Shown here one piece after another: positions 1 through 64,000 of a DNA stretch of 64,000 nt. The stretch is from Gracilariopsis chorda (lineage: Eukaryota > Rhodophyta > Florideophyceae > Gracilariales > Gracilariaceae), in assembly GCA_003194525.1 (NCBI GenBank), contig NBIV01000263.1:62001-126000 (forward strand), in the 5' to 3' direction. Under the pieces are notes generated by a model that had not been told where the DNA came from, ran no database searches, and worked only from the letters and a program-made list of their open reading frames with translations. Position numbers and translations under genes: made by a program. The first letter of the stretch is position 1. Every line of letters starts with the position of its first letter.

Positions 1-1
1 T

Positions 2-175
2 GATGCAGATACTGAAATAGTCGACGTTCACGCTGAAAGAGACGTGCATTTGGGAGTAGTAAAAGGTCTTGCTGCTGGTTTTGATTTGAAGGCGGAGAGT
101 ATTTGCGATGTAATGGGAGTACTTCAAGACATGGAATCTCGCGTTCATCACGACAGAAGTGTTCTGCCGGTGCAG
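2..175 (+). CDS. Partial exon at the left edge, unidentified protein
   Basis: An open frame enters from the window edge and reads through LGVVKGLAAGFDLKAESICD and a helical stretch ending SVLPVQ. It stops exactly at a good splice donor, CAG/GTGAGAGC (exon end 175, intron from 176), after which the frame loses coding character. I infer an internal exon of a gene lying mostly to the left. No family is recognised, and the acceptor of the following intron was not found. It could also be a chance frame, since only 58 codons are visible. Confidence 0.35.
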
Positions 176-1256
176 GTGAGAGCAACATGCAGCGCTACAT
201 TGCGCGATGAGCAGTGGGCGAGATGAATGCTGGTGCTTGCTTCGGCCAGAACCTGAATATTTGTGTGCATCTTTCTCCCCTCCCTACACGCAGCGAGGCG
301 CACTTGCAACAACCGAGTCGCAAGTGGCGAAGCACTAGGACTGCTAACATAACTGCACAATGTACACATAGGCGGCAATGCTTTTTTTTGCTACACCGAA
401 AGCCTTTCAGGACTTGTGTTTCCACAAAAGAAGGCGGTCCATGTCGAGATGTGCCGTTGGGCTGTTCCTCCGGAGCTTCATCTCGGTTTCAGTCGTCGCG
501 CCGCCTTCGCGAGATTCTATTTATGAGCACCTGCGGTGAGCCATCGTCACCCGTTGCCTGCGCCGCGGCCACGCTCGAGCGCGCTTGATCGGCTACCTGA
601 AGGAGCCATGCTTTTTGCGGTGGAACGCTTGATACAGCCGCCCGTCACACAGCCGCTGCTGCCAGCAGACGAGGTGCAACAGTCGTCCGTGGCTTGGGTG
701 CTGCGCCTGGTGGGCTTATTGGCGGCCGCCTTTTAACTCTGCGCGCTTGGTTTCGCTCTTTTGCGCCGCTTCAATTAGCCCATACCGTGGAAATAATCGC
801 CTGCACCCTGCGACGCCGTGAACCATCTCAAGCCCGCTGTCATGCTCACTGATGTCTCGTGTATTACTTGCACGTCTTGTTCTGCGCGTGCACGCGCACC
901 AGGTCGGCAGCAGCGGACGACTGGGCATGGCGAGCCGTTTGCTTGCATACAAGTCGTACGGGTTGTCGACGAGCCAGCTGATGAGCGGCACTTGCGCCAC
1001 GGCGTACACACTCAAGCCCCACTGCACCGTGCGCAAGACGTAACACCGGCACGCCTGTCATCTCGTCACCGTCGCGCACAGACGGTAGCACGGCAGCTCT
1101 GTTAACACTACTATGACTTAGTTCGTCACTAGACGCCGGTAAGGCCACGCTGCGACGAAAGCCTGCTCCAGCCACCGTGTGACACGCCCACCAAACAAGC
1201 GTCCGCGGACTCTGTGCTATCGCAGAAGACGCAACCATGACCTTACGCTCGACGAC
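176..1256. other. No recognisable gene; GC-rich scrambled sequence
   Basis: After the possible splice donor, the sequence becomes GC-rich and is open in short overlapping frames on both strands (best about 124 codons at 864-1238, minus). None shows a domain. Several overlapping frames with Arg/Ala/Pro-rich translations are what GC-rich noncoding or long-decayed DNA gives. Confidence 0.4.
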
Positions 1257-1500
1257 ATGCCCTCACAGGCCTGCAAGACCATCGTCATCACGACCGCCAG
1301 CTCAAGCCTTGGCCTCATCGCCGCGCGCATGCTCACCTCAAAGAGCCCGCACGTCATCATGGCCTCTTGCATCCTGTCCTAGTCGCAGCCGCTCTGCGAC
1401 GAAGTCAACGCCGCCGCCAAAGAAGCAAGTGGAAAGGCTTCTCTCATTCGGCTCGACACCACCGACCTCAACTTCATCGAAGCCTTCGTTGACGCCATTG
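1257..1500 (+). pseudogene. Short-chain dehydrogenase/reductase N-terminus (POR-like), truncated
   Basis: The translation from ATG 1257 (CKTIVITTASSSLGL, then AARMLTSKSPHVIMAS) matches the Rossmann strand-turn-helix and first crossover of SDR enzymes. After a stop at 1380-1382 the same frame continues with CDEVNAAAKEASGKASL and RLDTTDLNFIEAFVDAID. This is the SDR stretch that usually reads DLxSLxSVRxFV, as in light-dependent protochlorophyllide reductase. The Gly-rich TGxxxGxG loop is degraded to TTASSSLG. Homology ends near 1500, where sequence belonging to the opposite-strand WD40 remnant begins. About 80 of the roughly 300 residues remain, so this is a dead fragment. The POR assignment over a generic SDR is tentative. 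Confidence 0.5.
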
Positions 1501-3390
1501 ATAACATTTCCGTCGTTGGTAATTGCAAAACTTTGTATACGGTCTGTTATACGGACCGGTATAGTGAGCAGCATTCTTTCAGGACCACCAACGTCCCAAA
1601 CCTGCACAACTTGCATAGGACTGCTGAGCACTCGCCTTCCAGCGGTTCTCAATCCAAAACGAAGTAAAACCCCGTCATTGAATTCAGGAAGCACTTTCAT
1701 GGTTTCAAGAGTTTTCTCGTCCCACAGATGAACACCACCCTTAATATCAGTGCACACATTTCGGGTTTCTTCAAAGTCCATAGCAACGCCTAGTACATGT
1801 TGTCTCTCTGTGGATGTCTCAACTGCGTTTCAGACAAACTTACCACTCTCTGAGTTCCATACGCAAATCGAACCTCCTCGTGAACCACAAAAAATCCTTG
1901 TCATGTCTCCACTAATTGTGACGCACGTGACAGAAAAGCGATCGCAAGGGATACGCCGCTCAAGCTGATATCCAGAATCACAGTCCCAAATCAGAATACT
2001 CCTATCTGCGTGACCAGTGACACCGCGTTTCATTCCGTGTGAGAAAGCAGCGCAGCGGAGCTCTATTTCTTGATTGAGACCTTCTTGCTTGTTGCCTGGA
2101 TTAAAGGAGCGAACGGAAGCTTAAAACCGCTCAGCCAGGTTTAGCCTATACCGTCTCTGACTTCCATACCTTTTGTCGTATTCCGTAACATCCACTTCAT
2201 GACCATGAACCAAGACGGTCTTCACCACTTCTCCTGCACTGGCAACCCCGTATATGATACTGAAGTCTCTCATTTGAGACGACTCGAAAGCAGTTCCCTC
2301 CGCTTCGATCAAAAATCCAGCAGAAGGTTTAACCCAAGGTTGAGGAGCTTGTTTTTCAATATACTCCGTGAAGGCACGGATCTTTGCGCTGTACCTCGCG
2401 TACTAAAGAACCTGCCCATACATCCGAAACCACGCCTCATGTTTATTCTCTGCAACAACACTCCAAGTCAACCGAGCCGCCCCTTGTACCATACTAAGAT
2501 TCTTCAAAACTTCTGCTTGCTCTTTCCTCGTTTTTCTTGCCATTTCCTCTCCGACTTGTAGATCTTCTTCTAAACTTCGGATAACGCTTTTCTGCAACCA
2601 AATAACGACCCTTTGTGCCCTTACTAGAAGCCAAAATAACTCCTCCGCTTCTCCAGCTCCATGCAGAACTCGAAACAGGCTATCAACAATGAACTGGTCG
2701 TCTTCAACGTTCCACTAGTATCGAAACAAATACTATTCTTTTCGCTTTACATCTTCCGGGAGTGGATCTGTGCTATCGCTATAACATCACTTCGTTGCCC
2801 AATCTCTCATTGTTGTAAGGCATTCTTGCCATTTACCCTTGGTAGGAGAAGGAACATTCATTTCTTCTTCAGCCATTGTCTTCACCGCAGATATTGTATT
2901 AGCGGCTTCCTCTTTTCCCATGTATTTGTTTGCAAGATTTGAAAAGCAGGCTTTCACTTCATACTTTTCAGACGCCTTGCGTCTCGCAAGATCCAAGATC
3001 AGATCCTGAGAAAGTACGTGAAATACACCACCTCTTCTAGACCCATCCAAACAGGCGACACCTCACGCATCATTTTAAGAACCTTCCGCACTTCACCCAA
3101 AGAGTCCAGGCCCCAACGTTTCTGGAGACTTTCACCACGCCCCTTCTGCTTCTTTCCAAGGACAAAAAGTGCGCGAAACATTTCTTCAAATGTCTTCCCC
3201 AACTTGGGTTCTGATTCCAAAACACCAAGAAAGCTATCCAATATCAATCTAAGCGGTTGAGCGAGGAGCGCCTGGCGAAAGCGACTCGCGATGGCTGACG
3301 ATGTTGTGAATGGTTTTGGTGATTGCCATCGTCGCTGTGGATTCGTGATCATCAGGCAACCTGTTTGAAGGCACCTCATGTTCTCCAATG
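1501..3390 (-). pseudogene. NB-ARC/WD40 (APAF1/NLR-like STAND) protein remnant, copy A
   Basis: Read from 3390 downwards, the minus strand gives pieces in changing frames. The first (about 2,800-3,390) contains LDSLGEVRKVLKMM and then VLSQDLILDLARRKASEKYE, which aligns with VPLHDLVLDIAIRKASKKVE of the plus-strand remnant at 6,690-7,375. This is the winged-helix MHD-type segment of NB-ARC ATPases (compare the LHDLQVDFL region of APAF1). A charged linker follows (2,403-2,597). Then come WD40 blades: GHADRSILIWDCDSGYQL and GGSICVWNSESGK at 1,830-2,033, and GGVHLWDEKTLETM and VVQVWDVGG at 1,530-1,780. Domain order thus matches APAF1-type proteins. The Walker A part is missing. Several frame changes make it a pseudogene, although unrecognised introns could explain a few of them. 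Confidence 0.5.
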
Positions 3391-4041
3391 TTCTCGCCCA
3401 CCTAGTTCATTTGCTGAGGTACGAGATAACGCTTTCACATGCTTGATCACTTCAATCTCATGTACTTCTTCTCTCAAGCACATCTCACCAGCAACTCACC
3501 TGACCCGCGTATTATGGCGGTATGGTACTTAGGCTAGTAGAACGGGCGGCATGGGTACGTCTTTCGGCAAGTACAGCACTGGCATGAACTGCGCAAGCAA
3601 ACTGGGCGCTTTGCAGTGGCATGCCTGCTTAAAAAAGGTATCAATGCACCTGGTATGAGGCTTTTCCCACAACTACACATCCTGGATGTTTAGAAACAGC
3701 GTTGCGCGAGGTTGTCACGATATACTGACATCGCTTCGCTATATATGGGCTCGCGTTTTGGTAATACCTGCTTGAGGAGTCGTACTGGTGATGGTCAGAG
3801 TGCCCTTCGTGTCCATCGATTCATGCTGATCAATATCCACAAGCTGTTGCTTCCTTCCCCTTCCGAGCAGCTCACCCACACCAGCGATCTTAGAAAGAAA
3901 AGCATCATGCAGGAAGGATTACCGTTTGCCTTTTACACGCTTTGGTAATCTGAACTCGCTCTCAGAAGTAAATCAGATCAACCCTGTTGTCATTTTACGA
4001 GTTTCGCATTCATATTCCGCGCCAAGGTCTATTCGCATGAA
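3391..4041. other. No gene recognised
   Basis: Only short frames without domain signal (for example 3,712-3,948 plus). The plus-strand stretch 3,420-3,540 could be decayed upstream sequence of the NB-ARC remnant. Confidence 0.3.
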
Positions 4042-4518
4042 TTAGGAGTATAACTGGAAACGAACTTGTACGACGAGCCAGTGAGGGTGGTAGTTGCGTG
4101 ATGGCAACTTTTTGGCTGCTCGTGTTGCGTCAGCGGCTCTTCTGGCATTTGTGATTGGCCTGCAGTTGGCATTCTTTTGACCTTCGTTTGCGTGGTTTGA
4201 CGTGTTCCGCCGCGGAACTTCCGCTTGAACGTTCAGTAGCTGACGGTACAAAATTTTGTCGCCTCTTATCTCTCGTGCCCAGGCACAACATTCGTGAGAC
4301 CTCTTCTTTGCTGTGTTGTCCAGATCGTATTTAAGTCGCATGTTCTCCAAACACGCTGCACATACTTTGCGTCTATTCTCTTCGACCCATGTCTCTTCTC
4401 GATGACTATGCAGTGCCCGCGCCAATAGAGCCAGTAGCATCACAACCGCCCTCCACACCGTCTGATGTGAGTGAACAGTCAAAGCCAGAAGCTCTTGACG
4501 GTCGAAAATTGGGGTCAT
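4042..4518 (-). CDS. Hypothetical 158-aa frame
   Basis: Uninterrupted ATG-to-stop frame. An N-terminal hydrophobic helix (VVMLLALLARALHSH) is followed by a Cys-containing segment, CAACLENMRLKYDLDNT, then CCAWAREI, and a basic C-terminus. Two Cys pairs could form a small metal site, but no family is recognised. No neighbouring gene supports it, so it may be a chance frame in a pseudogene field. Confidence 0.2.
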   Translation of the reverse strand: MTPIFDRQELLALTVHSHQTVWRAVVMLLALLARALHSHREETWVEENRRKVCAACLENMRLKYDLDNTAKKRSHECCAWAREIRGDKILYRQLLNVQAEVPRRNTSNHANEGQKNANCRPITNARRAADATRAAKKLPSRNYHPHWLVVQVRFQLYS

Positions 4519-4716
4519 TGCATCTTTAACCGGCCACAGTAGAGGAGCTTTTCACCATTGAAAGGTTTAATTACGGTGATTATGAATTATTTGATGGTTT
4601 ATTGGTTTATAAGGACATAATGGAAAGCTAAAAGAACAAGGAACAAGTGAAACATTTGCAGTATCGTTTCAAACAACGCGAGCAACTGCACCCCACGAGT
4701 AACCGTATTGCCACCA

Positions 4717-5642
4717 TGGACGCCGCTGTTGCTATTCCTATTAAACGGTACCCCAGGTTTCAGCCATCGTCTAGCAATGATGCCCCTCTAAGCGACGATT
4801 CCAACGACAGTTCTACCCCTCGTCGTGGCAATCCCAAGTACTCAGTAGTCAGCCCTGATCTTGCAATAGCTAATAAGCTTTCAGACGAGCCGCGCTCTCG
4901 CATATCTCCCGCAAGCCAGAACATAAGGTTTCGTCTAAATCATCCGCCACAGTTTGTATTGGAATCTAGTAGCACAAACAAACCAATGATACGAGAGAAA
5001 AATCGAAAATGTATGCGAGAGCTAAAGTACCCATATACTCCGTGATAAATAGCCAGGCTCGCACCAAACACGGTATACCTGCGGTACACGTAGAAAGGCT
5101 TCATAATGGGAGGTATGAAGGATTAGAAACACCTCACTGGGGCACGAACGAAGTTAATCTTGGGCCCATGGGAACACTCCTGGCAAAGAATTGCATCAAA
5201 CCCCGAAACGTCGATAAAATAATGAACGGAGAAGGTCATGAGCAGCGCCTGAGAAGAGAGAAGGCAGAGAAAACAAGAGAAGAAGGGAAGAATAAAAGAT
5301 TAGAAGAGGAGGAGAGAAGGAAACGAGCTGAGAAAAACACAGGAGAAGAGAAGAAAAAAAATGGAAGAGGAAGAGAGAAGGAAAAAGGCTGAGAAGAAAA
5401 TAAAGGAAGAGAAAGAGAGAAGTAAACAGGCCAAGAGAAAAGAACTGACTGAAAAGAAAAAAAAAACAGAAAGAGAAGCGAAGAAAAAAGTCAAGATGAC
5501 GGCCAAGAACGTGATTCGGAGAAAAGCAGGCATTCTAGTTAGTGAGAGCAGCTCACGTTCGGATAGTAATTTAGCATCAAGCCGCTCCAGCGCAAGAAGC
5601 AGCTTGTCACCTTGTAGCCCGCCCAGCAAGAAGCGTAAGTGA
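4717..5642 (+). pseudogene. Lys/Glu-rich, NLS-bearing protein, frame-broken
   Basis: From ATG 4717 (MDAAVAIPIKRYPRFQPSSS) a Ser/Pro-rich, probably disordered N-terminus runs to about 5,045. The coding signal then shifts to the frame open at 5,009-5,392 (GLETPHWGTNEVNLGPMGTL, then repeated EEERRKRAEK). At an A8 run near 5,350-5,360 it returns to the first frame (5,361-5,642). The last part is a highly charged helix ending in Ser-rich sequence and PPSKKRK, a likely nuclear localisation signal. Two compensating frame changes, one at a homopolymer, suggest a recent pseudogene or sequence error. No enzyme domain is seen. Confidence 0.35.
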
Positions 5643-6689
5643 ACCCGATGAACGGCTCACATCGTGTGCCAGCAGAACAATTATCATCCTGTTCGTGATT
5701 TACCACTCGATCACCTCCACCTCTCGCTTGCCTGACGGTGCCCGACTGCCCTTCTGGTCCAATCTCCTCCGCCGCAAAAACTTCACCGGTCATCCACTTT
5801 AGCTTCCGTTGCATTCTATCTCGCCATGTGCTTCATGAGTCTCCCCTGTTTTCGAACTTTTTCCTGTCTTCCACACCAACTGTTCCACCATATTTATACT
5901 CCTTACTTCTCCAACGTGCCATCTGTATCGAGAGCCGAGCCTTTGGTTTGAATTCAGGGGGTTAGCTACAAGCATTTCCTTCTACGGAGTGCCACAAGAG
6001 TTGCATAAAAACTTACGGTATTCACGAAGGCCTGCACGTTTTTGACTATACGGAGCTTTCTCTCTTTGGCCACAACAGATGCAGCACCAGGACCTAAATA
6101 CCGGGGCGCACCAGCCTTCTTCGATCTGACCGTCATCCACCATTGCTTGCGCGATCTCTGCTTGAGCCTTTTGCCGTGCTGGGCAAGGTGATGTGCCATG
6201 TTTTACTGCCACATAAATGGCTTAACGCAGCCCGGTACACTGCATCTGAAGGGGTACTCATCGCGGTGTCTTCTTTCATGTAGGGTAAGTTGGTAGCGTC
6301 TAGCAAAACGTTCGCCACAGCCCTCGTACCGGCAACCATGGAATTCAGCAGGGTTAACTTACTCCACCCGCATTCGACGCTTCCTTTGCAGGCGACCTTG
6401 TGCGGCCTCTACTTCCGCGTTCGCAACCTTTCTTCGAGATGTCTTTTTGCGCTTGAGACGCTGGGCTGGTTTCGTGGACTCGGGTTCTCTTTGATGACGT
6501 AAACCATGTGAACCATTCGCGCGTGCCTGAAGTTCATCCTGTTTGTGAGATGTCCTACCTTGCCCATTGCGATGAACTGGCAAGCCAACCACCAAATTTC
6601 GAACCTCCGAGCCCATTCTCACATCTCGTACTCTTTGAATCGCATTAAGAACCGACCTCTAACCAGCGTATTCAGATGCATTAGGGTCG
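5643..6689. other. No gene assigned; short minus-strand frames
   Basis: Minus-strand frames at 5,966-6,212 and 6,359-6,622 contain a Cys-rich patch (WCCICCGQREK, FLCNSCG) and a basic RLKRKKTSRRKVANAE patch. They could be exons of one decayed gene, but no family is recognised and splice sites are not convincing. Confidence 0.2.
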
Positions 6690-7375
6690 CTGGCTTGAAG
6701 AATGCTGTTGACTGACGGTGGGTTCGATTGGAAGTTGGGTCCAAAAGAGAAGAACATAGCAGCGGTGAGAGGTATTCTAGAATTATACCAACGTCTCCCT
6801 GTGGCCACTGGAGTAGTCGGAGAGACGGTACGAAGAGAAATTCGGGTACCGCAAGAGGCAGATGCAGTTGAAAACACATGGAGCGGATTACATGATCGGA
6901 TCAGATCGAACGTAAACAAGTATCGTGCGGAAAGGTATGATGGAGTGCAACTGTTTGTGGACCGTCGTTGAAGATTTTGAACTGTGGGGAGGAAGACAAA
7001 AGGTTTGAGAGAATGTTTTGAGCACTTTGTGTGGTTGAGAAGCAGCAGATTGTTCCAACTGGAATGGCAAAAAGGTTGTGGGATGTGGAGGATTTGCAAA
7101 CAACTGAAGATTCATTTGACCAACTCGATGACGTTTGTGTTGTGCAAAAGTTCGTTTTGGGTGGTGGAAAGGTTTATGTTCCGCTTCATGATCTTGTGCT
7201 GGACATTGCTATTAGGAAAGCGTCTAAGAAGGTGGAGGTGAGGGACGTGTTCAGTGGGCTGTTTGATAGATACATTGATGAGGAAAGGAAACTTAGAAAA
7301 GGAACGGTGGTGGAGAAATGTACGGAGATGTCACCGGAAGTTGTGGTTCGGCGACTTAATATGCAAAAGAGACGT
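6690..7375 (+). pseudogene. NB-ARC domain remnant, copy B
   Basis: The first part (6,702-6,971) contains LYQRLPVATGVVGETVRREI, resembling the GLPLAL motif of the ARC1 subdomain of NB-ARC ATPases. After a frame change, 7,031-7,375 reads AKRLWDVEDLQTTEDSFDQL then VYVPLHDLVLDIAIRKASKK, very like the winged-helix/MHD segment of APAF1 (LWDMETEEVED then YYLHDLQVDF). The second stretch aligns residue by residue with copy A at 2,787-3,050 on the other strand, so the two are paralogs. Coding similarity stops near 7,375; P-loop and WD40 parts are absent. It is a truncated pseudogene of an NLR/APAF1-like family. Confidence 0.5.
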
Positions 7376-8277
7376 GCAACAGAGCCTGCCTCGCAGGCGC
7401 AAGCTTCGACACATCTACTCCAGCAGAAGCTGTGGCGACACTGGCGCGAGCCTGTCGCGCATAAACACCTGACTGAAGCTGGGCGTTTGCCTGTATGTCT
7501 TTCAACAACTTGAGTCTCTGCTGATTCCACTGATACAGGTACCTTTGGTAATAAGGGTAGCTTAGTTTTGCAATGTCGCCCTGTGCTGTGTAGGTCAACT
7601 GACCGAAAATTGCGAGACAGGTCCAGCACATTGCTTGCGCCTCGGGGGGTACGGCACCACGGCAACGGCCCAGCGCGGTTCTCATTCCACTTTCGCTCTA
7701 CCACACCGATCGCAGCCAGTGCAGTCGCTCCCATATACTGCGCCGCATCTGCCAACCCTCCTATCTTCGCCCTGTCTCGTCCGCCCTTACCATGCAATAC
7801 AGCGTACCTCCTTGCGTTTTAGACTAACTCGTCTCTATTGATGAACGCTCTCGTCACGGTACTCGTTTTCACTCCAACCTTCCTCCTCGCCATGTGGTTT
7901 GCTAATTCGCCAACCCCATAATAAGCGTGACTGCCCAAGCGTCAGGCGCTGAGCTTGTGTACGCGCACCCCAGCCTGGGAGTACGCACACTGCATTCTAC
8001 ACCGCAATCGATCATGTCGCATCTTCCGTATTCACCACCTTCCAAGCAAGTCAATTGGCTAGAGCGAACCAAATGAGCGGCGGACACATGAGTCGCACTG
8101 CCATCCAATTGAACCACATGTGCTCTAAATGCCTCCTCATTTGCTATTCAAAAGGTGCATTTCGTCCCACTCTTTGCCATTGAGCCGCTTGGGCGACTGC
8201 GTGCGCCGGCCGCTTTTGCATCAGATGTCAGTTCAGTTACCGTTGTACGTTGTGCTATGCAACGCCCGTCCATCTTT
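7376..8277. other. GC-rich stretch, possibly a decayed minus-strand fragment
   Basis: On the minus strand, 7,797-7,690 (AAQYMGATALAAIGVVERKW) followed in another frame by 7,685-7,356 (LSYPYYQRYLYQWNQQRLKL) looks weakly protein-like, but no family is recognised. From 7,800 to 8,277 nothing is seen on either strand. Confidence 0.2.
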
Positions 8278-10126
8278 TCACCGCTGCCGAATCACTCCCA
8301 GATTCTGACTGCAATCTGTTTTTGCGACGCGATTTCTTCGTAAGCTCTCCCAATCCTCATCCTGAAGTTTGGTCTCTGTAGTATACAAAGCTTCAAGGTT
8401 TATATGATGTAGACTTCGCTTCTTATCGTCCTGAATCCTTGCGTATTGTAAAGTGACTTCATTGATTGAAAACGATCGCAAATTTGTCCAGAATAGAAAA
8501 CAAAAGGGTACTCTTTGTACCACTGTTTCAGTCATATGTTGGCAACATCTCCATTGCCTATAGTACAAATTTCGGCTTTGCTGCACATGAAAGCAACGTG
8601 ATATGTCGTAAAGAATCCATATTCCTGTTCCTCTTGCAATTGGCGTCTGAACTCGAAAACACTGACAATTTCTTTGATATGATTATGTGTTTTTTCATCG
8701 ATTGTATCTGGTAACAAAGAAGCCCAGAACAAAAAGAAATTATCTACAAGCCCTGAATGCGGTGATGATCCTGCATCGCAACTGTCAACCCAATAAGCAC
8801 AAGTCTTCTTTTTCGCTGCTCATTTCAACTCTCTTCTTCTGTTCCCATCTTGACCAGAGTATTCGAAATACTCAAGCACAAACTTACAATTGACAATTAC
8901 TATAAATGGCCAATGAATACCTCCCCAAATAGGGACAACAGCCAAAAGCGCAGTCCGAAACCGTTCTTTGTCATAAATACGATAGCGCGTACCTCCGGAT
9001 TTAAAAGATTGGCATAATCTTGTGTGCTTCATGCCTCTCTTCGTCAATTGTTGGTCCCACCAAGCAGCACTCACAAGGGAATTAAGTATTTAGTCTTTGT
9101 TCAAAGATTCCACAGTGAACACATCCAGAAAGCCTAGTATGCATCTCACAACGTTGTCTGTAGCCATCGATAGGCGCAATAATCTTCTTTCTTCCTTTTC
9201 AAGAATGCACAACTGTTATTACAAAAGACCACCTCGAACGTCTAAAGCATTGTCTCGCTTATCTTGATTTCTAAGTATTGTTTTACTTTTTCAATAAACC
9301 CAGCAACATCAATAACCTCTACATTGTACCTTTCCACCGGAACTATTTTCAGGGCTCTTCTTCGCGCAAGTTCGACGATTTTGATCTTCTCTTCATTGGT
9401 GTCAAGTACAACAGTATCTTTTCCAGCCGCATTCCGTCGATCATCATCTTTACTACGCAAACTTTGTAGTAAGGAATCAAATGATGATATACAAGTTTTT
9501 CGTCTCCAATCGATGTATTGCTCGAAATCTTCGTACAGATGGCAGTCATCTAGAGTGTTAGATAGTGTCTGGAATGCTTTTAGACCTTCTCTGGGCTTTC
9601 ATAGTACATCCTTTGCATTAAATTGAGAAAGACTGAGACATGACTCGAATCGTACCATTTGTACCATTTGTGTTTGTTGCACCATACTTTCGCATGTTAG
9701 CATCCGCTTTTGAATTTATTCGACATACATCGAACGAGCCTTATCTAGCTCAGATGTTGTAAACGTGAACTGGCCGGAACGTGCCATTCTGGGAATTTGT
9801 GCCATAACGTTAGCAGCACAAATGCGATTTGCACCCGCAATTTATCCCTTCAGTGTATTTTGTTTGTCGCTTTTGTCTAGAAATTCAATTCTAAACTATT
9901 TATCCATTATTTTCTTATACTGGTGAGTTACGGTGCTCATTGTAACTTTTGCGGAACTTCCTCTTCGACTCTTAGAGCAAGGTTTTGCTGCTAGACGTGT
10001 TGCAATTTCAGGTTGAAAGCTTTCGTAAGTGATAAGGTCTTGTGCTATGTTTTTCTGCGCACAACAAGATGAGTTGGAGGTTGAAATCTTCTCTGCGGGA
10101 GTTTTGTCGACTTTTCTCTGCTCCAT
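8278..10126 (-). pseudogene. Decayed minus-strand gene, weak Ulp1/SENP-like signature
   Basis: A chain of minus-strand frames starts with a basic N-terminal piece (10,126-9,896, KISTSNSSCCAQKNIAQDL). It continues through 9,460-9,242 (KIKIVELARRRALKIVPVER) and 9,074-8,820, which contains VVPIWGGIHWPFIVIVNCKF. A helical C-terminal piece is at 8,732-8,532. The IHWxxxVIxxxxxxxxxYxS pattern resembles the catalytic-His strand of C48 (Ulp1/SENP) cysteine proteases, common both in hosts and in DNA transposons. No convincing catalytic Cys motif (xQxxxDCG) was found downstream. The several frame changes indicate decay. The family call is tentative. Confidence 0.22.
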
Positions 10127-10329
10127 GGCAATGCCACAATCTGAATCAATACGTGCGTGGTGATAGCGTCATAAGCATCAAAACTTGGATATAGAGGGTT
10201 TGCACATTGGACGAACCATGACTCGTCTCTCTCTTGATGACGATTCAGAAGAAACCACAAAGAGTAGCGCCGTGAGCTCTGGAAAGCGTTCTGAGGAACC
10301 ACACATTTTCTTCGAGCACTCACCAATAA

Positions 10330-10580
10330 GAGGAAATCCTCCATTGCCTCCCAAAGGAAGGTAGTAATTCTTTCCATTTTGTCCCAAAAAGGTGCAGGAA
10401 TTCTTTTCTTGGGTCCCCTCAAGTTGGAGGATATCCTTTCTTCGGACCCATGAAGGTGGAAGAATTCTTCCATTTTGTTTCGTTAACGAGTAGAAATTTC
10501 TTTATTGGGTGCCATCACGTTGGAGGAATCATTTTCTTTGGTCCCATCATGGTGGAGGATTCCTCCATTGCCTCTCACAA
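10330..10580. repeat. Degenerate ~35-bp minisatellite
   Basis: A word of the type GGGTCCCATCAxGGTGGAGGA plus TTCxTTTCTT recurs about six to seven times with divergence (for example near 10,380, 10,415, 10,450, 10,505 and 10,540). Translation of either strand is repetitive and not gene-like. It lies directly upstream of the Ty3/gypsy fossil and may be part of its leader. Confidence 0.45.
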
Positions 10581-10599
10581 AAAGGCAAGCCATGGGCAA

Positions 10600-13500
10600 C
10601 ATCCGTAGCACAGACGTTGGAAAACACCATCATTCATGGGTACGGCGCTCCGAAGGCACAGGCTGCTGTGTCGCATCACGAACGCAACCCAAACCGTGAC
10701 AGGATACGTCCGAAACGGAAAGAAGCGCATGACTATGATTCGGACTCACCCCTTTCATCAGGTCATTCAAGCCATTTGGGCCGCTCAGCAGACTCGGTTT
10801 CGTCAGTCGAGGATGGTCGCCACGGATGCTCGTCGCATCTGCGAAAGTCGGCAGCCACCTATGGTGAGATTTGATCCCGAACTAAGGGCAGAAAACACTC
10901 AGGCTTATATGAATTGAGGCCCACAAACCCGTTGTACAGGAAACTGTTATTTTACCAATACTACCCTCTGGAAGATTCCTCCTTGGAAGGGACGCCCCAT
11001 GGTACTGGAAAAGTAAAAGACTGTTTCAAACGGATGGCTCTTAAGTGCAGATACCAGTTCTTAACCGGAGAAGACCCCATTATGATTCTGGATTTTCTCG
11101 CACGCTTGCTAGTGGAAGCAGACATCCTCGGAATGAGTGAGGGACAAGCCTTTGTCGCCCTACCGTACTATTCACGTGGAATCGCAGAGGATCAATTCAA
11201 CTCTATCAGAGGTTCGTGTCGTCCCTCTGAAGAAGGTTTCAAGTGTTGGCCAGAAGCTGGTCAATATCTACTACGCTCGTATGCAACGGAAAATGCCATT
11301 CAAGGGGCTACCCGCGCGCTATGCCATACTAAGCAAAGTCCGTAGGAAATGGAGGCCGAGTACTCAGTGTGACTGAACAAGGCCTTCCACCGTTGTGGCA
11401 ATGTTTACTCCGCTGATGAACGCTGTACGATGTTTTTCGACGGATTGGATCCGGCTATTTGCACCCTTTTAGCCCAACAGCGTGAGCACAGGCGCAAGGT
11501 TACCTACCTTGCACTGGTACAGTACGCCAAAGCGGAAAGAGACGCGTGGCGTGCTCGTTCTGGCAACCGAATGACATCCAAAGCACTGCACCATGAGGCC
11601 GCTCCATCGTAGCTTTCTTTGTTGCCACAGAACTACGCTCGACAAGAGTTCAATAACATACAAGTGGGTTAGGGTGACTGGCTGTCGGTTCCCACTACGG
11701 AACTCCCGACAACCACAGCCCCCTCTGAGGATGGGAATTCTCAACTGGTCTATGCAGATCGTCCTCGCGTTCGAGTGGCGCACGTTCCATATGATGATGA
11801 CATTCGCTTCCAGAGGCCTTGATGGGTCAGCAAGCGCCCTGATGTGAAGTTTCAGGGGAGCAGAACGAGGGAGAAGACAACCCAGGCGTTTATTTGCCAC
11901 ACCTGTTATGAACATGGTCACGTATCTCTTTGATGCACCTCTAGGGTGAAAGAGATGCCCAGGATCGTCGTTCGTCATGAAGCGTTAACTCCTGAAGAAC
12001 AGTCACCAGTCCCAGCACTTTCTTATCTTCGCGCTAAGGCGGATGATTCCCATCGGGAAGCGCTAAAAGACGCGTCGATGCAGGCTCGTGTTCCGGCTTG
12101 GAACCAGGTTGGTACTGCCGCTCCCGCGGATGGAGCCGGACAACGGGTTGAAACACAGCCACCGCTGGTACCGAACATCATCCAGACCAGGAACTCCACT
12201 CAGTCGAAAAACTGAATGAAGGAGTCTCCAATGGAGAGGCGCCCAAGTTGAGGCGGCGCCCGAGGCGTCATCGCCTCTCTCCCCAGTCAGAATCCTTTCA
12301 AGGAAATCGGCCATCACAGACGTGGAATCTACCAACCTTGTTGTGTTGCGTCACCCGTGGATACATTATAGGAACAACCGGATCCCGGACCGAGTCATGG
12401 TTATGGCCAAGAGAAACGTTAAGGTTTTTGCAGAGCTTGGCCTTTCCACCCAGTATATAGTGCGTCATCTGTCCATTCTGGATACAGATGCCGGTCCTAA
12501 CTTCATTATTGAATCCTAGTTACCGCTGGAGATCCGTGCACAAGTCCGTCAAGGACCGGTTATCGACATTGCTGACGCTAACAATAACCCGTTAAAAACG
12601 GCTGGTATCGTTTCACTTCTCCTGAGGATTGGCAACTGCGTCGTGCAGCTTGAAGTCATTGTCTGTAAGACTTTAGCTGCTCCCGTTATCTTGGGATGTA
12701 AATTCTGTGATCGATTTGCCGACTCTATTTGACCGCGGTCGCGGGAGGTTGAAGTGGAAGATGCTTCGATCGTCTCGATCATTCTCCACTCCGTAATGAG
12801 GGCCTCGGCCAAGTTAGTACCCTTGCCTGCTCCCCTTCGGGATTCCTCACCTCCTAAGGAGTCACCCAAGCTTCGTGTCGCACTACCCGTGGTTATTCAT
12901 CCGTAATCCCAGATAATGATTGACGTTACTGCCACTCCTCGTGGGTTACGAGTTGTTCAACCACTGAACTCATTATATGAGAACTGTCAGCTCGCCTTAG
13001 AGAATGCCGTTATTCAAATCTCTAACGAGCACCCTTCCAAGTCTTAATTGTCAACCTTGGCAATAATGCCCAGTATCTGGTAAAGAACGAAAGTGTTGGC
13101 ACAGTCCTACCACACCCGACGGCGTTGATAGCACAAACGTGTCAGCTGCCGAAGTATTCGGACTCATACCGAACTCAGAAAGTACTCTTCAGTCTAAGGA
13201 GGGGGAGGGTGACAATGCTGTTTTGCGACAAGAGGATGACACGAACAATTCTGGAGACAGGGCCGTAGCTACAAGATATGACAATCTCGATCCTGTGAAA
13301 GAGATGGAAGAACTGGACCTGAACCATGTTCAAGACTCGCACCGCGAGAAATTGCATGAGATGTTGCGTGAGTTTACACCTATGTAGAATGGATACCTCG
13401 GAGAGGTTTCCGCCACAGAACACTGTATTAACCTGGTGCCAGGCACGAGACGCATAGCTCAGCACCCCTATCGAGCAGGTCCGAAGGCACGGGAAGAGGA

Positions 13501-14031
13501 ACAATTCCAAGTGGAAAAGATGCTAAGCGCAGGCGTGATTGAGCCTACTCAGTCGCCTTGGGCATCTCCAGTTGTACTGGCTTGTAAACCCGACGGGTCA
13601 TGGCGTTTCTGTATCGACTACTGTCGACCTAATGCCATCACCGTGAAGGACGTGTATCTCATACCACGAATGGACGAGTACATCAACTATCTCGGAGAGG
13701 CAACAGTGGTCTCCAAATTGGATGCAAACTGGGGCTAATGGCAAGTGCCCGTTCGACCGGAAGACCGTGATAGGACAGCATTTGTATGCCATTCTGGACT
13801 CTACCTCTTTACGCGTATGGAATTTGGACTAACGAATGCTCCCGCTACTTTTCAGTGTGCTTTGGATATTCCACTCGCCCACTTCAAATGGTGGAGTTGC
13901 CTCGTCTACCTTGACGACATCATAGTCTTCTCCAATATTTGCATGACCATTTCGAAAACGTTCTGGAACTCATGGCCACGCTACGTGACGCTGGAATTAC
14001 CTTGACGTTAAGGAAGTGTGAATTCTTAGAG
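10600..14031 (+). mobile_element. Ty3/gypsy LTR-retrotransposon fossil (gag-protease-RT part)
   Basis: Plus-strand pieces occur in the order expected for Ty3/gypsy: a gag-like part (about 10,910-11,600), an aspartic-protease-like part near 12,320-12,520, and reverse transcriptase from about 13,430 to 14,005. The RT part includes the VEKMLSAGVIEPTQSPWASP region, the IDYCRPNAITVKD region and the YLDDIIVFS catalytic block. RNase H, integrase and both LTRs are missing. The element is clearly broken, with many (ten or more) interruptions, and is old. It ends abruptly where subtelomeric repeat R1 begins. Confidence 0.75.
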
Positions 14032-14640
14032 TAGTGTTACTTGTATGTATGGCCTAGGCCAGCGTTTTAGGAGGTGTCGGCTTGGGCATGGTACTGACAC
14101 AGAACGTTGACCTAGTGGTGAAAACGCTGTATGCGCGTGTATGAGCATTTTTGACCCCTTGTGTGGAGAACGTTGTCCTGTAAGCACTGTATGATACATT
14201 CCGGACGGGCTAAAAAAATGTGGTCACAGATTATACAGGACAACGTTTTCCAAAAACGTTGTTCTGAGTCCAAAAAATTAATATTTTTCATCACCCCTAG
14301 GACATGGCTTTCGAAGGATTTGGCATGTGCCTGGTGCGTGCACCACAAACGTGGGTTTTCGAGGTACGTAAAGGCATGCTCCGTACCGAAATGAACGTGC
14401 TCTAGGACAACGTTTTTCGCGTATTCCGTCAGACACGTGCAAGTGGTTATGCGTGTGTAAGTGAAGCGCAAATGCTCAATCTGAGCTGCGTTTTTCTTCG
14501 TCGCTGAGACATATGGGGCTTCGCAGAGCGGTCTTAGCACTTTGTATTTGTTGAGGGTGGTAAGATTGGCTTGTTCATGTTGGATATGTGGTTTTAGCTT
14601 TCATTACGGTTCGGAAGGGAAGCGGTTCTAAGGTACCGGT
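14032..14640. repeat. Subtelomeric repeat R1
   Basis: First of three copies of a ~0.6-kb repeat (others at 15,114 and 62,888, same orientation). R1 and R3 share the left edge TAGTGTTACTTGTA. Each copy carries several instances of the word AGGACAACGTTTT in both orientations. One pair forms a hairpin (14,233-14,265 here). A minus-strand frame of about 140 codons is partly conserved among copies but has no domain, and I do not call it a gene. It is followed by telomere-like sequence. Confidence 0.8.
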
Positions 14641-15113
14641 TTTTATAATAGAGTTTAGGGCTTTTACAGCGGGTTTTAGAGTTTACGGTTACATGGTGTC
14701 CTATGTATTCTACAGGTTTTTAGGGGTTTTTAGTGGATTCTTAACACGCGGAGTTCTTCAGGGGCTCGAGGGGAACTTGCTTAGACTTTTGGGGTTTTTC
14801 ACATATAGCTGTACAGCTTAGAATAGGGTTTTTAGAGGGTTTTTATTAGGGGTTTTTATCTAGGCTAAGAGGTTTTACGGTTTATAGGGGACTGTCTAAA
14901 TGAATACATCTTAGTGATTTTCCGGATAACTTTTTCTAGCTTTAGGGTTCTTTAGTATAGCTGTATTATGTACCAGAAATGGTTGCTAAGGCAGTTTTAG
15001 CGGTTTTAAACTTGGATAGGGGTTTTTACACCTCCAAAGGTGTTAGGGGTTCGTAATAAGACCGATAATGATTGAAAAGTAGGTGTGAGAGTCAGTAGTC
15101 ATTTGGGCTCTTA
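14641..15113. repeat. Degenerate telomere-like tract T1
   Basis: Rich in GGTTTTTAGGGG, GGGTTTTTAG and related G/T words on the plus strand, interspersed with unique sequence. The R+T block recurs at 15,114-16,430, a tandem period of about 1,082 bp from R1 to R2. It resembles internal telomeric/subtelomeric sequence, not a chromosome end, because unrelated genes follow. Confidence 0.6.
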
Positions 15114-15735
15114 TAGTAGTTTAACTTATAATTATGGGCTAGGACAGCGTTTTAAGCGGTGTCGGCTTGGGCATGGTACTGACACAGAACGTTGACCTAG
15201 TGGTGAAAACGCTGTATGCGCGTGTATGTGCATTTTTGACCCCTTGTGTGGAGAACATTGTCCTGTAGGCACTGTATGATACATTCCGGACGGGCTGAAA
15301 AATGTGGACGCAGATTATACAGGACAGCGTTTTGCAAAAACGTTGTCCTGGGTTCAAAAAAATTAATATTTTCCACCCCCCCTAGGACATGGTTTTGGAA
15401 TGATTTGGCACGTGCCTGGTGCGTGCACCACAAAAGCGGGTTTTTGAGGTACGTAAAGGCATGCTCCGTGCCAAAATGAACGTGCGCTAGGACAACGTTT
15501 TTCGCGTATTCCGTCAGACGCGTGCAAGTGGTTATGCGTGTGTAAGTGAAGCGCAAATGCTCAATCTGAGCTGCGTTTGCCTTTGCTCCTGAGACTATGG
15601 GGCTTCGCAGAGCGGTCGTAGCACTTTGTGTTTGTTGAAGGGGTAAGATTGGATTGTTCAGGGGTGAATATGTGTTTTTAGCTTTCATTACGGTTCGGAA
15701 GGGAAGCGGTTCTAAGGTACCGGTTTTTAGAATAG
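15114..15735. repeat. Subtelomeric repeat R2
   Basis: Second copy of the R repeat, closely matching R1 from TATGGGCTAGGACAGCGTTT onward, including the AGGACAGCG/CGTTGTCCT hairpin (about 15,332-15,350) and the right-hand GGAAGCGGTTCTAAGG block. Its left edge differs slightly from R1 and R3. Confidence 0.8.
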
Positions 15736-16430
15736 AGTTTAGGGCTTTTACAGCGGCTTTGAAAGTTTACGGTTACATGGTGTTTTAGGGGTTTTTAGGG
15801 GTTTTTAGTGGATTCTAAGGTAGCGGTTTTTAGAATAGAGTTTAGGGGTTTTACAGTGACTTTGAAAGTTTACGGTTATATGGTGTCCTTTGTATGATAC
15901 ATGTTTTTAGGGGTTCTTAGTGGATTCTTATCACGCAGAGTTCTTTAGGGGCTCTAGGGGAACTTGCTTAGGCTTTTGGGATTTTTCACATATAACTGTA
16001 CAGATTAGAAAAGGGTTTTTAGGGGGTTTCTATTAGGGGTTTTCATCTAGGCTAAGAGGTTTTACCATTTTTAGGGACTGTGCAAATGAAGACATCTTAG
16101 TGATTTTCGGGAGAACTTGTTCTAGCTTTGGGGGTGTTTCGTATAGCTATAATATGTACCAGAAATGGTTTAGGGTTTACAGTTTTAGCGGTTTTAAACT
16201 TGGATAGGGGTTTCTACACCTCCAAAGGAGTTAGGGGTTCGTAATAGGGCCGATGGTGATTGAATAGTAGGTGTGAGAGTCTGTAATGCTTTGGGCTTTT
16301 AGGGGCTTTAGAGTATTGAGAATTACATGTTTTATGTATAGTGGTTTTTAGGGTCTGTGTAAACGGAGAGGCTTTATATCCTAACCCGTAGCCCTGCTGA
16401 AACTTTGGGGTTTTTGACAATACGAGTTTT
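15736..16430. repeat. Degenerate telomere-like tract T2
   Basis: Extended run of words such as GGGGTTTTTAGGGG and GGATAGGGGTTTCTACACC that also occur in T1. The block containing CTAGGCTAAGAGGTTTTAC is present in both tracts, so the whole R+T unit was duplicated. No gene is seen. Confidence 0.6.
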
Positions 16431-16545
16431 TTCTTATGGTAGTGTACTGGCAGTTTACGACAAAAGGCCTAAAAATTGCTCAGGAGGGAGCTTTTAGTGG
16501 TTTTTGTTATACAAAGAGCGAGATGTGCACGCGACGTTTATTCTG

Positions 16546-16574
16546 TTCGCGACAGGACAGCGTTCCTGTCGCGC
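16546..16574. repeat. Solitary GCGACAGGA hairpin
   Basis: Inverted repeat GCGACAGGA ... TCCTGTCGC with a short spacer. The arm core ACAGGA/TCCTGT is shared with the palindromes at 17,779-18,030 and 27,125-28,487. It lies exactly where similarity to the FANCJ helicase fades. Confidence 0.5.
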
Positions 16575-16589
16575 AGAGTGAGGCGTGTC

Positions 16590-17405
16590 AGGTATTTCAG
16601 CAGACAATGTTCCGAGTTGAACTAAATCCTCGATATCCCAAGGTTCGGGGTTTTTGGTCTTGTAGGTGCAAAGCATATCTGTTCCGGACGTAAAATGACA
16701 ACCACGGGCGCTGTAAATGAGGGCCTTGCATAAGTCTCCCTTTTTGTCAATTGGTGAGTTCTGAACAAGAGGATTGATACAGTAGTCATTTCGCGACCCT
16801 AAAATCGCTACCCGAGGTGCGTAATCGGTTTTCTGTAGTTCCAAGGCCACTTGTGATATCTGGGCGTGGGTTCTTGTCACGTAGAAAACCCGAGGCTCCC
16901 AAGCATTAGAGGCATTGACTGACAATTCTTCACCGCAATGTGGCTCTTGATGAGACGAAGATGTGGGGGTGGGGGCTGGAACGAGGTCTGAAAACAAATT
17001 CGTACTTGTAGTGACTGCATTGTGGGAAGTTGGACGGAAATGCACAAGCCTTTGCCATGTGGTATCCGCAAAGTGCTTAGGTGGCTCGAAGTCGTCGTCT
17101 TGGAGATGAATATTGTCATAGACATTACCCTCTGAGTTAAGAGCACTACACGCAGATGATGGACACGCGTTGTGGATAGTAGTCGAGCTTGCATCAACGG
17201 GGTTTTCATACTCGACAATGTATTGGCGGAGAGCGAGTGTCGAACATAATAGGGCGAGCGTTTTTCCTGTACCTGTCGGAGATTCGATGATTGAGTGTTG
17301 GCGTTTTTTACCCGAGCTTATGACCGAGTGCATCAGTGCGAACTGAGTGCCGTAAGGTTGATGGGGGAATGAAACGGGAACGCCTGCAATTAGAAACAAT
17401 GGCAT
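16590..17405 (-). pseudogene. FANCJ/BRIP1-type DEAH helicase, 5' part only
   Basis: From ATG 17,405 the protein reads VPVSFPHQPYGTQFALMHSV, the Q-motif region of FANCJ-like helicases. Walker A ESPTGTGKTLALLCSTLAL follows at residues ~38-56 (coding 17,240-17,292), then motif Ia PRVFYVTRTHAQISQVALEL. Next is the start of the XPD-family 4Fe-4S domain, with Cys in DYCINPL, DLCKAL and RGCHF, and NPEPWDIEDLVQLGT, as in BRIP1. The family normally continues for several hundred residues through DEAH and helicase domain 2. Here similarity ends near 16,600 at a palindrome and subtelomeric DNA. FANCJ unwinds interstrand-crosslink and G-quadruplex DNA. This copy lacks the ATPase DEAH box and cannot be active. 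Confidence 0.75.
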
Positions 17406-17778
17406 ATTGGTTTAAAGATGGATGCTTATGAGAAAAGGGGGTGTAAAAGGTGTTGCAGCGGATCGCAGAGCGTTGAAGGAGGGGTTGGGACAGCCGGAAG
17501 AACAGATAGGGTCTCTCGCTATAACACGAAGCTTAGGAGGTTATATGCCGTGTGACTGAAAGTATGTGCGTAGTGTAGTGCATCAATAACCAAGCGTTAC
17601 GATTGTGCAAAAGCGGTTGTGACCTTCCACGAGTGAAGTGACAAAGTGACACGTGTGGGTATTTGGCACAGGCGCCCCGTGGTGACAAGAAATTTGTAGA
17701 GATTCAGATGTATGGGGTTTTCGTTACAACATCTTGATCCACTTTGAGAGCAATAATTTGCCTCTGCAGAAAACGTGA
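17406..17778. other. Intergenic, nothing recognised
   Basis: Sequence upstream of the FANCJ-like start. No domain in any frame. The interval probably held its promoter. Confidence 0.4.
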
Positions 17779-18030
17779 TGTGTCGAGCGACACGAGTGTG
17801 TTTGAACGACAGGAACCGGTTCCTGTCGTGCGAGCACAGTGGCAGCCGCGCACAGCGCGACCTGTGTCGAGCGACACGAGTGTGTTTGCACGAAAGGAAC
17901 CGGTTTCTGTCGTGCGAGCACATTGGCAGCCGGGCACAGCGCGACCTGTGTCCAGCGACACGAGTGTGTTTTCTTGACAGGTACCCGTTCGTGTTTTGCA
18001 ATCACACTCGCAAGGACCACGCAGGTTGCG
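17779..18030. repeat. Three tandem 84-bp palindrome-bearing units
   Basis: TGTGTCGAGCGACAC begins at 17,779 and 17,863, and TGTGTCCAGCGACAC at 17,947, a strict 84-bp period. In units 1 and 2 it is followed by a long inverted repeat, CGACAGGAACCGGTTCCTGTCG, centred on CCGG (17,808 onward and 17,892 onward, the second with one arm change). Unit 3 has decayed. Both the outer and inner palindromes are the same words as in the larger array at 27,125-28,487, although spacer and period differ. Frames through it are repetitive and not taken as genes. Confidence 0.85.
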
Positions 18031-18289
18031 CCAAGCGAAACATTTGCCTTGCGAAGACGTTAAGCCACTGCTCTCGTGTAACGATGCGCATTGTCTTTGT
18101 AGGGCGGGATAGGCGTTCTGGGCCCGCTTGCGTTAAACGCATATGGGTGGATGCCCATAGGGCCATAACGGCTGAATTTATAACCCCTATATATTACATA
18201 ATAGAATGCGTTGCTCGGCACCAAGTGATGAGGCGGGCGAGGTTTAGCACCGAACGAGAATCCGAGGCTGTTATCCACGCATGGAATAG

Positions 18290-21200
18290 TTAGTCCCTGT
18301 GCTTATCTTTGTTTGCCGTGTTCATGATCTCCGTCTTCAAGTTGTTGTAACGCGTTTGGCTGCTTGGGTCAAACAGTGCAGCGGCGGCGATGCTATCCTG
18401 CATATCTAAAGATTTGCGCCACAACACCCATGCGGCTTGTCGAAGTGCGATGAATTCACAGTGCCTGGTACCAAACGTTGCTGGAGAAGCATGCGTTTTA
18501 AACCCTTTGTAGTACCCCATTTGAGATTGGTAACATGTACTAGGTGCTCCTTCTTTCACGTCGCAGAGCGAAGTTTGATGAAGAGACGAGAAGCAATGGA
18601 AGCATCTTCCTTTTCCATATGCACAGGAATGTTGTTCTTTGGAAACCACACGATGTTCGGACATCAAGCATGGTATGCAGACGGAGTTGTAACGCCGTGC
18701 CAGCTCTTGGATGTGGTGTACGAGAACCTGTGGGGACATACTTTCGAGCTCGTGAAAGGCATTTGCCGATGACTGTGGTGGCGTACAGTTTTCCCCGGCC
18801 TCTTCAAGTATTTTCTGAGTTGGATTCCTTTGGGGCCCACCGGTGTCCATCCTTGCTTCATGCGCATCTCTGGATAAGTCAGGCAGCATTAGTAACGGTT
18901 GCAGTTCAAAGTCAAGTTCTTCATCGTCTTCAGCACGATGTCTCGGTGGGGGTGTTACAATGGCTCTGACGTGGTTTTTCAGAGATGGCGTCGAAGTAAT
19001 TGGGTTTTTTATACTGCTTTGTTCAACTGGCTTTGTAGGGTCGGTGTGTGGGGTGGAGCATGTGGAACCATTGCGTTTGTTACACACATCACAGTTGAGA
19101 ACCTGGGGGCTGAATAAGCAAATACCGGGTTGAGTGCCATCAACGTACCCGTACAATGCGTTTCGCCGACAAACTGTGTCCGATTCCATCCACGGCTTGG
19201 AGCTATTCCATCGGTTCTGAGCCATTGCGTCTAAGTAGATTCTGCTGATATCGTGCTTGTTTTGATTATTGGTCGTACATAACAAGTCCCTTATCTTCTG
19301 GAAATAATACTTGCAGTATATTGTGACACACTTGGCAGGTTTGTTGTCTCGACCCGCTCTGCTGGCTTGCTGCGCGAGTCCCACTAAGCTTGCTACACCT
19401 CCCTAGGTGTAAACGATACGCACATCAGGTGCGTCAAGTCCGGTTCCAAACGCCGCTGTGCAAATCATTATTAGGACTTGCCTAGGGTAACAATTTGCGG
19501 TTTGTAAGGGTTGAGGGGACATCCAGTTGTGGTGTGTGTTGGTTTTGTCGTTGTCTGCGAGTCCCGCATGGTATAGTGAGAGGGTGAGGAATATATCGGG
19601 GTTTGTATCTGACCACGGCATTGTGTCCTGTTGGGTAAGGTAAGTGTGGCAATATTCTGCGTCTGATCTCGTCAGGGAAAAGAGCATAATTCGAACCACC
19701 CGGTCGTCCGTTGTGAGTAAGAAGTTGGAAACATCGTTTGCGAAAACGTGTAGTGCCTGCTCGATAAATTGAGTAAATTTAGATCGATAGAGGCCGGTAT
19801 CTGTCCGGTAACGCTTCAAACTAATGGGGATTGCGGTGATTGAGAGGTCTGTTACGGTAAAGGATATATTGTCTCGGGCGGTGCAGGTGTGATAAAGGGA
19901 GGCAGCTGAAATTTGGAGTTGGGATAGTAGTAATGGTCTATCGGCAGGAGGAAGGGTTGCACTCAGCATCACTCGAGGAACTTGAACGGGTACATAGTGT
20001 AGACCCACATGCATATGCGCCAGAGCCGGGCGGAAGTGTTGCCACATCAGATAGCGGTGCACCTCGTCAAGTACAATGCGTGCAAGGCACTGGTGGTGTG
20101 TTAAGTGTTGAACTAAAGAATGAAAGGCTTCCGAAGCCACCACGTCCACCGATAGTATGTATACATCTGCAAATTCTTCTCGTCCGTCATGACGTGGGGT
20201 CGTTGAGCACTCTAGATCGAATCTTGTAACCCTCTGCACGTATTCTGCCGCTAAGGCTTTTAGAGGAACAACGATGATAGATGTCATAACGCCTTTTTCC
20301 ATGTACATCGGTAGTAAGACTGACAACGTTTTCCCAGAAGACGTGGGCATCAAAACTAGCATTGTGTCTCTCTTCTCCCATACCGCAGCTGTTATAACAA
20401 ACTGTGCATGCGATTTGAATAGAGCCGTATCGTTGCGTAACCCTTCCCTGAGGGCGTCCAGAAACCTTGGTATTAAATTTTCGTATACTGTCGGAGCTGG
20501 AGTATACAACACGGCACCTCCTCTCGGCAGCTCTCGTCGCTCTACAGACCTCGACCCGGGCGACATGTACGGGAATGTCTTCTTACTGGATTTGGTCGGA
20601 GTAGAGTGGTTGCCGTCCTGGATGGAAAGGGGCTTCGCAGCGTGATGTGCTGGCGTTTCGGAACCACCTCCTGAGACGATAACCTCATGTAAGGGATTCG
20701 GGCTTGGTCGCTTCTTTGCCGTCTTGGCTGGGAAAACATTTGCGATTCCGAGAAGGGTGTGCCATTGCGTAGACCACTCCCTATATTTCGAAAGGTCACT
20801 TCTTCGTAAGCCGGTTATATCTGTAGGGGTGCGAGCATAGAGCATTTCAGCTGTGTGAGCGGAGTGTCCAGCTTGATTGTGGGCTGTTTGAAAGAACTCT
20901 TCCATGATAGACTTTGAAAAGGAGTTTTCAAGGCCCTTAGCAAGTATAGAAGAAAGTACGCAGGTGATACCCGCAGAGAAGTTGCGGTAGTCAGCAAATG
21001 TGATATTGTATCCAGCAGCTGAGAAACGAGCTGCGACTATAGGTCGAATTGCTTTTGCAGTAAGCGCTGCTCCCTGAACGGCAAAAAGCATCTTCCACTG
21101 GATGTCCTTCTTCTCTTCGCCGAACAACAAGGATACAAACAGAGTTTCAACGGGGCGGATGAGTGTGAAGTAGGTTAAAAGCACCTGCGCCGTTTTATGG

Positions 21201-23685
21201 TCCGGGAATCTGGGAACTGGGCGCGCGCCGCCAGTTGTGTTCTGTGTTTTCAAGTATCGAGTGATTAGAACCGGTTTAGAGTCCAGGAGAATAAGAGAAC
21301 GGAGATGGGTGTCGTCGTTATGCAAGCGGTAAGATTCAATTTCTGTTCCTCTCGCTGGAGAGCCAGAACCCAGATGCAGCGCCACCAGCAGTCGTTCTTG
21401 AACCTTTTGGGCGTACGTCAACCAACGTAATATACCATTTCTAAGCAGGAAGTCCTGGCCAAGCCGAATCGTATCCAAGGCCGTTTCAGTTGGGTCACCT
21501 AGGAGGAAGCATGGAACATGGGAGCAGGAGGCAGAGCCCTTCCTAAGACTTTGTAGTACATATTCCATGTTTTGTTGGATGAAACTTGTGTTTTGCGGGT
21601 GTATAAGGAAAGAAAATCCCGGGGCTCTGTTTGAAGGTGAATCTTTTAAGGATGTCAACTGTGTCCTGAACAAGGGGGGGAAGGGAAACCCATCGAGCAG
21701 ATCATTCGAAATAACAGATTCCATATCCGTGTTTAACTCCTGCACGAGATTCCCCACCTGCGACAAGCTTAGATGCACATCCTTAACAATTCCGCAGTTG
21801 GTGTGGATTGTACATGGTAAAAATGACACATTTAGGCTTTCTTTTGTCGCAATGCTCATAGCAACTTTCAGAGTGTTTCTTATGAAAGAAAATGCGGTAT
21901 TTGCCTGCATATCTAGAGCCCTTGTTAGGCTCGCCATCTCAGAAACGTTCGTTTCCGTACTTTGTACACTAAACTGTCCGAGTGTGTGTAGGTCATGGAT
22001 GGCAGATGCTGCGACAGCGTATTGCAAAGCCGCAAGCAAGTGAGTGATGTCTTCAGCCGCGACGTATTTGTAAATAGGCTTGTCCAGTTCGCAATCCGTA
22101 AATTTGAGAACCGAGGCACAAGCAACAAAATTACAGACTAACAACCTGCTCGTTGGCGTGTACGGTTGAAGAGTCTGTAGCAAACATGCTTTTACGGACG
22201 CATGCAGATTCTTCATCATATTGGGAATTGTGATGACTTCCACAGTCATTTTGGCGACCGATGTTGGCACCAAGTCATGGGAGCGGGTATTAGCGTTTAC
22301 GACAAATAACAGCAACCTTGCAACGTCTAGAGCGTACCTCTGTAACGTCTCGAGGCGCACGGTTTTGAAAGCAAAGTTTGTTCGATGGTTCAAACTATGC
22401 AGAAAGAAAGGGGGTAAGGTGGACATTATGGACGGTGTTCGTTGGATGTACTGAACGATGTTTGCGGAAAGCTTTGAGAAATCTGGGTTATTGCCGCGGG
22501 CTTCAACCAACTTCGCCTCCGAAAGAAATACTGCGTCTTCCATTGATATGCGAAGGCTTTCAAGGGCCAAGTCCAACTTCGTGCTCTGGATGAACTAATT
22601 AAGACATTTCTCATCGGCGGTATTGCTTCCAATTAGAGTCTTCGAACGGCTTGGGCGCAAATCCCTAAGAAACGTCTCCACATGCTCCGTGTACGCACCC
22701 GTATACGGTGGTTTTTGTGTTTTCGATACTAAGTTAACTGTATCAAGCTTGGTACCGGGGAGGGTCCTCGACGTCACAAGAGGACGAATTGGAAGAGATT
22801 TGGGGTTCTCAACAAACACTGGCTGCGTGTCATTTGCGATTTGTGGGAGGGTATCACGGGCGATACTTGTGTGGTCGGTCTGCGAAGGTGTTGAGTGGGA
22901 GGTAGGCTTCCGTGTGCCTTTCAGCATAAGAATCCGTCGATGTAAAACAGAGCCCACTGAGTTGTCATTTGTAACCGCAAAAGACCGTTTATTAGTTCCA
23001 CAGAAAACGCTCTGAACGCGCAATCTTCCCCGGTCAAGTTCTTTCTGGACAGCATTACGCGCAAAGCTTATATCCGTATTGTGAGATTCTCATATATGTT
23101 TTTGGAGGGTGGCTGTATCCACCCAGGCAAATCCACATTCAGGGCATAGGAGACCTAGTTCGGTTCAAAGTAAAACAAAGGGGGTAGTACGTCCTGTAGA
23201 GCATTTCGTTTTTGAACATCGTAACGGTTAAAAAGGGGGTGGGGTCCCGATAAACGCGTGTTTTCACACACCATGTGCAGCTCATTTGTTGCCTTCTGGG
23301 CTTCAAGGAGTTCCATGTAATGCGGTTCATGTCTGAGATGGAATTGCATCGAGCGCTTTGAACGGAACGCCAGTTGGCAGTCCACGCAAACCATAACGTG
23401 CAGAACGTCATGTACGCCTAGTGTTACGGTGTTAAAGTTGACAGGTAGACTCTGCGGAGTTGCAGGAGACGAGAGGATAGCCATATTATGCGTTGCGTTT
23501 GCCATTACGATGAGGGTGGGGAGGAGTTTATAGGGTATAGTCGAAGTGGGTTCCACAATGTTCTCACTGAGGTATACGGATGAGTAAGAGGAGGGGGAGT
23601 GTGAACGATCAAGATATACTGGGCAGATCGTAATGGGGATCTGCAACAGGTTAACGCGGTAACGTGTTTGCTTATTATAGTGCAA
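18290..23685 (-). pseudogene. OrsD zinc-finger + RecQ-type helicase (TLH-like), interrupted
   Basis: Read leftwards: two zinc-finger modules, MVCVDCQLAFRSKRSMQFHL (near 23,320-23,400) and LLCPECGFAWVDTATLQKHI (near 23,090-23,160), arranged as in the fungal OrsD/DUF3505 domain. A long alpha-helical region (22,576 to about 20,700) follows. The superfamily 2 helicase core is next: motif I LVLMPTSSGKTLSVLLP (~20,310-20,360), Ia VPLKALAAEYVQRV, II VLDEVHRY (~20,065), III MLSATLPPAD, and VI QQASRAGRD (~19,340). Then a RecQ-like zinc region CRRNALYGYVDG ... LNCDVCN, and a Cys/His-rich tail. This matches subtelomeric TLH helicases. In-frame stops lie at 23,092-23,094 (TGA), 22,595-22,597 (TAG) and 19,403-19,405 (TAG), and there is one frame change near 23,155. 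It is recently inactivated or a member of an active family. Confidence 0.75.
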
Positions 23686-23919
23686 TTGCGCAGGTGTATG
23701 AGGGGTGCTTTAACATCTGTAATGAACGGACTGAAGACGTGGCTAAGATCTTACGGAATGTTAATTACGTAATGCATATTGTGACCATGTGTTAGCAGGC
23801 GGCGGTACCCATACAGTGGAGCAGAGGAGTATGAGGGGTAACTGGAGTTTGGTGTTTACTGGACTACGAAGCTTTGGAGGTGTTGCTGGTTCTGCTGTCG
23901 AGGAGGTTTGATTTCCAAC

Positions 23920-26900
23920 AGTACTCTACACCATACGATAAAAACAACTCTTCCCACGCTCAATCCGGCGAGTTGCACGAATCATTATTATGGTGTAATC
24001 TTCGAGCTGCTTCCTGTTTCGAATGGAGGCCAATTTGTGCTTATCCAAGGTTACACTCTCCGTTCTTTTCTTTTTATACTTGTCAGCAGACAGCTTGGAT
24101 GTCCAGATCGCCCTCAATGTACCTTGGGTCATTGATGTAGCCACCAATACAGAAAGGGGCCGGCGAAATAAAGATTGAAGTTCGCTTCGTGTCCCGGTTG
24201 AGACCAACCAAGGCGGCAAAATCCGGGCCAGAGACATCAACCTCCATGGCATACGAGCAAAAATGTGAAGGGGTTACACCCAGGGGCCCCTCTCCATATG
24301 TCTTGTGGATCTCCTAGCGTTGAGAAAGGTCGTGGTAGACAAGTGTACCGTAGAAATAACAAACTATCTCCCCTCGCGTGAAAGTTGTTCCGGCGAACAC
24401 CCCAATGCCTGCATTAGGATGGTTTATAGTAGACTTTGCGATGACCAGACCAGAGGATGTAGCTTCCACAGCACGTAAGTCCATTGCATCCATGAGGTTT
24501 AAAGCGCCCTGATACTGTGCCGGCCATTGAGACAATTCCGTGTTGATATATTTGCAAGCAAACAGGTTGTCGTTCCATTTGGATGCGCAATGAAACATAA
24601 TATGTTGTGGGAATCTCTGGTATTGTGGAAAGTGTTTGGGTGGGGTCCAAACTTTTGAAGGGCGAGTGTAGGTCTGGAAGTAATTGCTTACTAATCGAGC
24701 AGCGTCCAAAATCCCTTGAGTTGCCGTGACGTTTGCGATGTCTTCAGCAATGAGCCGTGAGAAGAATTTGATGGCAGCATGCTTTGCGTGGTAGAAACAT
24801 GCCGGATCTTTTTCGCACCCAACAAATTTACGACCCTCACCACGCTTGAAAGACATACAGGCGAGGGCGGTAGAGAAAGTACCAGCAAAGAGGTCTACAA
24901 CCGTGTCACTCGGGTTGGAGAACCGCGCTATAAGTTCCCTCGCAAGACGAATTGGTTTCTGTTCAGCGCGAACCCTTTCACGCATCAATTGGCCACTCGG
25001 GTTCAATTTAGACCACATGAGAGTCTCATTGACATCCAAGGTCGGTACGTTATCTATAACGTTTTTATAACTAGCAACCGTGGAGGATACGTGGTTGAAG
25101 TTCATGTAGTTCACCTGAGATTGTTCCTGTTCTCGGGAAGCACCAACCTTTACCCCGTGAACTGCGTATTCCACAATTGTCATTAGTTCTCCAGATGCTC
25201 TTCCAGGTGCGGCTGTGATGTTACCCGACCCTCGGATGAAGTGAAGTTGGCAAGCATCCACCTTAAAAACCGGTTCATCGTTGCCGTCCTCATCCTTCAA
25301 AGTTGCGTTTCGGAACATTTTCTGCCAACTGAGGAACAGTTCAACGGAACAGAATAGAACGAAATGGCTTCCTTCACGGAGAACGTTAGCGACATTACTC
25401 ACAACGCCCTTCATTTCAGCCATGGTTAAGGCGTCGTAATCACTGTTCCTTCTGTCTGCCGCAGCGCGAACGAGCGTTGGAGCATCCAGCAAAGCGAACT
25501 GGGCATCTTCACATGGGACGGAACTGTGGAGCGGAGAGTATTGTGGACTGGAGGGAGTTCGTCGTAGGGAGTAGAGTACATGGCATAGTGTTTCATCATC
25601 TCCCGCTCCACTATCTCCATTGCCTTCCAAACCGTACCACTGACTTCTTCGTCTGGCAGAAATACACCAGTACCTTCCACGTCGTAAGGGAGGTAAGTCG
25701 TTGGCTGAAAGTTTGGAGCAGCCTCGCTGTCTGCGTCTTGTGGTCTTAGAGGTTGCTCAGGAGGCGTGTCTGGCTCCAGTTCATCGTTGGGACTAGTGAC
25801 CAAGTCAATGACTTCCAACGTGCAAACAGTTGAGGTTTGTGCTTCACCACTAGAAGTAGGAGGTACCTGGGCGTTAGCTGTTCGGATTGGAGCCCAAAGA
25901 TTCTCACTTAGCCGGTCGAATCGTTGTGGATACGAACGATGTCGGGTATGCTGTGGGTCCAGTTGGGCCCGCTTCACGTCTGGGAGGAACTCCAATAGTA
26001 GTAACCATTGTTCAACTCCCTTTTCGTACAGGCGTGGGTGAGAGATGACCGTGACAATGTCATTGAGGAATTCTTCTGCCAGAGCTCGAAGTCCCTCGTC
26101 AGCATCTTGCGGAGGTGCGTAGGCGTGGCTATCAACCCCCGATGATGTCGTTCTGGGGGTAATATCTCCGATAAGAGAGAAGGACTGTCTGTGCGGTACG
26201 AACCCTTCAATGCGAGTCTTTAGAGGTTTGAAGAGTAAAGATGAACCGTCAAAGGATAGATACGCGCTTAGAATCGATCCGGTGTTGTGGAAAAACCAAG
26301 ATATGTGGCGAAGTTGTCCCAAGCACGAACAATTTGTTGCACGCCATATGCAATTCGATTGCAGTTCTGATCCCCGAAATTCTTTAAAGGGACTGCCTGA
26401 GGTTGTGTTAGGTCGTCGGTGGAACCAGAGCGTTTTCGCTTCTTTGAGAGAGCCTTCATTCGTTGAGTTAACAGAACGAACATGCTCAGATATAGAAGAA
26501 CCTGAAAGCGTGTCGCTCTTTCGGTAGTGACTTCGTCCCTCCCTTTTCTTCTGAGGCTCATTCCATCCACACGAGACCTAACTATATCGGCAAGTAAATA
26601 CCGTATAGTGAAGGGAAACCTTCGCGCCTTGCATAAGCGGTAGTAGTCCTTGAAAAGAAGATCTTCTTCATTATCCATCTGATCTAGGGACCGTGCGATT
26701 TGAAAGGCCTGTTGCAAAGCGTTGTGCTTGGGCGAGTGCGTGTTAGTTAAGGCATTTAGTACCTCCACGTCTCCAAAAGTTGACATATCGGAGGAACCAA
26801 TTGCCTGTTTGCATAACTCCATGGCAGACGGTGACGAACCGCGTGTTGCTATAGCTAACTCGGCAATGGTCTTGTATTTCAAGTCCCTTGGGTGGTCTTC

Positions 26901-26972
26901 CGGTGTACGTTCAGCGGCATAGTTGTCACGTAATTCCAAAAATGCGGACACTGTGCTTGCATATTGTGGCAT
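23920..26972 (-). pseudogene. Beta-class DNA amino-methyltransferase fused to a SET domain, frame-broken
   Basis: ATG 26,972 starts an unrecognised N-terminal region (to about 26,280), which continues in another frame to about 25,570 with an acidic linker. The third frame (25,630-24,314) holds the methylase: motif IV as FALLDAPTLV (~25,480), then motif I as TVVDLFAGTFSTALACM (~24,865-24,905) and FVGCEKDPACFYHAK. Order IV before I is that of beta-class N6-adenine/N4-cytosine methylases. The usual DPPY is DAPT here, so activity is doubtful. The C-terminus turns into a SET domain: NAGIGVFAGTTFTRGEIVCY, then past a stop CIGGYINDPRYIEGD, RATRRIERG and EELFLSYGVEY (~23,930). SET proteins methylate histone lysines, so the fusion could couple DNA and histone marking. 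At least three frame changes are present. It is divergent from the ParB-like genes. Confidence 0.65.
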
Positions 26973-27124
26973 GTTGACGGGTTTTTAGATCGAACCGACG
27001 GAGGAGGTAGTAGAGAATGCGTCGTTCTTGTCGAAGATGAGACTAAAGCTGGTATAAAGGGGTACACCTTGAAATGCAGGTGATTCAAAACGAACGGGTG
27101 TTGGCGTAAGGGGTTGCTTTGTAG

Positions 27125-28487
27125 TGTCGAGCGACAGCTCGGTACTCGGCGGACTGGAACCAGTTCCTGCCGTGCACGACCGCTGTAATACAAATACTAT
27201 ACGCCATGTACGTTTTAAAACCTCGAAAGTCTCCCAATTTTATACTATATTTTAGAACATGGATAGCACGGGTTGTGTCGAGCGACAGCCCCGTGCGTGC
27301 TTGGCAGGAACGACTTCCTGTCGTGCACGAGAGGCTGTGTCGCTGAACACAAATCGGATCCCAAAACATATCAATGAAATGAGAGCAGTGTGCAAAAGGC
27401 GTGGCGCATGTACATACGTATCATAGTTGTACGTAAAGTGATACGCGTGGGACTGTGCCAAGTGCTCTTGCCCGCGCCTTCATATTTGCATTCATTTCGG
27501 GGGGGGGGGGATGTGTCGAGCGACACGCCCAGTCCTGCACGACAGGAACTCATTCCTGTCGTGCACGACTTGGCCTAAAAAAAAAGAAATAGTATTTGAG
27601 GTAATGCGAATATACGTGTCTGTAGTGTACGTAGAGTAGCAGGTGTGGGTTTGTGTGAAGCGCCGTCGCCGGAGCCTTAATTTTTGCATTACTTATGGGG
27701 GGGTTCTGTCGAGCGACAGGCCCAGCCGTGTACGACAGGAACTCATTCCTGTCGTGCATGACCGTACGTGTCGTTCGACACAGCTGGCGGCCAAAAATAT
27801 TGGAAATATTTTTGGAAAGAGTGTGGAAGGGGCATGGCGTTGCAAATACGTGTCAGTGGTGTCAGTACTATCACACGTGGGTCCCTGCGCCAAGCAGTGT
27901 TGGCCATGCCCTTGTTTTCACATAATTTTTTGAGGGAGGGTGTGTCGAGCGACAGGCCCGGTTGTGCACGACAGAAACTCATTCCTGTCGTGCACGACCG
28001 GGCGTGTCGCTCGACACACTTGGCTGCCCAAAAAATTGAATTAATTTTTTCATGGACAACACATGCATCATGGGGCATATAGATACGTGTCAGAGTTGTA
28101 TGCAAACTGACACGTGTGGGTTTGTGTCAAGCGCCGTTGCCCGCGCCTTTATTTTTGCTTTAATTAATGTTGGGGGTGTGTCGAGCGACAGGCCCGGTTG
28201 TGCACGACAGGAATGAGTTCCTGTCGTGCACAGCCATGGCTGTCGCTCGACACACCCGGCTGGCGGAAATATTTGAAATATTATTTATGTTGATGCGCAT
28301 GGGGCGTGGCTCATGCACATACGTGTAGGAGTTGCACGTTCCCCGACACGTGTGTGCCTGCGCCTAGCGCCGTCGGCCCCTTGTTTGGAGTTTATTTTGG
28401 GGGGGTATTGTGTCGAGCGACAGGCTTGGCCATGCACGACAGGAACTCATTCCTGTCGTGCACAACCAGGGCTGTCGCTCGACACAC
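27125..28487. repeat. Tandem array of seven nested palindromes
   Basis: The outer word (TG)TGTCGAGCGACA starts at 27,125, 27,274, 27,512, 27,704, 27,941, 28,177 and 28,409; the last four steps are 192, 237, 236 and 232 bp. About 20 bp inside each is the inner hairpin TGCACGACAGGAA/TTCCTGTCGTGCA with a 4-nt centre. In at least four units a mirrored outer word (TGTCGCTCGACACA) closes a ~78-bp foldback (for example 28,177-28,254). Spacers are related to one another, with ACACGTGTGGG, a CGCCxTTGCCCGCGCC-like block and a G-run before each palindrome. The array separates the divergent methylase-SET and ParB-like genes, so it also occupies their promoter interval. Confidence 0.9.
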
Positions 28488-28807
28488 CATTATGGGAAAG
28501 TGTCCCAAAAATTCGGAAAATGGGGGTGTTGAAAATAGCCCGTATTCGAAATGATAAAATAGTGCGGTTGGCGCCCCTTCCGAGAAGGGTCTCGTAAAGT
28601 AAGGGAGGGAATGGTTGCGACTGTTGTACTGTGCCGTCGTGGGCTGTTGACTCAGGGCTTTGCGTGAGTCCATCCGCCACCGCGTAAGGGTTAGTAAAGC
28701 GTGTTCTAAGCACGCTACGCGTTATCGTTTCATCGCTCGAAACATTCCGCCATACGTCTGCGCCTATCCTCAAGCGTTTCTGTTCTGGAATAACTCCACA
28801 CACGAGC

Positions 28808-30613
28808 ATGTCGTCATCAGCAATCGTGCCAGGGGCGTCAGTGTCTCTGCTTCTGGCGAACGAAGATGTCGTTGGGATCGCTACAGTGTTTGAGGCCGAA
28901 GGGGAGTTTCGCCGCACTCTCCACGGACATCCATTGTCTGCCTGTGCGAAACCCTGGGAGGATCTGGTTGTGGTGATCAAAATCACCATGATAGAGAACA
29001 AAATGGAGGCCTATCCATACCCGTTTAAAGGAACCGAACCCCCTCCGAAGCATTTATCCGGGATGACGTTTTATGGAATGTATGCTTGGGACCTGAAGCT
29101 AATGCGCCCCCGAGTACTCCCTGGACCTTCTCCTCGTTCAACAGGGGCGTCCGGTACAAGCAGCCGAAGTCAGGAGCGCTCTACAGCGATTGCCCGAGGA
29201 ATTCGCTCGACGACACAGTCCCCCCGAAGCCGACGGGTACCTACCATATCGCGCAACACACGTCTGTCCAATACCGTTCCGCTGCCCGGCTCAGAAGCCA
29301 CAACGCCAAGCGAACGGAGGATGGTTGGCTACGGTTCTACCCTTCACCTACCGCCCATGAGGGCTAGTGTCAAGAACACATCAAGCGTTCGAACACCATC
29401 AGGGGACGCGGTTGTATCCGCTAAGAATTTGGTGCCTCACAAGAGCCAGGCGTCCGGCTCTTTATCCGGCGTGGGTACTGGTGAGGGTGGGAAGTCTACG
29501 GAAGATGCAGGTGCTGTATCTGAAGATCATACACCCATTCCTGTTGCCGAGTCTGTTGCGGAGGAAGGTAGGGGGAGTGTGAAGGTAGCCCGCGATTTGG
29601 GTAGTGACTCGGAAGAAGTTCAGATTGTGTCTGAAGTTCTGGGTCAGTCGAATGATAGGACGCTGTATAGTGAGGACGATGTGGTTGAACCTGTTCAGGT
29701 GGACACACAGTTTTCGAAGGAAACCATTCGTCTGCAGGACTACAAAGCCCAGATACTCGTTGTGGATCTGGATTTAATACGACTACCAGAACTCAGTCCT
29801 CGTGGAATCGAAGAAGAGCATGCCCAGAGCCTGGACAATGAGCTCGAGCGAAAGGGTTTGTTGGAGTCGGCGGGGTTGATGAGTGTAACCATTCGGATGA
29901 ACGGGCGACCTTTGGAAGCAGGTGTTCAGAATGGGCGCATAATTGTATCTCCAGACCTCGTCGATGGACGACATCGTCGACTTGCCATTTTCAGGAGGAG
30001 GATCAAGGAAACAAGGTGGTATGCGGTGCTGAAATCGCTTCGAGTTCTCAGCTGGTAGAGACCGGACAAGAAGGACCTGACGTCACATGAGATTGTGGAA
30101 ATTGGAGTTCTTCTGAATGATACTGCATTGTCTGTACTGAGAATGCGGTTTTCGGACCGCATTCACTCAGTAGTGAGTATCATTAACTCTCTTCATGTGG
30201 ACTTGGACGTGGTTGTTGGGGAGCTGACCGTTGGGATGGTAATTGGAGCCCTTCAAAACTCTGCAGTAACCAAGAAGATTGAAGAAAGACAGCTGCGTCG
30301 CATATCAGAAATTGCGCTCAAGCTTGCTAACAATCCTATGTTGGTGGATGTTTTCGAGCGGGTTTGTGCGCCATATTAGAATGTGGGTATCACGCACATG
30401 TCCTCAGACAAGCTGTTAAGGATGGAACCGCTGGAGTTTACTTTTGCGATGAACTGCTTGATGTTCTACGTCGGTCCCAAGGGCCCCTCTATCCGAGTTG
30501 GGTTCGAAATGGTACGATCTTACTTCTACAGCAGTGTTTTACAATTCCTGGAAGACATGAAGCGAATGGCACTGTTTGAGGTGGAAATGGAGTCGTTGAC
30601 TTCGATTTCGTAA
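28808..30613 (+). pseudogene. ParB/sulfiredoxin-like protein 1
   Basis: ATG 28,808 opens a frame with an N-terminal module RRTLHGHPLSACAK ... YPYPFKGTEPPPKHL ... GMYAWDLKLM, shared with the next gene and reminiscent of a transposase-associated domain of plant CACTA proteins. A Ser/Pro-rich linker follows. Residues ~310-415 contain LVVDLDLIRLPEL ... IIVSPDLVDGRHRRLAIF: the DGxHR motif of ParB/sulfiredoxin-fold domains. Reading continues in the same frame through two TAG codons (30,056-30,058 and 30,377-30,379) to 30,613, and each half aligns without gaps to gene 2. Both TAGs face Arg in gene 2. The 2OG-oxygenase part of gene 2 is absent. It is a truncated, lightly decayed paralog. Confidence 0.6.
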
Positions 30614-30730
30614 GCAGCAGGCGCCTGTGCCTCAACGCGAAGGAAAGCCTCGATACGCTTCGATCCAAGTGCGCACGAATACGAAAGCGGAAACCGAATT
30701 GAACACTCAAGCAAAGTTTAAAACCCCTTA

Positions 30731-33700
30731 ATGTCCCGGGAGCCGGTCGGGAATCCCCGCAAGGGCTCACCTCTTCTTTCTGGAGGGGATGCCGTGCAGT
30801 TGTTTATCTCCGATGAGAACGAAAATAGGGTGATGGTGGGCACTGCAGAGCTAAGAGATGTCGGGGGAAGTGGCGCCGGTGGGAAAGGACTTTGTCGCTC
30901 TCTACACGGACATTCTTTACGTCACAGCGCGTTGCAAGAAGAAGACCTGGTGGTAATCTGGAAAACAAAAATTCCGAGCTCTGCGAACGCGAAGTACCCC
31001 TACACGTTCAAAGGTGCAGAGGAGCCGCCAGGAACACTAAATGAGATGGTGTTCGCTGGTTTGTATGCGTGGGATGTGGCAATGATGGCCCAAATTGGCT
31101 GCGTAGGCAATGGAGAACCTGCCGTTCCCTCAAAGATTCCAACTGGGAATGGAGAGCCTGGAAATATGCCGCACGTGGCGAAACCCTCGAAGGATTGTGC
31201 CGAGTATGTTAGAAGAGTGAAGGAAGCCATGGAATCGAAGAACAAGCCGGTTACCACAGGCATAAAGGAGACGGTAACGGTTGTGGGAAACTCAGATGAT
31301 GGTCTTGAGGAAGTGGTCAACGGCAGTAAACAAACTCAGACTGCGTCTGAGGTCGAGTTTGTGGACACAGAGAATGCGCCAGAGGACGTGGATACATCTT
31401 TGGGTGGAACCAAGGTTTCTTTTGCCGACTACGACCAATACAGGTTAACTGTGGATATCGACTTGATTAATATTCCCAAAAAGACTGTTCGCAGTGTGAA
31501 TGCTCAACATAAGGCAAGCACTATGGAGAAGTACAAGACGTTTGGTTGGCTTCCGTTAGCGGGATCTATTGCTGTGGAGTTCTTGAACGAAGCAGAGGCG
31601 GAAGAAATTATAGAAGACAGCAGAATTGTGGTCCCCGTCATGCTTATTGACGGTTTACATCGCGTGCTTGTGTTGATAGACCTCAGGAAAGAAGGCTGGA
31701 AATGGGTTGATATCGTAAGTTCTCTGGATGTAGTTGTGTGGAGACGAAAAGACCGCAAGAACCTGTCATTGAACGATGTGCTGGGACTCGGAAATCTGCT
31801 TAACGAGATGAGCTCAAATGTTCTGAAGATGACATTTGCGGACAAGCTACACAGTACCGTTTCCTTTATTGGCAATTTGATGGAGGAAAACAGATTGAAG
31901 CTCGAGAACATTACCGCGAACCAGATAGCTGGGGCACTGAAAGTCAGAGAGACTATCGGCAATTACAGCGTGTGACATTTGAGTCGTTACGCGGCCCTTG
32001 GTATGAAGTTTATGAAAGATGAAGGACTTTTGAAGTTCTTTGAAGGGGTGTGGGACGAGGGGCGTTTTCTAACGCTATCGCATGTGTCCGACGAGACCTT
32101 ATTGGAACTCGAAGATGCTGGATTTCGCTTTGTGATACGTTGCCTGCAACAGCACTTACGCATGAGAATGACCTCGTCAGAGAAGATGGGTCGTTTCGAA
32201 GACACGCGGAAGCATTTCTTCGACTGTGCGATACGAATGTTTAGGTTTTGTGAGGAACTGGGGAAGAACAAGGGACTGAATCTGGAAGAAGTCTTTAACA
32301 CCGGGCTCACGTTTGCAAACAGGAAAGTTTCTGTGAATGATTACATACAGTCACAGACCGCGAAACTGGAGCTATCCGGACCGATGCGTCGTTGGTCGGG
32401 GTTGATAATGTCAAGGGTGAAGAATGTTCGAAAGAGGATTGAAGAGCATTTCAAGATATCAATGGAATCACCACCTGCAGACTGTGATGTGGTGATAGTT
32501 GAACCATCTCACCAGGTACAAGTTGTACCGCGTGAAAAGGGCGTTCCTCAGGAACCAAGCACATCTTCTGGTTCTGAAAAGAGCCAAACAGACTCTGAGC
32601 CACGTGTTCTGAGACAGAGCACGCGCAGTAGAAGAGCGACCCAACAGCCCACGTTGGACCGTGATGGACAGGTTACGAAGAGCAAGAACAAGAGGAGAAA
32701 GAAGAGCAACATCGAAGTCTTCAGTACACATAATGATGAAACTGCGCTACCATCCAAAATGAAGAAGACTGTGAGTACACCGTCTGGACGTATATCGACA
32801 GAGGTCATCAACATGTTGAGAAGTATGACAAGGAGGCAATTGACGAACTTCTTGAAAGAGCAGTCCATTCTTGTCCTTTCATCGAGCGAAGATGAAGGGG
32901 AAGAAGTGGGGACCTGTTTTGTGGAGGACGCAGAGAAGGATTTAGAAGAAGGTTGGCGAAGGTTTGAAGATATTAATCCACGGAATGTTCCGAAAGGGCT
33001 AAAAAAACCACGAGACTACACTGCAGGTGCGAATATGTCGTGGGTTTACTTAGTCAATGCGCTGCCAAGTGAATGGCCAGGGAGAGCGAATGCGGTGAAA
33101 CATCAGCACCTATGGATGCAGATGGTTCACCTCCACAAGGACCACAGGGCAGGGTGTCTGAGTGTGGAAGAATTGAGAGGTGTGCACCATGCGGTGTACT
33201 GGCGGGCTGCCTATGCCATGCACAAGGAGCTGGGCTCTACAACCAAACCCGTTCTTGGGGTAATTCTACCAAAAAGTGGAAAGCCTTCGAATGAAGAGGA
33301 AGCACTGTGGATGGTGGCGATGGAGAGGGATGAATTGGCCCGAGAGTACTTTGCTATGAAGAGAATAGAGCTTATGGAGAAAGGGTTTTGTGTCCTGGAC
33401 AACTTTGCAACGAACGATGGGATGGTATATGAGGCGAAGAAGAGGGGTGTCACTGTGGATGAAGATGTGACAGAAAGCTTACTAAAGTTCTTTCAGGAGG
33501 ACTTTATGAAGCAACCAGACCTAATCGCCGAAGAAAATAGGACGAAATGGAATCCCATTATCAATGCTGGTGAAGCCAAAGACGCTGCCGATAGAATGAA
33601 GGGTGTGGGGCGATACATTACGACGAAAAACGGTACCGTTGATGCGGTTGAAAGGGATGAAAACAATCTATTGATTGTCAGGAAGAGGGCGATGCTGGAT

Positions 33701-34391
33701 GTCCGGTTTGTGCAGATTGCAGCCGCTCATCGGTTATGCAACAACATGGCAGGAAAGAAGAAAATGTATGCACCGCAAACTGGTGGTCGTGTGCTCTGTA
33801 CCGGAGAAGGTTGCCCGAGGCAAATGCTGCACACTGATTTCAGAGGGCTTATATCTAGGGAGAGGGAAGCTGGAGATATCCCAGGGTTTTTCATGATGGC
33901 CTCTTGGGGTAGTTCTTTTATGTTATGGGTTTGTGAGAGGTCACATAACATGTATGTGACTGATGACAAAAGCTTGAAGCGATTGTCTCAGACCATGCTT
34001 GTGAAGAAGTTCAGAACTCTGCCGTACTCTATATTGGGACGTCTTTCATGCTGGAGCGGCATACGACGATTCTCTGGTTAAGGAACATTGTTTCAGGTAC
34101 CATATGTACCTCGTTCCGGAGGGCTATAAGCTACCAGAAGCGGTGCATAGACAGCCTGCATTTCGGCCAATGTTTGAGGAGGAGGACTGTGGTATGAGAG
34201 ATGATCCGAACGATAGGATGGGTTTTGAGGAAGATCTGGAAGAGTCAAGCGACGATGAGCAGATGGAAGACGTGGTGTATGGAGAAGAGGACTACCAAGA
34301 AAAAGAAAATGCGAAGGTATTAAGGGGCAATGAAGATAACATAGACGAAGACTGCGATGAAAATGCTCTGTATTTGGATGATCAAGATTAA
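30731..34391 (+). pseudogene. ParB-like + 2-oxoglutarate/Fe(II) dioxygenase fusion
   Basis: ATG 30,731. Domains in order: N-terminal module CRSLHGHSLRHSAL ... YPYTFKGAEEPPG ... GLYAWD (residues ~50-120); ParB/sulfiredoxin-like domain with RLTVDIDLINIPKK and MLIDGLHRVLVLID (~235-330); helical region; a basic linker (KKRKK-type patches, ~32,680); and a C-terminal double-stranded beta-helix. The last has RQMLHTDF (His-x-Asp iron ligands, 33,830-33,838) and, after a frame change near 34,035, VFHAGAAYDD and FRYHMYLVPEG, supplying the distal His and the Arg that binds 2-oxoglutarate. An acidic tail ends at 34,391. One in-frame TGA lies at 31,973-31,975, opposite Arg in paralog 1. Such dioxygenases oxidise methyl groups or proteins; a DNA or histone substrate is inferred from context only. 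Confidence 0.62.
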
Positions 34392-34408
34392 GTAGTTTTG
34401 AGAGGTTT

Positions 34409-34633
34409 TTGGTATCTCATATACTACACATTAAGACAAAGCAAGTGCTGGACTTTGGTTCGAATTTTCTATTGACGACAATGGAAAACGTTGTGATCTT
34501 TGACTTAAGAGAGGGTCTTGAAGGCACCGAACGGGCACAGATACTTGTAGTTGATTGCAATCATGTCAATGAGGAGAAAAAGGCAGGGTTGCTGAAGTCA
34601 GTAAAAGCTTGTTTTAAGCGTTCTATCACTTAA
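34409..34633 (+). CDS. Small hypothetical frame after the dioxygenase gene
   Basis: About 74 codons containing TTMENVVIFDLREGLEGTER and AQILVVDCNHVNEEKKAG, starting from a non-ATG codon or an internal ATG. The alternating hydrophobic strands look protein-like. It could be an extra exon or decayed neighbour. No family recognised. Confidence 0.25.
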   Translation: MVSHILHIKTKQVLDFGSNFLLTTMENVVIFDLREGLEGTERAQILVVDCNHVNEEKKAGLLKSVKACFKRSIT

Positions 34634-36223
34634 ATGGACAGGTAATTGCCAGAGACCAGGTTATGGTTTTCAATCTGCACGGAGGCCGTTTGGTACGAGT
34701 AGTGTGATCTTCTGTTGAATTAAGTTGAGATAATTAGCTTTTCAACGACAAAACGCTAGTCATAGGGTAACGTTAAGAAAGTTGAAGTGTTATTTTCATT
34801 TACAAACGAACCAGGAACAAAAGACAACTTCATGACACCCAAACCACTGTGACTTGACTTCGTTTCGATGCTTTCCCTGTTCTGTACACAGCATGAAATC
34901 CTCAAGTAGAGCGATAGCTATCGAAACGAAAACCGTATTCTACAGCACGCTCACAATAAAGCAAACAGTATACTGTATCCACTCCTCGCCCTTTCTCTTT
35001 CCCAACTTCTCATTCTGTCCGATCTTACTTTCGCATAATGCCTCCAACAACTAGGACTCGCAAATCAGAGCTTGCTCGTCTCAAAAGAGGTATTTTAAGC
35101 GTATGAAGCCAGTCTACACACAGTTGATGCAATGCGAATAGCGAAGCTCAAGAAGACTACATCTTGTACCGCTACAAAAATCCAGAAGTCTTCCTGAAAT
35201 CGTTTGGCAAACATAAACAATATCACTTTCCCCAATAAAATGAAGCTTAAGAAACTCTTAGAGGCAATCTGATCCATCGCCATGCGGACCGAGGACACCT
35301 CATGGTAAACAGGATGTATTCGACGTAGTTGTACAATATTTCCCTTAAACTGGAGATTCAGCGCCCTCTAGCAGTTCGGCGTGCCATTGCCAAGCGCACA
35401 ACATGTAATGGAGCCGCTGGCGAACAGTGGATCGATTTGTCAGGAACGGAAGAAGTAAGAAGCATCAAATCTATAAGTAAACGTTGTTCTTTGTTTCTGA
35501 TTCTTCTTCAAAGTATAGGGGAAGACATTTATTTTGTTAAAGCATGAAGAGGATTGGGAAACGCCGCGTAACCTTGTTCAAATTTACCTATTCTTCCCGA
35601 ACTCTTATGCCGTGCAAGCCGAGACAAAGAGCTGACCAACGAGGTGTCTTAGATCTAACGGCCTTGAGGGTTGTTTAAGATATGCAGTAGTTGCGTAAAT
35701 ACCTAAATAATGTGAAAGCTGTCGATCAAAACCAGCGCATACGTCTGGCATCCGTAAAAACACTAGATCCTCTTATTTTATTGTCTTCCTTCTCTGGTTT
35801 GCTAATTTAATGGTTCTTCCTAGACGTTATCTCTCCGGAAGAGTTTGCACGTTTCTCGGATGTTGTGCCAAATTTTTGCCTCGTCCTCAACTCCGCCATT
35901 CTGTCGATTCTGAAGCGAGGGATACTCTCGATTTTCATTGGATTGAGTTTTATCGATCCATGAATGTGAACCGGATAAAGGGACCGGAAGCTGTAACCAT
36001 GAGGTTCGTAGTATTTGGAACCGGAAGGAAGATACTACAGATAGTGCAGCAAAAATAAAATCTGTCATAGAAGTACCTTTTAAAACCTGTGAAACCGCAA
36101 AGCATTACAATGAAGGCAATGGAGATGGCATTTTCTCTTGTGGAGCTCTTTACATGAATCTGAAGACCTTGCTGCTACGCCAAACACGTTTATGCAGCTA
36201 TTTGAAAGAAAAAGGTTTCAGAT
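34634..36223. other. Decayed sequence, no assignable gene
   Basis: An ATG at 35,038 opens PPTTRTRKSELARLKRGIL and stops after about 22 codons. A plus-strand piece near 35,825-35,960 reads SPEEFARFSDVVPNFCLVL then FIGLSFID in one frame, which looks like worn coding sequence. Neither piece can be assigned. The interval probably holds a heavily decayed plus-strand gene. Confidence 0.3.
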
Positions 36224-37495
36224 CTATGGAGAACCGCTCTTAGTCATTTCTACTATTGTGGAAAGCTGCTCCTCTGGATATTGTGAGGTTAATGATTGTT
36301 CACAGAGCATGTGAAAATCTAATCCTATTAGAAGGTTTTCAGTTGCCTGCAATGTCAATTCGTTGGTCGTAATCCGATCGATCGTCAACGGGTCATGTGC
36401 ACAAAAATCCTCGGAAGTATTTCTGATAGGACCATAAGTAACTGCTCTATACGCAGAGCTAGGTATGACGAAAAGCTCGATATCTTCAAGCATTCCATTG
36501 AAACCCCACGTGTTGAGGGTGTCACGAATCTTCATTTCTTTTACATCAACAACCATTGGAAGTTTCACAAAGATTTTGATGTGTTCTGAAGGATGTATCG
36601 AAGCCAGAAAACGACCTGATTGCTCTTGAGACATGGATTTTTGGTTTTCATACCTTTTTATACATCCAAAATATACTTTTCCATTGAACGGGAGAGTTAC
36701 TTTCTTGTACGCATAGTCATCCTCCCTTTTCCATCGCTTCGTAACCTGCGAGATATGAACAGGTAGCCACCCGGTCTTTGCTGGGTTTACTTCGTAGCAG
36801 AGTTCCTGTATATTCGTATCATGGCTGCCCTTGACAAGAGTGTCAAGCCAAGAGATTATACTGCAGGGCTTTGGCGATGGCACCCAACCATAGAGATTGT
36901 TTCCATCGTTAGAGGCTTGTGCTGATACGTTCTGTCGCAGACAATGAACAGCACGGTCAATTCTGGAGCTTGTGGCGCTTTCATGTGAGGTTAAGAACGA
37001 ACAGATGAGGAAGGTTTGCACAGAGTAGTACATGATTAGACCTCCGAGCCATTGCTCATAGCACCGAACTTTGCTCATAGAAACAAACTCCACCTGCTGA
37101 TATCGAAGAACCGGAATCGTTTTCAGTTTCTCGTCATATTCCCAACATGCAACAACGATAAATGGATCGCTGTTTTCATGCTTTGAGAGGAAGCAGGAAG
37201 AGGAAGTTCTGTCAAACTGAAAGCAAATACCATCGCCGGACCTTTTGAGGTACCCTAATTTATGAAATTCTATTTCCGAATTGAAGAGTAGCATACTAGG
37301 GTATTTTTGACTCGAAGAGTATAGCGGAAGATCGTTTCTCATAGTAACGAACGGCGGGATTGCTTCCGTCTCCACACTGCGGGGGTCTGTGTATGATATC
37401 AGTATCGCAGGCATACTGGTACCCTTCGAGGAATGAACAGTACACAGCATGAAAAAGGATATTGCGCAGCAGTGAAAAGAGAATACCAATCGCAA
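36224..37495 (-). CDS. Intact 423-aa protein of unknown family, possible signal peptide
   Basis: Single open frame from ATG 37,495 to TAG. The first ~25 residues (LVFSFHCCAISFFMLCTVHS) are hydrophobic and could be a signal peptide, or the true start may be the later Met in GTSMPAILISY. The body has strand-rich segments (VKLPMVVDVKEMKIRDTL, FVIPSSAYRAVTYG) and an even Cys spread. No motif is recognised. It is divergent from the large gene starting at 38,150 across a ~650-bp interval with duplicated sequence. Among broken neighbours it is notable for being open throughout. Confidence 0.55.
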   Translation of the reverse strand: MRLVFSFHCCAISFFMLCTVHSSKGTSMPAILISYTDPRSVETEAIPPFVTMRNDLPLYSSSQKYPSMLLFNSEIEFHKLGYLKRSGDGICFQFDRTSSSCFLSKHENSDPFIVVACWEYDEKLKTIPVLRYQQVEFVSMSKVRCYEQWLGGLIMYYSVQTFLICSFLTSHESATSSRIDRAVHCLRQNVSAQASNDGNNLYGWVPSPKPCSIISWLDTLVKGSHDTNIQELCYEVNPAKTGWLPVHISQVTKRWKREDDYAYKKVTLPFNGKVYFGCIKRYENQKSMSQEQSGRFLASIHPSEHIKIFVKLPMVVDVKEMKIRDTLNTWGFNGMLEDIELFVIPSSAYRAVTYGPIRNTSEDFCAHDPLTIDRITTNELTLQATENLLIGLDFHMLCEQSLTSQYPEEQLSTIVEMTKSGSP

Positions 37496-38149
37496 AAGGG
37501 GTTTTCAGAGGTTTACGATGATGGCGTTTGACGAGACTTGTACTTTTGAACCAATGCGACCTAAAAGCAAGTCTTGAGCGGGGTAACCTTCGCACACGTG
37601 TTTGGGCTCTAATTGCCAAACCACGTGTACACTTGTGACCCTGCGTCGTGCATGTGAATGCAGGGCGTGTGAACCGTGTAGGTTTACGATGATTGCGTTT
37701 GACGATATCCAGAGCAAGAACTCTAGTTTGAACCAAAGCGATCTAAAAGCGAGCTCTGGGCGGGTTTTCTGAATGGGATTCTCTACTGATATATGAAGGT
37801 GATTCGTACTGGTAGAATTCCCTAAAATCCTGCACACTCACTGCTGCAGTACTGGGTGATGCCCTGAATCTATCAAACTTTACATGTGTGCAACCTGTAC
37901 TGGCCTCTTTAGCCAAGCCACGTGTTTCTTGTTTGTGATGTGTTGTATCCTTACTGTATGCGAGATCAATGTTAGTTCTCTCCTAGCCTCACAAATCACC
38001 ACTCGCCAACATGAGGGTTCACGAACACCTGGTGTATTTCTGCACTCTTGTTTCTACGTTTAACAAAACCAATATTAATATATATATATGTATTGGTTTT
38101 GTTACTTTTTGTGTATATATATATCTCTAACGCCCAGAAATCTATTTCC
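37496..38149. promoter_or_regulatory. Divergent intergenic region with a duplicated ~80-bp element
   Basis: AGGTTTACGATGATGGCGTT at 37,509 and AGGTTTACGATGATTGCGTT at 37,680 begin two ~75-85-bp copies in the same orientation. Both end in TTTGAACCAAxGCGA, TCTAAAAGC and GGGCGGG-like words. A third shorter similarity (GCCAAxCCACGTGT) occurs at about 37,613 and 37,915. An AT-rich tract (38,075-38,125) lies just before the ATG at 38,150. Sited between head-to-head genes, these may be shared promoter elements. Confidence 0.4.
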
Positions 38150-41100
38150 ATGGAAGCCACGGCACCTCATCACGACTTCACCTCATCACGACTTCACCTA
38201 TGCGCAGCTTTTAATACCCAAGGTACCTTTGATACAATGTTGCTAGCGGCACTTCAATCTGTTGGCATTGAAATTCCATGTACAGTACATGGAGGTCCTT
38301 GTCAGGACTGTATGCGGGTGATTGAAAACTGCTCTTCTTCTGGCGACGTATTGCAACAGTGGGAACTAATGAGAGAGATATACTCGTCTTCCAACTGCAG
38401 ACCTGGGAAAGAAATTCTTCGTCAATCCTCTGGCTCGATTATAGAATTAAGAGCATGCTGGGATTGCTTAACAGATCCCCTCGCTCACGTTAACGAGGGC
38501 TCAACAAAGGTGAAGTTCAAACCGTTTCCGAGCATCCTCGAACGTGCAGATTGCAGCTTTCCGGGGTACGATGAGCCGTCCGTTCCTTGTGTATATCACC
38601 AACTCTCAGTGCCTCTTCGGTGCATTGGAGAGATTCCAATGCTTTGTTTAGTCCGTATATCAGAAGTTGTTGAATCGTCTCAACTGTACCCTTTGACAAT
38701 ACAAGAATTATCTCCCTCAAAGTACCGGGTCGGGATCGATATACAAGATTCGTTCCAAGGCCTTGGTGTGTTCCTTTCAAACCCCTGTTATCCCCGCTTA
38801 AGGAATATATACTTCTCAGATACTGTATCGGACTATACAGGTGATGTGCGTTTAGTGAAAATATCTCACAAGCGCCAAAGAACACCTGAAATGTACTCGT
38901 TGGAAGAAGTTGCAAGTGGAAAGCCTTTTGCTACAGATGACGGTACCTTAGCGCTCGCTAGAAGCATTTTCTTTGGAGCATCTGAGATAAATCTTAACTA
39001 TGCTCCAATAGTTGTACCAAAAAATAGGTCGACTTCCGCATTCGAAGAACTTCCCAAGGATGACGGTGAAAGCATTTCAATCGAAGAAGATGGGGACAAT
39101 CAGGGCGACGGCGGGGATGATCTGCAGCCTGTTGAGGTACCATGGGAACATCTTCTGAACACATCTTCCGAGGAGAGCGAACATCGCCAAGAGAGTGATA
39201 GCCAATTCAAACCGGAAGATGTTGAGATTGGAGAATAACGTTATTTACAGGAACTAATTGGTCACATTATCAGCCTTCAGAATGAAGTCAAAGACATTTC
39301 AAAGTTATCACTTCCGATCTTGTTCGCTTCTAGACAAGAAATGCTCCGGCATCTTTCTGAAGAAGACGTTGAGCACAGCACAGTTCCAAGAATATGGACA
39401 AATGTCTTACAAAACACGATAACCACCTGGCAGCTTAAATCAGAATGTCGTTTGAAGCCGTCGTTTCTAATTGCAGGTGACCTCGCCTCTTCGGAGGAAG
39501 GAAAGAATGCTCTAGATTTAAGATCTGCGTCCTTACAATCATCTGATTGTTTTGAAAAATTGTTTTGGTCTATTGATGTGGATTCCGTCGATGCGATATC
39601 TGTACCACTCGGAGGAACGGTGTTTGGGGTTTGTGAGGCTCGAATCCCAAATACGTTTCAACCACACATGATTGCGGCAAGGAGATTTCTCAAGAAGAAC
39701 AATAATCTTTCCAAAAGTACTTAATACGAATGTACCCAATATCCAGGAAACTATTTTCTGCAGCAAAGTTTCAGAAGAAGAAGATCCCCGGCAAGGGCAA
39801 CAGATTCCATTTATGATCCTCTCGCTTTCAAAGTGCTTGACGTCAAAACCAGCTTTTGCATTGACCCAGTACCAGTATACGCAATCGCTCCTTCTTCTAC
39901 GGTGGAAATGGTCGTCGGGGAAAGAGGATATTTGTTGCAATTGTTTTTAAACTCCATGACAGTGTCAGAAGAAAAGCCAACCTTACCATCCAGTGAAAAG
40001 CGTGCAATCAGTCATAAGATGCTCTGGTATATGTTTACAGAAGTGCTGTACATGGCACTCAGACACGTTACAGGCGTTGTGAGCTTCAAAAAGTTTATGA
40101 CCAGATCACCTTGTTGTGTGGTACCACGACGCTCAAACAAATCCGAGCATTACACACGAAGAGGGGCGTACGCCATCGAATCTGTTAGCATTTCAATTGG
40201 TAATGGACGATTATCACTTGCCTTGAATTATTGCGTCATAATGTTTAGGGCATTGGAGATGTTTCTAAACATCCCCGCAACTTATAGAGTTCCCCAATAC
40301 ACCAATTCAGAATACTATGACACTCCTCGACATCTATTTCGATACTTCGGGGGCTCTCCAAGAGTTAAACAAGTTTTGGAAAACGATATTGATGACCCTG
40401 ACAATATTCAGTACTTCAGAGATCATGTTTGGAAGGGAAGTATAGGAAATGGGTTCTTAGACCTTAACGCTGACCCCGACCGGTTTGGGGGATACGGTAT
40501 GCCTTCCGAACAGTCAAACGAAATGGCCTTTGCAAGAAGGCATCTTGTGCTTCAAGATCTTTTGATCGTAGCCCCAATTGCGCTACGACTATTCCGCCAT
40601 GGAATGCACAAAGAGCTTTTGAACAGCGGTGAGGTCACAGACCTAGAGGTTTGCATAAGGAAAGAACTAGACTCAAGCAGATTGGTTGATTCGGTTGTTG
40701 ATGGTGGATATACACTGTACGTGAATGATCTTGAAACAAATAAGCTATCTGTGCATGTGCCAAGGTCCAGCGTTTTGATACCACGTTCCAACCCGTTCAT
40801 TCCGCTTACCGCGGCCCATCGAACAAACGCCAGTTTAGGAATGAAGATGTTCTCCTCTCACCTATATCCCTTTTGCACGGGTTTTCAGACTGCGACTTTA
40901 CAAGTGCGCCAAGACGGGAGAAAACTGGGGCCTCTAATGAAAAAAGTGAAGGTATACCAAACGACAAGACATATGAATTCAAACAGAGGTGAGACAGCTT
41001 ACTCCTCACCTTTGTGGTATGAGCTAATCAACAAACTACGTTCTTCGATGTCCGTATACGCAAGTTTTGTCGCACAGTTACAGTCAGAGAAAGATGGAAT

Positions 41101-43796
41101 GCGGAAGAGTAGTACGAAGCAATTGAAGGAAGATCGCTTTTTTGAAATCTGCTTTTGAGTTTCTGTTGCATGATGTGCAGCGTAGAAGAAAGTGCTCCAA
41201 GGCTTTTAGAAAGGGTGTCAGGGTTGAAGTATCCTATTCGCAAGACGCAAGCCGGTCTTTTTTAAGAGAGGCTCAGCTGCTACTCACACTTCAAAGATAC
41301 AGAGACTCATTGTCAGAAGAGGATTTGAAGAGGGCATTACAAGATCGTCATGTTTCGGACATACGGCAGCTCCCATGGTGGTGGCTCTGCGAACAGCCTT
41401 TCACAGATTCAGAACGCGCTGTAGAAACATACCTTCCCGTGTTCATTATGGTGGACGTTCAGGATGCCGAACTTGAGGTAGAAGAAGCGCTTTTGAAGTT
41501 GGGAATAAGAGTCTACCTTGAAGCCAAGTCTGCTGTACTGAGCGAATCAGGAAGTGCAGAAAGCTCTGTTTGTAAACCACTGGATTTGATGAAGGTAGTG
41601 TATCCACCTGCTATGTTCAGTGAGGTATGCCTCCTAATTAGCTGGGGGGCTGTTGAAACTGCAAAGTGTTTTGTTGAAGGTGTACTGCGCAGTCCAGGAA
41701 CCGGAATCATGTTGGACCCCCCGTACATCATGCAGGGCACTGGCACAGACATTTCGTGGCTTGTACTGGGATACCCTTGTATTTTGGATTCTCGAGTCCT
41801 TGGGCTTAATGATAAGTTTCGAAGAGCCTTTAGAAGTCATCGAGTTACCAGAATTGAGTTGCTCCTTTCAGGAAACTACCATCAGGTAGTGAATTCGGAG
41901 AAATTTATTCGGCTCATGTATGATACGACAAGTATCTCAGTTCCGACTCAAATGGTTCTTTCGTGGCCGTCGAAGAATTTGCGCATGATTGATTACTTAC
42001 AAAACAAAGAAATACCATTGGACCGATCCCAGAAAAAGAGAAACGGGTTATACAATATGTACTGCACTATTTCCGACATTGTACTGGAATTGGTGACAAA
42101 CTTTAGAAGTGACAATCTGGAGGTCCATGTCACCAAAGGTCTACTGCAGCTAGCAGTGTACATTGTACGAGTATTAGTATCTGATGTGTACCGAAGACTG
42201 GATATCCATTCCGTTCCTGGCGGTTCCGCACGTAGAACAGCACTTGAAGTGGCGCTTCACCGACGAAAGAAAATACCGTTTACGAGTACCAAGAATGTTC
42301 TTAAGATGACTGTTCTTTTAGAAGAGGGAAAGGAGTGGCCAGAGATTTTTCGCATAGACCTTCGTGGCAATGATCCGCAGAGGTTATTCGGTACAGCAGC
42401 ACATCGGTCATCTTTGAAAAGCCTTCAGGGATTCTACCCTGGCTGTCGTACTTTGAAATCTGCAATTGCTGAACCTGATCGATTTAAAAAGATGTACAAA
42501 ACCCTTAACGAAGATGGATCAATGAAGTTCTCTGATTTCATTTCTAAACTCTATCGAAGTTCTGAGTATCTCGACCACTTCACCGATATTCTGAACAAAG
42601 AATGCAAAAGCACAGATGTAAGCAAGAATGGGCATTCCGACTGGTTGTGCCCAACATCAATACGTTTTGCTAAAGGTATTTTATACCAAGAAGTACGGAG
42701 ATGTACAGAAGCTCAGAAGGAAATCGTATTGTCGAAATTTAAGAACGGTTTTGCAGATATGTGTATCAGAGTTTCGAAGCATGCAGGCTTCGACATAGTA
42801 TGCCCGTTGATACTGAACCCAAACCCCGACATTGGCACAGTAAATTGTAGAATGTGGGATACCGATACCCCATTCACAGCATTGCGACTTGGAATTGTAA
42901 ATTGCACTGCATTAGAACGCGCAAAATTGTCCTGTTTGGAATACGAGGGAACTTGAGCTGCTGCTATGCGGCGATCTTGGGCGTACATTCGTTCATTGAC
43001 AACATTTCTTAATCTCACACAAACATGGAATCAGAAAATAACGAAAATTATAAGAGCAAGGGATCGCGCTGTCCGGCATAACCAACCTCAGGCGATAAGA
43101 AAGGCTGAACAAGAGTATATAGCCCTATCTCAAGACGTGTTTAGAAATGCCCACACCGACGGCGTGCTGCGAGAAATTGTACTCTGGCATTACAACAAGC
43201 TGAGTGGCGAGTATGAACTCACAAAGGATACAATGCTCTGGGCGTTTGACCTAATCCGCTCTCTTTTTCACGTTCGGAGCATCGTTGGAGACGAAGGAAT
43301 GGCGGTCTATGCCACCAAAGACGGTCAAACTGATGTAGTGCAGTTACAGTCTATCAGGACACAACCGGACAGAAGCAGTAGAGTAATGGATGAGAGATCA
43401 AGCTTCGCAACTATTAACGCATTGTTCTCGAAACCAACACCGTTGGAATTCTACGCTTTGAAAAATGTAGTTAATGGACGAACAACGCGAAACACGCAGG
43501 TCCGTAAGGCGGGCGTAGTACTCTCAGATGCAGGGCTTGTTTTCAAGCTACGAAGAAGTATTGTTACGAAGCAGAAGCGTTCGACCCCCGTTTCTGATCC
43601 CTTTTCTTTTATTGAGGACTATAGAGGGGTCTTGACGACGGATTTGTACCATGACCTAACCTCTAGAGAGCAAAATGTGGACGTGGCCTGCAAGCAGCAT
43701 TCCCAATGGCGTTTGTGTCCAACAGAAGTTATTGTCAACGTGTTCAATGATTTTCTCGTGGAGTTGCTAGAGGCTGAAGAGAACCGTCGAAGTTGA
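38150..43796 (+). pseudogene. Large (~1,880-codon) unknown protein gene, lightly interrupted
   Basis: I start at ATG 38,150 (MEATAPHHDFTSSRLHL), because the 34 codons upstream translate an AT-rich promoter-like tract. The frame runs to 41,158 with TAA at 39,236-39,238 and 39,722-39,724. It shifts by one at a T-run near 41,130-41,140, then continues to 43,796 past TGA 42,954-42,956. Protein-like sequence is continuous: RCIGEIPMLCLVRISEVVE, KRQRTPEMYSLEEVASGKP, WWWLCEQPFTDSERAVETYL, VFGVCEARIPNTFQPHM. A module near the C-terminus recurs: DWLCPTSIRFAKG and WRLCPTEVIVNVF within similar ~50-residue contexts. No known domain is recognised. The first stop lies just before a splice-acceptor-like TAACGTTATTTACAG (ending 39,250), so an intron could hide it. 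Confidence 0.5.
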
Positions 43797-43961
43797 GCAG
43801 AAAGGTTTTATTCCAAAAGCAGACAAAGAAGAATGCGGGAGTCTGAAAATTCGTCTTTCCAAGATCAAACACGGCAAGATTACTTGCAGAACATGAATAA
43901 AATAGAAGGTTCCGGTCTCGTATCCGACGAACTTCAGCTGAGATTGTTTATTGCTTGGATG

Positions 43962-44510
43962 AACGGTGGAACAAATTTGAGGGGCATGGGATTGCAATCC
44001 CAACACCAATGCAGCGATTGCAATATTGTGATCAATCCGCAACCAGATTGCTATTTCTTTTAGCAATTTTCAATCGGATTGCAGTCTTACTGCTAAAAAG
44101 CAATCATGTTGCAATCCTTATTCTTCAAAGGAATCCAGTTGCAATCTTTGAACTCTAAGCGAATCGCAATCACGGTTGTCGGTATCAATTGGATTCGTTA
44201 GTGACCGATTGTAACAAATCCATAGCCTCAAGAAGCACCTTAACGCCTCAAAAGCGATTGTTAACAGGTACATACAAACAATATTTCCCAAACGTTCAGA
44301 CACATTGCATATTGTCTCTGTTGGCTTCTACAATCCGAAAAACTTTCACTAATCTCGTGCAATATGAGGAGGCGATTGCCACTTAGCTGAGGGGCAATCG
44401 TAAGCAATCTAAGAGGGCGATTGCTGAAATTGAACCCCTCATACAATAAACTGGCCAGCTAGCAATCGTGGATTGCAATCCCATCGATTGCGTTCCATCC
44501 CTGGCTTGGG
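43962..44510. repeat. MITE-like element built of GATTGCAATC words
   Basis: Both edges carry GGATTGCAATCC inside an imperfect inverted context (left ~43,965-44,030, right ~44,465-44,505; compare GGGATTGCAATCCCAACA with the complement of TGGATTGCAATCCCATCG). Inside, ATTGCAATC, GCAATC and GATTGC recur many times in both orientations. There is no coding frame. This looks like a small nonautonomous terminal-inverted-repeat element. Target-site duplications are not clear. Confidence 0.45.
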
Positions 44511-44967
44511 TCCGAAATGACCCTCTACTATAACTAAACGTATGGTGAGCTACTGTAATGCATTACAAGTGTCTACATCTGGCGCACTTGTAGTGCATAG
44601 GTGTCTACATATGGCACGTTTTGGGGCTTTTAGGGGGTTTTATGGCATAGACAAAGCAGCTATGCACAGCTGTTCATTTTTGTCGCATTCTGAGTTTGAG
44701 AGCGGGTTTTATGGTAAGGATTACCCGAAGCCACTTGCTGATTGGTCAAAATCTCTTATGACCCATAGAAACTGTGTAGTTGAATACACTGCTTGCGCAA
44801 CAACGACGAGAGTCGTCAGGAATGGACGTACATAATACAATCACTGACCCGCACCACGGCAATGTTTACAACGATTCCAATTGAACCATCTTCACTTTGT
44901 ATATCTGAGACATTGGTTAGAACGACAAACGCATTGCGAACTCCAACACATTAACGTGCTACAGATC
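44511..44967. other. Intergenic, short tandem duplication
   Basis: GTGTCTACATCTGGCGCA and GTGTCTACATATGGCACG lie ~30 bp apart near 44,570-44,615. A 97-codon plus frame (44,542-44,835) shows no domain. The interval probably contains the promoter of the Myb gene. Confidence 0.3.
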
Positions 44968-46048
44968 ATGTCTGCTCCCAAACCATGCAGCGATTCTTGG
45001 AATGACGAAGAGGTACGTGTCATTGAAGATCTTATAATCGATGAGGCAGTTAATGGTGGAAGCAAATATGAGTCTCTTTCTTTTTGGGAGAATCTGCAGA
45101 GGTGCGGTGTTCTTCCCAAAGGAAGAAAAGCGATGGATTGTTGGAAAATGGCTTTAATGCTTAAGAGAGAAGACGATAGGAGCAAAGAGCAGGAGGGAAT
45201 GATCCGAGAACACAATCAGTGCGGAGGAAAACAGGAGCACCCAACTGGAACACAACATGAAGAACCGGCTTTTGACCGGCCAGAAGAAGTGAGGTTACCA
45301 AAACCAATGAGAGAGGGTGTTTTAAGAACCAAGAGTAAAAAGAAGGAAACGATCATCGTCGATGATGCGGAGTCTCTCATTCATCTCATGGACAATGAGC
45401 AGAACGTCGGAAGCTCAGAGCTTGATAGCAGAGAGAACGTTCTGAAACATGGGCCTAGCTCCATGACCCCAAAACGACTGTCGGTTGATGTGAATATTGT
45501 TGGGAAGAATTTACCGAGCGATGTCAAACATGCTCAGAGCTTCATGAATGGCATAATTAGCTTGTGCAGTATTCCACGTATTTCCCAAGTTCTGTGTGGT
45601 TCTACGTTCCTTGTGGCGGCACTAGATGAATTGGGGAGTATAATTGGAGAGGACAAGTCCAGAGCTTGTGAAACTCTCGCTGCAACGAAGATTTTTCAAG
45701 ACGTTTCACACGATTTACTCTTGAATATGACGTGTTTTGTATCACCTCTAAAGCCAAAGAAGAAACAATACCTTGGTTTGCTTTCAAGTTTTGAGGAGTA
45801 CGCCCGAACTGCATGTGCACTTAACCATGACCAACGGATGATAAAGCTTTTCCATAAAGCGTTGCTAACCCTTCTGAAGCTCGTTATTTGTGATTTATTG
45901 GGCTTTGATGATGATTTGAGGCTCTGCTACCGTAACACCATAGATCATATACGTCAAAATATGTCAATCCCCGGGTTTTTAAGGGAAGCAGTAATAGTAG
46001 ATGTCTGTGGGCGCGATCACGAGACGGTGACGCAGGGGGCCAAAACGT
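44968..46048 (+). pseudogene. Telobox-Myb gene, 5' part
   Basis: From ATG 44,968 (MSAPKPCSDSWNDEEVRVIE) the first ~60 residues form a SANT/Myb-like helix set (W...E...I, then FWENLQRCGVLP and DCWKMAL). A charged linker and a helical region follow (FMNGIISLCSIPRISQVLCG; SSFEEYARTACALNHDQRM). The frame is open until an LTR fossil begins at about 46,049. The 3' part, 47,056-47,841, lies in the same direction and carries a telobox Myb domain. The helical middle could be a dimerisation region like that of TRF proteins, but this is only inference. The insertion probably inactivates the gene, unless the fossil is spliced out. Confidence 0.5.
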
Positions 46049-47055
46049 TGTAATAATAAAAGCCAAAAGGGTGCTCTTCGTAGCTAAAAGCCCCAAAACA
46101 AGTTGAAAACAGTGGGATCAAAAGAACTAAACCCACTCGATGAAATAAAACAACACTAGGGAGAGCAAGAGGCTCAATCCCCAAATAAAACTTCTTAACT
46201 TCTTTGTTGAAACGGCGCGCAACCCAAGAATTAGGTCAAGGATCACTAAGGGTCAGACCCTCGGCTTCCGGTCAGACACTCCGGATGTGAAGTGGATTCT
46301 GCAGCCTACCTACCTCTGCACTAACCAGAAGCAGGCGCATACAATCCTTACAGGGCTTCCCGAGGAGAGCTACTAACAGCGGGATATGCTTTCACTCTAT
46401 ACCCAAGCTGGCCCTTTGCAGGAAAGGTTGCACGGCACGTCGCCTGCGGATAGCTTCCCGTCAAGTACTTCCGTCCGGAAATCACCAGGTCTTTCGACCG
46501 ACACCTTTATCCGAGCAAAGCTCCGGTGGGGCTCACAGACGACAGAAACACCTTTGGTAGACACTACCCGTCTCCCGTCCACGCCTAAGGCGCTTCAACC
46601 GGTCTTAGCGACGGTACTTCCCCACTCTATTGGACAACTAGCGGCATACGCCTCACTAGAAGCCCTTTATCCAGTGGCGAACGCCTCACTGGTTGTTGAT
46701 GATAGTTGAAGTGGCTGAAGGTTGATAGGGGATGGGGCTTAGATGTTGGTCGATTGTTGAGGTGAGTTCAGACCGAAGTCCGAAGCTCAGAACCTCTTTT
46801 TATAGTGTTTAGAGGCACTACAAACGAGCCAAATACGCATTTCTACTTGCTAGTTACTCATGTGTGCGTCTAGGTTACTCCATTGGCTTCTAGAGACCTC
46901 TGGAGCTGCACACTAACCAATAATAAAGCGACAATTTGCGCCAGCATCACTAAAATACTGTAGTCTTTGCTGGGCCAACAAAGCGTGCAATGTGCTAGAC
47001 ACTACTGGAACATTCTACACGTGTGTTCCAGCAATGTCTGGCACATTCCGCAACA
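46049..47055 (-). mobile_element. Solo LTR-like fossil inside the Myb gene
   Basis: A ~1-kb block with LTR hallmarks on the minus strand: 5' TGTTGCGGAATGTGCC, a near-terminal imperfect inverted repeat (GTTCCAG...CTGGAAC), a TATA-like CTATAAAAAGAGG at about 46,796-46,808, and an end TATTATTACA. No internal gag-pol remains. Target-site duplications are not clean, so edges are approximate by a few bases. The family looks copia- or gypsy-like but is undetermined. It is a fossil sitting between two halves of a host-type gene. Confidence 0.5.
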
Positions 47056-47841
47056 TTAGCGACCGACAATGTCAATCAGGACATGAAGGGCGTGAAGAAT
47101 TTTCTGAGACTCGTCCTGGGAACTCGACGAGGAGCCAATGTTGATATAATATCCGAGAAGAACCCTATCATAGCATCCTCAACCCAAGTGTTTGGTGACA
47201 TTCAAGACCGGAAGAGGGAAATCGACAGAGATATTGATGCAAGGTTGAATGATATTGGAATTACTGCGCAGTCACAAAACGAGGAACCTCTCTGTGGAAC
47301 TATTCAAACAAAGCCCAATACCGGGAAGAATTCAGAGTCATCGCTTCTTAATTTTGTTTCGGATAGCGAGGAAGAAGAAGCGAAGAAGGATTTAAAGAAA
47401 ATGACTAGTCCGCGCTCAACCCCTACCTCCATGATGTTCACCCGTCCCAAGACAGGGCACGATGTTTCCGTAAGGAATGCGACAGAAGCAGATTCAATGG
47501 GCCCGAAAAAATTATTTTCGTGTCCTGTGGGTATGTCTGGTGCCATAAAGTGGAGAATTGGACGTTTTTCGGTAAAAGAGACCGCCTTGCTGATAGAGGG
47601 TATTGAAGAACATGGGGTAGGCCGTTGGAAGCTTATCCAAGAGACGAAATGTTTTCCAAATAATATCTCCAGAACACAAACTAGTCTTAAGGACAAAGCA
47701 CGTTCTCTTGGTTACACTAGTGACCGGAAAAGGCAGTATCATCCAGGAGATAAACCAGCCAAGAAGAGACGGAGACAAACTATTCTTCGAATAGATTCTT
47801 CCGAATCTACAGACCCATGTACAGAGAGCAATAGAGGTTGA
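47056..47841 (+). pseudogene. Telobox-Myb gene, 3' part with TRF-like Myb domain
   Basis: An acidic stretch (SDSEEEEAKKDLKK) is followed by a single Myb repeat, FSVKETALLIEGIEEHGVGR and WKLIQE, then SRTQTSLKDKARSL (about 47,563-47,710). VGRWK plus (S/D)LKDKxRxL is the telobox signature of telomere-binding TRF/TRFL proteins, where the third helix reads TTAGGG-type DNA. A C-terminal basic patch KPAKKRRRQTI is a probable NLS. The position of the Myb repeat at the C-terminus matches TRF1/TRF2 and plant TRFL. Telomere-like tracts occur in this same window, giving a plausible ligand. Separated from its 5' half by the LTR fossil. Confidence 0.6.
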
Positions 47842-48550
47842 GAGAAAATTCGTTGTAAAGCTGAAATATGTGACTACCTTTCAACCTGAGATCATTGTCC
47901 TTCAGTTGGGATGGTAGACATTATTCGATTCCCAATATAATTCGAACAAGGTAAACGTTTTTCCTCACATAGTGCTCATATTGCACCGTGGGCCGCACAG
48001 CCATAATTGCATCGCAGCGGAATGCAACAACACTGTCCAAAACATCGATTGTAGCTTCACTAAGAACCCGACGCCTTGTGTCCCGCACTGCTTGTAGGGG
48101 TGAGAGTATAATGCATCCTGCGAACCGAAAGATGAAGTTAGCAGCTTGGAGGAAAAGAATAGACAGTTGGAGATTACAAGAGCTTTGACTGCATACATAT
48201 TGAAAGAAGAACAAAGAGCCGCGCCCAATAATTTAGTGTTCAGCAACTACGCCAACAACAATATCCGGCTGACCAGACAGAGTATGCGAAACCGGGTTTA
48301 GATATACGTACTGATGCTGTCGCCAGAACGAAAGGAATATATATCACCTTCATAGAAAATCGGGGCTCCAATATCTGGATACCTCCGTTCATGAAATGTA
48401 AAGGGGATTTTGTGCACGAGTTCCAGAGGTGTGAGAACGAAATGATATAGGTTAGGCCTCGAATGCTAGTAATACCCTCTGAGTATTATGATTGTTCAAT
48501 TCTTGGTTGCAGAATCCCTGATATGTATATCAGTCTGAGTAAAGATCACT
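47842..48550. other. Intergenic, no gene assigned
   Basis: Short frames on both strands around 47,921-48,214 (plus: VASLRTRRLVSRTACRGESI; minus: hydrophobic) have no recognisable domain. It lies between the convergent Myb and USP-like genes and may include a decayed exon. Confidence 0.3.
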
Positions 48551-50986
48551 TCACGTTCTGCGTACCGCGATTGCAACAAGGCCGTCAATGTCAAACTTAC
48601 CCTTCCTGAACCGAAACGCGTTTTGGAGAGAGCTCGCGAGAGGCTTCCCGTTTTGCTTCAGCCCATCATAGATGTATATGTGTTCACTACCGTCCTTACT
48701 ATTGAACAGCTTTCCTGCTATAAAGTGTGTTTTCTTCGACGAAGTGGAGTAGCCAATGTACGCGAGAACAGATGTCGTAATTCCTCTGCATTCGTAATGC
48801 GAACTCCCAAGTAACCTTTCTCTGGCTTCAGCGACAACTGTTTCTCCCAAGCCAAACGATACTGTTGCTACGACGCAGCCTATTTTGTCATCGAGATCTT
48901 TAGAACACAGCTTCTTGTGAATGACTTCTGCCAAAGAAGCAGATGTATCAATTTCTGAGAGTATTCCTGAAGTCAATTGAACAACAAGGAAACTCACTTG
49001 TGATGCGGCTGTAATGACCTCTCTGAACCCGAGGAGCCTCGGCAGTAACATGGCCAGCACTTCGTGCAGGTTTATAAACTCATTATCAGCACATGGGAAC
49101 CACATTCGCGGTACACGGTTCCGTGCGATTGAGTAAAGCTCACCCAGGTCTTGGATGAGCACCCTCAAGTAACTTGAAATACGCTTGTGAACCCAACTAC
49201 GGTAAAGATGTCCAGAAGCGATTCGAAACATTTCCTGGAAAACGTATTGGAAAACAATACACCCAGGCGTTGAAAGAGCTAGGCTGTTTCCGTTCGAGTC
49301 ACACCCGAAAAGATCAAACCGTGCCAGCTCCCAAAACAGATGAGGAAATACGAAGAGCAAACAGTCAATTGCACAGGAATTTTTCTCATTGAGAGGTCCG
49401 TATCTATCTTTCAGTGGTACTCCCACGTGTTGTGTGGATCTCGACCTTAACATACGACCCAGAATCTTTTTGCCTGACGTTTGCAGCAGAAGAAATCGCC
49501 ACTTAACGTACTCGTCCCAGTCTTTTTCCTTCTGAACGTCCCGAATACTGTTAATTCCAAATACAACGGCTTTAGCTGAAGCATACTCATATTCGGGCAC
49601 TTTCTCAAGGCTTATAAGTCTTTCGAATACTGCCTTCCAATTATTTATCTCGTACGGATATCCATTTCGCTGAATAGAAGGTAGACACCAGTTTGACGTA
49701 GAGGACCACTGAAAACGAGCCTTGCATTTGCTTGCAGGCAAAAGAAAATCTCCTTGTTTTGAAAGCAGCACAAAAATGTTAACAGATAGGAGATTTAAAG
49801 AAACGAGTACAATCTTGTACACCTGAAGTTTAGCAGTTTGCATATCAACAGCAAAATCAATCGGTGAGAATTTCTTGGCATTTTCAAGGCCGAGAACGCC
49901 TAATGCATCGTTCAGAAACCCAGCAGTGGTTTTAGCAACATGCAAAATTCCACGCTCCAGATCAGATTGCTGTACAGGGAGCTCTTCAAGTTCATCATGC
50001 GGGTCAAGATGCACAACATCAGGAGCTGCCACTGGACAAGGTGTGCGATCCCGAGTAATTCTCTCCTGATGAACCTTTTTTGTTATATGATGTGGGGAGA
50101 TGACATCAGTGTCTTGACTCTCCTTGGGCAGGAGTCCATCCGTAGCCCTAAGCGAGTGTGAGAGATTTTGTTTGGCTGCAATTCGATTTGTTTTCACCAC
50201 TGCACCACTTCTTCGTTTAGAATTGGATTTGGATACAATAGGGGGAGTTATTACACCAATGTCTTGGTTGTCCTCAGGCTTTAAAACATCCATGAACCCA
50301 CTTGAGTTTTTTTTCGGCATCCCACTTTGATCCAGAACAGTGCTCGGTACAGCAGTACCATTTGGTACACGATGAGGGTGTATAATATCAACGTGTGGGA
50401 TTCTCCCAGGCACGGCAATGTCCATAACCTCAGGACCGGTGGCGGCTGCGCTCGCATTATCATGCAAGTCACTGCTTTGCGGAGCATGGCTCATTCCGAT
50501 TTTAAGGGGTTTACTTGAGTGTACGGCTTTCCCTTCTTTTCGAGAACTTTTCCTAGTCCGGGTTGTATTTGACTTCTTTGTCAAACCAGAATGCTCGGAT
50601 GGAGGTTTCGCAAACTCAAAGTCACGCTTGCTCTTCAATGAAATACGCTTAGCAGTTTCAGATATCGTTTTATCGCCGTTCTGGTCTCCAACCATGCTCT
50701 TAGTAGACTTATTTTCGGGGTGGTTAACATACGGAATGACGAAGTCTAAATATTCTACTGTGGAACCGTGGTTCTCCTCAGTAGCAAAGCATATCGAACT
50801 GCCATTGTCACTTCCATCAGATTCGTATATGTCGTGTTCATCGAACAATGGCGTAAAATTGCAAACAGTAGGTTTTTCTGCTATTTCAATGCCCTGGCTC
50901 TTAGGCATTGGGGCCAGCTTATGTTTCATTAACGCGTTCCACTTACCAACTACCTCGTCGAGGTTAACGTTCTCAGGGCACTCCAT
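48551..50986 (-). CDS. USP-like (clan CA) cysteine peptidase, 811 aa
   Basis: Open from ATG 50,986 to TGA. The N-terminal ~330 residues are disordered and basic/acidic (KSKRDFEFAKPPSEHSG, TTRTRKSSRKEGK). The C-terminal half is globular. YGPLNEKNSCAIDCLLFVF (Cys at residue 538) resembles the Cys-box GLxNxGNTCYxNSxLQ of ubiquitin-specific proteases. Near residues 750-775, KTHFIAGKLFNSKDGSEHIY then IYDGLKQNGKP resembles the His-box H(x)n W/YxxYDD. USPs remove ubiquitin from proteins including histones. The divergence is strong, so the family call rests on two motifs and their spacing (~215 residues, within the USP range). It is divergent from ParB-like gene 3, with 355 bp between starts. Confidence 0.42.
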   Translation of the reverse strand: MECPENVNLDEVVGKWNALMKHKLAPMPKSQGIEIAEKPTVCNFTPLFDEHDIYESDGSDNGSSICFATEENHGSTVEYLDFVIPYVNHPENKSTKSMVGDQNGDKTISETAKRISLKSKRDFEFAKPPSEHSGLTKKSNTTRTRKSSRKEGKAVHSSKPLKIGMSHAPQSSDLHDNASAAATGPEVMDIAVPGRIPHVDIIHPHRVPNGTAVPSTVLDQSGMPKKNSSGFMDVLKPEDNQDIGVITPPIVSKSNSKRRSGAVVKTNRIAAKQNLSHSLRATDGLLPKESQDTDVISPHHITKKVHQERITRDRTPCPVAAPDVVHLDPHDELEELPVQQSDLERGILHVAKTTAGFLNDALGVLGLENAKKFSPIDFAVDMQTAKLQVYKIVLVSLNLLSVNIFVLLSKQGDFLLPASKCKARFQWSSTSNWCLPSIQRNGYPYEINNWKAVFERLISLEKVPEYEYASAKAVVFGINSIRDVQKEKDWDEYVKWRFLLLQTSGKKILGRMLRSRSTQHVGVPLKDRYGPLNEKNSCAIDCLLFVFPHLFWELARFDLFGCDSNGNSLALSTPGCIVFQYVFQEMFRIASGHLYRSWVHKRISSYLRVLIQDLGELYSIARNRVPRMWFPCADNEFINLHEVLAMLLPRLLGFREVITAASQVSFLVVQLTSGILSEIDTSASLAEVIHKKLCSKDLDDKIGCVVATVSFGLGETVVAEARERLLGSSHYECRGITTSVLAYIGYSTSSKKTHFIAGKLFNSKDGSEHIYIYDGLKQNGKPLASSLQNAFRFRKGKFDIDGLVAIAVRRT

Positions 50987-51341
50987 TTGCTTTCAGAGAA
51001 GAGAGTATATGGGCTTGCTGCGTTTGGCCTAACTACTGCGGTTGGTATTAGGAGGAAGATAATCAGTAGCATTTGGTTTGAGACGTATGCAACGCGAGAA
51101 GAGGTTTTTAGCAAGGTAGTTACACAATGTCGTGGTGCCGCTTGCAATTTTGCACGTCCACCTTACAAAGTGCGAAAAGTTTCGGGAGGTTTTGAAATAT
51201 TTTCAAAATATCAACTATAATATATAGGTGAATAATCAGTGTGTCCTTATGTTCTACTCCCGTGCAACCCACGATTGTCAACCGACAAAACTTCAAAGTG
51301 CGTAATCTACCATATTCACGTCTTCTTCTTTCCCTGCATGT
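50987..51341. promoter_or_regulatory. Short divergent interval between USP-like and ParB-like genes
   Basis: 355 bp between two opposed ATGs. It contains a self-complementary AT-rich word, TTTTGAAATATTTTCAAAAT (about 51,190-51,209), followed by TATAATATATAGG. Its position makes a shared bidirectional promoter likely. Confidence 0.35.
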
Positions 51342-54300
51342 ATGAAAATGGAAAGAAAGGTTAATGACACCTCGCATTCCAGCCTTGTGCTTGTAAAGGC
51401 AGCACAGTTACGCCAAATCGAGAAGAGTTCCAGGCAGCGTTCCTTGCGAAAGGTTGACGGGATATCTGTTCAAGATCTAGTACAAGAATTTAGCGTTTAT
51501 GGCATTGATCCGATAAAACTGGGATTCTTCGTCATTACGATTGAGTCTGACTCGTTTTCCGAAGAGATCTTGAAGACAATATCGAAAGACGAACTTCAAG
51601 ACATCACAATATGGAACATCCATGAAGGCATTAAAAAGACCTTAAGCGAAGGAATTATTATGGACCTTGGGTCTTCAGCTTTGGCGGGTTTGAAGGAAAT
51701 GAATTTAAGCGATGGCCGACACAGACTTGCCGCGGTAGAGGCCTTTGTGATAGGAAGCAAGATTATGACGTCGGATGAGTTTGACAGGACATACTTTATT
51801 GCTCAAATTGTATACAAATGCTCTACATGTCATGCACAGATAATTTCACTTCAGAAATCCAGGAAAATCTTGGTAACCTCATCATGCATTACAGATGTGA
51901 TGAAGTGCATGATGAACGAAGAAATGGGTTTCACGAATTGGAAAGAATATGCAAGTGATGGTATTGTTGCTCAAAGGCTTTTGTTGCCTGATAGAGAGTC
52001 AGTAAGGCGTGTGTTTTGCTTTATGCATGCTCTCTTTCCTTCAGTCAAAGCAGTTATGGAGCACTACAGGAGTACAAAACTCTTCATGACCGATTCTTTG
52101 ATAAGGAAGAACAACGGGGTACACATGCTTGGCGCTTTAACAGGACGTGTGCAGCTTATCCATGTTCGTTGTTCATCTTCGTCATCGAAACTAAGAGGAA
52201 GTACACAAGCAGTAAAAGAAGGACCACAACTTCTTGCTATTACCACTCCTATTGCAATGAAGTTGATGTCCACGAATTGTCATGAAGCGGAGCTCCTGGG
52301 CCAGTTCTGTAAGTCGTTCCTATCGTCATTTTCACAAAATATTCAGTTTGCTTCCCTTACTCCTTGCATGGAATAAGCAGTGGCTCTGAAGACATTGAGA
52401 CACGCGCTAAACACATCTTTTCAAAAGTACATCCATGGGATAGACAGTTCCGTCATTATTTCTAAGGTAAGGTCTATTATTCGGGCGTTTTCGACAGCTT
52501 CCAGGTTGTTTAAGAATGAGAGTCTCTTTACAGAGGAAGTTGATAATGTGGGGCTCCCACTTATCACAACAGAGGAGACTATAGAGCCAAAAAAAATGAT
52601 GTTCTTAGAAAATTTCAACCCTGGCAAGGAAGTGAACTACAAACAGGGGATCTTGCTGAAGAACTGGGAATGGGATCGAATGTTTTAAGAAAAGAGTCAA
52701 GAAACGCATTATCAATGGATAAAAAAATTCCGTCTACTGCAAGAAGTATTTCTCCCTTCGATGCTGAAGAGAATATATTAGAAGATCAGGTCTATGCAGT
52801 AAATGCGCGTTTAGACAACGGGAAAGACAGACATAAACGAGAGAATAATGAAGATGTGCCGGAATGCCAGGACGTTCTTTCTAAGAACGGCCATCTCACT
52901 GGGATGGCACAGGCACCAGAAGAAAAGCTAGGAACATGTACCAGCAGTGAAGTACCGCAAGCCACTGAAAAAGGACGTAGGTATCCGCTTAGAGGGAGAT
53001 CAGAGCATGATGAGCTTGTGACCGAAAAGGGCAAGCCAGTAAGAGTGCTTAGACGTGCTAAGTCTTTAAATAGCACTGTGCGGAGAAAGAAACTTAAAAC
53101 AAGGCAAAAGCAGAGCAAAGCAACGTCAACTCGAAAGTGCTTTTTAAAGTCCTGGAAACATGCAAAGACTCTGAGCAGCTGGTTCAATGTCATAGATGTA
53201 CGATGTGACATATCTAATCCCATACTGATCAACATTCCGGCACCAAACAAAGATTCTGCAGTTCTTTTGGTTGACACTGAGGACTTCTGGATGAAAGGGA
53301 GATCTGTTTGGACAGCAGTCGAAGAATGTGTATCAGCTGGGCTATGTTTTGATTGCGTTATGAAGATATACTCGCACTGGGATCCTTGTACGCCACAATC
53401 AATAATTATTGGCGGAGAAACGTACGGAATGGAAAAAATTTTTGTTTGCAGTGAACATGCATGGAATGTATTTCAGCCATTGATGAATATGACCATGTGC
53501 TGTGTCGTCTATAGCAGAGGTATAACGAAGGGCATTGACCTTAGGTGCATCTGCATTCTCGATGTTCATGCGGAGCATTTCTTTCCTGAACTTGTTGGGT
53601 CAATTGCGTCTGAAAAGTACACGTTGTTTGACTTGACGTCGTCGAGGCTGTTTTTGCTTGCGAAATTATTGGAGCACATCGATGTTGCTGAGAGATGTAT
53701 AACGTTTTACCGAACTGTGCCCCCGGGTTTTTATGAGGAGTATGAAGCGTCACACAGCCTGCTCCGTAAGCTTTCTGTAGCTAAATGCGATTGTGGCGGG
53801 CACGAAATACTCGGTGCGAACCGCACATAATGGAATGTGTATGAAGGCGAGAACATGGCAGAAGAGCGATTCTTAGGTAAGGCCGGTGATAATGATGTGC
53901 TTGGCGAGTACGACGTATTTCAGCACGCAAGTTCTTCAATTCGCAAAGCCAGAAGAGGGTTTAATCAAGGTGGCAGCGCGACCGCTCCAGGTGTATGTTC
54001 AAAGAGGGGTGATTTAAATGAGATTGGACTCAAAATGGGTTTTTTTGTTTCCCATGAAAGCGCGAAGACAATCCTCAAAAGAAGTTCAAAAGATGAGAAT
54101 CCTACGTTACTCTACCCATGTGGTGCATTCGTGGATTGGCGGACTGCGCTGGAGGATAGTGATAACGCTTCAATGTTCGATTTGAAGGAGTGGTTTTATT
54201 GTGGTCTCACATCCATCCATCTATGGTATTACATGCAGAGGGAAGCTTAGGATCATTAATTAGAAGGACGAAAAATTTGGAGCAACCAACTGTGTCCACA

Positions 54301-54489
54301 GTTCTTAATTACGAAGCTTTCGAAGACTTGATTGTTCTCATCCAAAATGGGTTTGAGGTACTCCTGAGGCCCAAGACGGGACTAATTAGACTTGGAGTGA
54401 GTCTCAAATCTTTTGAAAATGTGTGTAGAAACAACACAGAGACGTACACCTGCTGTGAGTGCAAAGTGATGGAATTGGTTTGTAAATAA
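51342..54489 (+). pseudogene. ParB/sulfiredoxin-like protein 3, interrupted
   Basis: ATG 51,342. Residues ~45-150 form the ParB-like domain: GIDPIKLGFFVITIES, then LKEMNLSDGRHRLAAVEAFV (DGRHR at about 51,709-51,723), the substrate/nucleotide-pocket motif of ParB/sulfiredoxin folds. A helical region follows to 52,376 (TAA), with the same frame continuing to 52,688. It then shifts to the frame 52,670-54,250 (with a TAA at 53,828-53,830) and finally to 54,190-54,489. The middle contains a basic linker (RRKKLKTRQKQSK) and a globular region (IIIGGETYGMEKIFVCSEHA; RCICILDVHAEHFFPELVG). I do not see the 2OG-oxygenase motifs of gene 2. The N-terminal LHGHxL module is missing. Divergent from the USP-like gene. 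Confidence 0.5.
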
Positions 54490-55068
54490 CCTTAGATGTC
54501 CGTTGACGTTAAGATTAAGCAGTGCATACTTAAGTGGTAGCTGTATTGGGGTCAATTCGCCTCTCTTTTCCAACTGGAGTACCCATATGCATTGCTTCGA
54601 CAATGACACAGATTTAATTATGGTGCTTTTCGTGGAAAGATAGTTTATATCGTTTGAAAAAAGTAATATTTGTTTTGAAGACGAGTATGTACATTGCATT
54701 TAGCTTGGAATTTTAGTTGATTTCAGGGGATGCTACTGGTAGTCAAATAGTTGCGACTTATATACAGGTCTTTTTTATATATTATATATTATTTTATAAG
54801 AAACTACGGGAGAAGCACAACGAACGGAACAGGCGTGAGGAGTTGTGGTCTTCTCCGGGGGTTTGTTTATTTCCACAGAAAGAGATCGGTGGGATCTAGG
54901 CCCAGAGGTACATGCCACGTGGTGCATCACGGATAGACAATACACGTGTAATACGAAAGTTGTGGATTGGTGTTTTTGTAGAGTCAGTCCCACCAGACTA
55001 TGTAATACGGACAGAGCGGCTTTCATGGACCCTAGGGTTCTGAAGCGATACGGGGAAAGTGAAAAACC
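54490..55068. other. Intergenic between converging genes
   Basis: No coding signal. AT-rich around 54,765-54,800. Nothing else recognised. Confidence 0.4.
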
Positions 55069-56775
55069 TTAGGAAGCATGTAAAGAATAGTATTCAACGA
55101 CCTTGGGATGCACACGAAAACTGCCTGGACCATATCCACGGATACGAAGCCCCTGAGCAGACTTGCACCTCGACAAAGCAACGTACGCTTGACCGAAGTC
55201 AAAAGCATGCGACAAATCGGTTTCTACTAGAGAAAGAGACATTCCCTGGGACCTGTGAATGGTTACAGCCCATCCCAAGATTAAAGGTATTTGGGGCACA
55301 CGAGCAACAAGTTGCCCGGCAGAGTCAGACTTGTCCCAAGTAGCTGTGCAAACGATGCTATATGTTCCATTGTCGAAAAGTACAGCTGGCAGAATTGCCG
55401 GCATTTTTCCAGTAATATGATTCGACAGAATACTACCATGCGAACCCTGTGCGCTGTCAACGAGATCTCTGGCCTGGGACTCTGTTAGGAGATTCCTACA
55501 CGGGTTTTTGTTCCACTTGTTCGCTCTTACAAAACCAACAACAAATCCCGAAGTTCCATTTACCAGCCCTTTGCTTTCGTCTATGTTCTTTGTGCACAAA
55601 ACGGGACATCCCTGTTTAAGGTCAATAAGGCATTCCACGGAACCAAACTCGTTTTGAGAATTTTGGCCTTTAATGCTGAAGAACTGCGATTTGTATCGAA
55701 CAGTAAAGCCTGGGAGTGCGTTAAGCCGGTACATATTTTCAGATTGGGCCTGTGCACGAAGAGGAAAAAGCTTTGTGAACTGCAGCATATCTCCTTTTCG
55801 CGATAATTCCGGTTGAAGATTCCTTGTTCCGATTACAGAAGCATTTAAAACACGTCTCGTATACTGACTCAGAATTCCTCTTCGCACTTCTCCAAGCATG
55901 CCAACAAAGGAGTTACAAGATTGTCGGTGAGCTCTCGGAAGAACATGAACCTGCAAATTGGTTTCTTTCCAAGCAGCGGACTCGAACGCAAAACACAGAT
56001 TGCTGGACTTCGATCGAACAGGTGGCAGCTGAAAGAAATCTCCACACACAATAATTTGAAGTCCCCCAAAGGTAGCTCGCGTATTATTGCAAAGATTTAC
56101 GTCATATTCTCCAGGTTTATGAGACGAGTTGCACTTCCGAGCCGTTGTGCACACAACGTCCATGAGATCAAAAAGATGACCTTCTATCATTGAGACCTCA
56201 TCAACTACTAGCGTATCAGTTTTCTGCAGCAACCTTTGGAAAGATACGTTTGCGTCAGTAATCGCTCGTGCTTTTGAAAGGGATAAATTTCCCATTCCCA
56301 AACGTAAAAACGAATGAATGGTACTTCCTCGGATGGCTACTGCTGCGCATCCGGTGCTTGCAGTCACGGCGACCTGTTTGCCCTGACTACGCAAAGTTCT
56401 GATAAGTTTTAACAAGGTGAATGTTTTTCCAGTACCAGCTGAACCAGTTATAAATAGACTTCTCCCCTTTATAGCTTCGGCAATAACTATTTCCTGCGAC
56501 CGATCAAGGCTGGGAACAGTCGAAACAAACGGTGTGGAAGATATAGTGTAGGTGTTAGAGTGACGCTCTGGGGTCTGAGCAGTTACACTCTTCCATTTTG
56601 ACAAGGCTCTCGTAATATTCTGAACACGATCCGTGTGTAGGTTCATACCAGAAACAATAGAATTGGCGGTCCAAACACGGACTGTCGAATGTGACGATCC
56701 GGCGCCATTGTTACGCTTAAATCGCTTTGCCTGTCCATTAAATGCATCAGAGTGTAAGGTGGTTTGTCTCTTCAT
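55069..56775 (-). CDS. PIF1-family 5'-3' DNA helicase, 568 aa, intact
   Basis: ATG 56,775 to TAA. The N-terminal ~110 residues are basic (AKRFKRNNGAGSS). The SF1B core follows: Q/I region SLDRSQEIVIAEAIKGRSLF, Walker A ITGSAGTGKTFTLLKLI (~130-150), Ia VAVTASTGCAAVAIRGSTIH, II LVVDEVSMIEGHLFD, III IIVCGDFFQLPPV, V WAVTIHRSQGMSL and VI AYVALSRCKSAQGLRIRGY near the end. All catalytic motifs are present. PIF1 helicases remove telomerase from ends and unwind G-quadruplexes in nucleus or mitochondria. It lies head to head with the RNase II-like gene. Its first ~65 codons are duplicated at 58,680-58,890. A host function or a mobile-element origin cannot be distinguished here. Confidence 0.85.
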   Translation of the reverse strand: MKRQTTLHSDAFNGQAKRFKRNNGAGSSHSTVRVWTANSIVSGMNLHTDRVQNITRALSKWKSVTAQTPERHSNTYTISSTPFVSTVPSLDRSQEIVIAEAIKGRSLFITGSAGTGKTFTLLKLIRTLRSQGKQVAVTASTGCAAVAIRGSTIHSFLRLGMGNLSLSKARAITDANVSFQRLLQKTDTLVVDEVSMIEGHLFDLMDVVCTTARKCNSSHKPGEYDVNLCNNTRATFGGLQIIVCGDFFQLPPVRSKSSNLCFAFESAAWKETNLQVHVLPRAHRQSCNSFVGMLGEVRRGILSQYTRRVLNASVIGTRNLQPELSRKGDMLQFTKLFPLRAQAQSENMYRLNALPGFTVRYKSQFFSIKGQNSQNEFGSVECLIDLKQGCPVLCTKNIDESKGLVNGTSGFVVGFVRANKWNKNPCRNLLTESQARDLVDSAQGSHGSILSNHITGKMPAILPAVLFDNGTYSIVCTATWDKSDSAGQLVARVPQIPLILGWAVTIHRSQGMSLSLVETDLSHAFDFGQAYVALSRCKSAQGLRIRGYGPGSFRVHPKVVEYYSLHAS

Positions 56776-58608
56776 CGTTTCTTATATCTTATGTATATAT
56801 TGTATGGTAGGGGTTGCATTTAGACTTCGCCATCCAAAACCATATAACAGGAAAAAGGCTCCGAGATTGCTCTGATTCAAAAGGCCCACCTCTTTTTGTT
56901 TAGGGTTTCGGAAAGCATGCACCGCGCATTTGCAAATATTTGGGAACATCGTGTACACGTTGGTCGTGGGTTACAAAAAGCTTAAAGGTGAAAGATCCTT
57001 CGTTGTGGCTTAGGTCGCAGTGCATAGAGCGATATATGCTTCGTATGCTTCGTAAAGCGTGTGCATGAGCCCCCCCAAATGCCTTTCAGAAAGCCGCATA
57101 TGCATTATGCCACCACCAAAATGGTTTCTAGTTACACTCTACCCGAACAAAACCAAATCCTTGAGAACGATCTTGTTCCAATCCGAGCAAAGTACTCACT
57201 GTAGTTCAAAACCGCTTAGAAAAAATGGGCGGGATTGATAAGTAAGTATCTCCAAGTAGTTTGTAGAATGGCAACATATCTTCAATGCGTAATAGAACTT
57301 CCATTAGGCCTGGGAGGGAAATTTACATTTAAGGGTTTTATTCTCTTGTTTTTGTGGCTATAGTCATTATGCAAGTATCCCCAAATGAGGACGTAGTCGT
57401 CTTGGGAGAGAATAGAATGCCTATATAAAAAAGAACACTCGTGTTACAGTGTTGGGGTTTTAAACTAATATGAGAGGAGTGGTCGCCCTCAGCGGTTATA
57501 AAAACCTTCAACCCCCTCAAGTAGTGCCAATTCAAACTAGAAACTCATTTCCTAAACCCCACCCACTAAAGAGGCGGCCTACAGCCTCTTTGTTCGAGCG
57601 CTATACAACCACCAGCTGAGCTACGTCATGCTTATCTATGTCACCCAATACCAGCAGCTTTGGATTTGAACATTAATCCCAAACAGCCAGTCTTCGTAAC
57701 ATGTGTACTGCAAATTCACAGTCCTCTGTCCTCAGTCGTGACGTTGTATTAGTAGTTGATAGAACAGTGCCAACAATGCCTTTACCTTTGTACTGCTCAT
57801 TTGCTCAGGTTTTAGGTGTTTTAGATCACACTGGACAGCCCACCATAAGAGCACTTTTCTCTGATGGATCAATTGAAATCGTACCCTTTTCTGACACAGT
57901 TTTTGGGTGTAGAACCAGCGACAAAGTTTCTCCCTTCACCACTGTGAAACGCCTAGAGCAACAAGCCCTCACTCTTGCCCTGGAATGGTTTGCTAGTATT
58001 CGAAGAGTTCATGGACTTCTCATGGACGAAAATAATTACCATCAAACGATTCCAATTGAACATATATGCAGACAACTCTTCAACCTATCCGCAAGTGCAA
58101 ATCTAGAAACCGTACAAATTCTTTCTACTCTCATAACCCTTACCGCTGAGAACAGGGTTCTTTTTCAAATAGAGAACACGCCCTTGGAGCCTGGTCAGCA
58201 ATGGCATGAAATAGTCCCGATCGTGACCCTGAAACAGCAAAATATTCATGCCAACATAAGAAGAGAACCTTACTCCGACCTTCAACCAGTTTACGCATTG
58301 AGACTTGCAACGGTAGAAAACTCAATCGTCAATATGCGCCACAGTTATCCAAAAGAGATGACTCTATACATTGAAGCCCTACATGCGTACGTAGCAAGAT
58401 GCAGGCCAAGTGGTTGTGGCGGGGAGGTTTTTAAGGCAACAACTTACCGTACCGGTTTTATAGCTCAGGATTGTAGAAGAAGACGTATTGTTTATCGGCG
58501 CCTTATTCAACACGTCCAGATCGCATACCGAAAAAGGCGTCTTGGGTGTGACGATGCGAAAGGGTTTTTACAGAAAGCGGGCATTGGACCATACCTCGAA
58601 CACTCCAT
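56570..58608. repeat. Segmental duplication, copy 1
   Basis: Runs from PIF1 codon ~65 (KWKSVT) through the divergent intergenic region to RNase II residue ~283 (GPYLEHS). It matches 58,680-60,880 in the same orientation. Intergenic words shared with copy 2 include CAAGTATCCCCAAATGAGGAC, seen in full at 57,370-57,390 and 59,613-59,633. Copies are clearly diverged, by eye about four in five residues alike in the RNase II part. Confidence 0.8.
56776..57775. promoter_or_regulatory. Divergent PIF1/RNase II intergenic region
   Basis: About 1 kb between opposed starts, duplicated at 58,891-60,047. It contains TATGTATATATTGTATGG just upstream of the PIF1 ATG and a conserved AAGAACACTCGTGTTACAGT block (57,428 and 59,665). 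Conservation of such noncoding blocks between copies suggests regulatory sites, but the copies are also similar by descent. Confidence 0.4.
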
Positions 58609-58633
58609 ATATATAAAAATGGTCGTCTCCTAA
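57776..58633 (+). pseudogene. RNase II-like protein, truncated duplicate (N-terminal part)
   Basis: From ATG 57,776 (MPLPLYCSFAQVLGVLDHTG) the protein follows the full-length copy at 60,048 for about 275 residues. It then ends in unrelated IYIKMVVS after GPYLEHS, before the catalytic RNB domain. An upstream in-frame ATG exists at 57,701, but the matching position of copy 2 is interrupted, so the inner ATG is the more likely start. With no catalytic Asp cluster it cannot be a nuclease. It was generated by the tandem duplication. Confidence 0.8.
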
Positions 58634-60047
58634 AAAAACAAAACAGATTTTTTGAAGCGGACGTATCGTCGCAATTTACGGTCTGGGCTCTCAGGAGTAA
58701 CACTCTTCCATTTTGACATGGCTCTCGAAATATTCTGAACACGAGCTCTGTGCAGCTTCATACCAGAAACAATAGAGTCGGCGGTCCACACACGGACCGT
58801 GGAATGTGACGATGCCGCGCCATTGTTACACTTTTGTCGCTTTGCCCGTCCATTAGAGGCATGAGCCTGAAAGTGGGTTTGTCTCTTCATCAGTTCTCCT
58901 TTCTTAAGTATATATTTTGTGTTAAGGGTTGCATGTGGACTTCGGCATTGCAAAGCATAAGCATATACAGGAAAAAGGCTCAGAGATTGTTCTGAGTCGA
59001 AAGGCGCACAACTTTTGGTTTTCGTGCTGCACGCATACACCGCGCATTTGCACAGATTGATAGACACGTGTACAGGATGGTCAAAAGTGGGGTTTTACTA
59101 TATTGCACGTGAAAGATCATTCTTCGTGGCTTATGTCCCAGTTTGTACAGCCACATGCTTCGTAAAGCCTGTTCATGAGCCACCCAAGTACCTTTAAAAA
59201 TGCCGCACATGCATCCTTCACAAAAATATTTACTAGCACTCTACCTGCAAAAAGAAAAGCCCTTGAGAAAATTTTATTTCAATACGATCCAAGTCCTCAC
59301 TGTCGTTCAAGAACTGCTTAAAAAGAGTGGGTGTTTTAGCGTTTTTGAACGACAAACAGTACTTAAGCGTACGAAACCAAGCCCTAGAGAACGGTCTTGT
59401 TTTTATACGAGCCATATACTCACTGTCATTCAAGAAAGTGCTTAACACGAGCAGGCTTCTTTGAGAAGTAAGTCTCTTGGAGTGAGTTGAAGCATTGCAG
59501 CTTATTATCGATTCGTACCAGAACTTTTATAAGGCTCCTCAGTGATATTCGCATTGGTACCTGTTCAGCGGTTTTGAGGGGTTTTTAGGGTGGTTATAAT
59601 CAGCATGCAAGTATCCCCAAATGAGGACCTAGTCGTCTGCGTAGGTTTCATACTGGTCTAATAAAAAGAACACTCGTGTTACAGTTTTAGGTAATGTTTG
59701 TATAACAAGAGGTTTTTGTTACATTTAGGGTTTTGAAACTCATATAAGGCAAGTGGTCGCCATAAACGGTTCTAAAAGCCTTCATCCCCCCTCAATTTGT
59801 AGAATTTCAAACTGAGAACTCATGTCTTCAGCCTTAGGCAATAAACAGGTCTACAGCCTCTTCGTGGAAGCGCTATAAAACCCACAGCTATGCTACTATA
59901 TGCTCATCAATGTCACAGAATACCAGCACTTTTGATTTAGATCATTATTCCCAAGGAAACACTCTTCTTGACATGCTTACTGCAAACTCGCAGTGATCTG
60001 CCACCAGTGGTGATATTGTATTAGTAGTTGATAGAACAGTACCAACG
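58634..60047. other. Junction filler and duplicated intergenic DNA
   Basis: 58,609-58,679 is unrelated filler between the two duplication units. 58,891-60,047 is the second copy of the PIF1/RNase II intergenic region, with no additional gene. Confidence 0.5.
58680..58890 (-). pseudogene. PIF1 helicase 5' fragment
   Basis: ATG 58,890 opens MKRQTHFQAHASNGRAKRQK, then SSHSTVRVWTADSIVSGMKL and RAMSKWKSVTPESPDR. This matches the N-terminus of the intact PIF1 at 56,775 (MKRQTTLHSDAFNGQAKRFK). After ~66 codons it runs into unrelated sequence, with no helicase motif. It is a by-product of the tandem duplication. Confidence 0.85.
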
Positions 60048-60880
60048 ATGCCTTTACATTCGTACTGTTCAGTTGCTCAGGTTCTGGGTGTCTCAGATCA
60101 CACTGGACACCCCAGGATAAGAGCACTTTTCTCTGATGGGTCGATTGAAACTGTCCCCTTTACTGACATAGTTTTCGGGTGTAGAACCAGCGAAGAAGTT
60201 TCCCCCTTCGCCACTGTGAAACGCCTAGAACAACAAGCTCGCACGCTTGCTTTGGAAACGTTTGGTAGTACACAAAGAGTTCATGGAGTTCTCATGAACA
60301 AAAATGATCTCCACCAAACGATTTCCATTGAACATATATGCAGGCTACTCTTCAACCTCTCAGCAACTGCAAATCTAGAAACCGTACAGATTCTTTCTAC
60401 TCTCATAGCCCTTACTGCTGAAAATGGGGTTCTATTTGAAATAGAGCAGACGCTTTTGGAGCCCGGTCAACAATGGCACGAAATAGTCCCAAACGTAACC
60501 CTAAAGCAGCAGAATATTCATGCCAACATAAGAAAAGAACCTTACTCTGACCTCCAACCAGTTTACGCCTTGAGACTCGCAACGCTAGAAAAGTCAATCG
60601 TTAGTATGCGCTGCAGCTATCCAAAAGAAATGATTCTGTACATTGAAGCCCTACATGCGTTTGTAGCTAGAGGCCAAAAACATTTTTTTGGCGGGGAAGT
60701 CTGGAAGGAAACTACTTACCGCACCGGATTTATAGGTCTGTATAATAGAACAAGACGTATTATATATCGGCGCCTTATTCAGCACTTCCAAATTGCATCC
60801 CGAAGAAGGCGTCTTCGGTGTGACGATGCAAAAGCATTTTTACAGCAAGTGGGCATTGGACCATACCTGGAACACTCCAT
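58680..60880. repeat. Segmental duplication, copy 2
   Basis: Counterpart of 56,570-58,608, slightly longer because of intergenic insertions (offset grows from about 2,113 bp at the left edge to 2,272 bp at the right edge). It carries the PIF1 5' end on the minus strand and the RNase II 5' end on the plus strand. Confidence 0.8.
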
Positions 60881-62483
60881 GCTCTCCATTGCTGGGGTGC
60901 CTCGGAGTACCCTTGACGCACAAGCCATGCTGCTCCTGGCCATGTTCAGGAATCACGTGGTGGCAGGAACACCAATTCCCACTATTCCAGGGGATGTTGA
61001 CGCCGAAATTAGGTTCAGGCATGAGAATCCTGTTTATTGCATTGACGAAGATAGCAATATAATGGACGCAGACGATGCGTTCTCGTTGGATAGAAATGGC
61101 CACACTGTATATATTCACATATCGGACGTTACGCGGTATCTTCCACAAGATGGACAGGTCAGTTCTTTTGTGCAGGAAGTAATCTCTCGTCACCGTTCTC
61201 TGTATATACAGGCCCCTGTTAGCATGGAACAGTTTATGGATTGGCATTGTATTGGGGAACCCAACGACCGGTATACGGCAGGTCAGCTCATAACATTACA
61301 TGGCCACACGCCACCTGGAAACCGGAGAATGGGCACTGTAGTTCCAATGCTTCATGCAGCATTAACTGCTCAGGTACTCGGGTTTGGCTCCGAATATGGC
61401 CTTGGAGCTGCTTTGACTTTTAGAGTTACAATCGATCCAAAATCAGGACGCATCGAGAGTTATATTGTATATTTGACTCACCTTGCTCATATTCGTAGGC
61501 TTGCATACAACGAAGTTGATGGAACTTTATCTAGTCCTCCCCCAGACCATCCAAATGGACAGAACCCTCAGCAACCACACTTATTTGGCCCTGCCCACCT
61601 AAACATTCGCGAGTATAACGACCTTCGCAACGTTGAGCGTTTGATGAGAAGGGTACGCGGATACCGAACTGGTGAACAGTATGAAACTCCGTTGCCATCA
61701 CGTAGCGTTGTAGAAGAACTCATGATCACCGTTAACACGCTTGCTGGAGAATACGCGAATGTCAATCGAATTCCAGCTATATATCGTGGTTTTGCAGAGG
61801 ATGGGACGCTGCCAAAAAACTCGCTTCAAAATTTGCCGCATTATGACCTTCATTTTCAGCAGTACTGTCAAATATCAAGTCCTATTCGCCGAGCAACGGA
61901 TCTTATCAACCATCTAAATATCAAAGAATATGTTAGAACCTCGGTGGCAAACTCTCAACAGCAACGAGTCCCAGTTTTCCCGTATGAAACACATCAAATA
62001 CGAGATTTCTTGGAACATTATGAAAGCAGAGAATTTTGGTATTCGCAGGTGGAGAACCGCATCGCCTCGCTGAGACTGCTTCGACAAATGAAAGCTATTA
62101 GAGACCCCACTGCAACGTTTATTGGCTTTCTTGGAATATCGTTTAGTGCAAATATGCAAGGGTTGAGTGTAGTTGTGCCTCTGGACGCTAACGGAAATAT
62201 TGTGGATGGTTTTATTGAAATACCCCCTATCGCAAAAATAGCTCTAAAGAACCCTGTCTCTCAAGAGATCTTCCGAGGCATGGATGCGAATTATGGATGC
62301 GGGGTGAACTATGTGATGAATCCTGAAATGTATAGGGATGAAAACAGCCGTGAATACCACCTAGTTATAGGGGCCCCTCCCACAGGTTTGACTGCGCAAG
62401 ATTACACCACTGCCACTTCCAGGCTGCGGTTTAGGGACATAAATCCCGAAATGAATAGGTACAAATGCGTAGTTCTAAAGTGA
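60048..62483 (+). CDS. RNase II/RNB-family 3'-5' exoribonuclease, 811 aa, intact
   Basis: ATG 60,048 to TGA. The N-terminal ~290 residues (VLGVSDHTGHPRIRALFSDG, then WHEIVPNVTLKQQNIHANIR) resemble the long N-terminal region of organellar RNR1/DSS1 exonucleases. The RNB domain begins near residue 320: NPVYCIDEDSNIMDADDAFS supplies the Asp cluster that binds Mg2+, followed by VYIHISDVTRYLP. The C-terminal signature CQISSPIRRATDLINHL is at ~607-623. A final beta-rich region (FLGISFSANMQGLSVVVPLD) may be a degenerate S1 domain. The enzyme would degrade single-stranded RNA processively. I see no clear transit peptide from this start. Head to head with the PIF1 gene before duplication. Confidence 0.85.
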   Translation: MPLHSYCSVAQVLGVSDHTGHPRIRALFSDGSIETVPFTDIVFGCRTSEEVSPFATVKRLEQQARTLALETFGSTQRVHGVLMNKNDLHQTISIEHICRLLFNLSATANLETVQILSTLIALTAENGVLFEIEQTLLEPGQQWHEIVPNVTLKQQNIHANIRKEPYSDLQPVYALRLATLEKSIVSMRCSYPKEMILYIEALHAFVARGQKHFFGGEVWKETTYRTGFIGLYNRTRRIIYRRLIQHFQIASRRRRLRCDDAKAFLQQVGIGPYLEHSMLSIAGVPRSTLDAQAMLLLAMFRNHVVAGTPIPTIPGDVDAEIRFRHENPVYCIDEDSNIMDADDAFSLDRNGHTVYIHISDVTRYLPQDGQVSSFVQEVISRHRSLYIQAPVSMEQFMDWHCIGEPNDRYTAGQLITLHGHTPPGNRRMGTVVPMLHAALTAQVLGFGSEYGLGAALTFRVTIDPKSGRIESYIVYLTHLAHIRRLAYNEVDGTLSSPPPDHPNGQNPQQPHLFGPAHLNIREYNDLRNVERLMRRVRGYRTGEQYETPLPSRSVVEELMITVNTLAGEYANVNRIPAIYRGFAEDGTLPKNSLQNLPHYDLHFQQYCQISSPIRRATDLINHLNIKEYVRTSVANSQQQRVPVFPYETHQIRDFLEHYESREFWYSQVENRIASLRLLRQMKAIRDPTATFIGFLGISFSANMQGLSVVVPLDANGNIVDGFIEIPPIAKIALKNPVSQEIFRGMDANYGCGVNYVMNPEMYRDENSREYHLVIGAPPTGLTAQDYTTATSRLRFRDINPEMNRYKCVVLK

Positions 62484-62887
62484 GAGGTTCTGAACAGCAC
62501 GCAGAGGTTTTCAGTAAACGTGGGCATACTGCTCTGTTTAGCCTTTAGGTTATGGTTTGGTGTTTTTTGGCGCTTCTATTAGGGTACCTCAACTAAGAAA
62601 GGGTTTTACTTATGAGCGTAAACTCTAGTCAATAATTATAGCAAATGTATTCGTTCGCCAATCGTAAAAGTCGCCGTTGGTCATAAACAATTCTTCACCC
62701 ACGTAATTGTCCCGGAGAGCCTCCACAATGAGCAAGCGGTAGTCACTACGTTTCGAAAGTGTTCTTCCCGCAGCCGGTGCTCTTCTTACAAAAACATTCT
62801 GTTCATACCGCTTTATACGTCCATCCACTACTGCACTTCTCTCTTTATCCCCTTCCACATATTTTGATCATTAATGAGGCCTTCTTA
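62484..62887. other. 3' flank of the RNase II gene
   Basis: Mostly noncoding. It contains the 77-codon minus-strand frame listed separately. Confidence 0.4.
62625..62858 (-). CDS. Small hypothetical 77-aa frame
   Basis: MEGDKERSAVVDGRIKRYEQ, then LLIVEALRDNYVGEELFMTN and a hydrophobic end FAIIID. The alternation of charged and hydrophobic residues looks protein-like, but no family is recognised. It may be a fragment of a larger gene cut by repeat R3. Confidence 0.25.
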   Translation of the reverse strand: MEGDKERSAVVDGRIKRYEQNVFVRRAPAAGRTLSKRSDYRLLIVEALRDNYVGEELFMTNGDFYDWRTNTFAIIID

Positions 62888-63500
62888 TAGTAGTGTTACT
62901 TGTACGTATGGGCTAGGACAGCGTTTTAGGCGGTGTCTGCTTGGGCATAGTACTGACACAGAACGTTGAACTAGTGGTGGAAACGTTGTATACGCGTGTA
63001 TGTGCATTTTTGACCCCTTGTGTGGAGGGAGGACTTTGTCCTGTAGGCACTGTATGATACATTCCGGACGGCTGAAAAATGTGGACACAGATTATACAGG
63101 ACAGCGTTTTGCAAAAACGTTGTCCTGGGTTCAAAAAATTAATATTTTCCACCGCCCCTAGGACATGGTTTTGGAAGGATTTGGCACGTGCCTGGTGCGT
63201 GCACCACAAAAGCGGGTTTTCGAGGTACGTAAAGGCATTCTCCGTGCCAAAATGAACGTGCTCTAGGACAACGTTTTTCGCGTATTCCGTCAGACGCGTG
63301 CAAGTGGTTATGCTTGTGTAAGTGAAGCGCAAATGCTCAATCTGAGCTGCGTTTTTCTTCGCTCCCGAGACATATGAGGCTTCGCAGAGCGGTCGTAGCA
63401 CTTTTGTGTTTGTTGAGGGGGGTAAGATTGGATTGTTCATGTTGGATATGTGGTTTTAGCGTTCATTACGCTTCGGAAGGGAAGCGGTTCTAAGGTAGCG
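62888..63500. repeat. Subtelomeric repeat R3
   Basis: Third copy of the R repeat, same orientation as R1/R2, starting TAGTGTTACTTGTACGTATG. It keeps the AGGACAGCG/CGTTGTCCT hairpin (63,098-63,126) and the GGAAGCGGTTCTAAGG right part. It shares its left edge with R1, which places direct repeats on both sides of the gene island. Confidence 0.85.
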
Positions 63501-63589
63501 GGGTTTTTAGAATAGAGTTTAGGGGTGTTACAGCGGCTTTGAAAGTTTACGGTTACATGGTGTCCTATGTATGCTACAGGTTTTTAGAG

Positions 63590-63800
63590 GTTTTTAGTGG
63601 ATTCTAAGGTAGCGGGGTTTTTAGAATAGAGTTTAGGGGTTTTTAGGGGTTTTTAGGGGTTTTTAGGGGATTTTAGGGGGTTTTTAGGGGTTTAGGGGTT
63701 TTAGGGGTTTTTAGGGGTTTTTAGGGGTTTTTTAGGGGGTTTTAGGGGATTTTTTTAGGGGTTTTTTAGGGGTTTTAGGGGTTTTTTGGGGTTTTTTGCT
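63590..63800. repeat. Interstitial telomere-like array T3
   Basis: Near-continuous run of TTTTTAGGGG with variants TTTAGGGG, TTTTTTAGGGG and ATTTTAGGGG from about 63,640 to 63,795. It is the most regular such tract in the window. GC-rich unrelated sequence follows to the window end, so it is internal here or an assembly/chromosome-fusion junction. Confidence 0.75.
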
Positions 63801-64000
63801 TTAGGGGTGGGTGGGGGTGTGCGGCGTCGCGGGGGTTTAGGGGGAGAGAGCGGCTTAGGGGCTTAGGGGAAGCCCCTGATTTAGGGGAGGGTTATATAAG
63901 AGGAGGTTGAGAGAAAGAAGGAGGGAAGGGGAAAGAGGGAAGGGGAACGACTTAAGCTTGGCAGAGCGCTTTCGTCTTTATGACTCCTCAGTGCCTGGTG
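63801..64000. other. G-rich flank with TATA-like word
   Basis: G-rich on the plus strand (GGGTGGGTGGGGG), then GGTTATATAAGAGGAGG at about 63,889 and a purine-rich run. The TATA-like word may mark a promoter or the start of another repeat. No gene is visible before the window ends. Confidence 0.3.

Follow-up and report, generated by a model that had tools for sequence, protein, structure and literature searches.

The palindrome array predicted at 27125-28487 is real, it is larger than first described and it follows a simpler rule. There are seven tandem units (U1-U7) and they span 27121-28488 of the window, which is the whole 64-kb stretch of DNA that was analysed. A single pentamer, TGTCG, is common to both palindromes of the repeated module, and the same module recurs in a second array within a locus resembling a decaying mobile element. 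These features lead us to regard the arrays as densely repeated binding sites for a sequence-specific protein that a mobile element probably encodes, and we give this reading, the likeliest of those considered, an even chance. Both the binding protein and its function are putative.

Every unit contains an outer palindrome, a 14-bp gap and an inner palindrome. The outer 12-mer TGTCGAGCGACA is exact in all seven units (at 27125, 27276, 27514, 27707, 27943, 28179 and 28411), and the inner palindrome begins 14 bp after it in each of them. With two or fewer mismatches allowed, there are 31 matches to the 12-mer on both strands of the window, compared with a shuffle mean of 4.27, and none of 100 shuffles reaches 31. 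The 14-mer TGTGTCGAGCGACA is exact in five units (U1 and U4 are each one base off). Four units (U3, U4, U6 and U7) have the inner pair CGACAGGAA/TTCCTGTCG without any change, U5 has one change in it, and U1 and U2 have more. A mirrored outer word is found in five units (U2 and U4-U7) and is exact in three of these. The full foldback of ~78 bp, which had been ascribed to 'many' units, is seen in only about half. The units are tandem copies whose spacers can be aligned with each other. Their start-to-start spacings are 151, 238, 193, 236, 236 and 232 bp, such that four of the six agree with the predicted range of ~232-238 bp and two are shorter. The array had been said to fill the interval between its flanking genes, whereas it covers most, not all, of the region from 26984 to 28688/28808. 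A second, weaker inverted motif, ACGTGTCAG...CTGACACGT, is located in the spacers of this array (e.g. at 28086-28118), and a half-copy of it lies near the second array at 17648-17668.

The two palindromes are built from one pentamer. The outer palindrome is TGTCG-AG-CGACA, which places two inward-facing copies of TGTCG 2 bp apart, and the inner palindrome is CGACA-GGAANNNNTTCC-TGTCG, wherein two outward-facing copies are separated by 12 bp (GGAA-NNNN-TTCC). With a second outer pair the module becomes a symmetric hexad of 78 bp, in which TGTCG/CGACA stands at module positions 3, 10, 29, 46, 65 and 72, a pattern that was recognised post hoc, after inspection of the data. All six half-sites are present in U4-U7, and in the second array there are four in its first copy (T1), three in T2 and one in T3; counts for U1-U3 are given in the table. 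Overall, TGTCG occurs 35 times in the 1368 bp of the U array (25.6 per kb) and eight times in 255 bp of the T array (31.4 per kb), compared with 108 times in the remaining 62377 bp of the window (1.73 per kb). Only one of the pentamers in the U array lies outside the modules.

Coordinates of the arrays, their modules and the neighbouring genes in the window
Feature	Position	Strand	Remarks
FANCJ-like helicase, N-terminal part only	16494..17411	-	DEAD_2 54.4 bits, profile positions 1-101 of 172; PDB FANCJ chain, E 1.5e-23
Single inner-palindrome copy, weak	16544..16589	-	18.2 bits, E 1.1e-4; inside the FANCJ-like frame, just beyond the end of the DEAD_2 match
T array	17779..18030	+	Three 84-bp tandem copies (T1-T3); 14-bp gap sequence unrelated to that of U
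RecQ-type helicase frames	18290..23709	-	Two in-frame TAG; weak N-terminal C2H2/OrsD-like segment
N6/N4 DNA methylase gene	23926..26984	-	SET-like tail by motif only; frame broken; 26268-26984 presumably included
U array	27121..28488	.	Seven units in tandem, each with outer and inner palindromes 14 bp apart; mirrored outer word in 5 of 7
U1 module	27123..27182	+	Two TGTCG half-sites left; no mirrored word
U2 module	27274..27351	.	Four half-sites; mirrored word with two mismatches
U3 module	27512..27571	+	Four half-sites; no mirrored word
U4 module	27705..27782	.	Six half-sites; mirrored word with one mismatch
U5 module	27941..28018	.	Six half-sites; full foldback
U6 module	28177..28254	.	Six half-sites; full foldback; loop is the reverse complement of that in U3, U4, U5 and U7
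U7 module	28409..28486	.	Six half-sites; full foldback
First paralogue of a pair	28688..30379	+	DG-x-HR motif; 'ParB-like' unproven; in-frame TAG at 30056
Second paralogue	30722..31975	+	32% identical to the first; TGA at 31973, then a 701-aa open frame in the same frame
Long frames; 2OG-Fe(II)-oxygenase-like motifs recognised by eye	31976..34391	+	No family match; includes the 701-aa frame

Sequence conservation is unevenly distributed within the units. In an alignment of U2-U6, which are five related units only (U1 and U7 were excluded, as a full unit is missing on one side of each), the mean pairwise identity with alignment gaps ignored is 0.95 over the left outer and inner blocks (32 columns), a value that was reached by none of 20000 column permutations. 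By the same measure the mirrored outer word has an identity of 0.893, compared with 0.622 for the 14-bp gaps and the loop and 0.616 for the spacer. When alignment gaps are counted as mismatches, identity is 0.97 for the outer block, 0.69 for the left gap, 0.87 and 1.0 for the inner arms, 0.43 for the loop, 0.59 for the right gap, 0.54 for the mirrored outer word (which is missing in U3) and 0.57 for the spacer. Between the U and T modules the outer word (0.96) and the inner arms (0.83 and 0.84) again exceed the 14-bp gap (0.36) and the loop (0.37), although this comparison is anchored on the blocks and their conservation there is partly ascertainment. The length of the gap is constant at 14 bp in both arrays even though its sequence differs.

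To judge from these alignments, what is conserved is two short blocks at a fixed distance, and not the palindrome as a whole. The claim that the arms stay perfect while the spacers drift therefore applies to the short blocks of both palindromes, but the 14-bp stretches between them drift like spacer. Since the two blocks are kept at a fixed distance while the remainder of the hairpin drifts, protein recognition is favoured over selection on the hairpin, and the pattern resembles the signature expected of such recognition rather than of a hairpin as such. The original prediction had invoked selection or gene conversion, and the conservation of the short arms beyond that of the spacer makes a multi-site binding array the better of the readings it offered.

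The main rival to protein recognition is a passive satellite descended from a foldback or MITE-like repeat, wherein the palindromes derive from transposon inverted repeats and have been homogenised by unequal exchange and hairpin-mediated copying without any present function. The tandem units, their alignable spacers and the decay of the neighbouring genes are all consistent with this history, and the TIR-220 arrays of Tetris elements offer a precedent in the cited part of PMC4079207. Homogenisation alone, however, should not spare the blocks while gaps within the same hairpin drift at the spacer rate. We consider a passive satellite possible but doubtful, and if it is correct, the short blocks conserved inside drifting palindromes still need explaining.

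The folding properties of the modules bear on both of these explanations. The U units form foldbacks and align with their own reverse complements, with DNA-fold z-scores for U1-U7 of -1.69, -4.37, -6.88, -4.71, -13.11, -14.98 and -12.98, such that U1 is weak, as is T2 (z -1.12). The 14-bp gaps also pair with their own mirror, at 9.0 of 14 positions in U (five units) and 10.0 of 14 in T (three units), compared with 5.4 and 5.6 of 14 across the arrays and 3.4 for random 14-mers from the window. When the U and T modules are analysed jointly, the covariation score reaches 0.312, compared with 0.199 for shuffled data, and none of 500 shuffles scores as high. Paired cells reach the observed value in 0 of 500 shuffles and cells changed on both sides in one of 500, whereas the other two of the five measures, namely pairs with a change on both sides (364 of 500) and pair types (162 of 500), are not above the shuffles. 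Within the five U units alone there is no unit-specific covariation, as the observed values are equalled or exceeded in 112 to 226 of 500 shuffles. Re-dealt 3' letters pair equally well in these five units, and selection on the hairpin as a structure within U was rejected accordingly.

The joint covariation signal is a contrast between two families. Because the gaps pair with themselves in each array and there is no covariation within U, palindromy must have arisen or been renewed separately in the U and T families, and is not maintained in each unit individually. Bare protein-binding sites would not need self-complementary gaps, and this counts against recognition by a protein alone. A passive satellite explains better why the gaps of both arrays are self-complementary despite their different sequences, but it does not explain the sparing of the short blocks, and the lack of unit-specific covariation within U also speaks against it.

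The loop of U6 adds a single case of inversion. Its four nucleotides, TGAG, are the reverse complement of the CTCA found in U3, U4, U5 and U7, and compared with U4, U5 and U7 there are 0 direct and 4 inverted matches. This suggests flipping of the hairpin tip by hairpin- or recombination-mediated events, and such a trace would also suit a passive satellite. Inversion of the whole U6 palindrome, considered from direct and inverted identities, was narrowed to this loop, as the arms do not discriminate between orientations. The 236-bp unit cannot be described as one whole palindrome, since spacers are self-complementary in only two of the four tested (2, 8, 62 and 45 of 200 shuffles are at least as high); those two are nevertheless a point in favour of the satellite.

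Perhaps the structure itself is the functional element, serving as a cruciform origin, a partition site or a recombination hotspot, with nucleation of a ParB-like protein as one version. The strong foldback of U5-U7 (z -13 to -15) and the inverted loop of U6 would fit such a role. However, hairpin positions outside the blocks drift freely, unit-specific covariation is absent in U, U1 and T2 fold weakly, and the identification of a ParB protein lacks support. We therefore regard this explanation as very unlikely.

The palindrome array is not unique. The T array at 17779-18030 carries the same module roughly 10 kb from the U array, and its copies T1-T3 are 100, 94 and 65% identical to the first. 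A covariance model (R1) was built from the ten modules of U1-U7 and T1-T3 and used to scan the entire window on both strands, with filters switched off, and the two arrays match it by construction. Outside of them, the sole convincing match in 64 kb is the weak copy listed in the table, and the next best (15418-15457) has an E-value of 0.073. The module is thus confined to about 12 kb of the 64-kb window, at three places that all lie among decayed element-like genes. The T array sits between the 3' end of the RecQ-type frame and the start of the FANCJ-like frame, and the exclusive link of the palindromes to methylase-SET and ParB-like genes that had been proposed is therefore not upheld.

The two loci flanking the U array are divergent as predicted, with a methylase gene on the left and an opposite-facing open frame on the other side. 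The former encodes a genuine N6/N4 DNA methylase, with a PF01555 match of 45.9 bits (cut-off 26.7), and its best PDB matches are the adenine methylases DpnA, MboIIA and CcrM-type enzymes. Its description as a 'methylase-SET' gene is only half sustained, as the SET domain has no Pfam match, was recognised as a motif by eye, and belongs to a broken frame. The 'ParB-like' label is not supported. The only feature in its favour is a DG-x-HR motif seen by eye, and there is no match to Pfam at E<=1 (or at E<=10 for the C-terminal parts) or to NCBIfam for either member of the paralogous pair, and none to PDB at E<=10 for a joint profile of both. Clusters of short palindromes near a ParB gene are characteristic of parABS-type partition sites. 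The present arrangement resembles these in having short palindrome clusters near a gene with the DG-x-HR motif, and differs in that membership of the ParB family lacks support from family searches or PDB and in that the T array is not beside the DG-x-HR gene. A third frame with this motif is located at 51342-52373 and has a weak DndB match (15.2 bits, below the cut-off of 29.1; E 0.012).

The RecQ-type frame has a DEAD match of 60.5 bits in Pfam and a TIGR00614 match with an E-value of 1.1e-20, yet the 73.9 bits of the latter are below the cut-off of 219.8. Tyrosine-recombinase-like motifs were noted by eye at 20735-21634 of this frame, and a tyrosine recombinase was rejected as there is no Pfam match at E<=10 and the best PDB match has an E-value of 0.86. 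The DEAD_2 match of the FANCJ-like frame stops shortly before the weak module at 16544. Two open reading frames from the first 1-14 kb were run against Pfam, and a distant remainder of the FANCJ-like gene could lie there. A reverse-transcriptase-like peptide was seen by eye at 13388-13735 and has no Pfam match at E<=1. The 701-aa dioxygenase-like frame has no family match in Pfam or NCBIfam. Unfortunately, structure models were unusable, with a pLDDT of 36.8 for the segment 20675-21694 of the RecQ frame and a mean of 35.1 for the ParB-like candidate.

In-frame stops split the long frames at 19403, 22595, 30056 and 31973. At the last two positions the paralogue reads on across the stop when compared by eye, which suggests decay rather than introns. 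An alternative genetic code was rejected because the in-frame stops mix TAG, TGA and TAA. Together with the RecQ-type helicase, the N6/N4 methylase, the FANCJ-like fragment and the paralogous frames, these stops make the neighbourhood look like a decaying mobile element. A terminal-repeat transposon extending over 17779-28486 was rejected, as there is no target-site duplication of 3-11 bp at these ends. There is also no transposase family among the open reading frames run against Pfam, no element ends were defined in the region, and the window contains no tRNA and no Rfam match at the gathering threshold.

The positions of the arrays could alternatively indicate a host multi-site operator or enhancer through which a transcription factor of the host controls the divergent gene pair. 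Dimeric regulators typically use inverted and everted half-sites, and such half-sites fit this role, as do the location of the U array between divergent frames and that of the T array upstream of the FANCJ-like frame. The restriction of the module to three places in 64 kb, all of them among decayed element-like genes, and the in-frame stops carried by the would-be target genes make a host operator unlikely.

If the arrays are recognition sites for an element-encoded protein, the basic site would be the TGTCG pentamer. An inward-facing pair forms the outer palindrome, an outward-facing pair the inner one, and a second outer pair makes up the rest of the hexad. The module would have multiplied on two separate occasions, giving the 236-bp tandem repeats upstream of one divergent gene pair and the 84-bp repeats that precede the FANCJ-like frame. 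The protein would be encoded by the element, of which a decaying copy might fill the region. When densely bound, it could act on the non-coding DNA of the element itself, perhaps by opening chromatin or by assembling the element ends, in analogy to VANC proteins or the Galileo transposase. Against this proposal stand the lack of an identified binding protein, a transposase, element ends or a target-site duplication at 17779-28486, and the in-frame stops in the flanking genes, which mean that this copy may no longer be under selection.

VANC proteins, encoded by the VANDAL elements of Arabidopsis, remove silencing by binding to short motifs, and these motifs have built up as tandem repeats in the non-coding DNA of the element, according to the cited part of Hosaka et al. 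2017 (PMC5735166). The motifs described there are 8-9 bp long, share the same orientation and are rare elsewhere, and the repeats differ between related copies or sites. The present arrays are similar in having a dense short motif in tandem repeats (25.6 and 31.4 versus 1.73 per kb), where their non-coding status is taken from the lack of long frames matching a family. In contrast to the same-orientation motifs in that part of PMC5735166, the pentamer is arranged in a symmetric hexad of inverted and everted copies. Moreover, there is no MULE or other transposase family among the open reading frames run against Pfam, and the identity of an element is unproven.

The long TIRs of Galileo carry tandem repeats with multiple sites for its THAP transposase (cited part of PMC3688188). 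Internal tandem repeats with repeated recognition sites and a foldback-like architecture are shared with the account given there, and long inverted repeats containing tandem repeats, a feature of foldback and Galileo-like elements, are found in the array units. Unlike in the portion of PMC3688188 cited, there is no TIR pair, target-site duplication or P-superfamily transposase here. In Tetris, foldback repeats have grown into TIR-220 satellite arrays with units of ~220 bp (cited part of PMC4079207). The tandem units of ~220-236 bp, possibly derived from transposon inverted repeats, are comparable, whereas nested palindromes and a second array of another period set the present case apart from that account, and no Tetris-like ends were identified.

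One possibility is that a large eukaryotic mobile element uses the hexads as its self-address, in which case its own protein would bind the arrays and recruit the methylase with its SET-like tail and the dioxygenase-like protein. This would constitute self-marking or anti-silencing outside of the plant VANDAL family, based on a symmetric code of six half-sites, and we regard it as a speculative and improbable extension of the binding model. If the hexad is a protein address, it offers a short, testable probe with which the host could be searched for the element family and for its binder. The recognition of motif arrays by mobile elements would then no longer be limited to the plant and fly cases but would include an element with a methylase of the DNA adenine/cytosine-N4 type.

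Searches of the viral_contigs collection revealed no relatives of the methylase, the 701-aa frame, the paralogous pair, the RecQ-type frame or an 811-aa frame at 48.5 kb, and the inner-hairpin pattern has 0 matches there. The 14-mer TGTGTCGAGCGACA is found in 118 stretches of this collection, and among the matches listed (80) each is single, which we take as chance. In the genome_contigs collection the inner-hairpin pattern is found in 17 bacterial stretches, compared with ~4 estimated by chance, and five of the 17 belong to Elusimicrobium or Elusimicrobiaceae. Within the open-access literature searched, the 14-mer is absent from print.

The window holds several other repeats and genes. Matches to PIF1, FANCJ-like, RNB and WD40 proteins, together with apparent introns, suggest that its DNA is eukaryotic. 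There are direct repeats of ~1.09 kb, two of them in tandem at 14023-16301 and a third at 62882-63643, that are 90-92% identical over a shared ~720-760 bp. Telomere-like TTTAGGGGTT / TTTTAGGGGT tandem repeats are located beside them at 63632-63796 and 15783-15808, and the open-access literature gave nothing relevant on TTTTAGGGG as a telomere repeat. A frame at 47023-47838 has a Myb DNA-binding domain (PF00249, 28 bits, cut-off 24.4), and its product is possibly a candidate binder of the arrays or of the telomere-like repeats. There is a segmental duplication at 56563-58608 and 58678-60880, in two pieces with 76-77% identity, whose right copy runs into a frame with an RNB domain at 60048-62483 (E 4.8e-29). 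A PIF1-type helicase frame is present at 55069-56775 (PF05970, E 1.2e-37).
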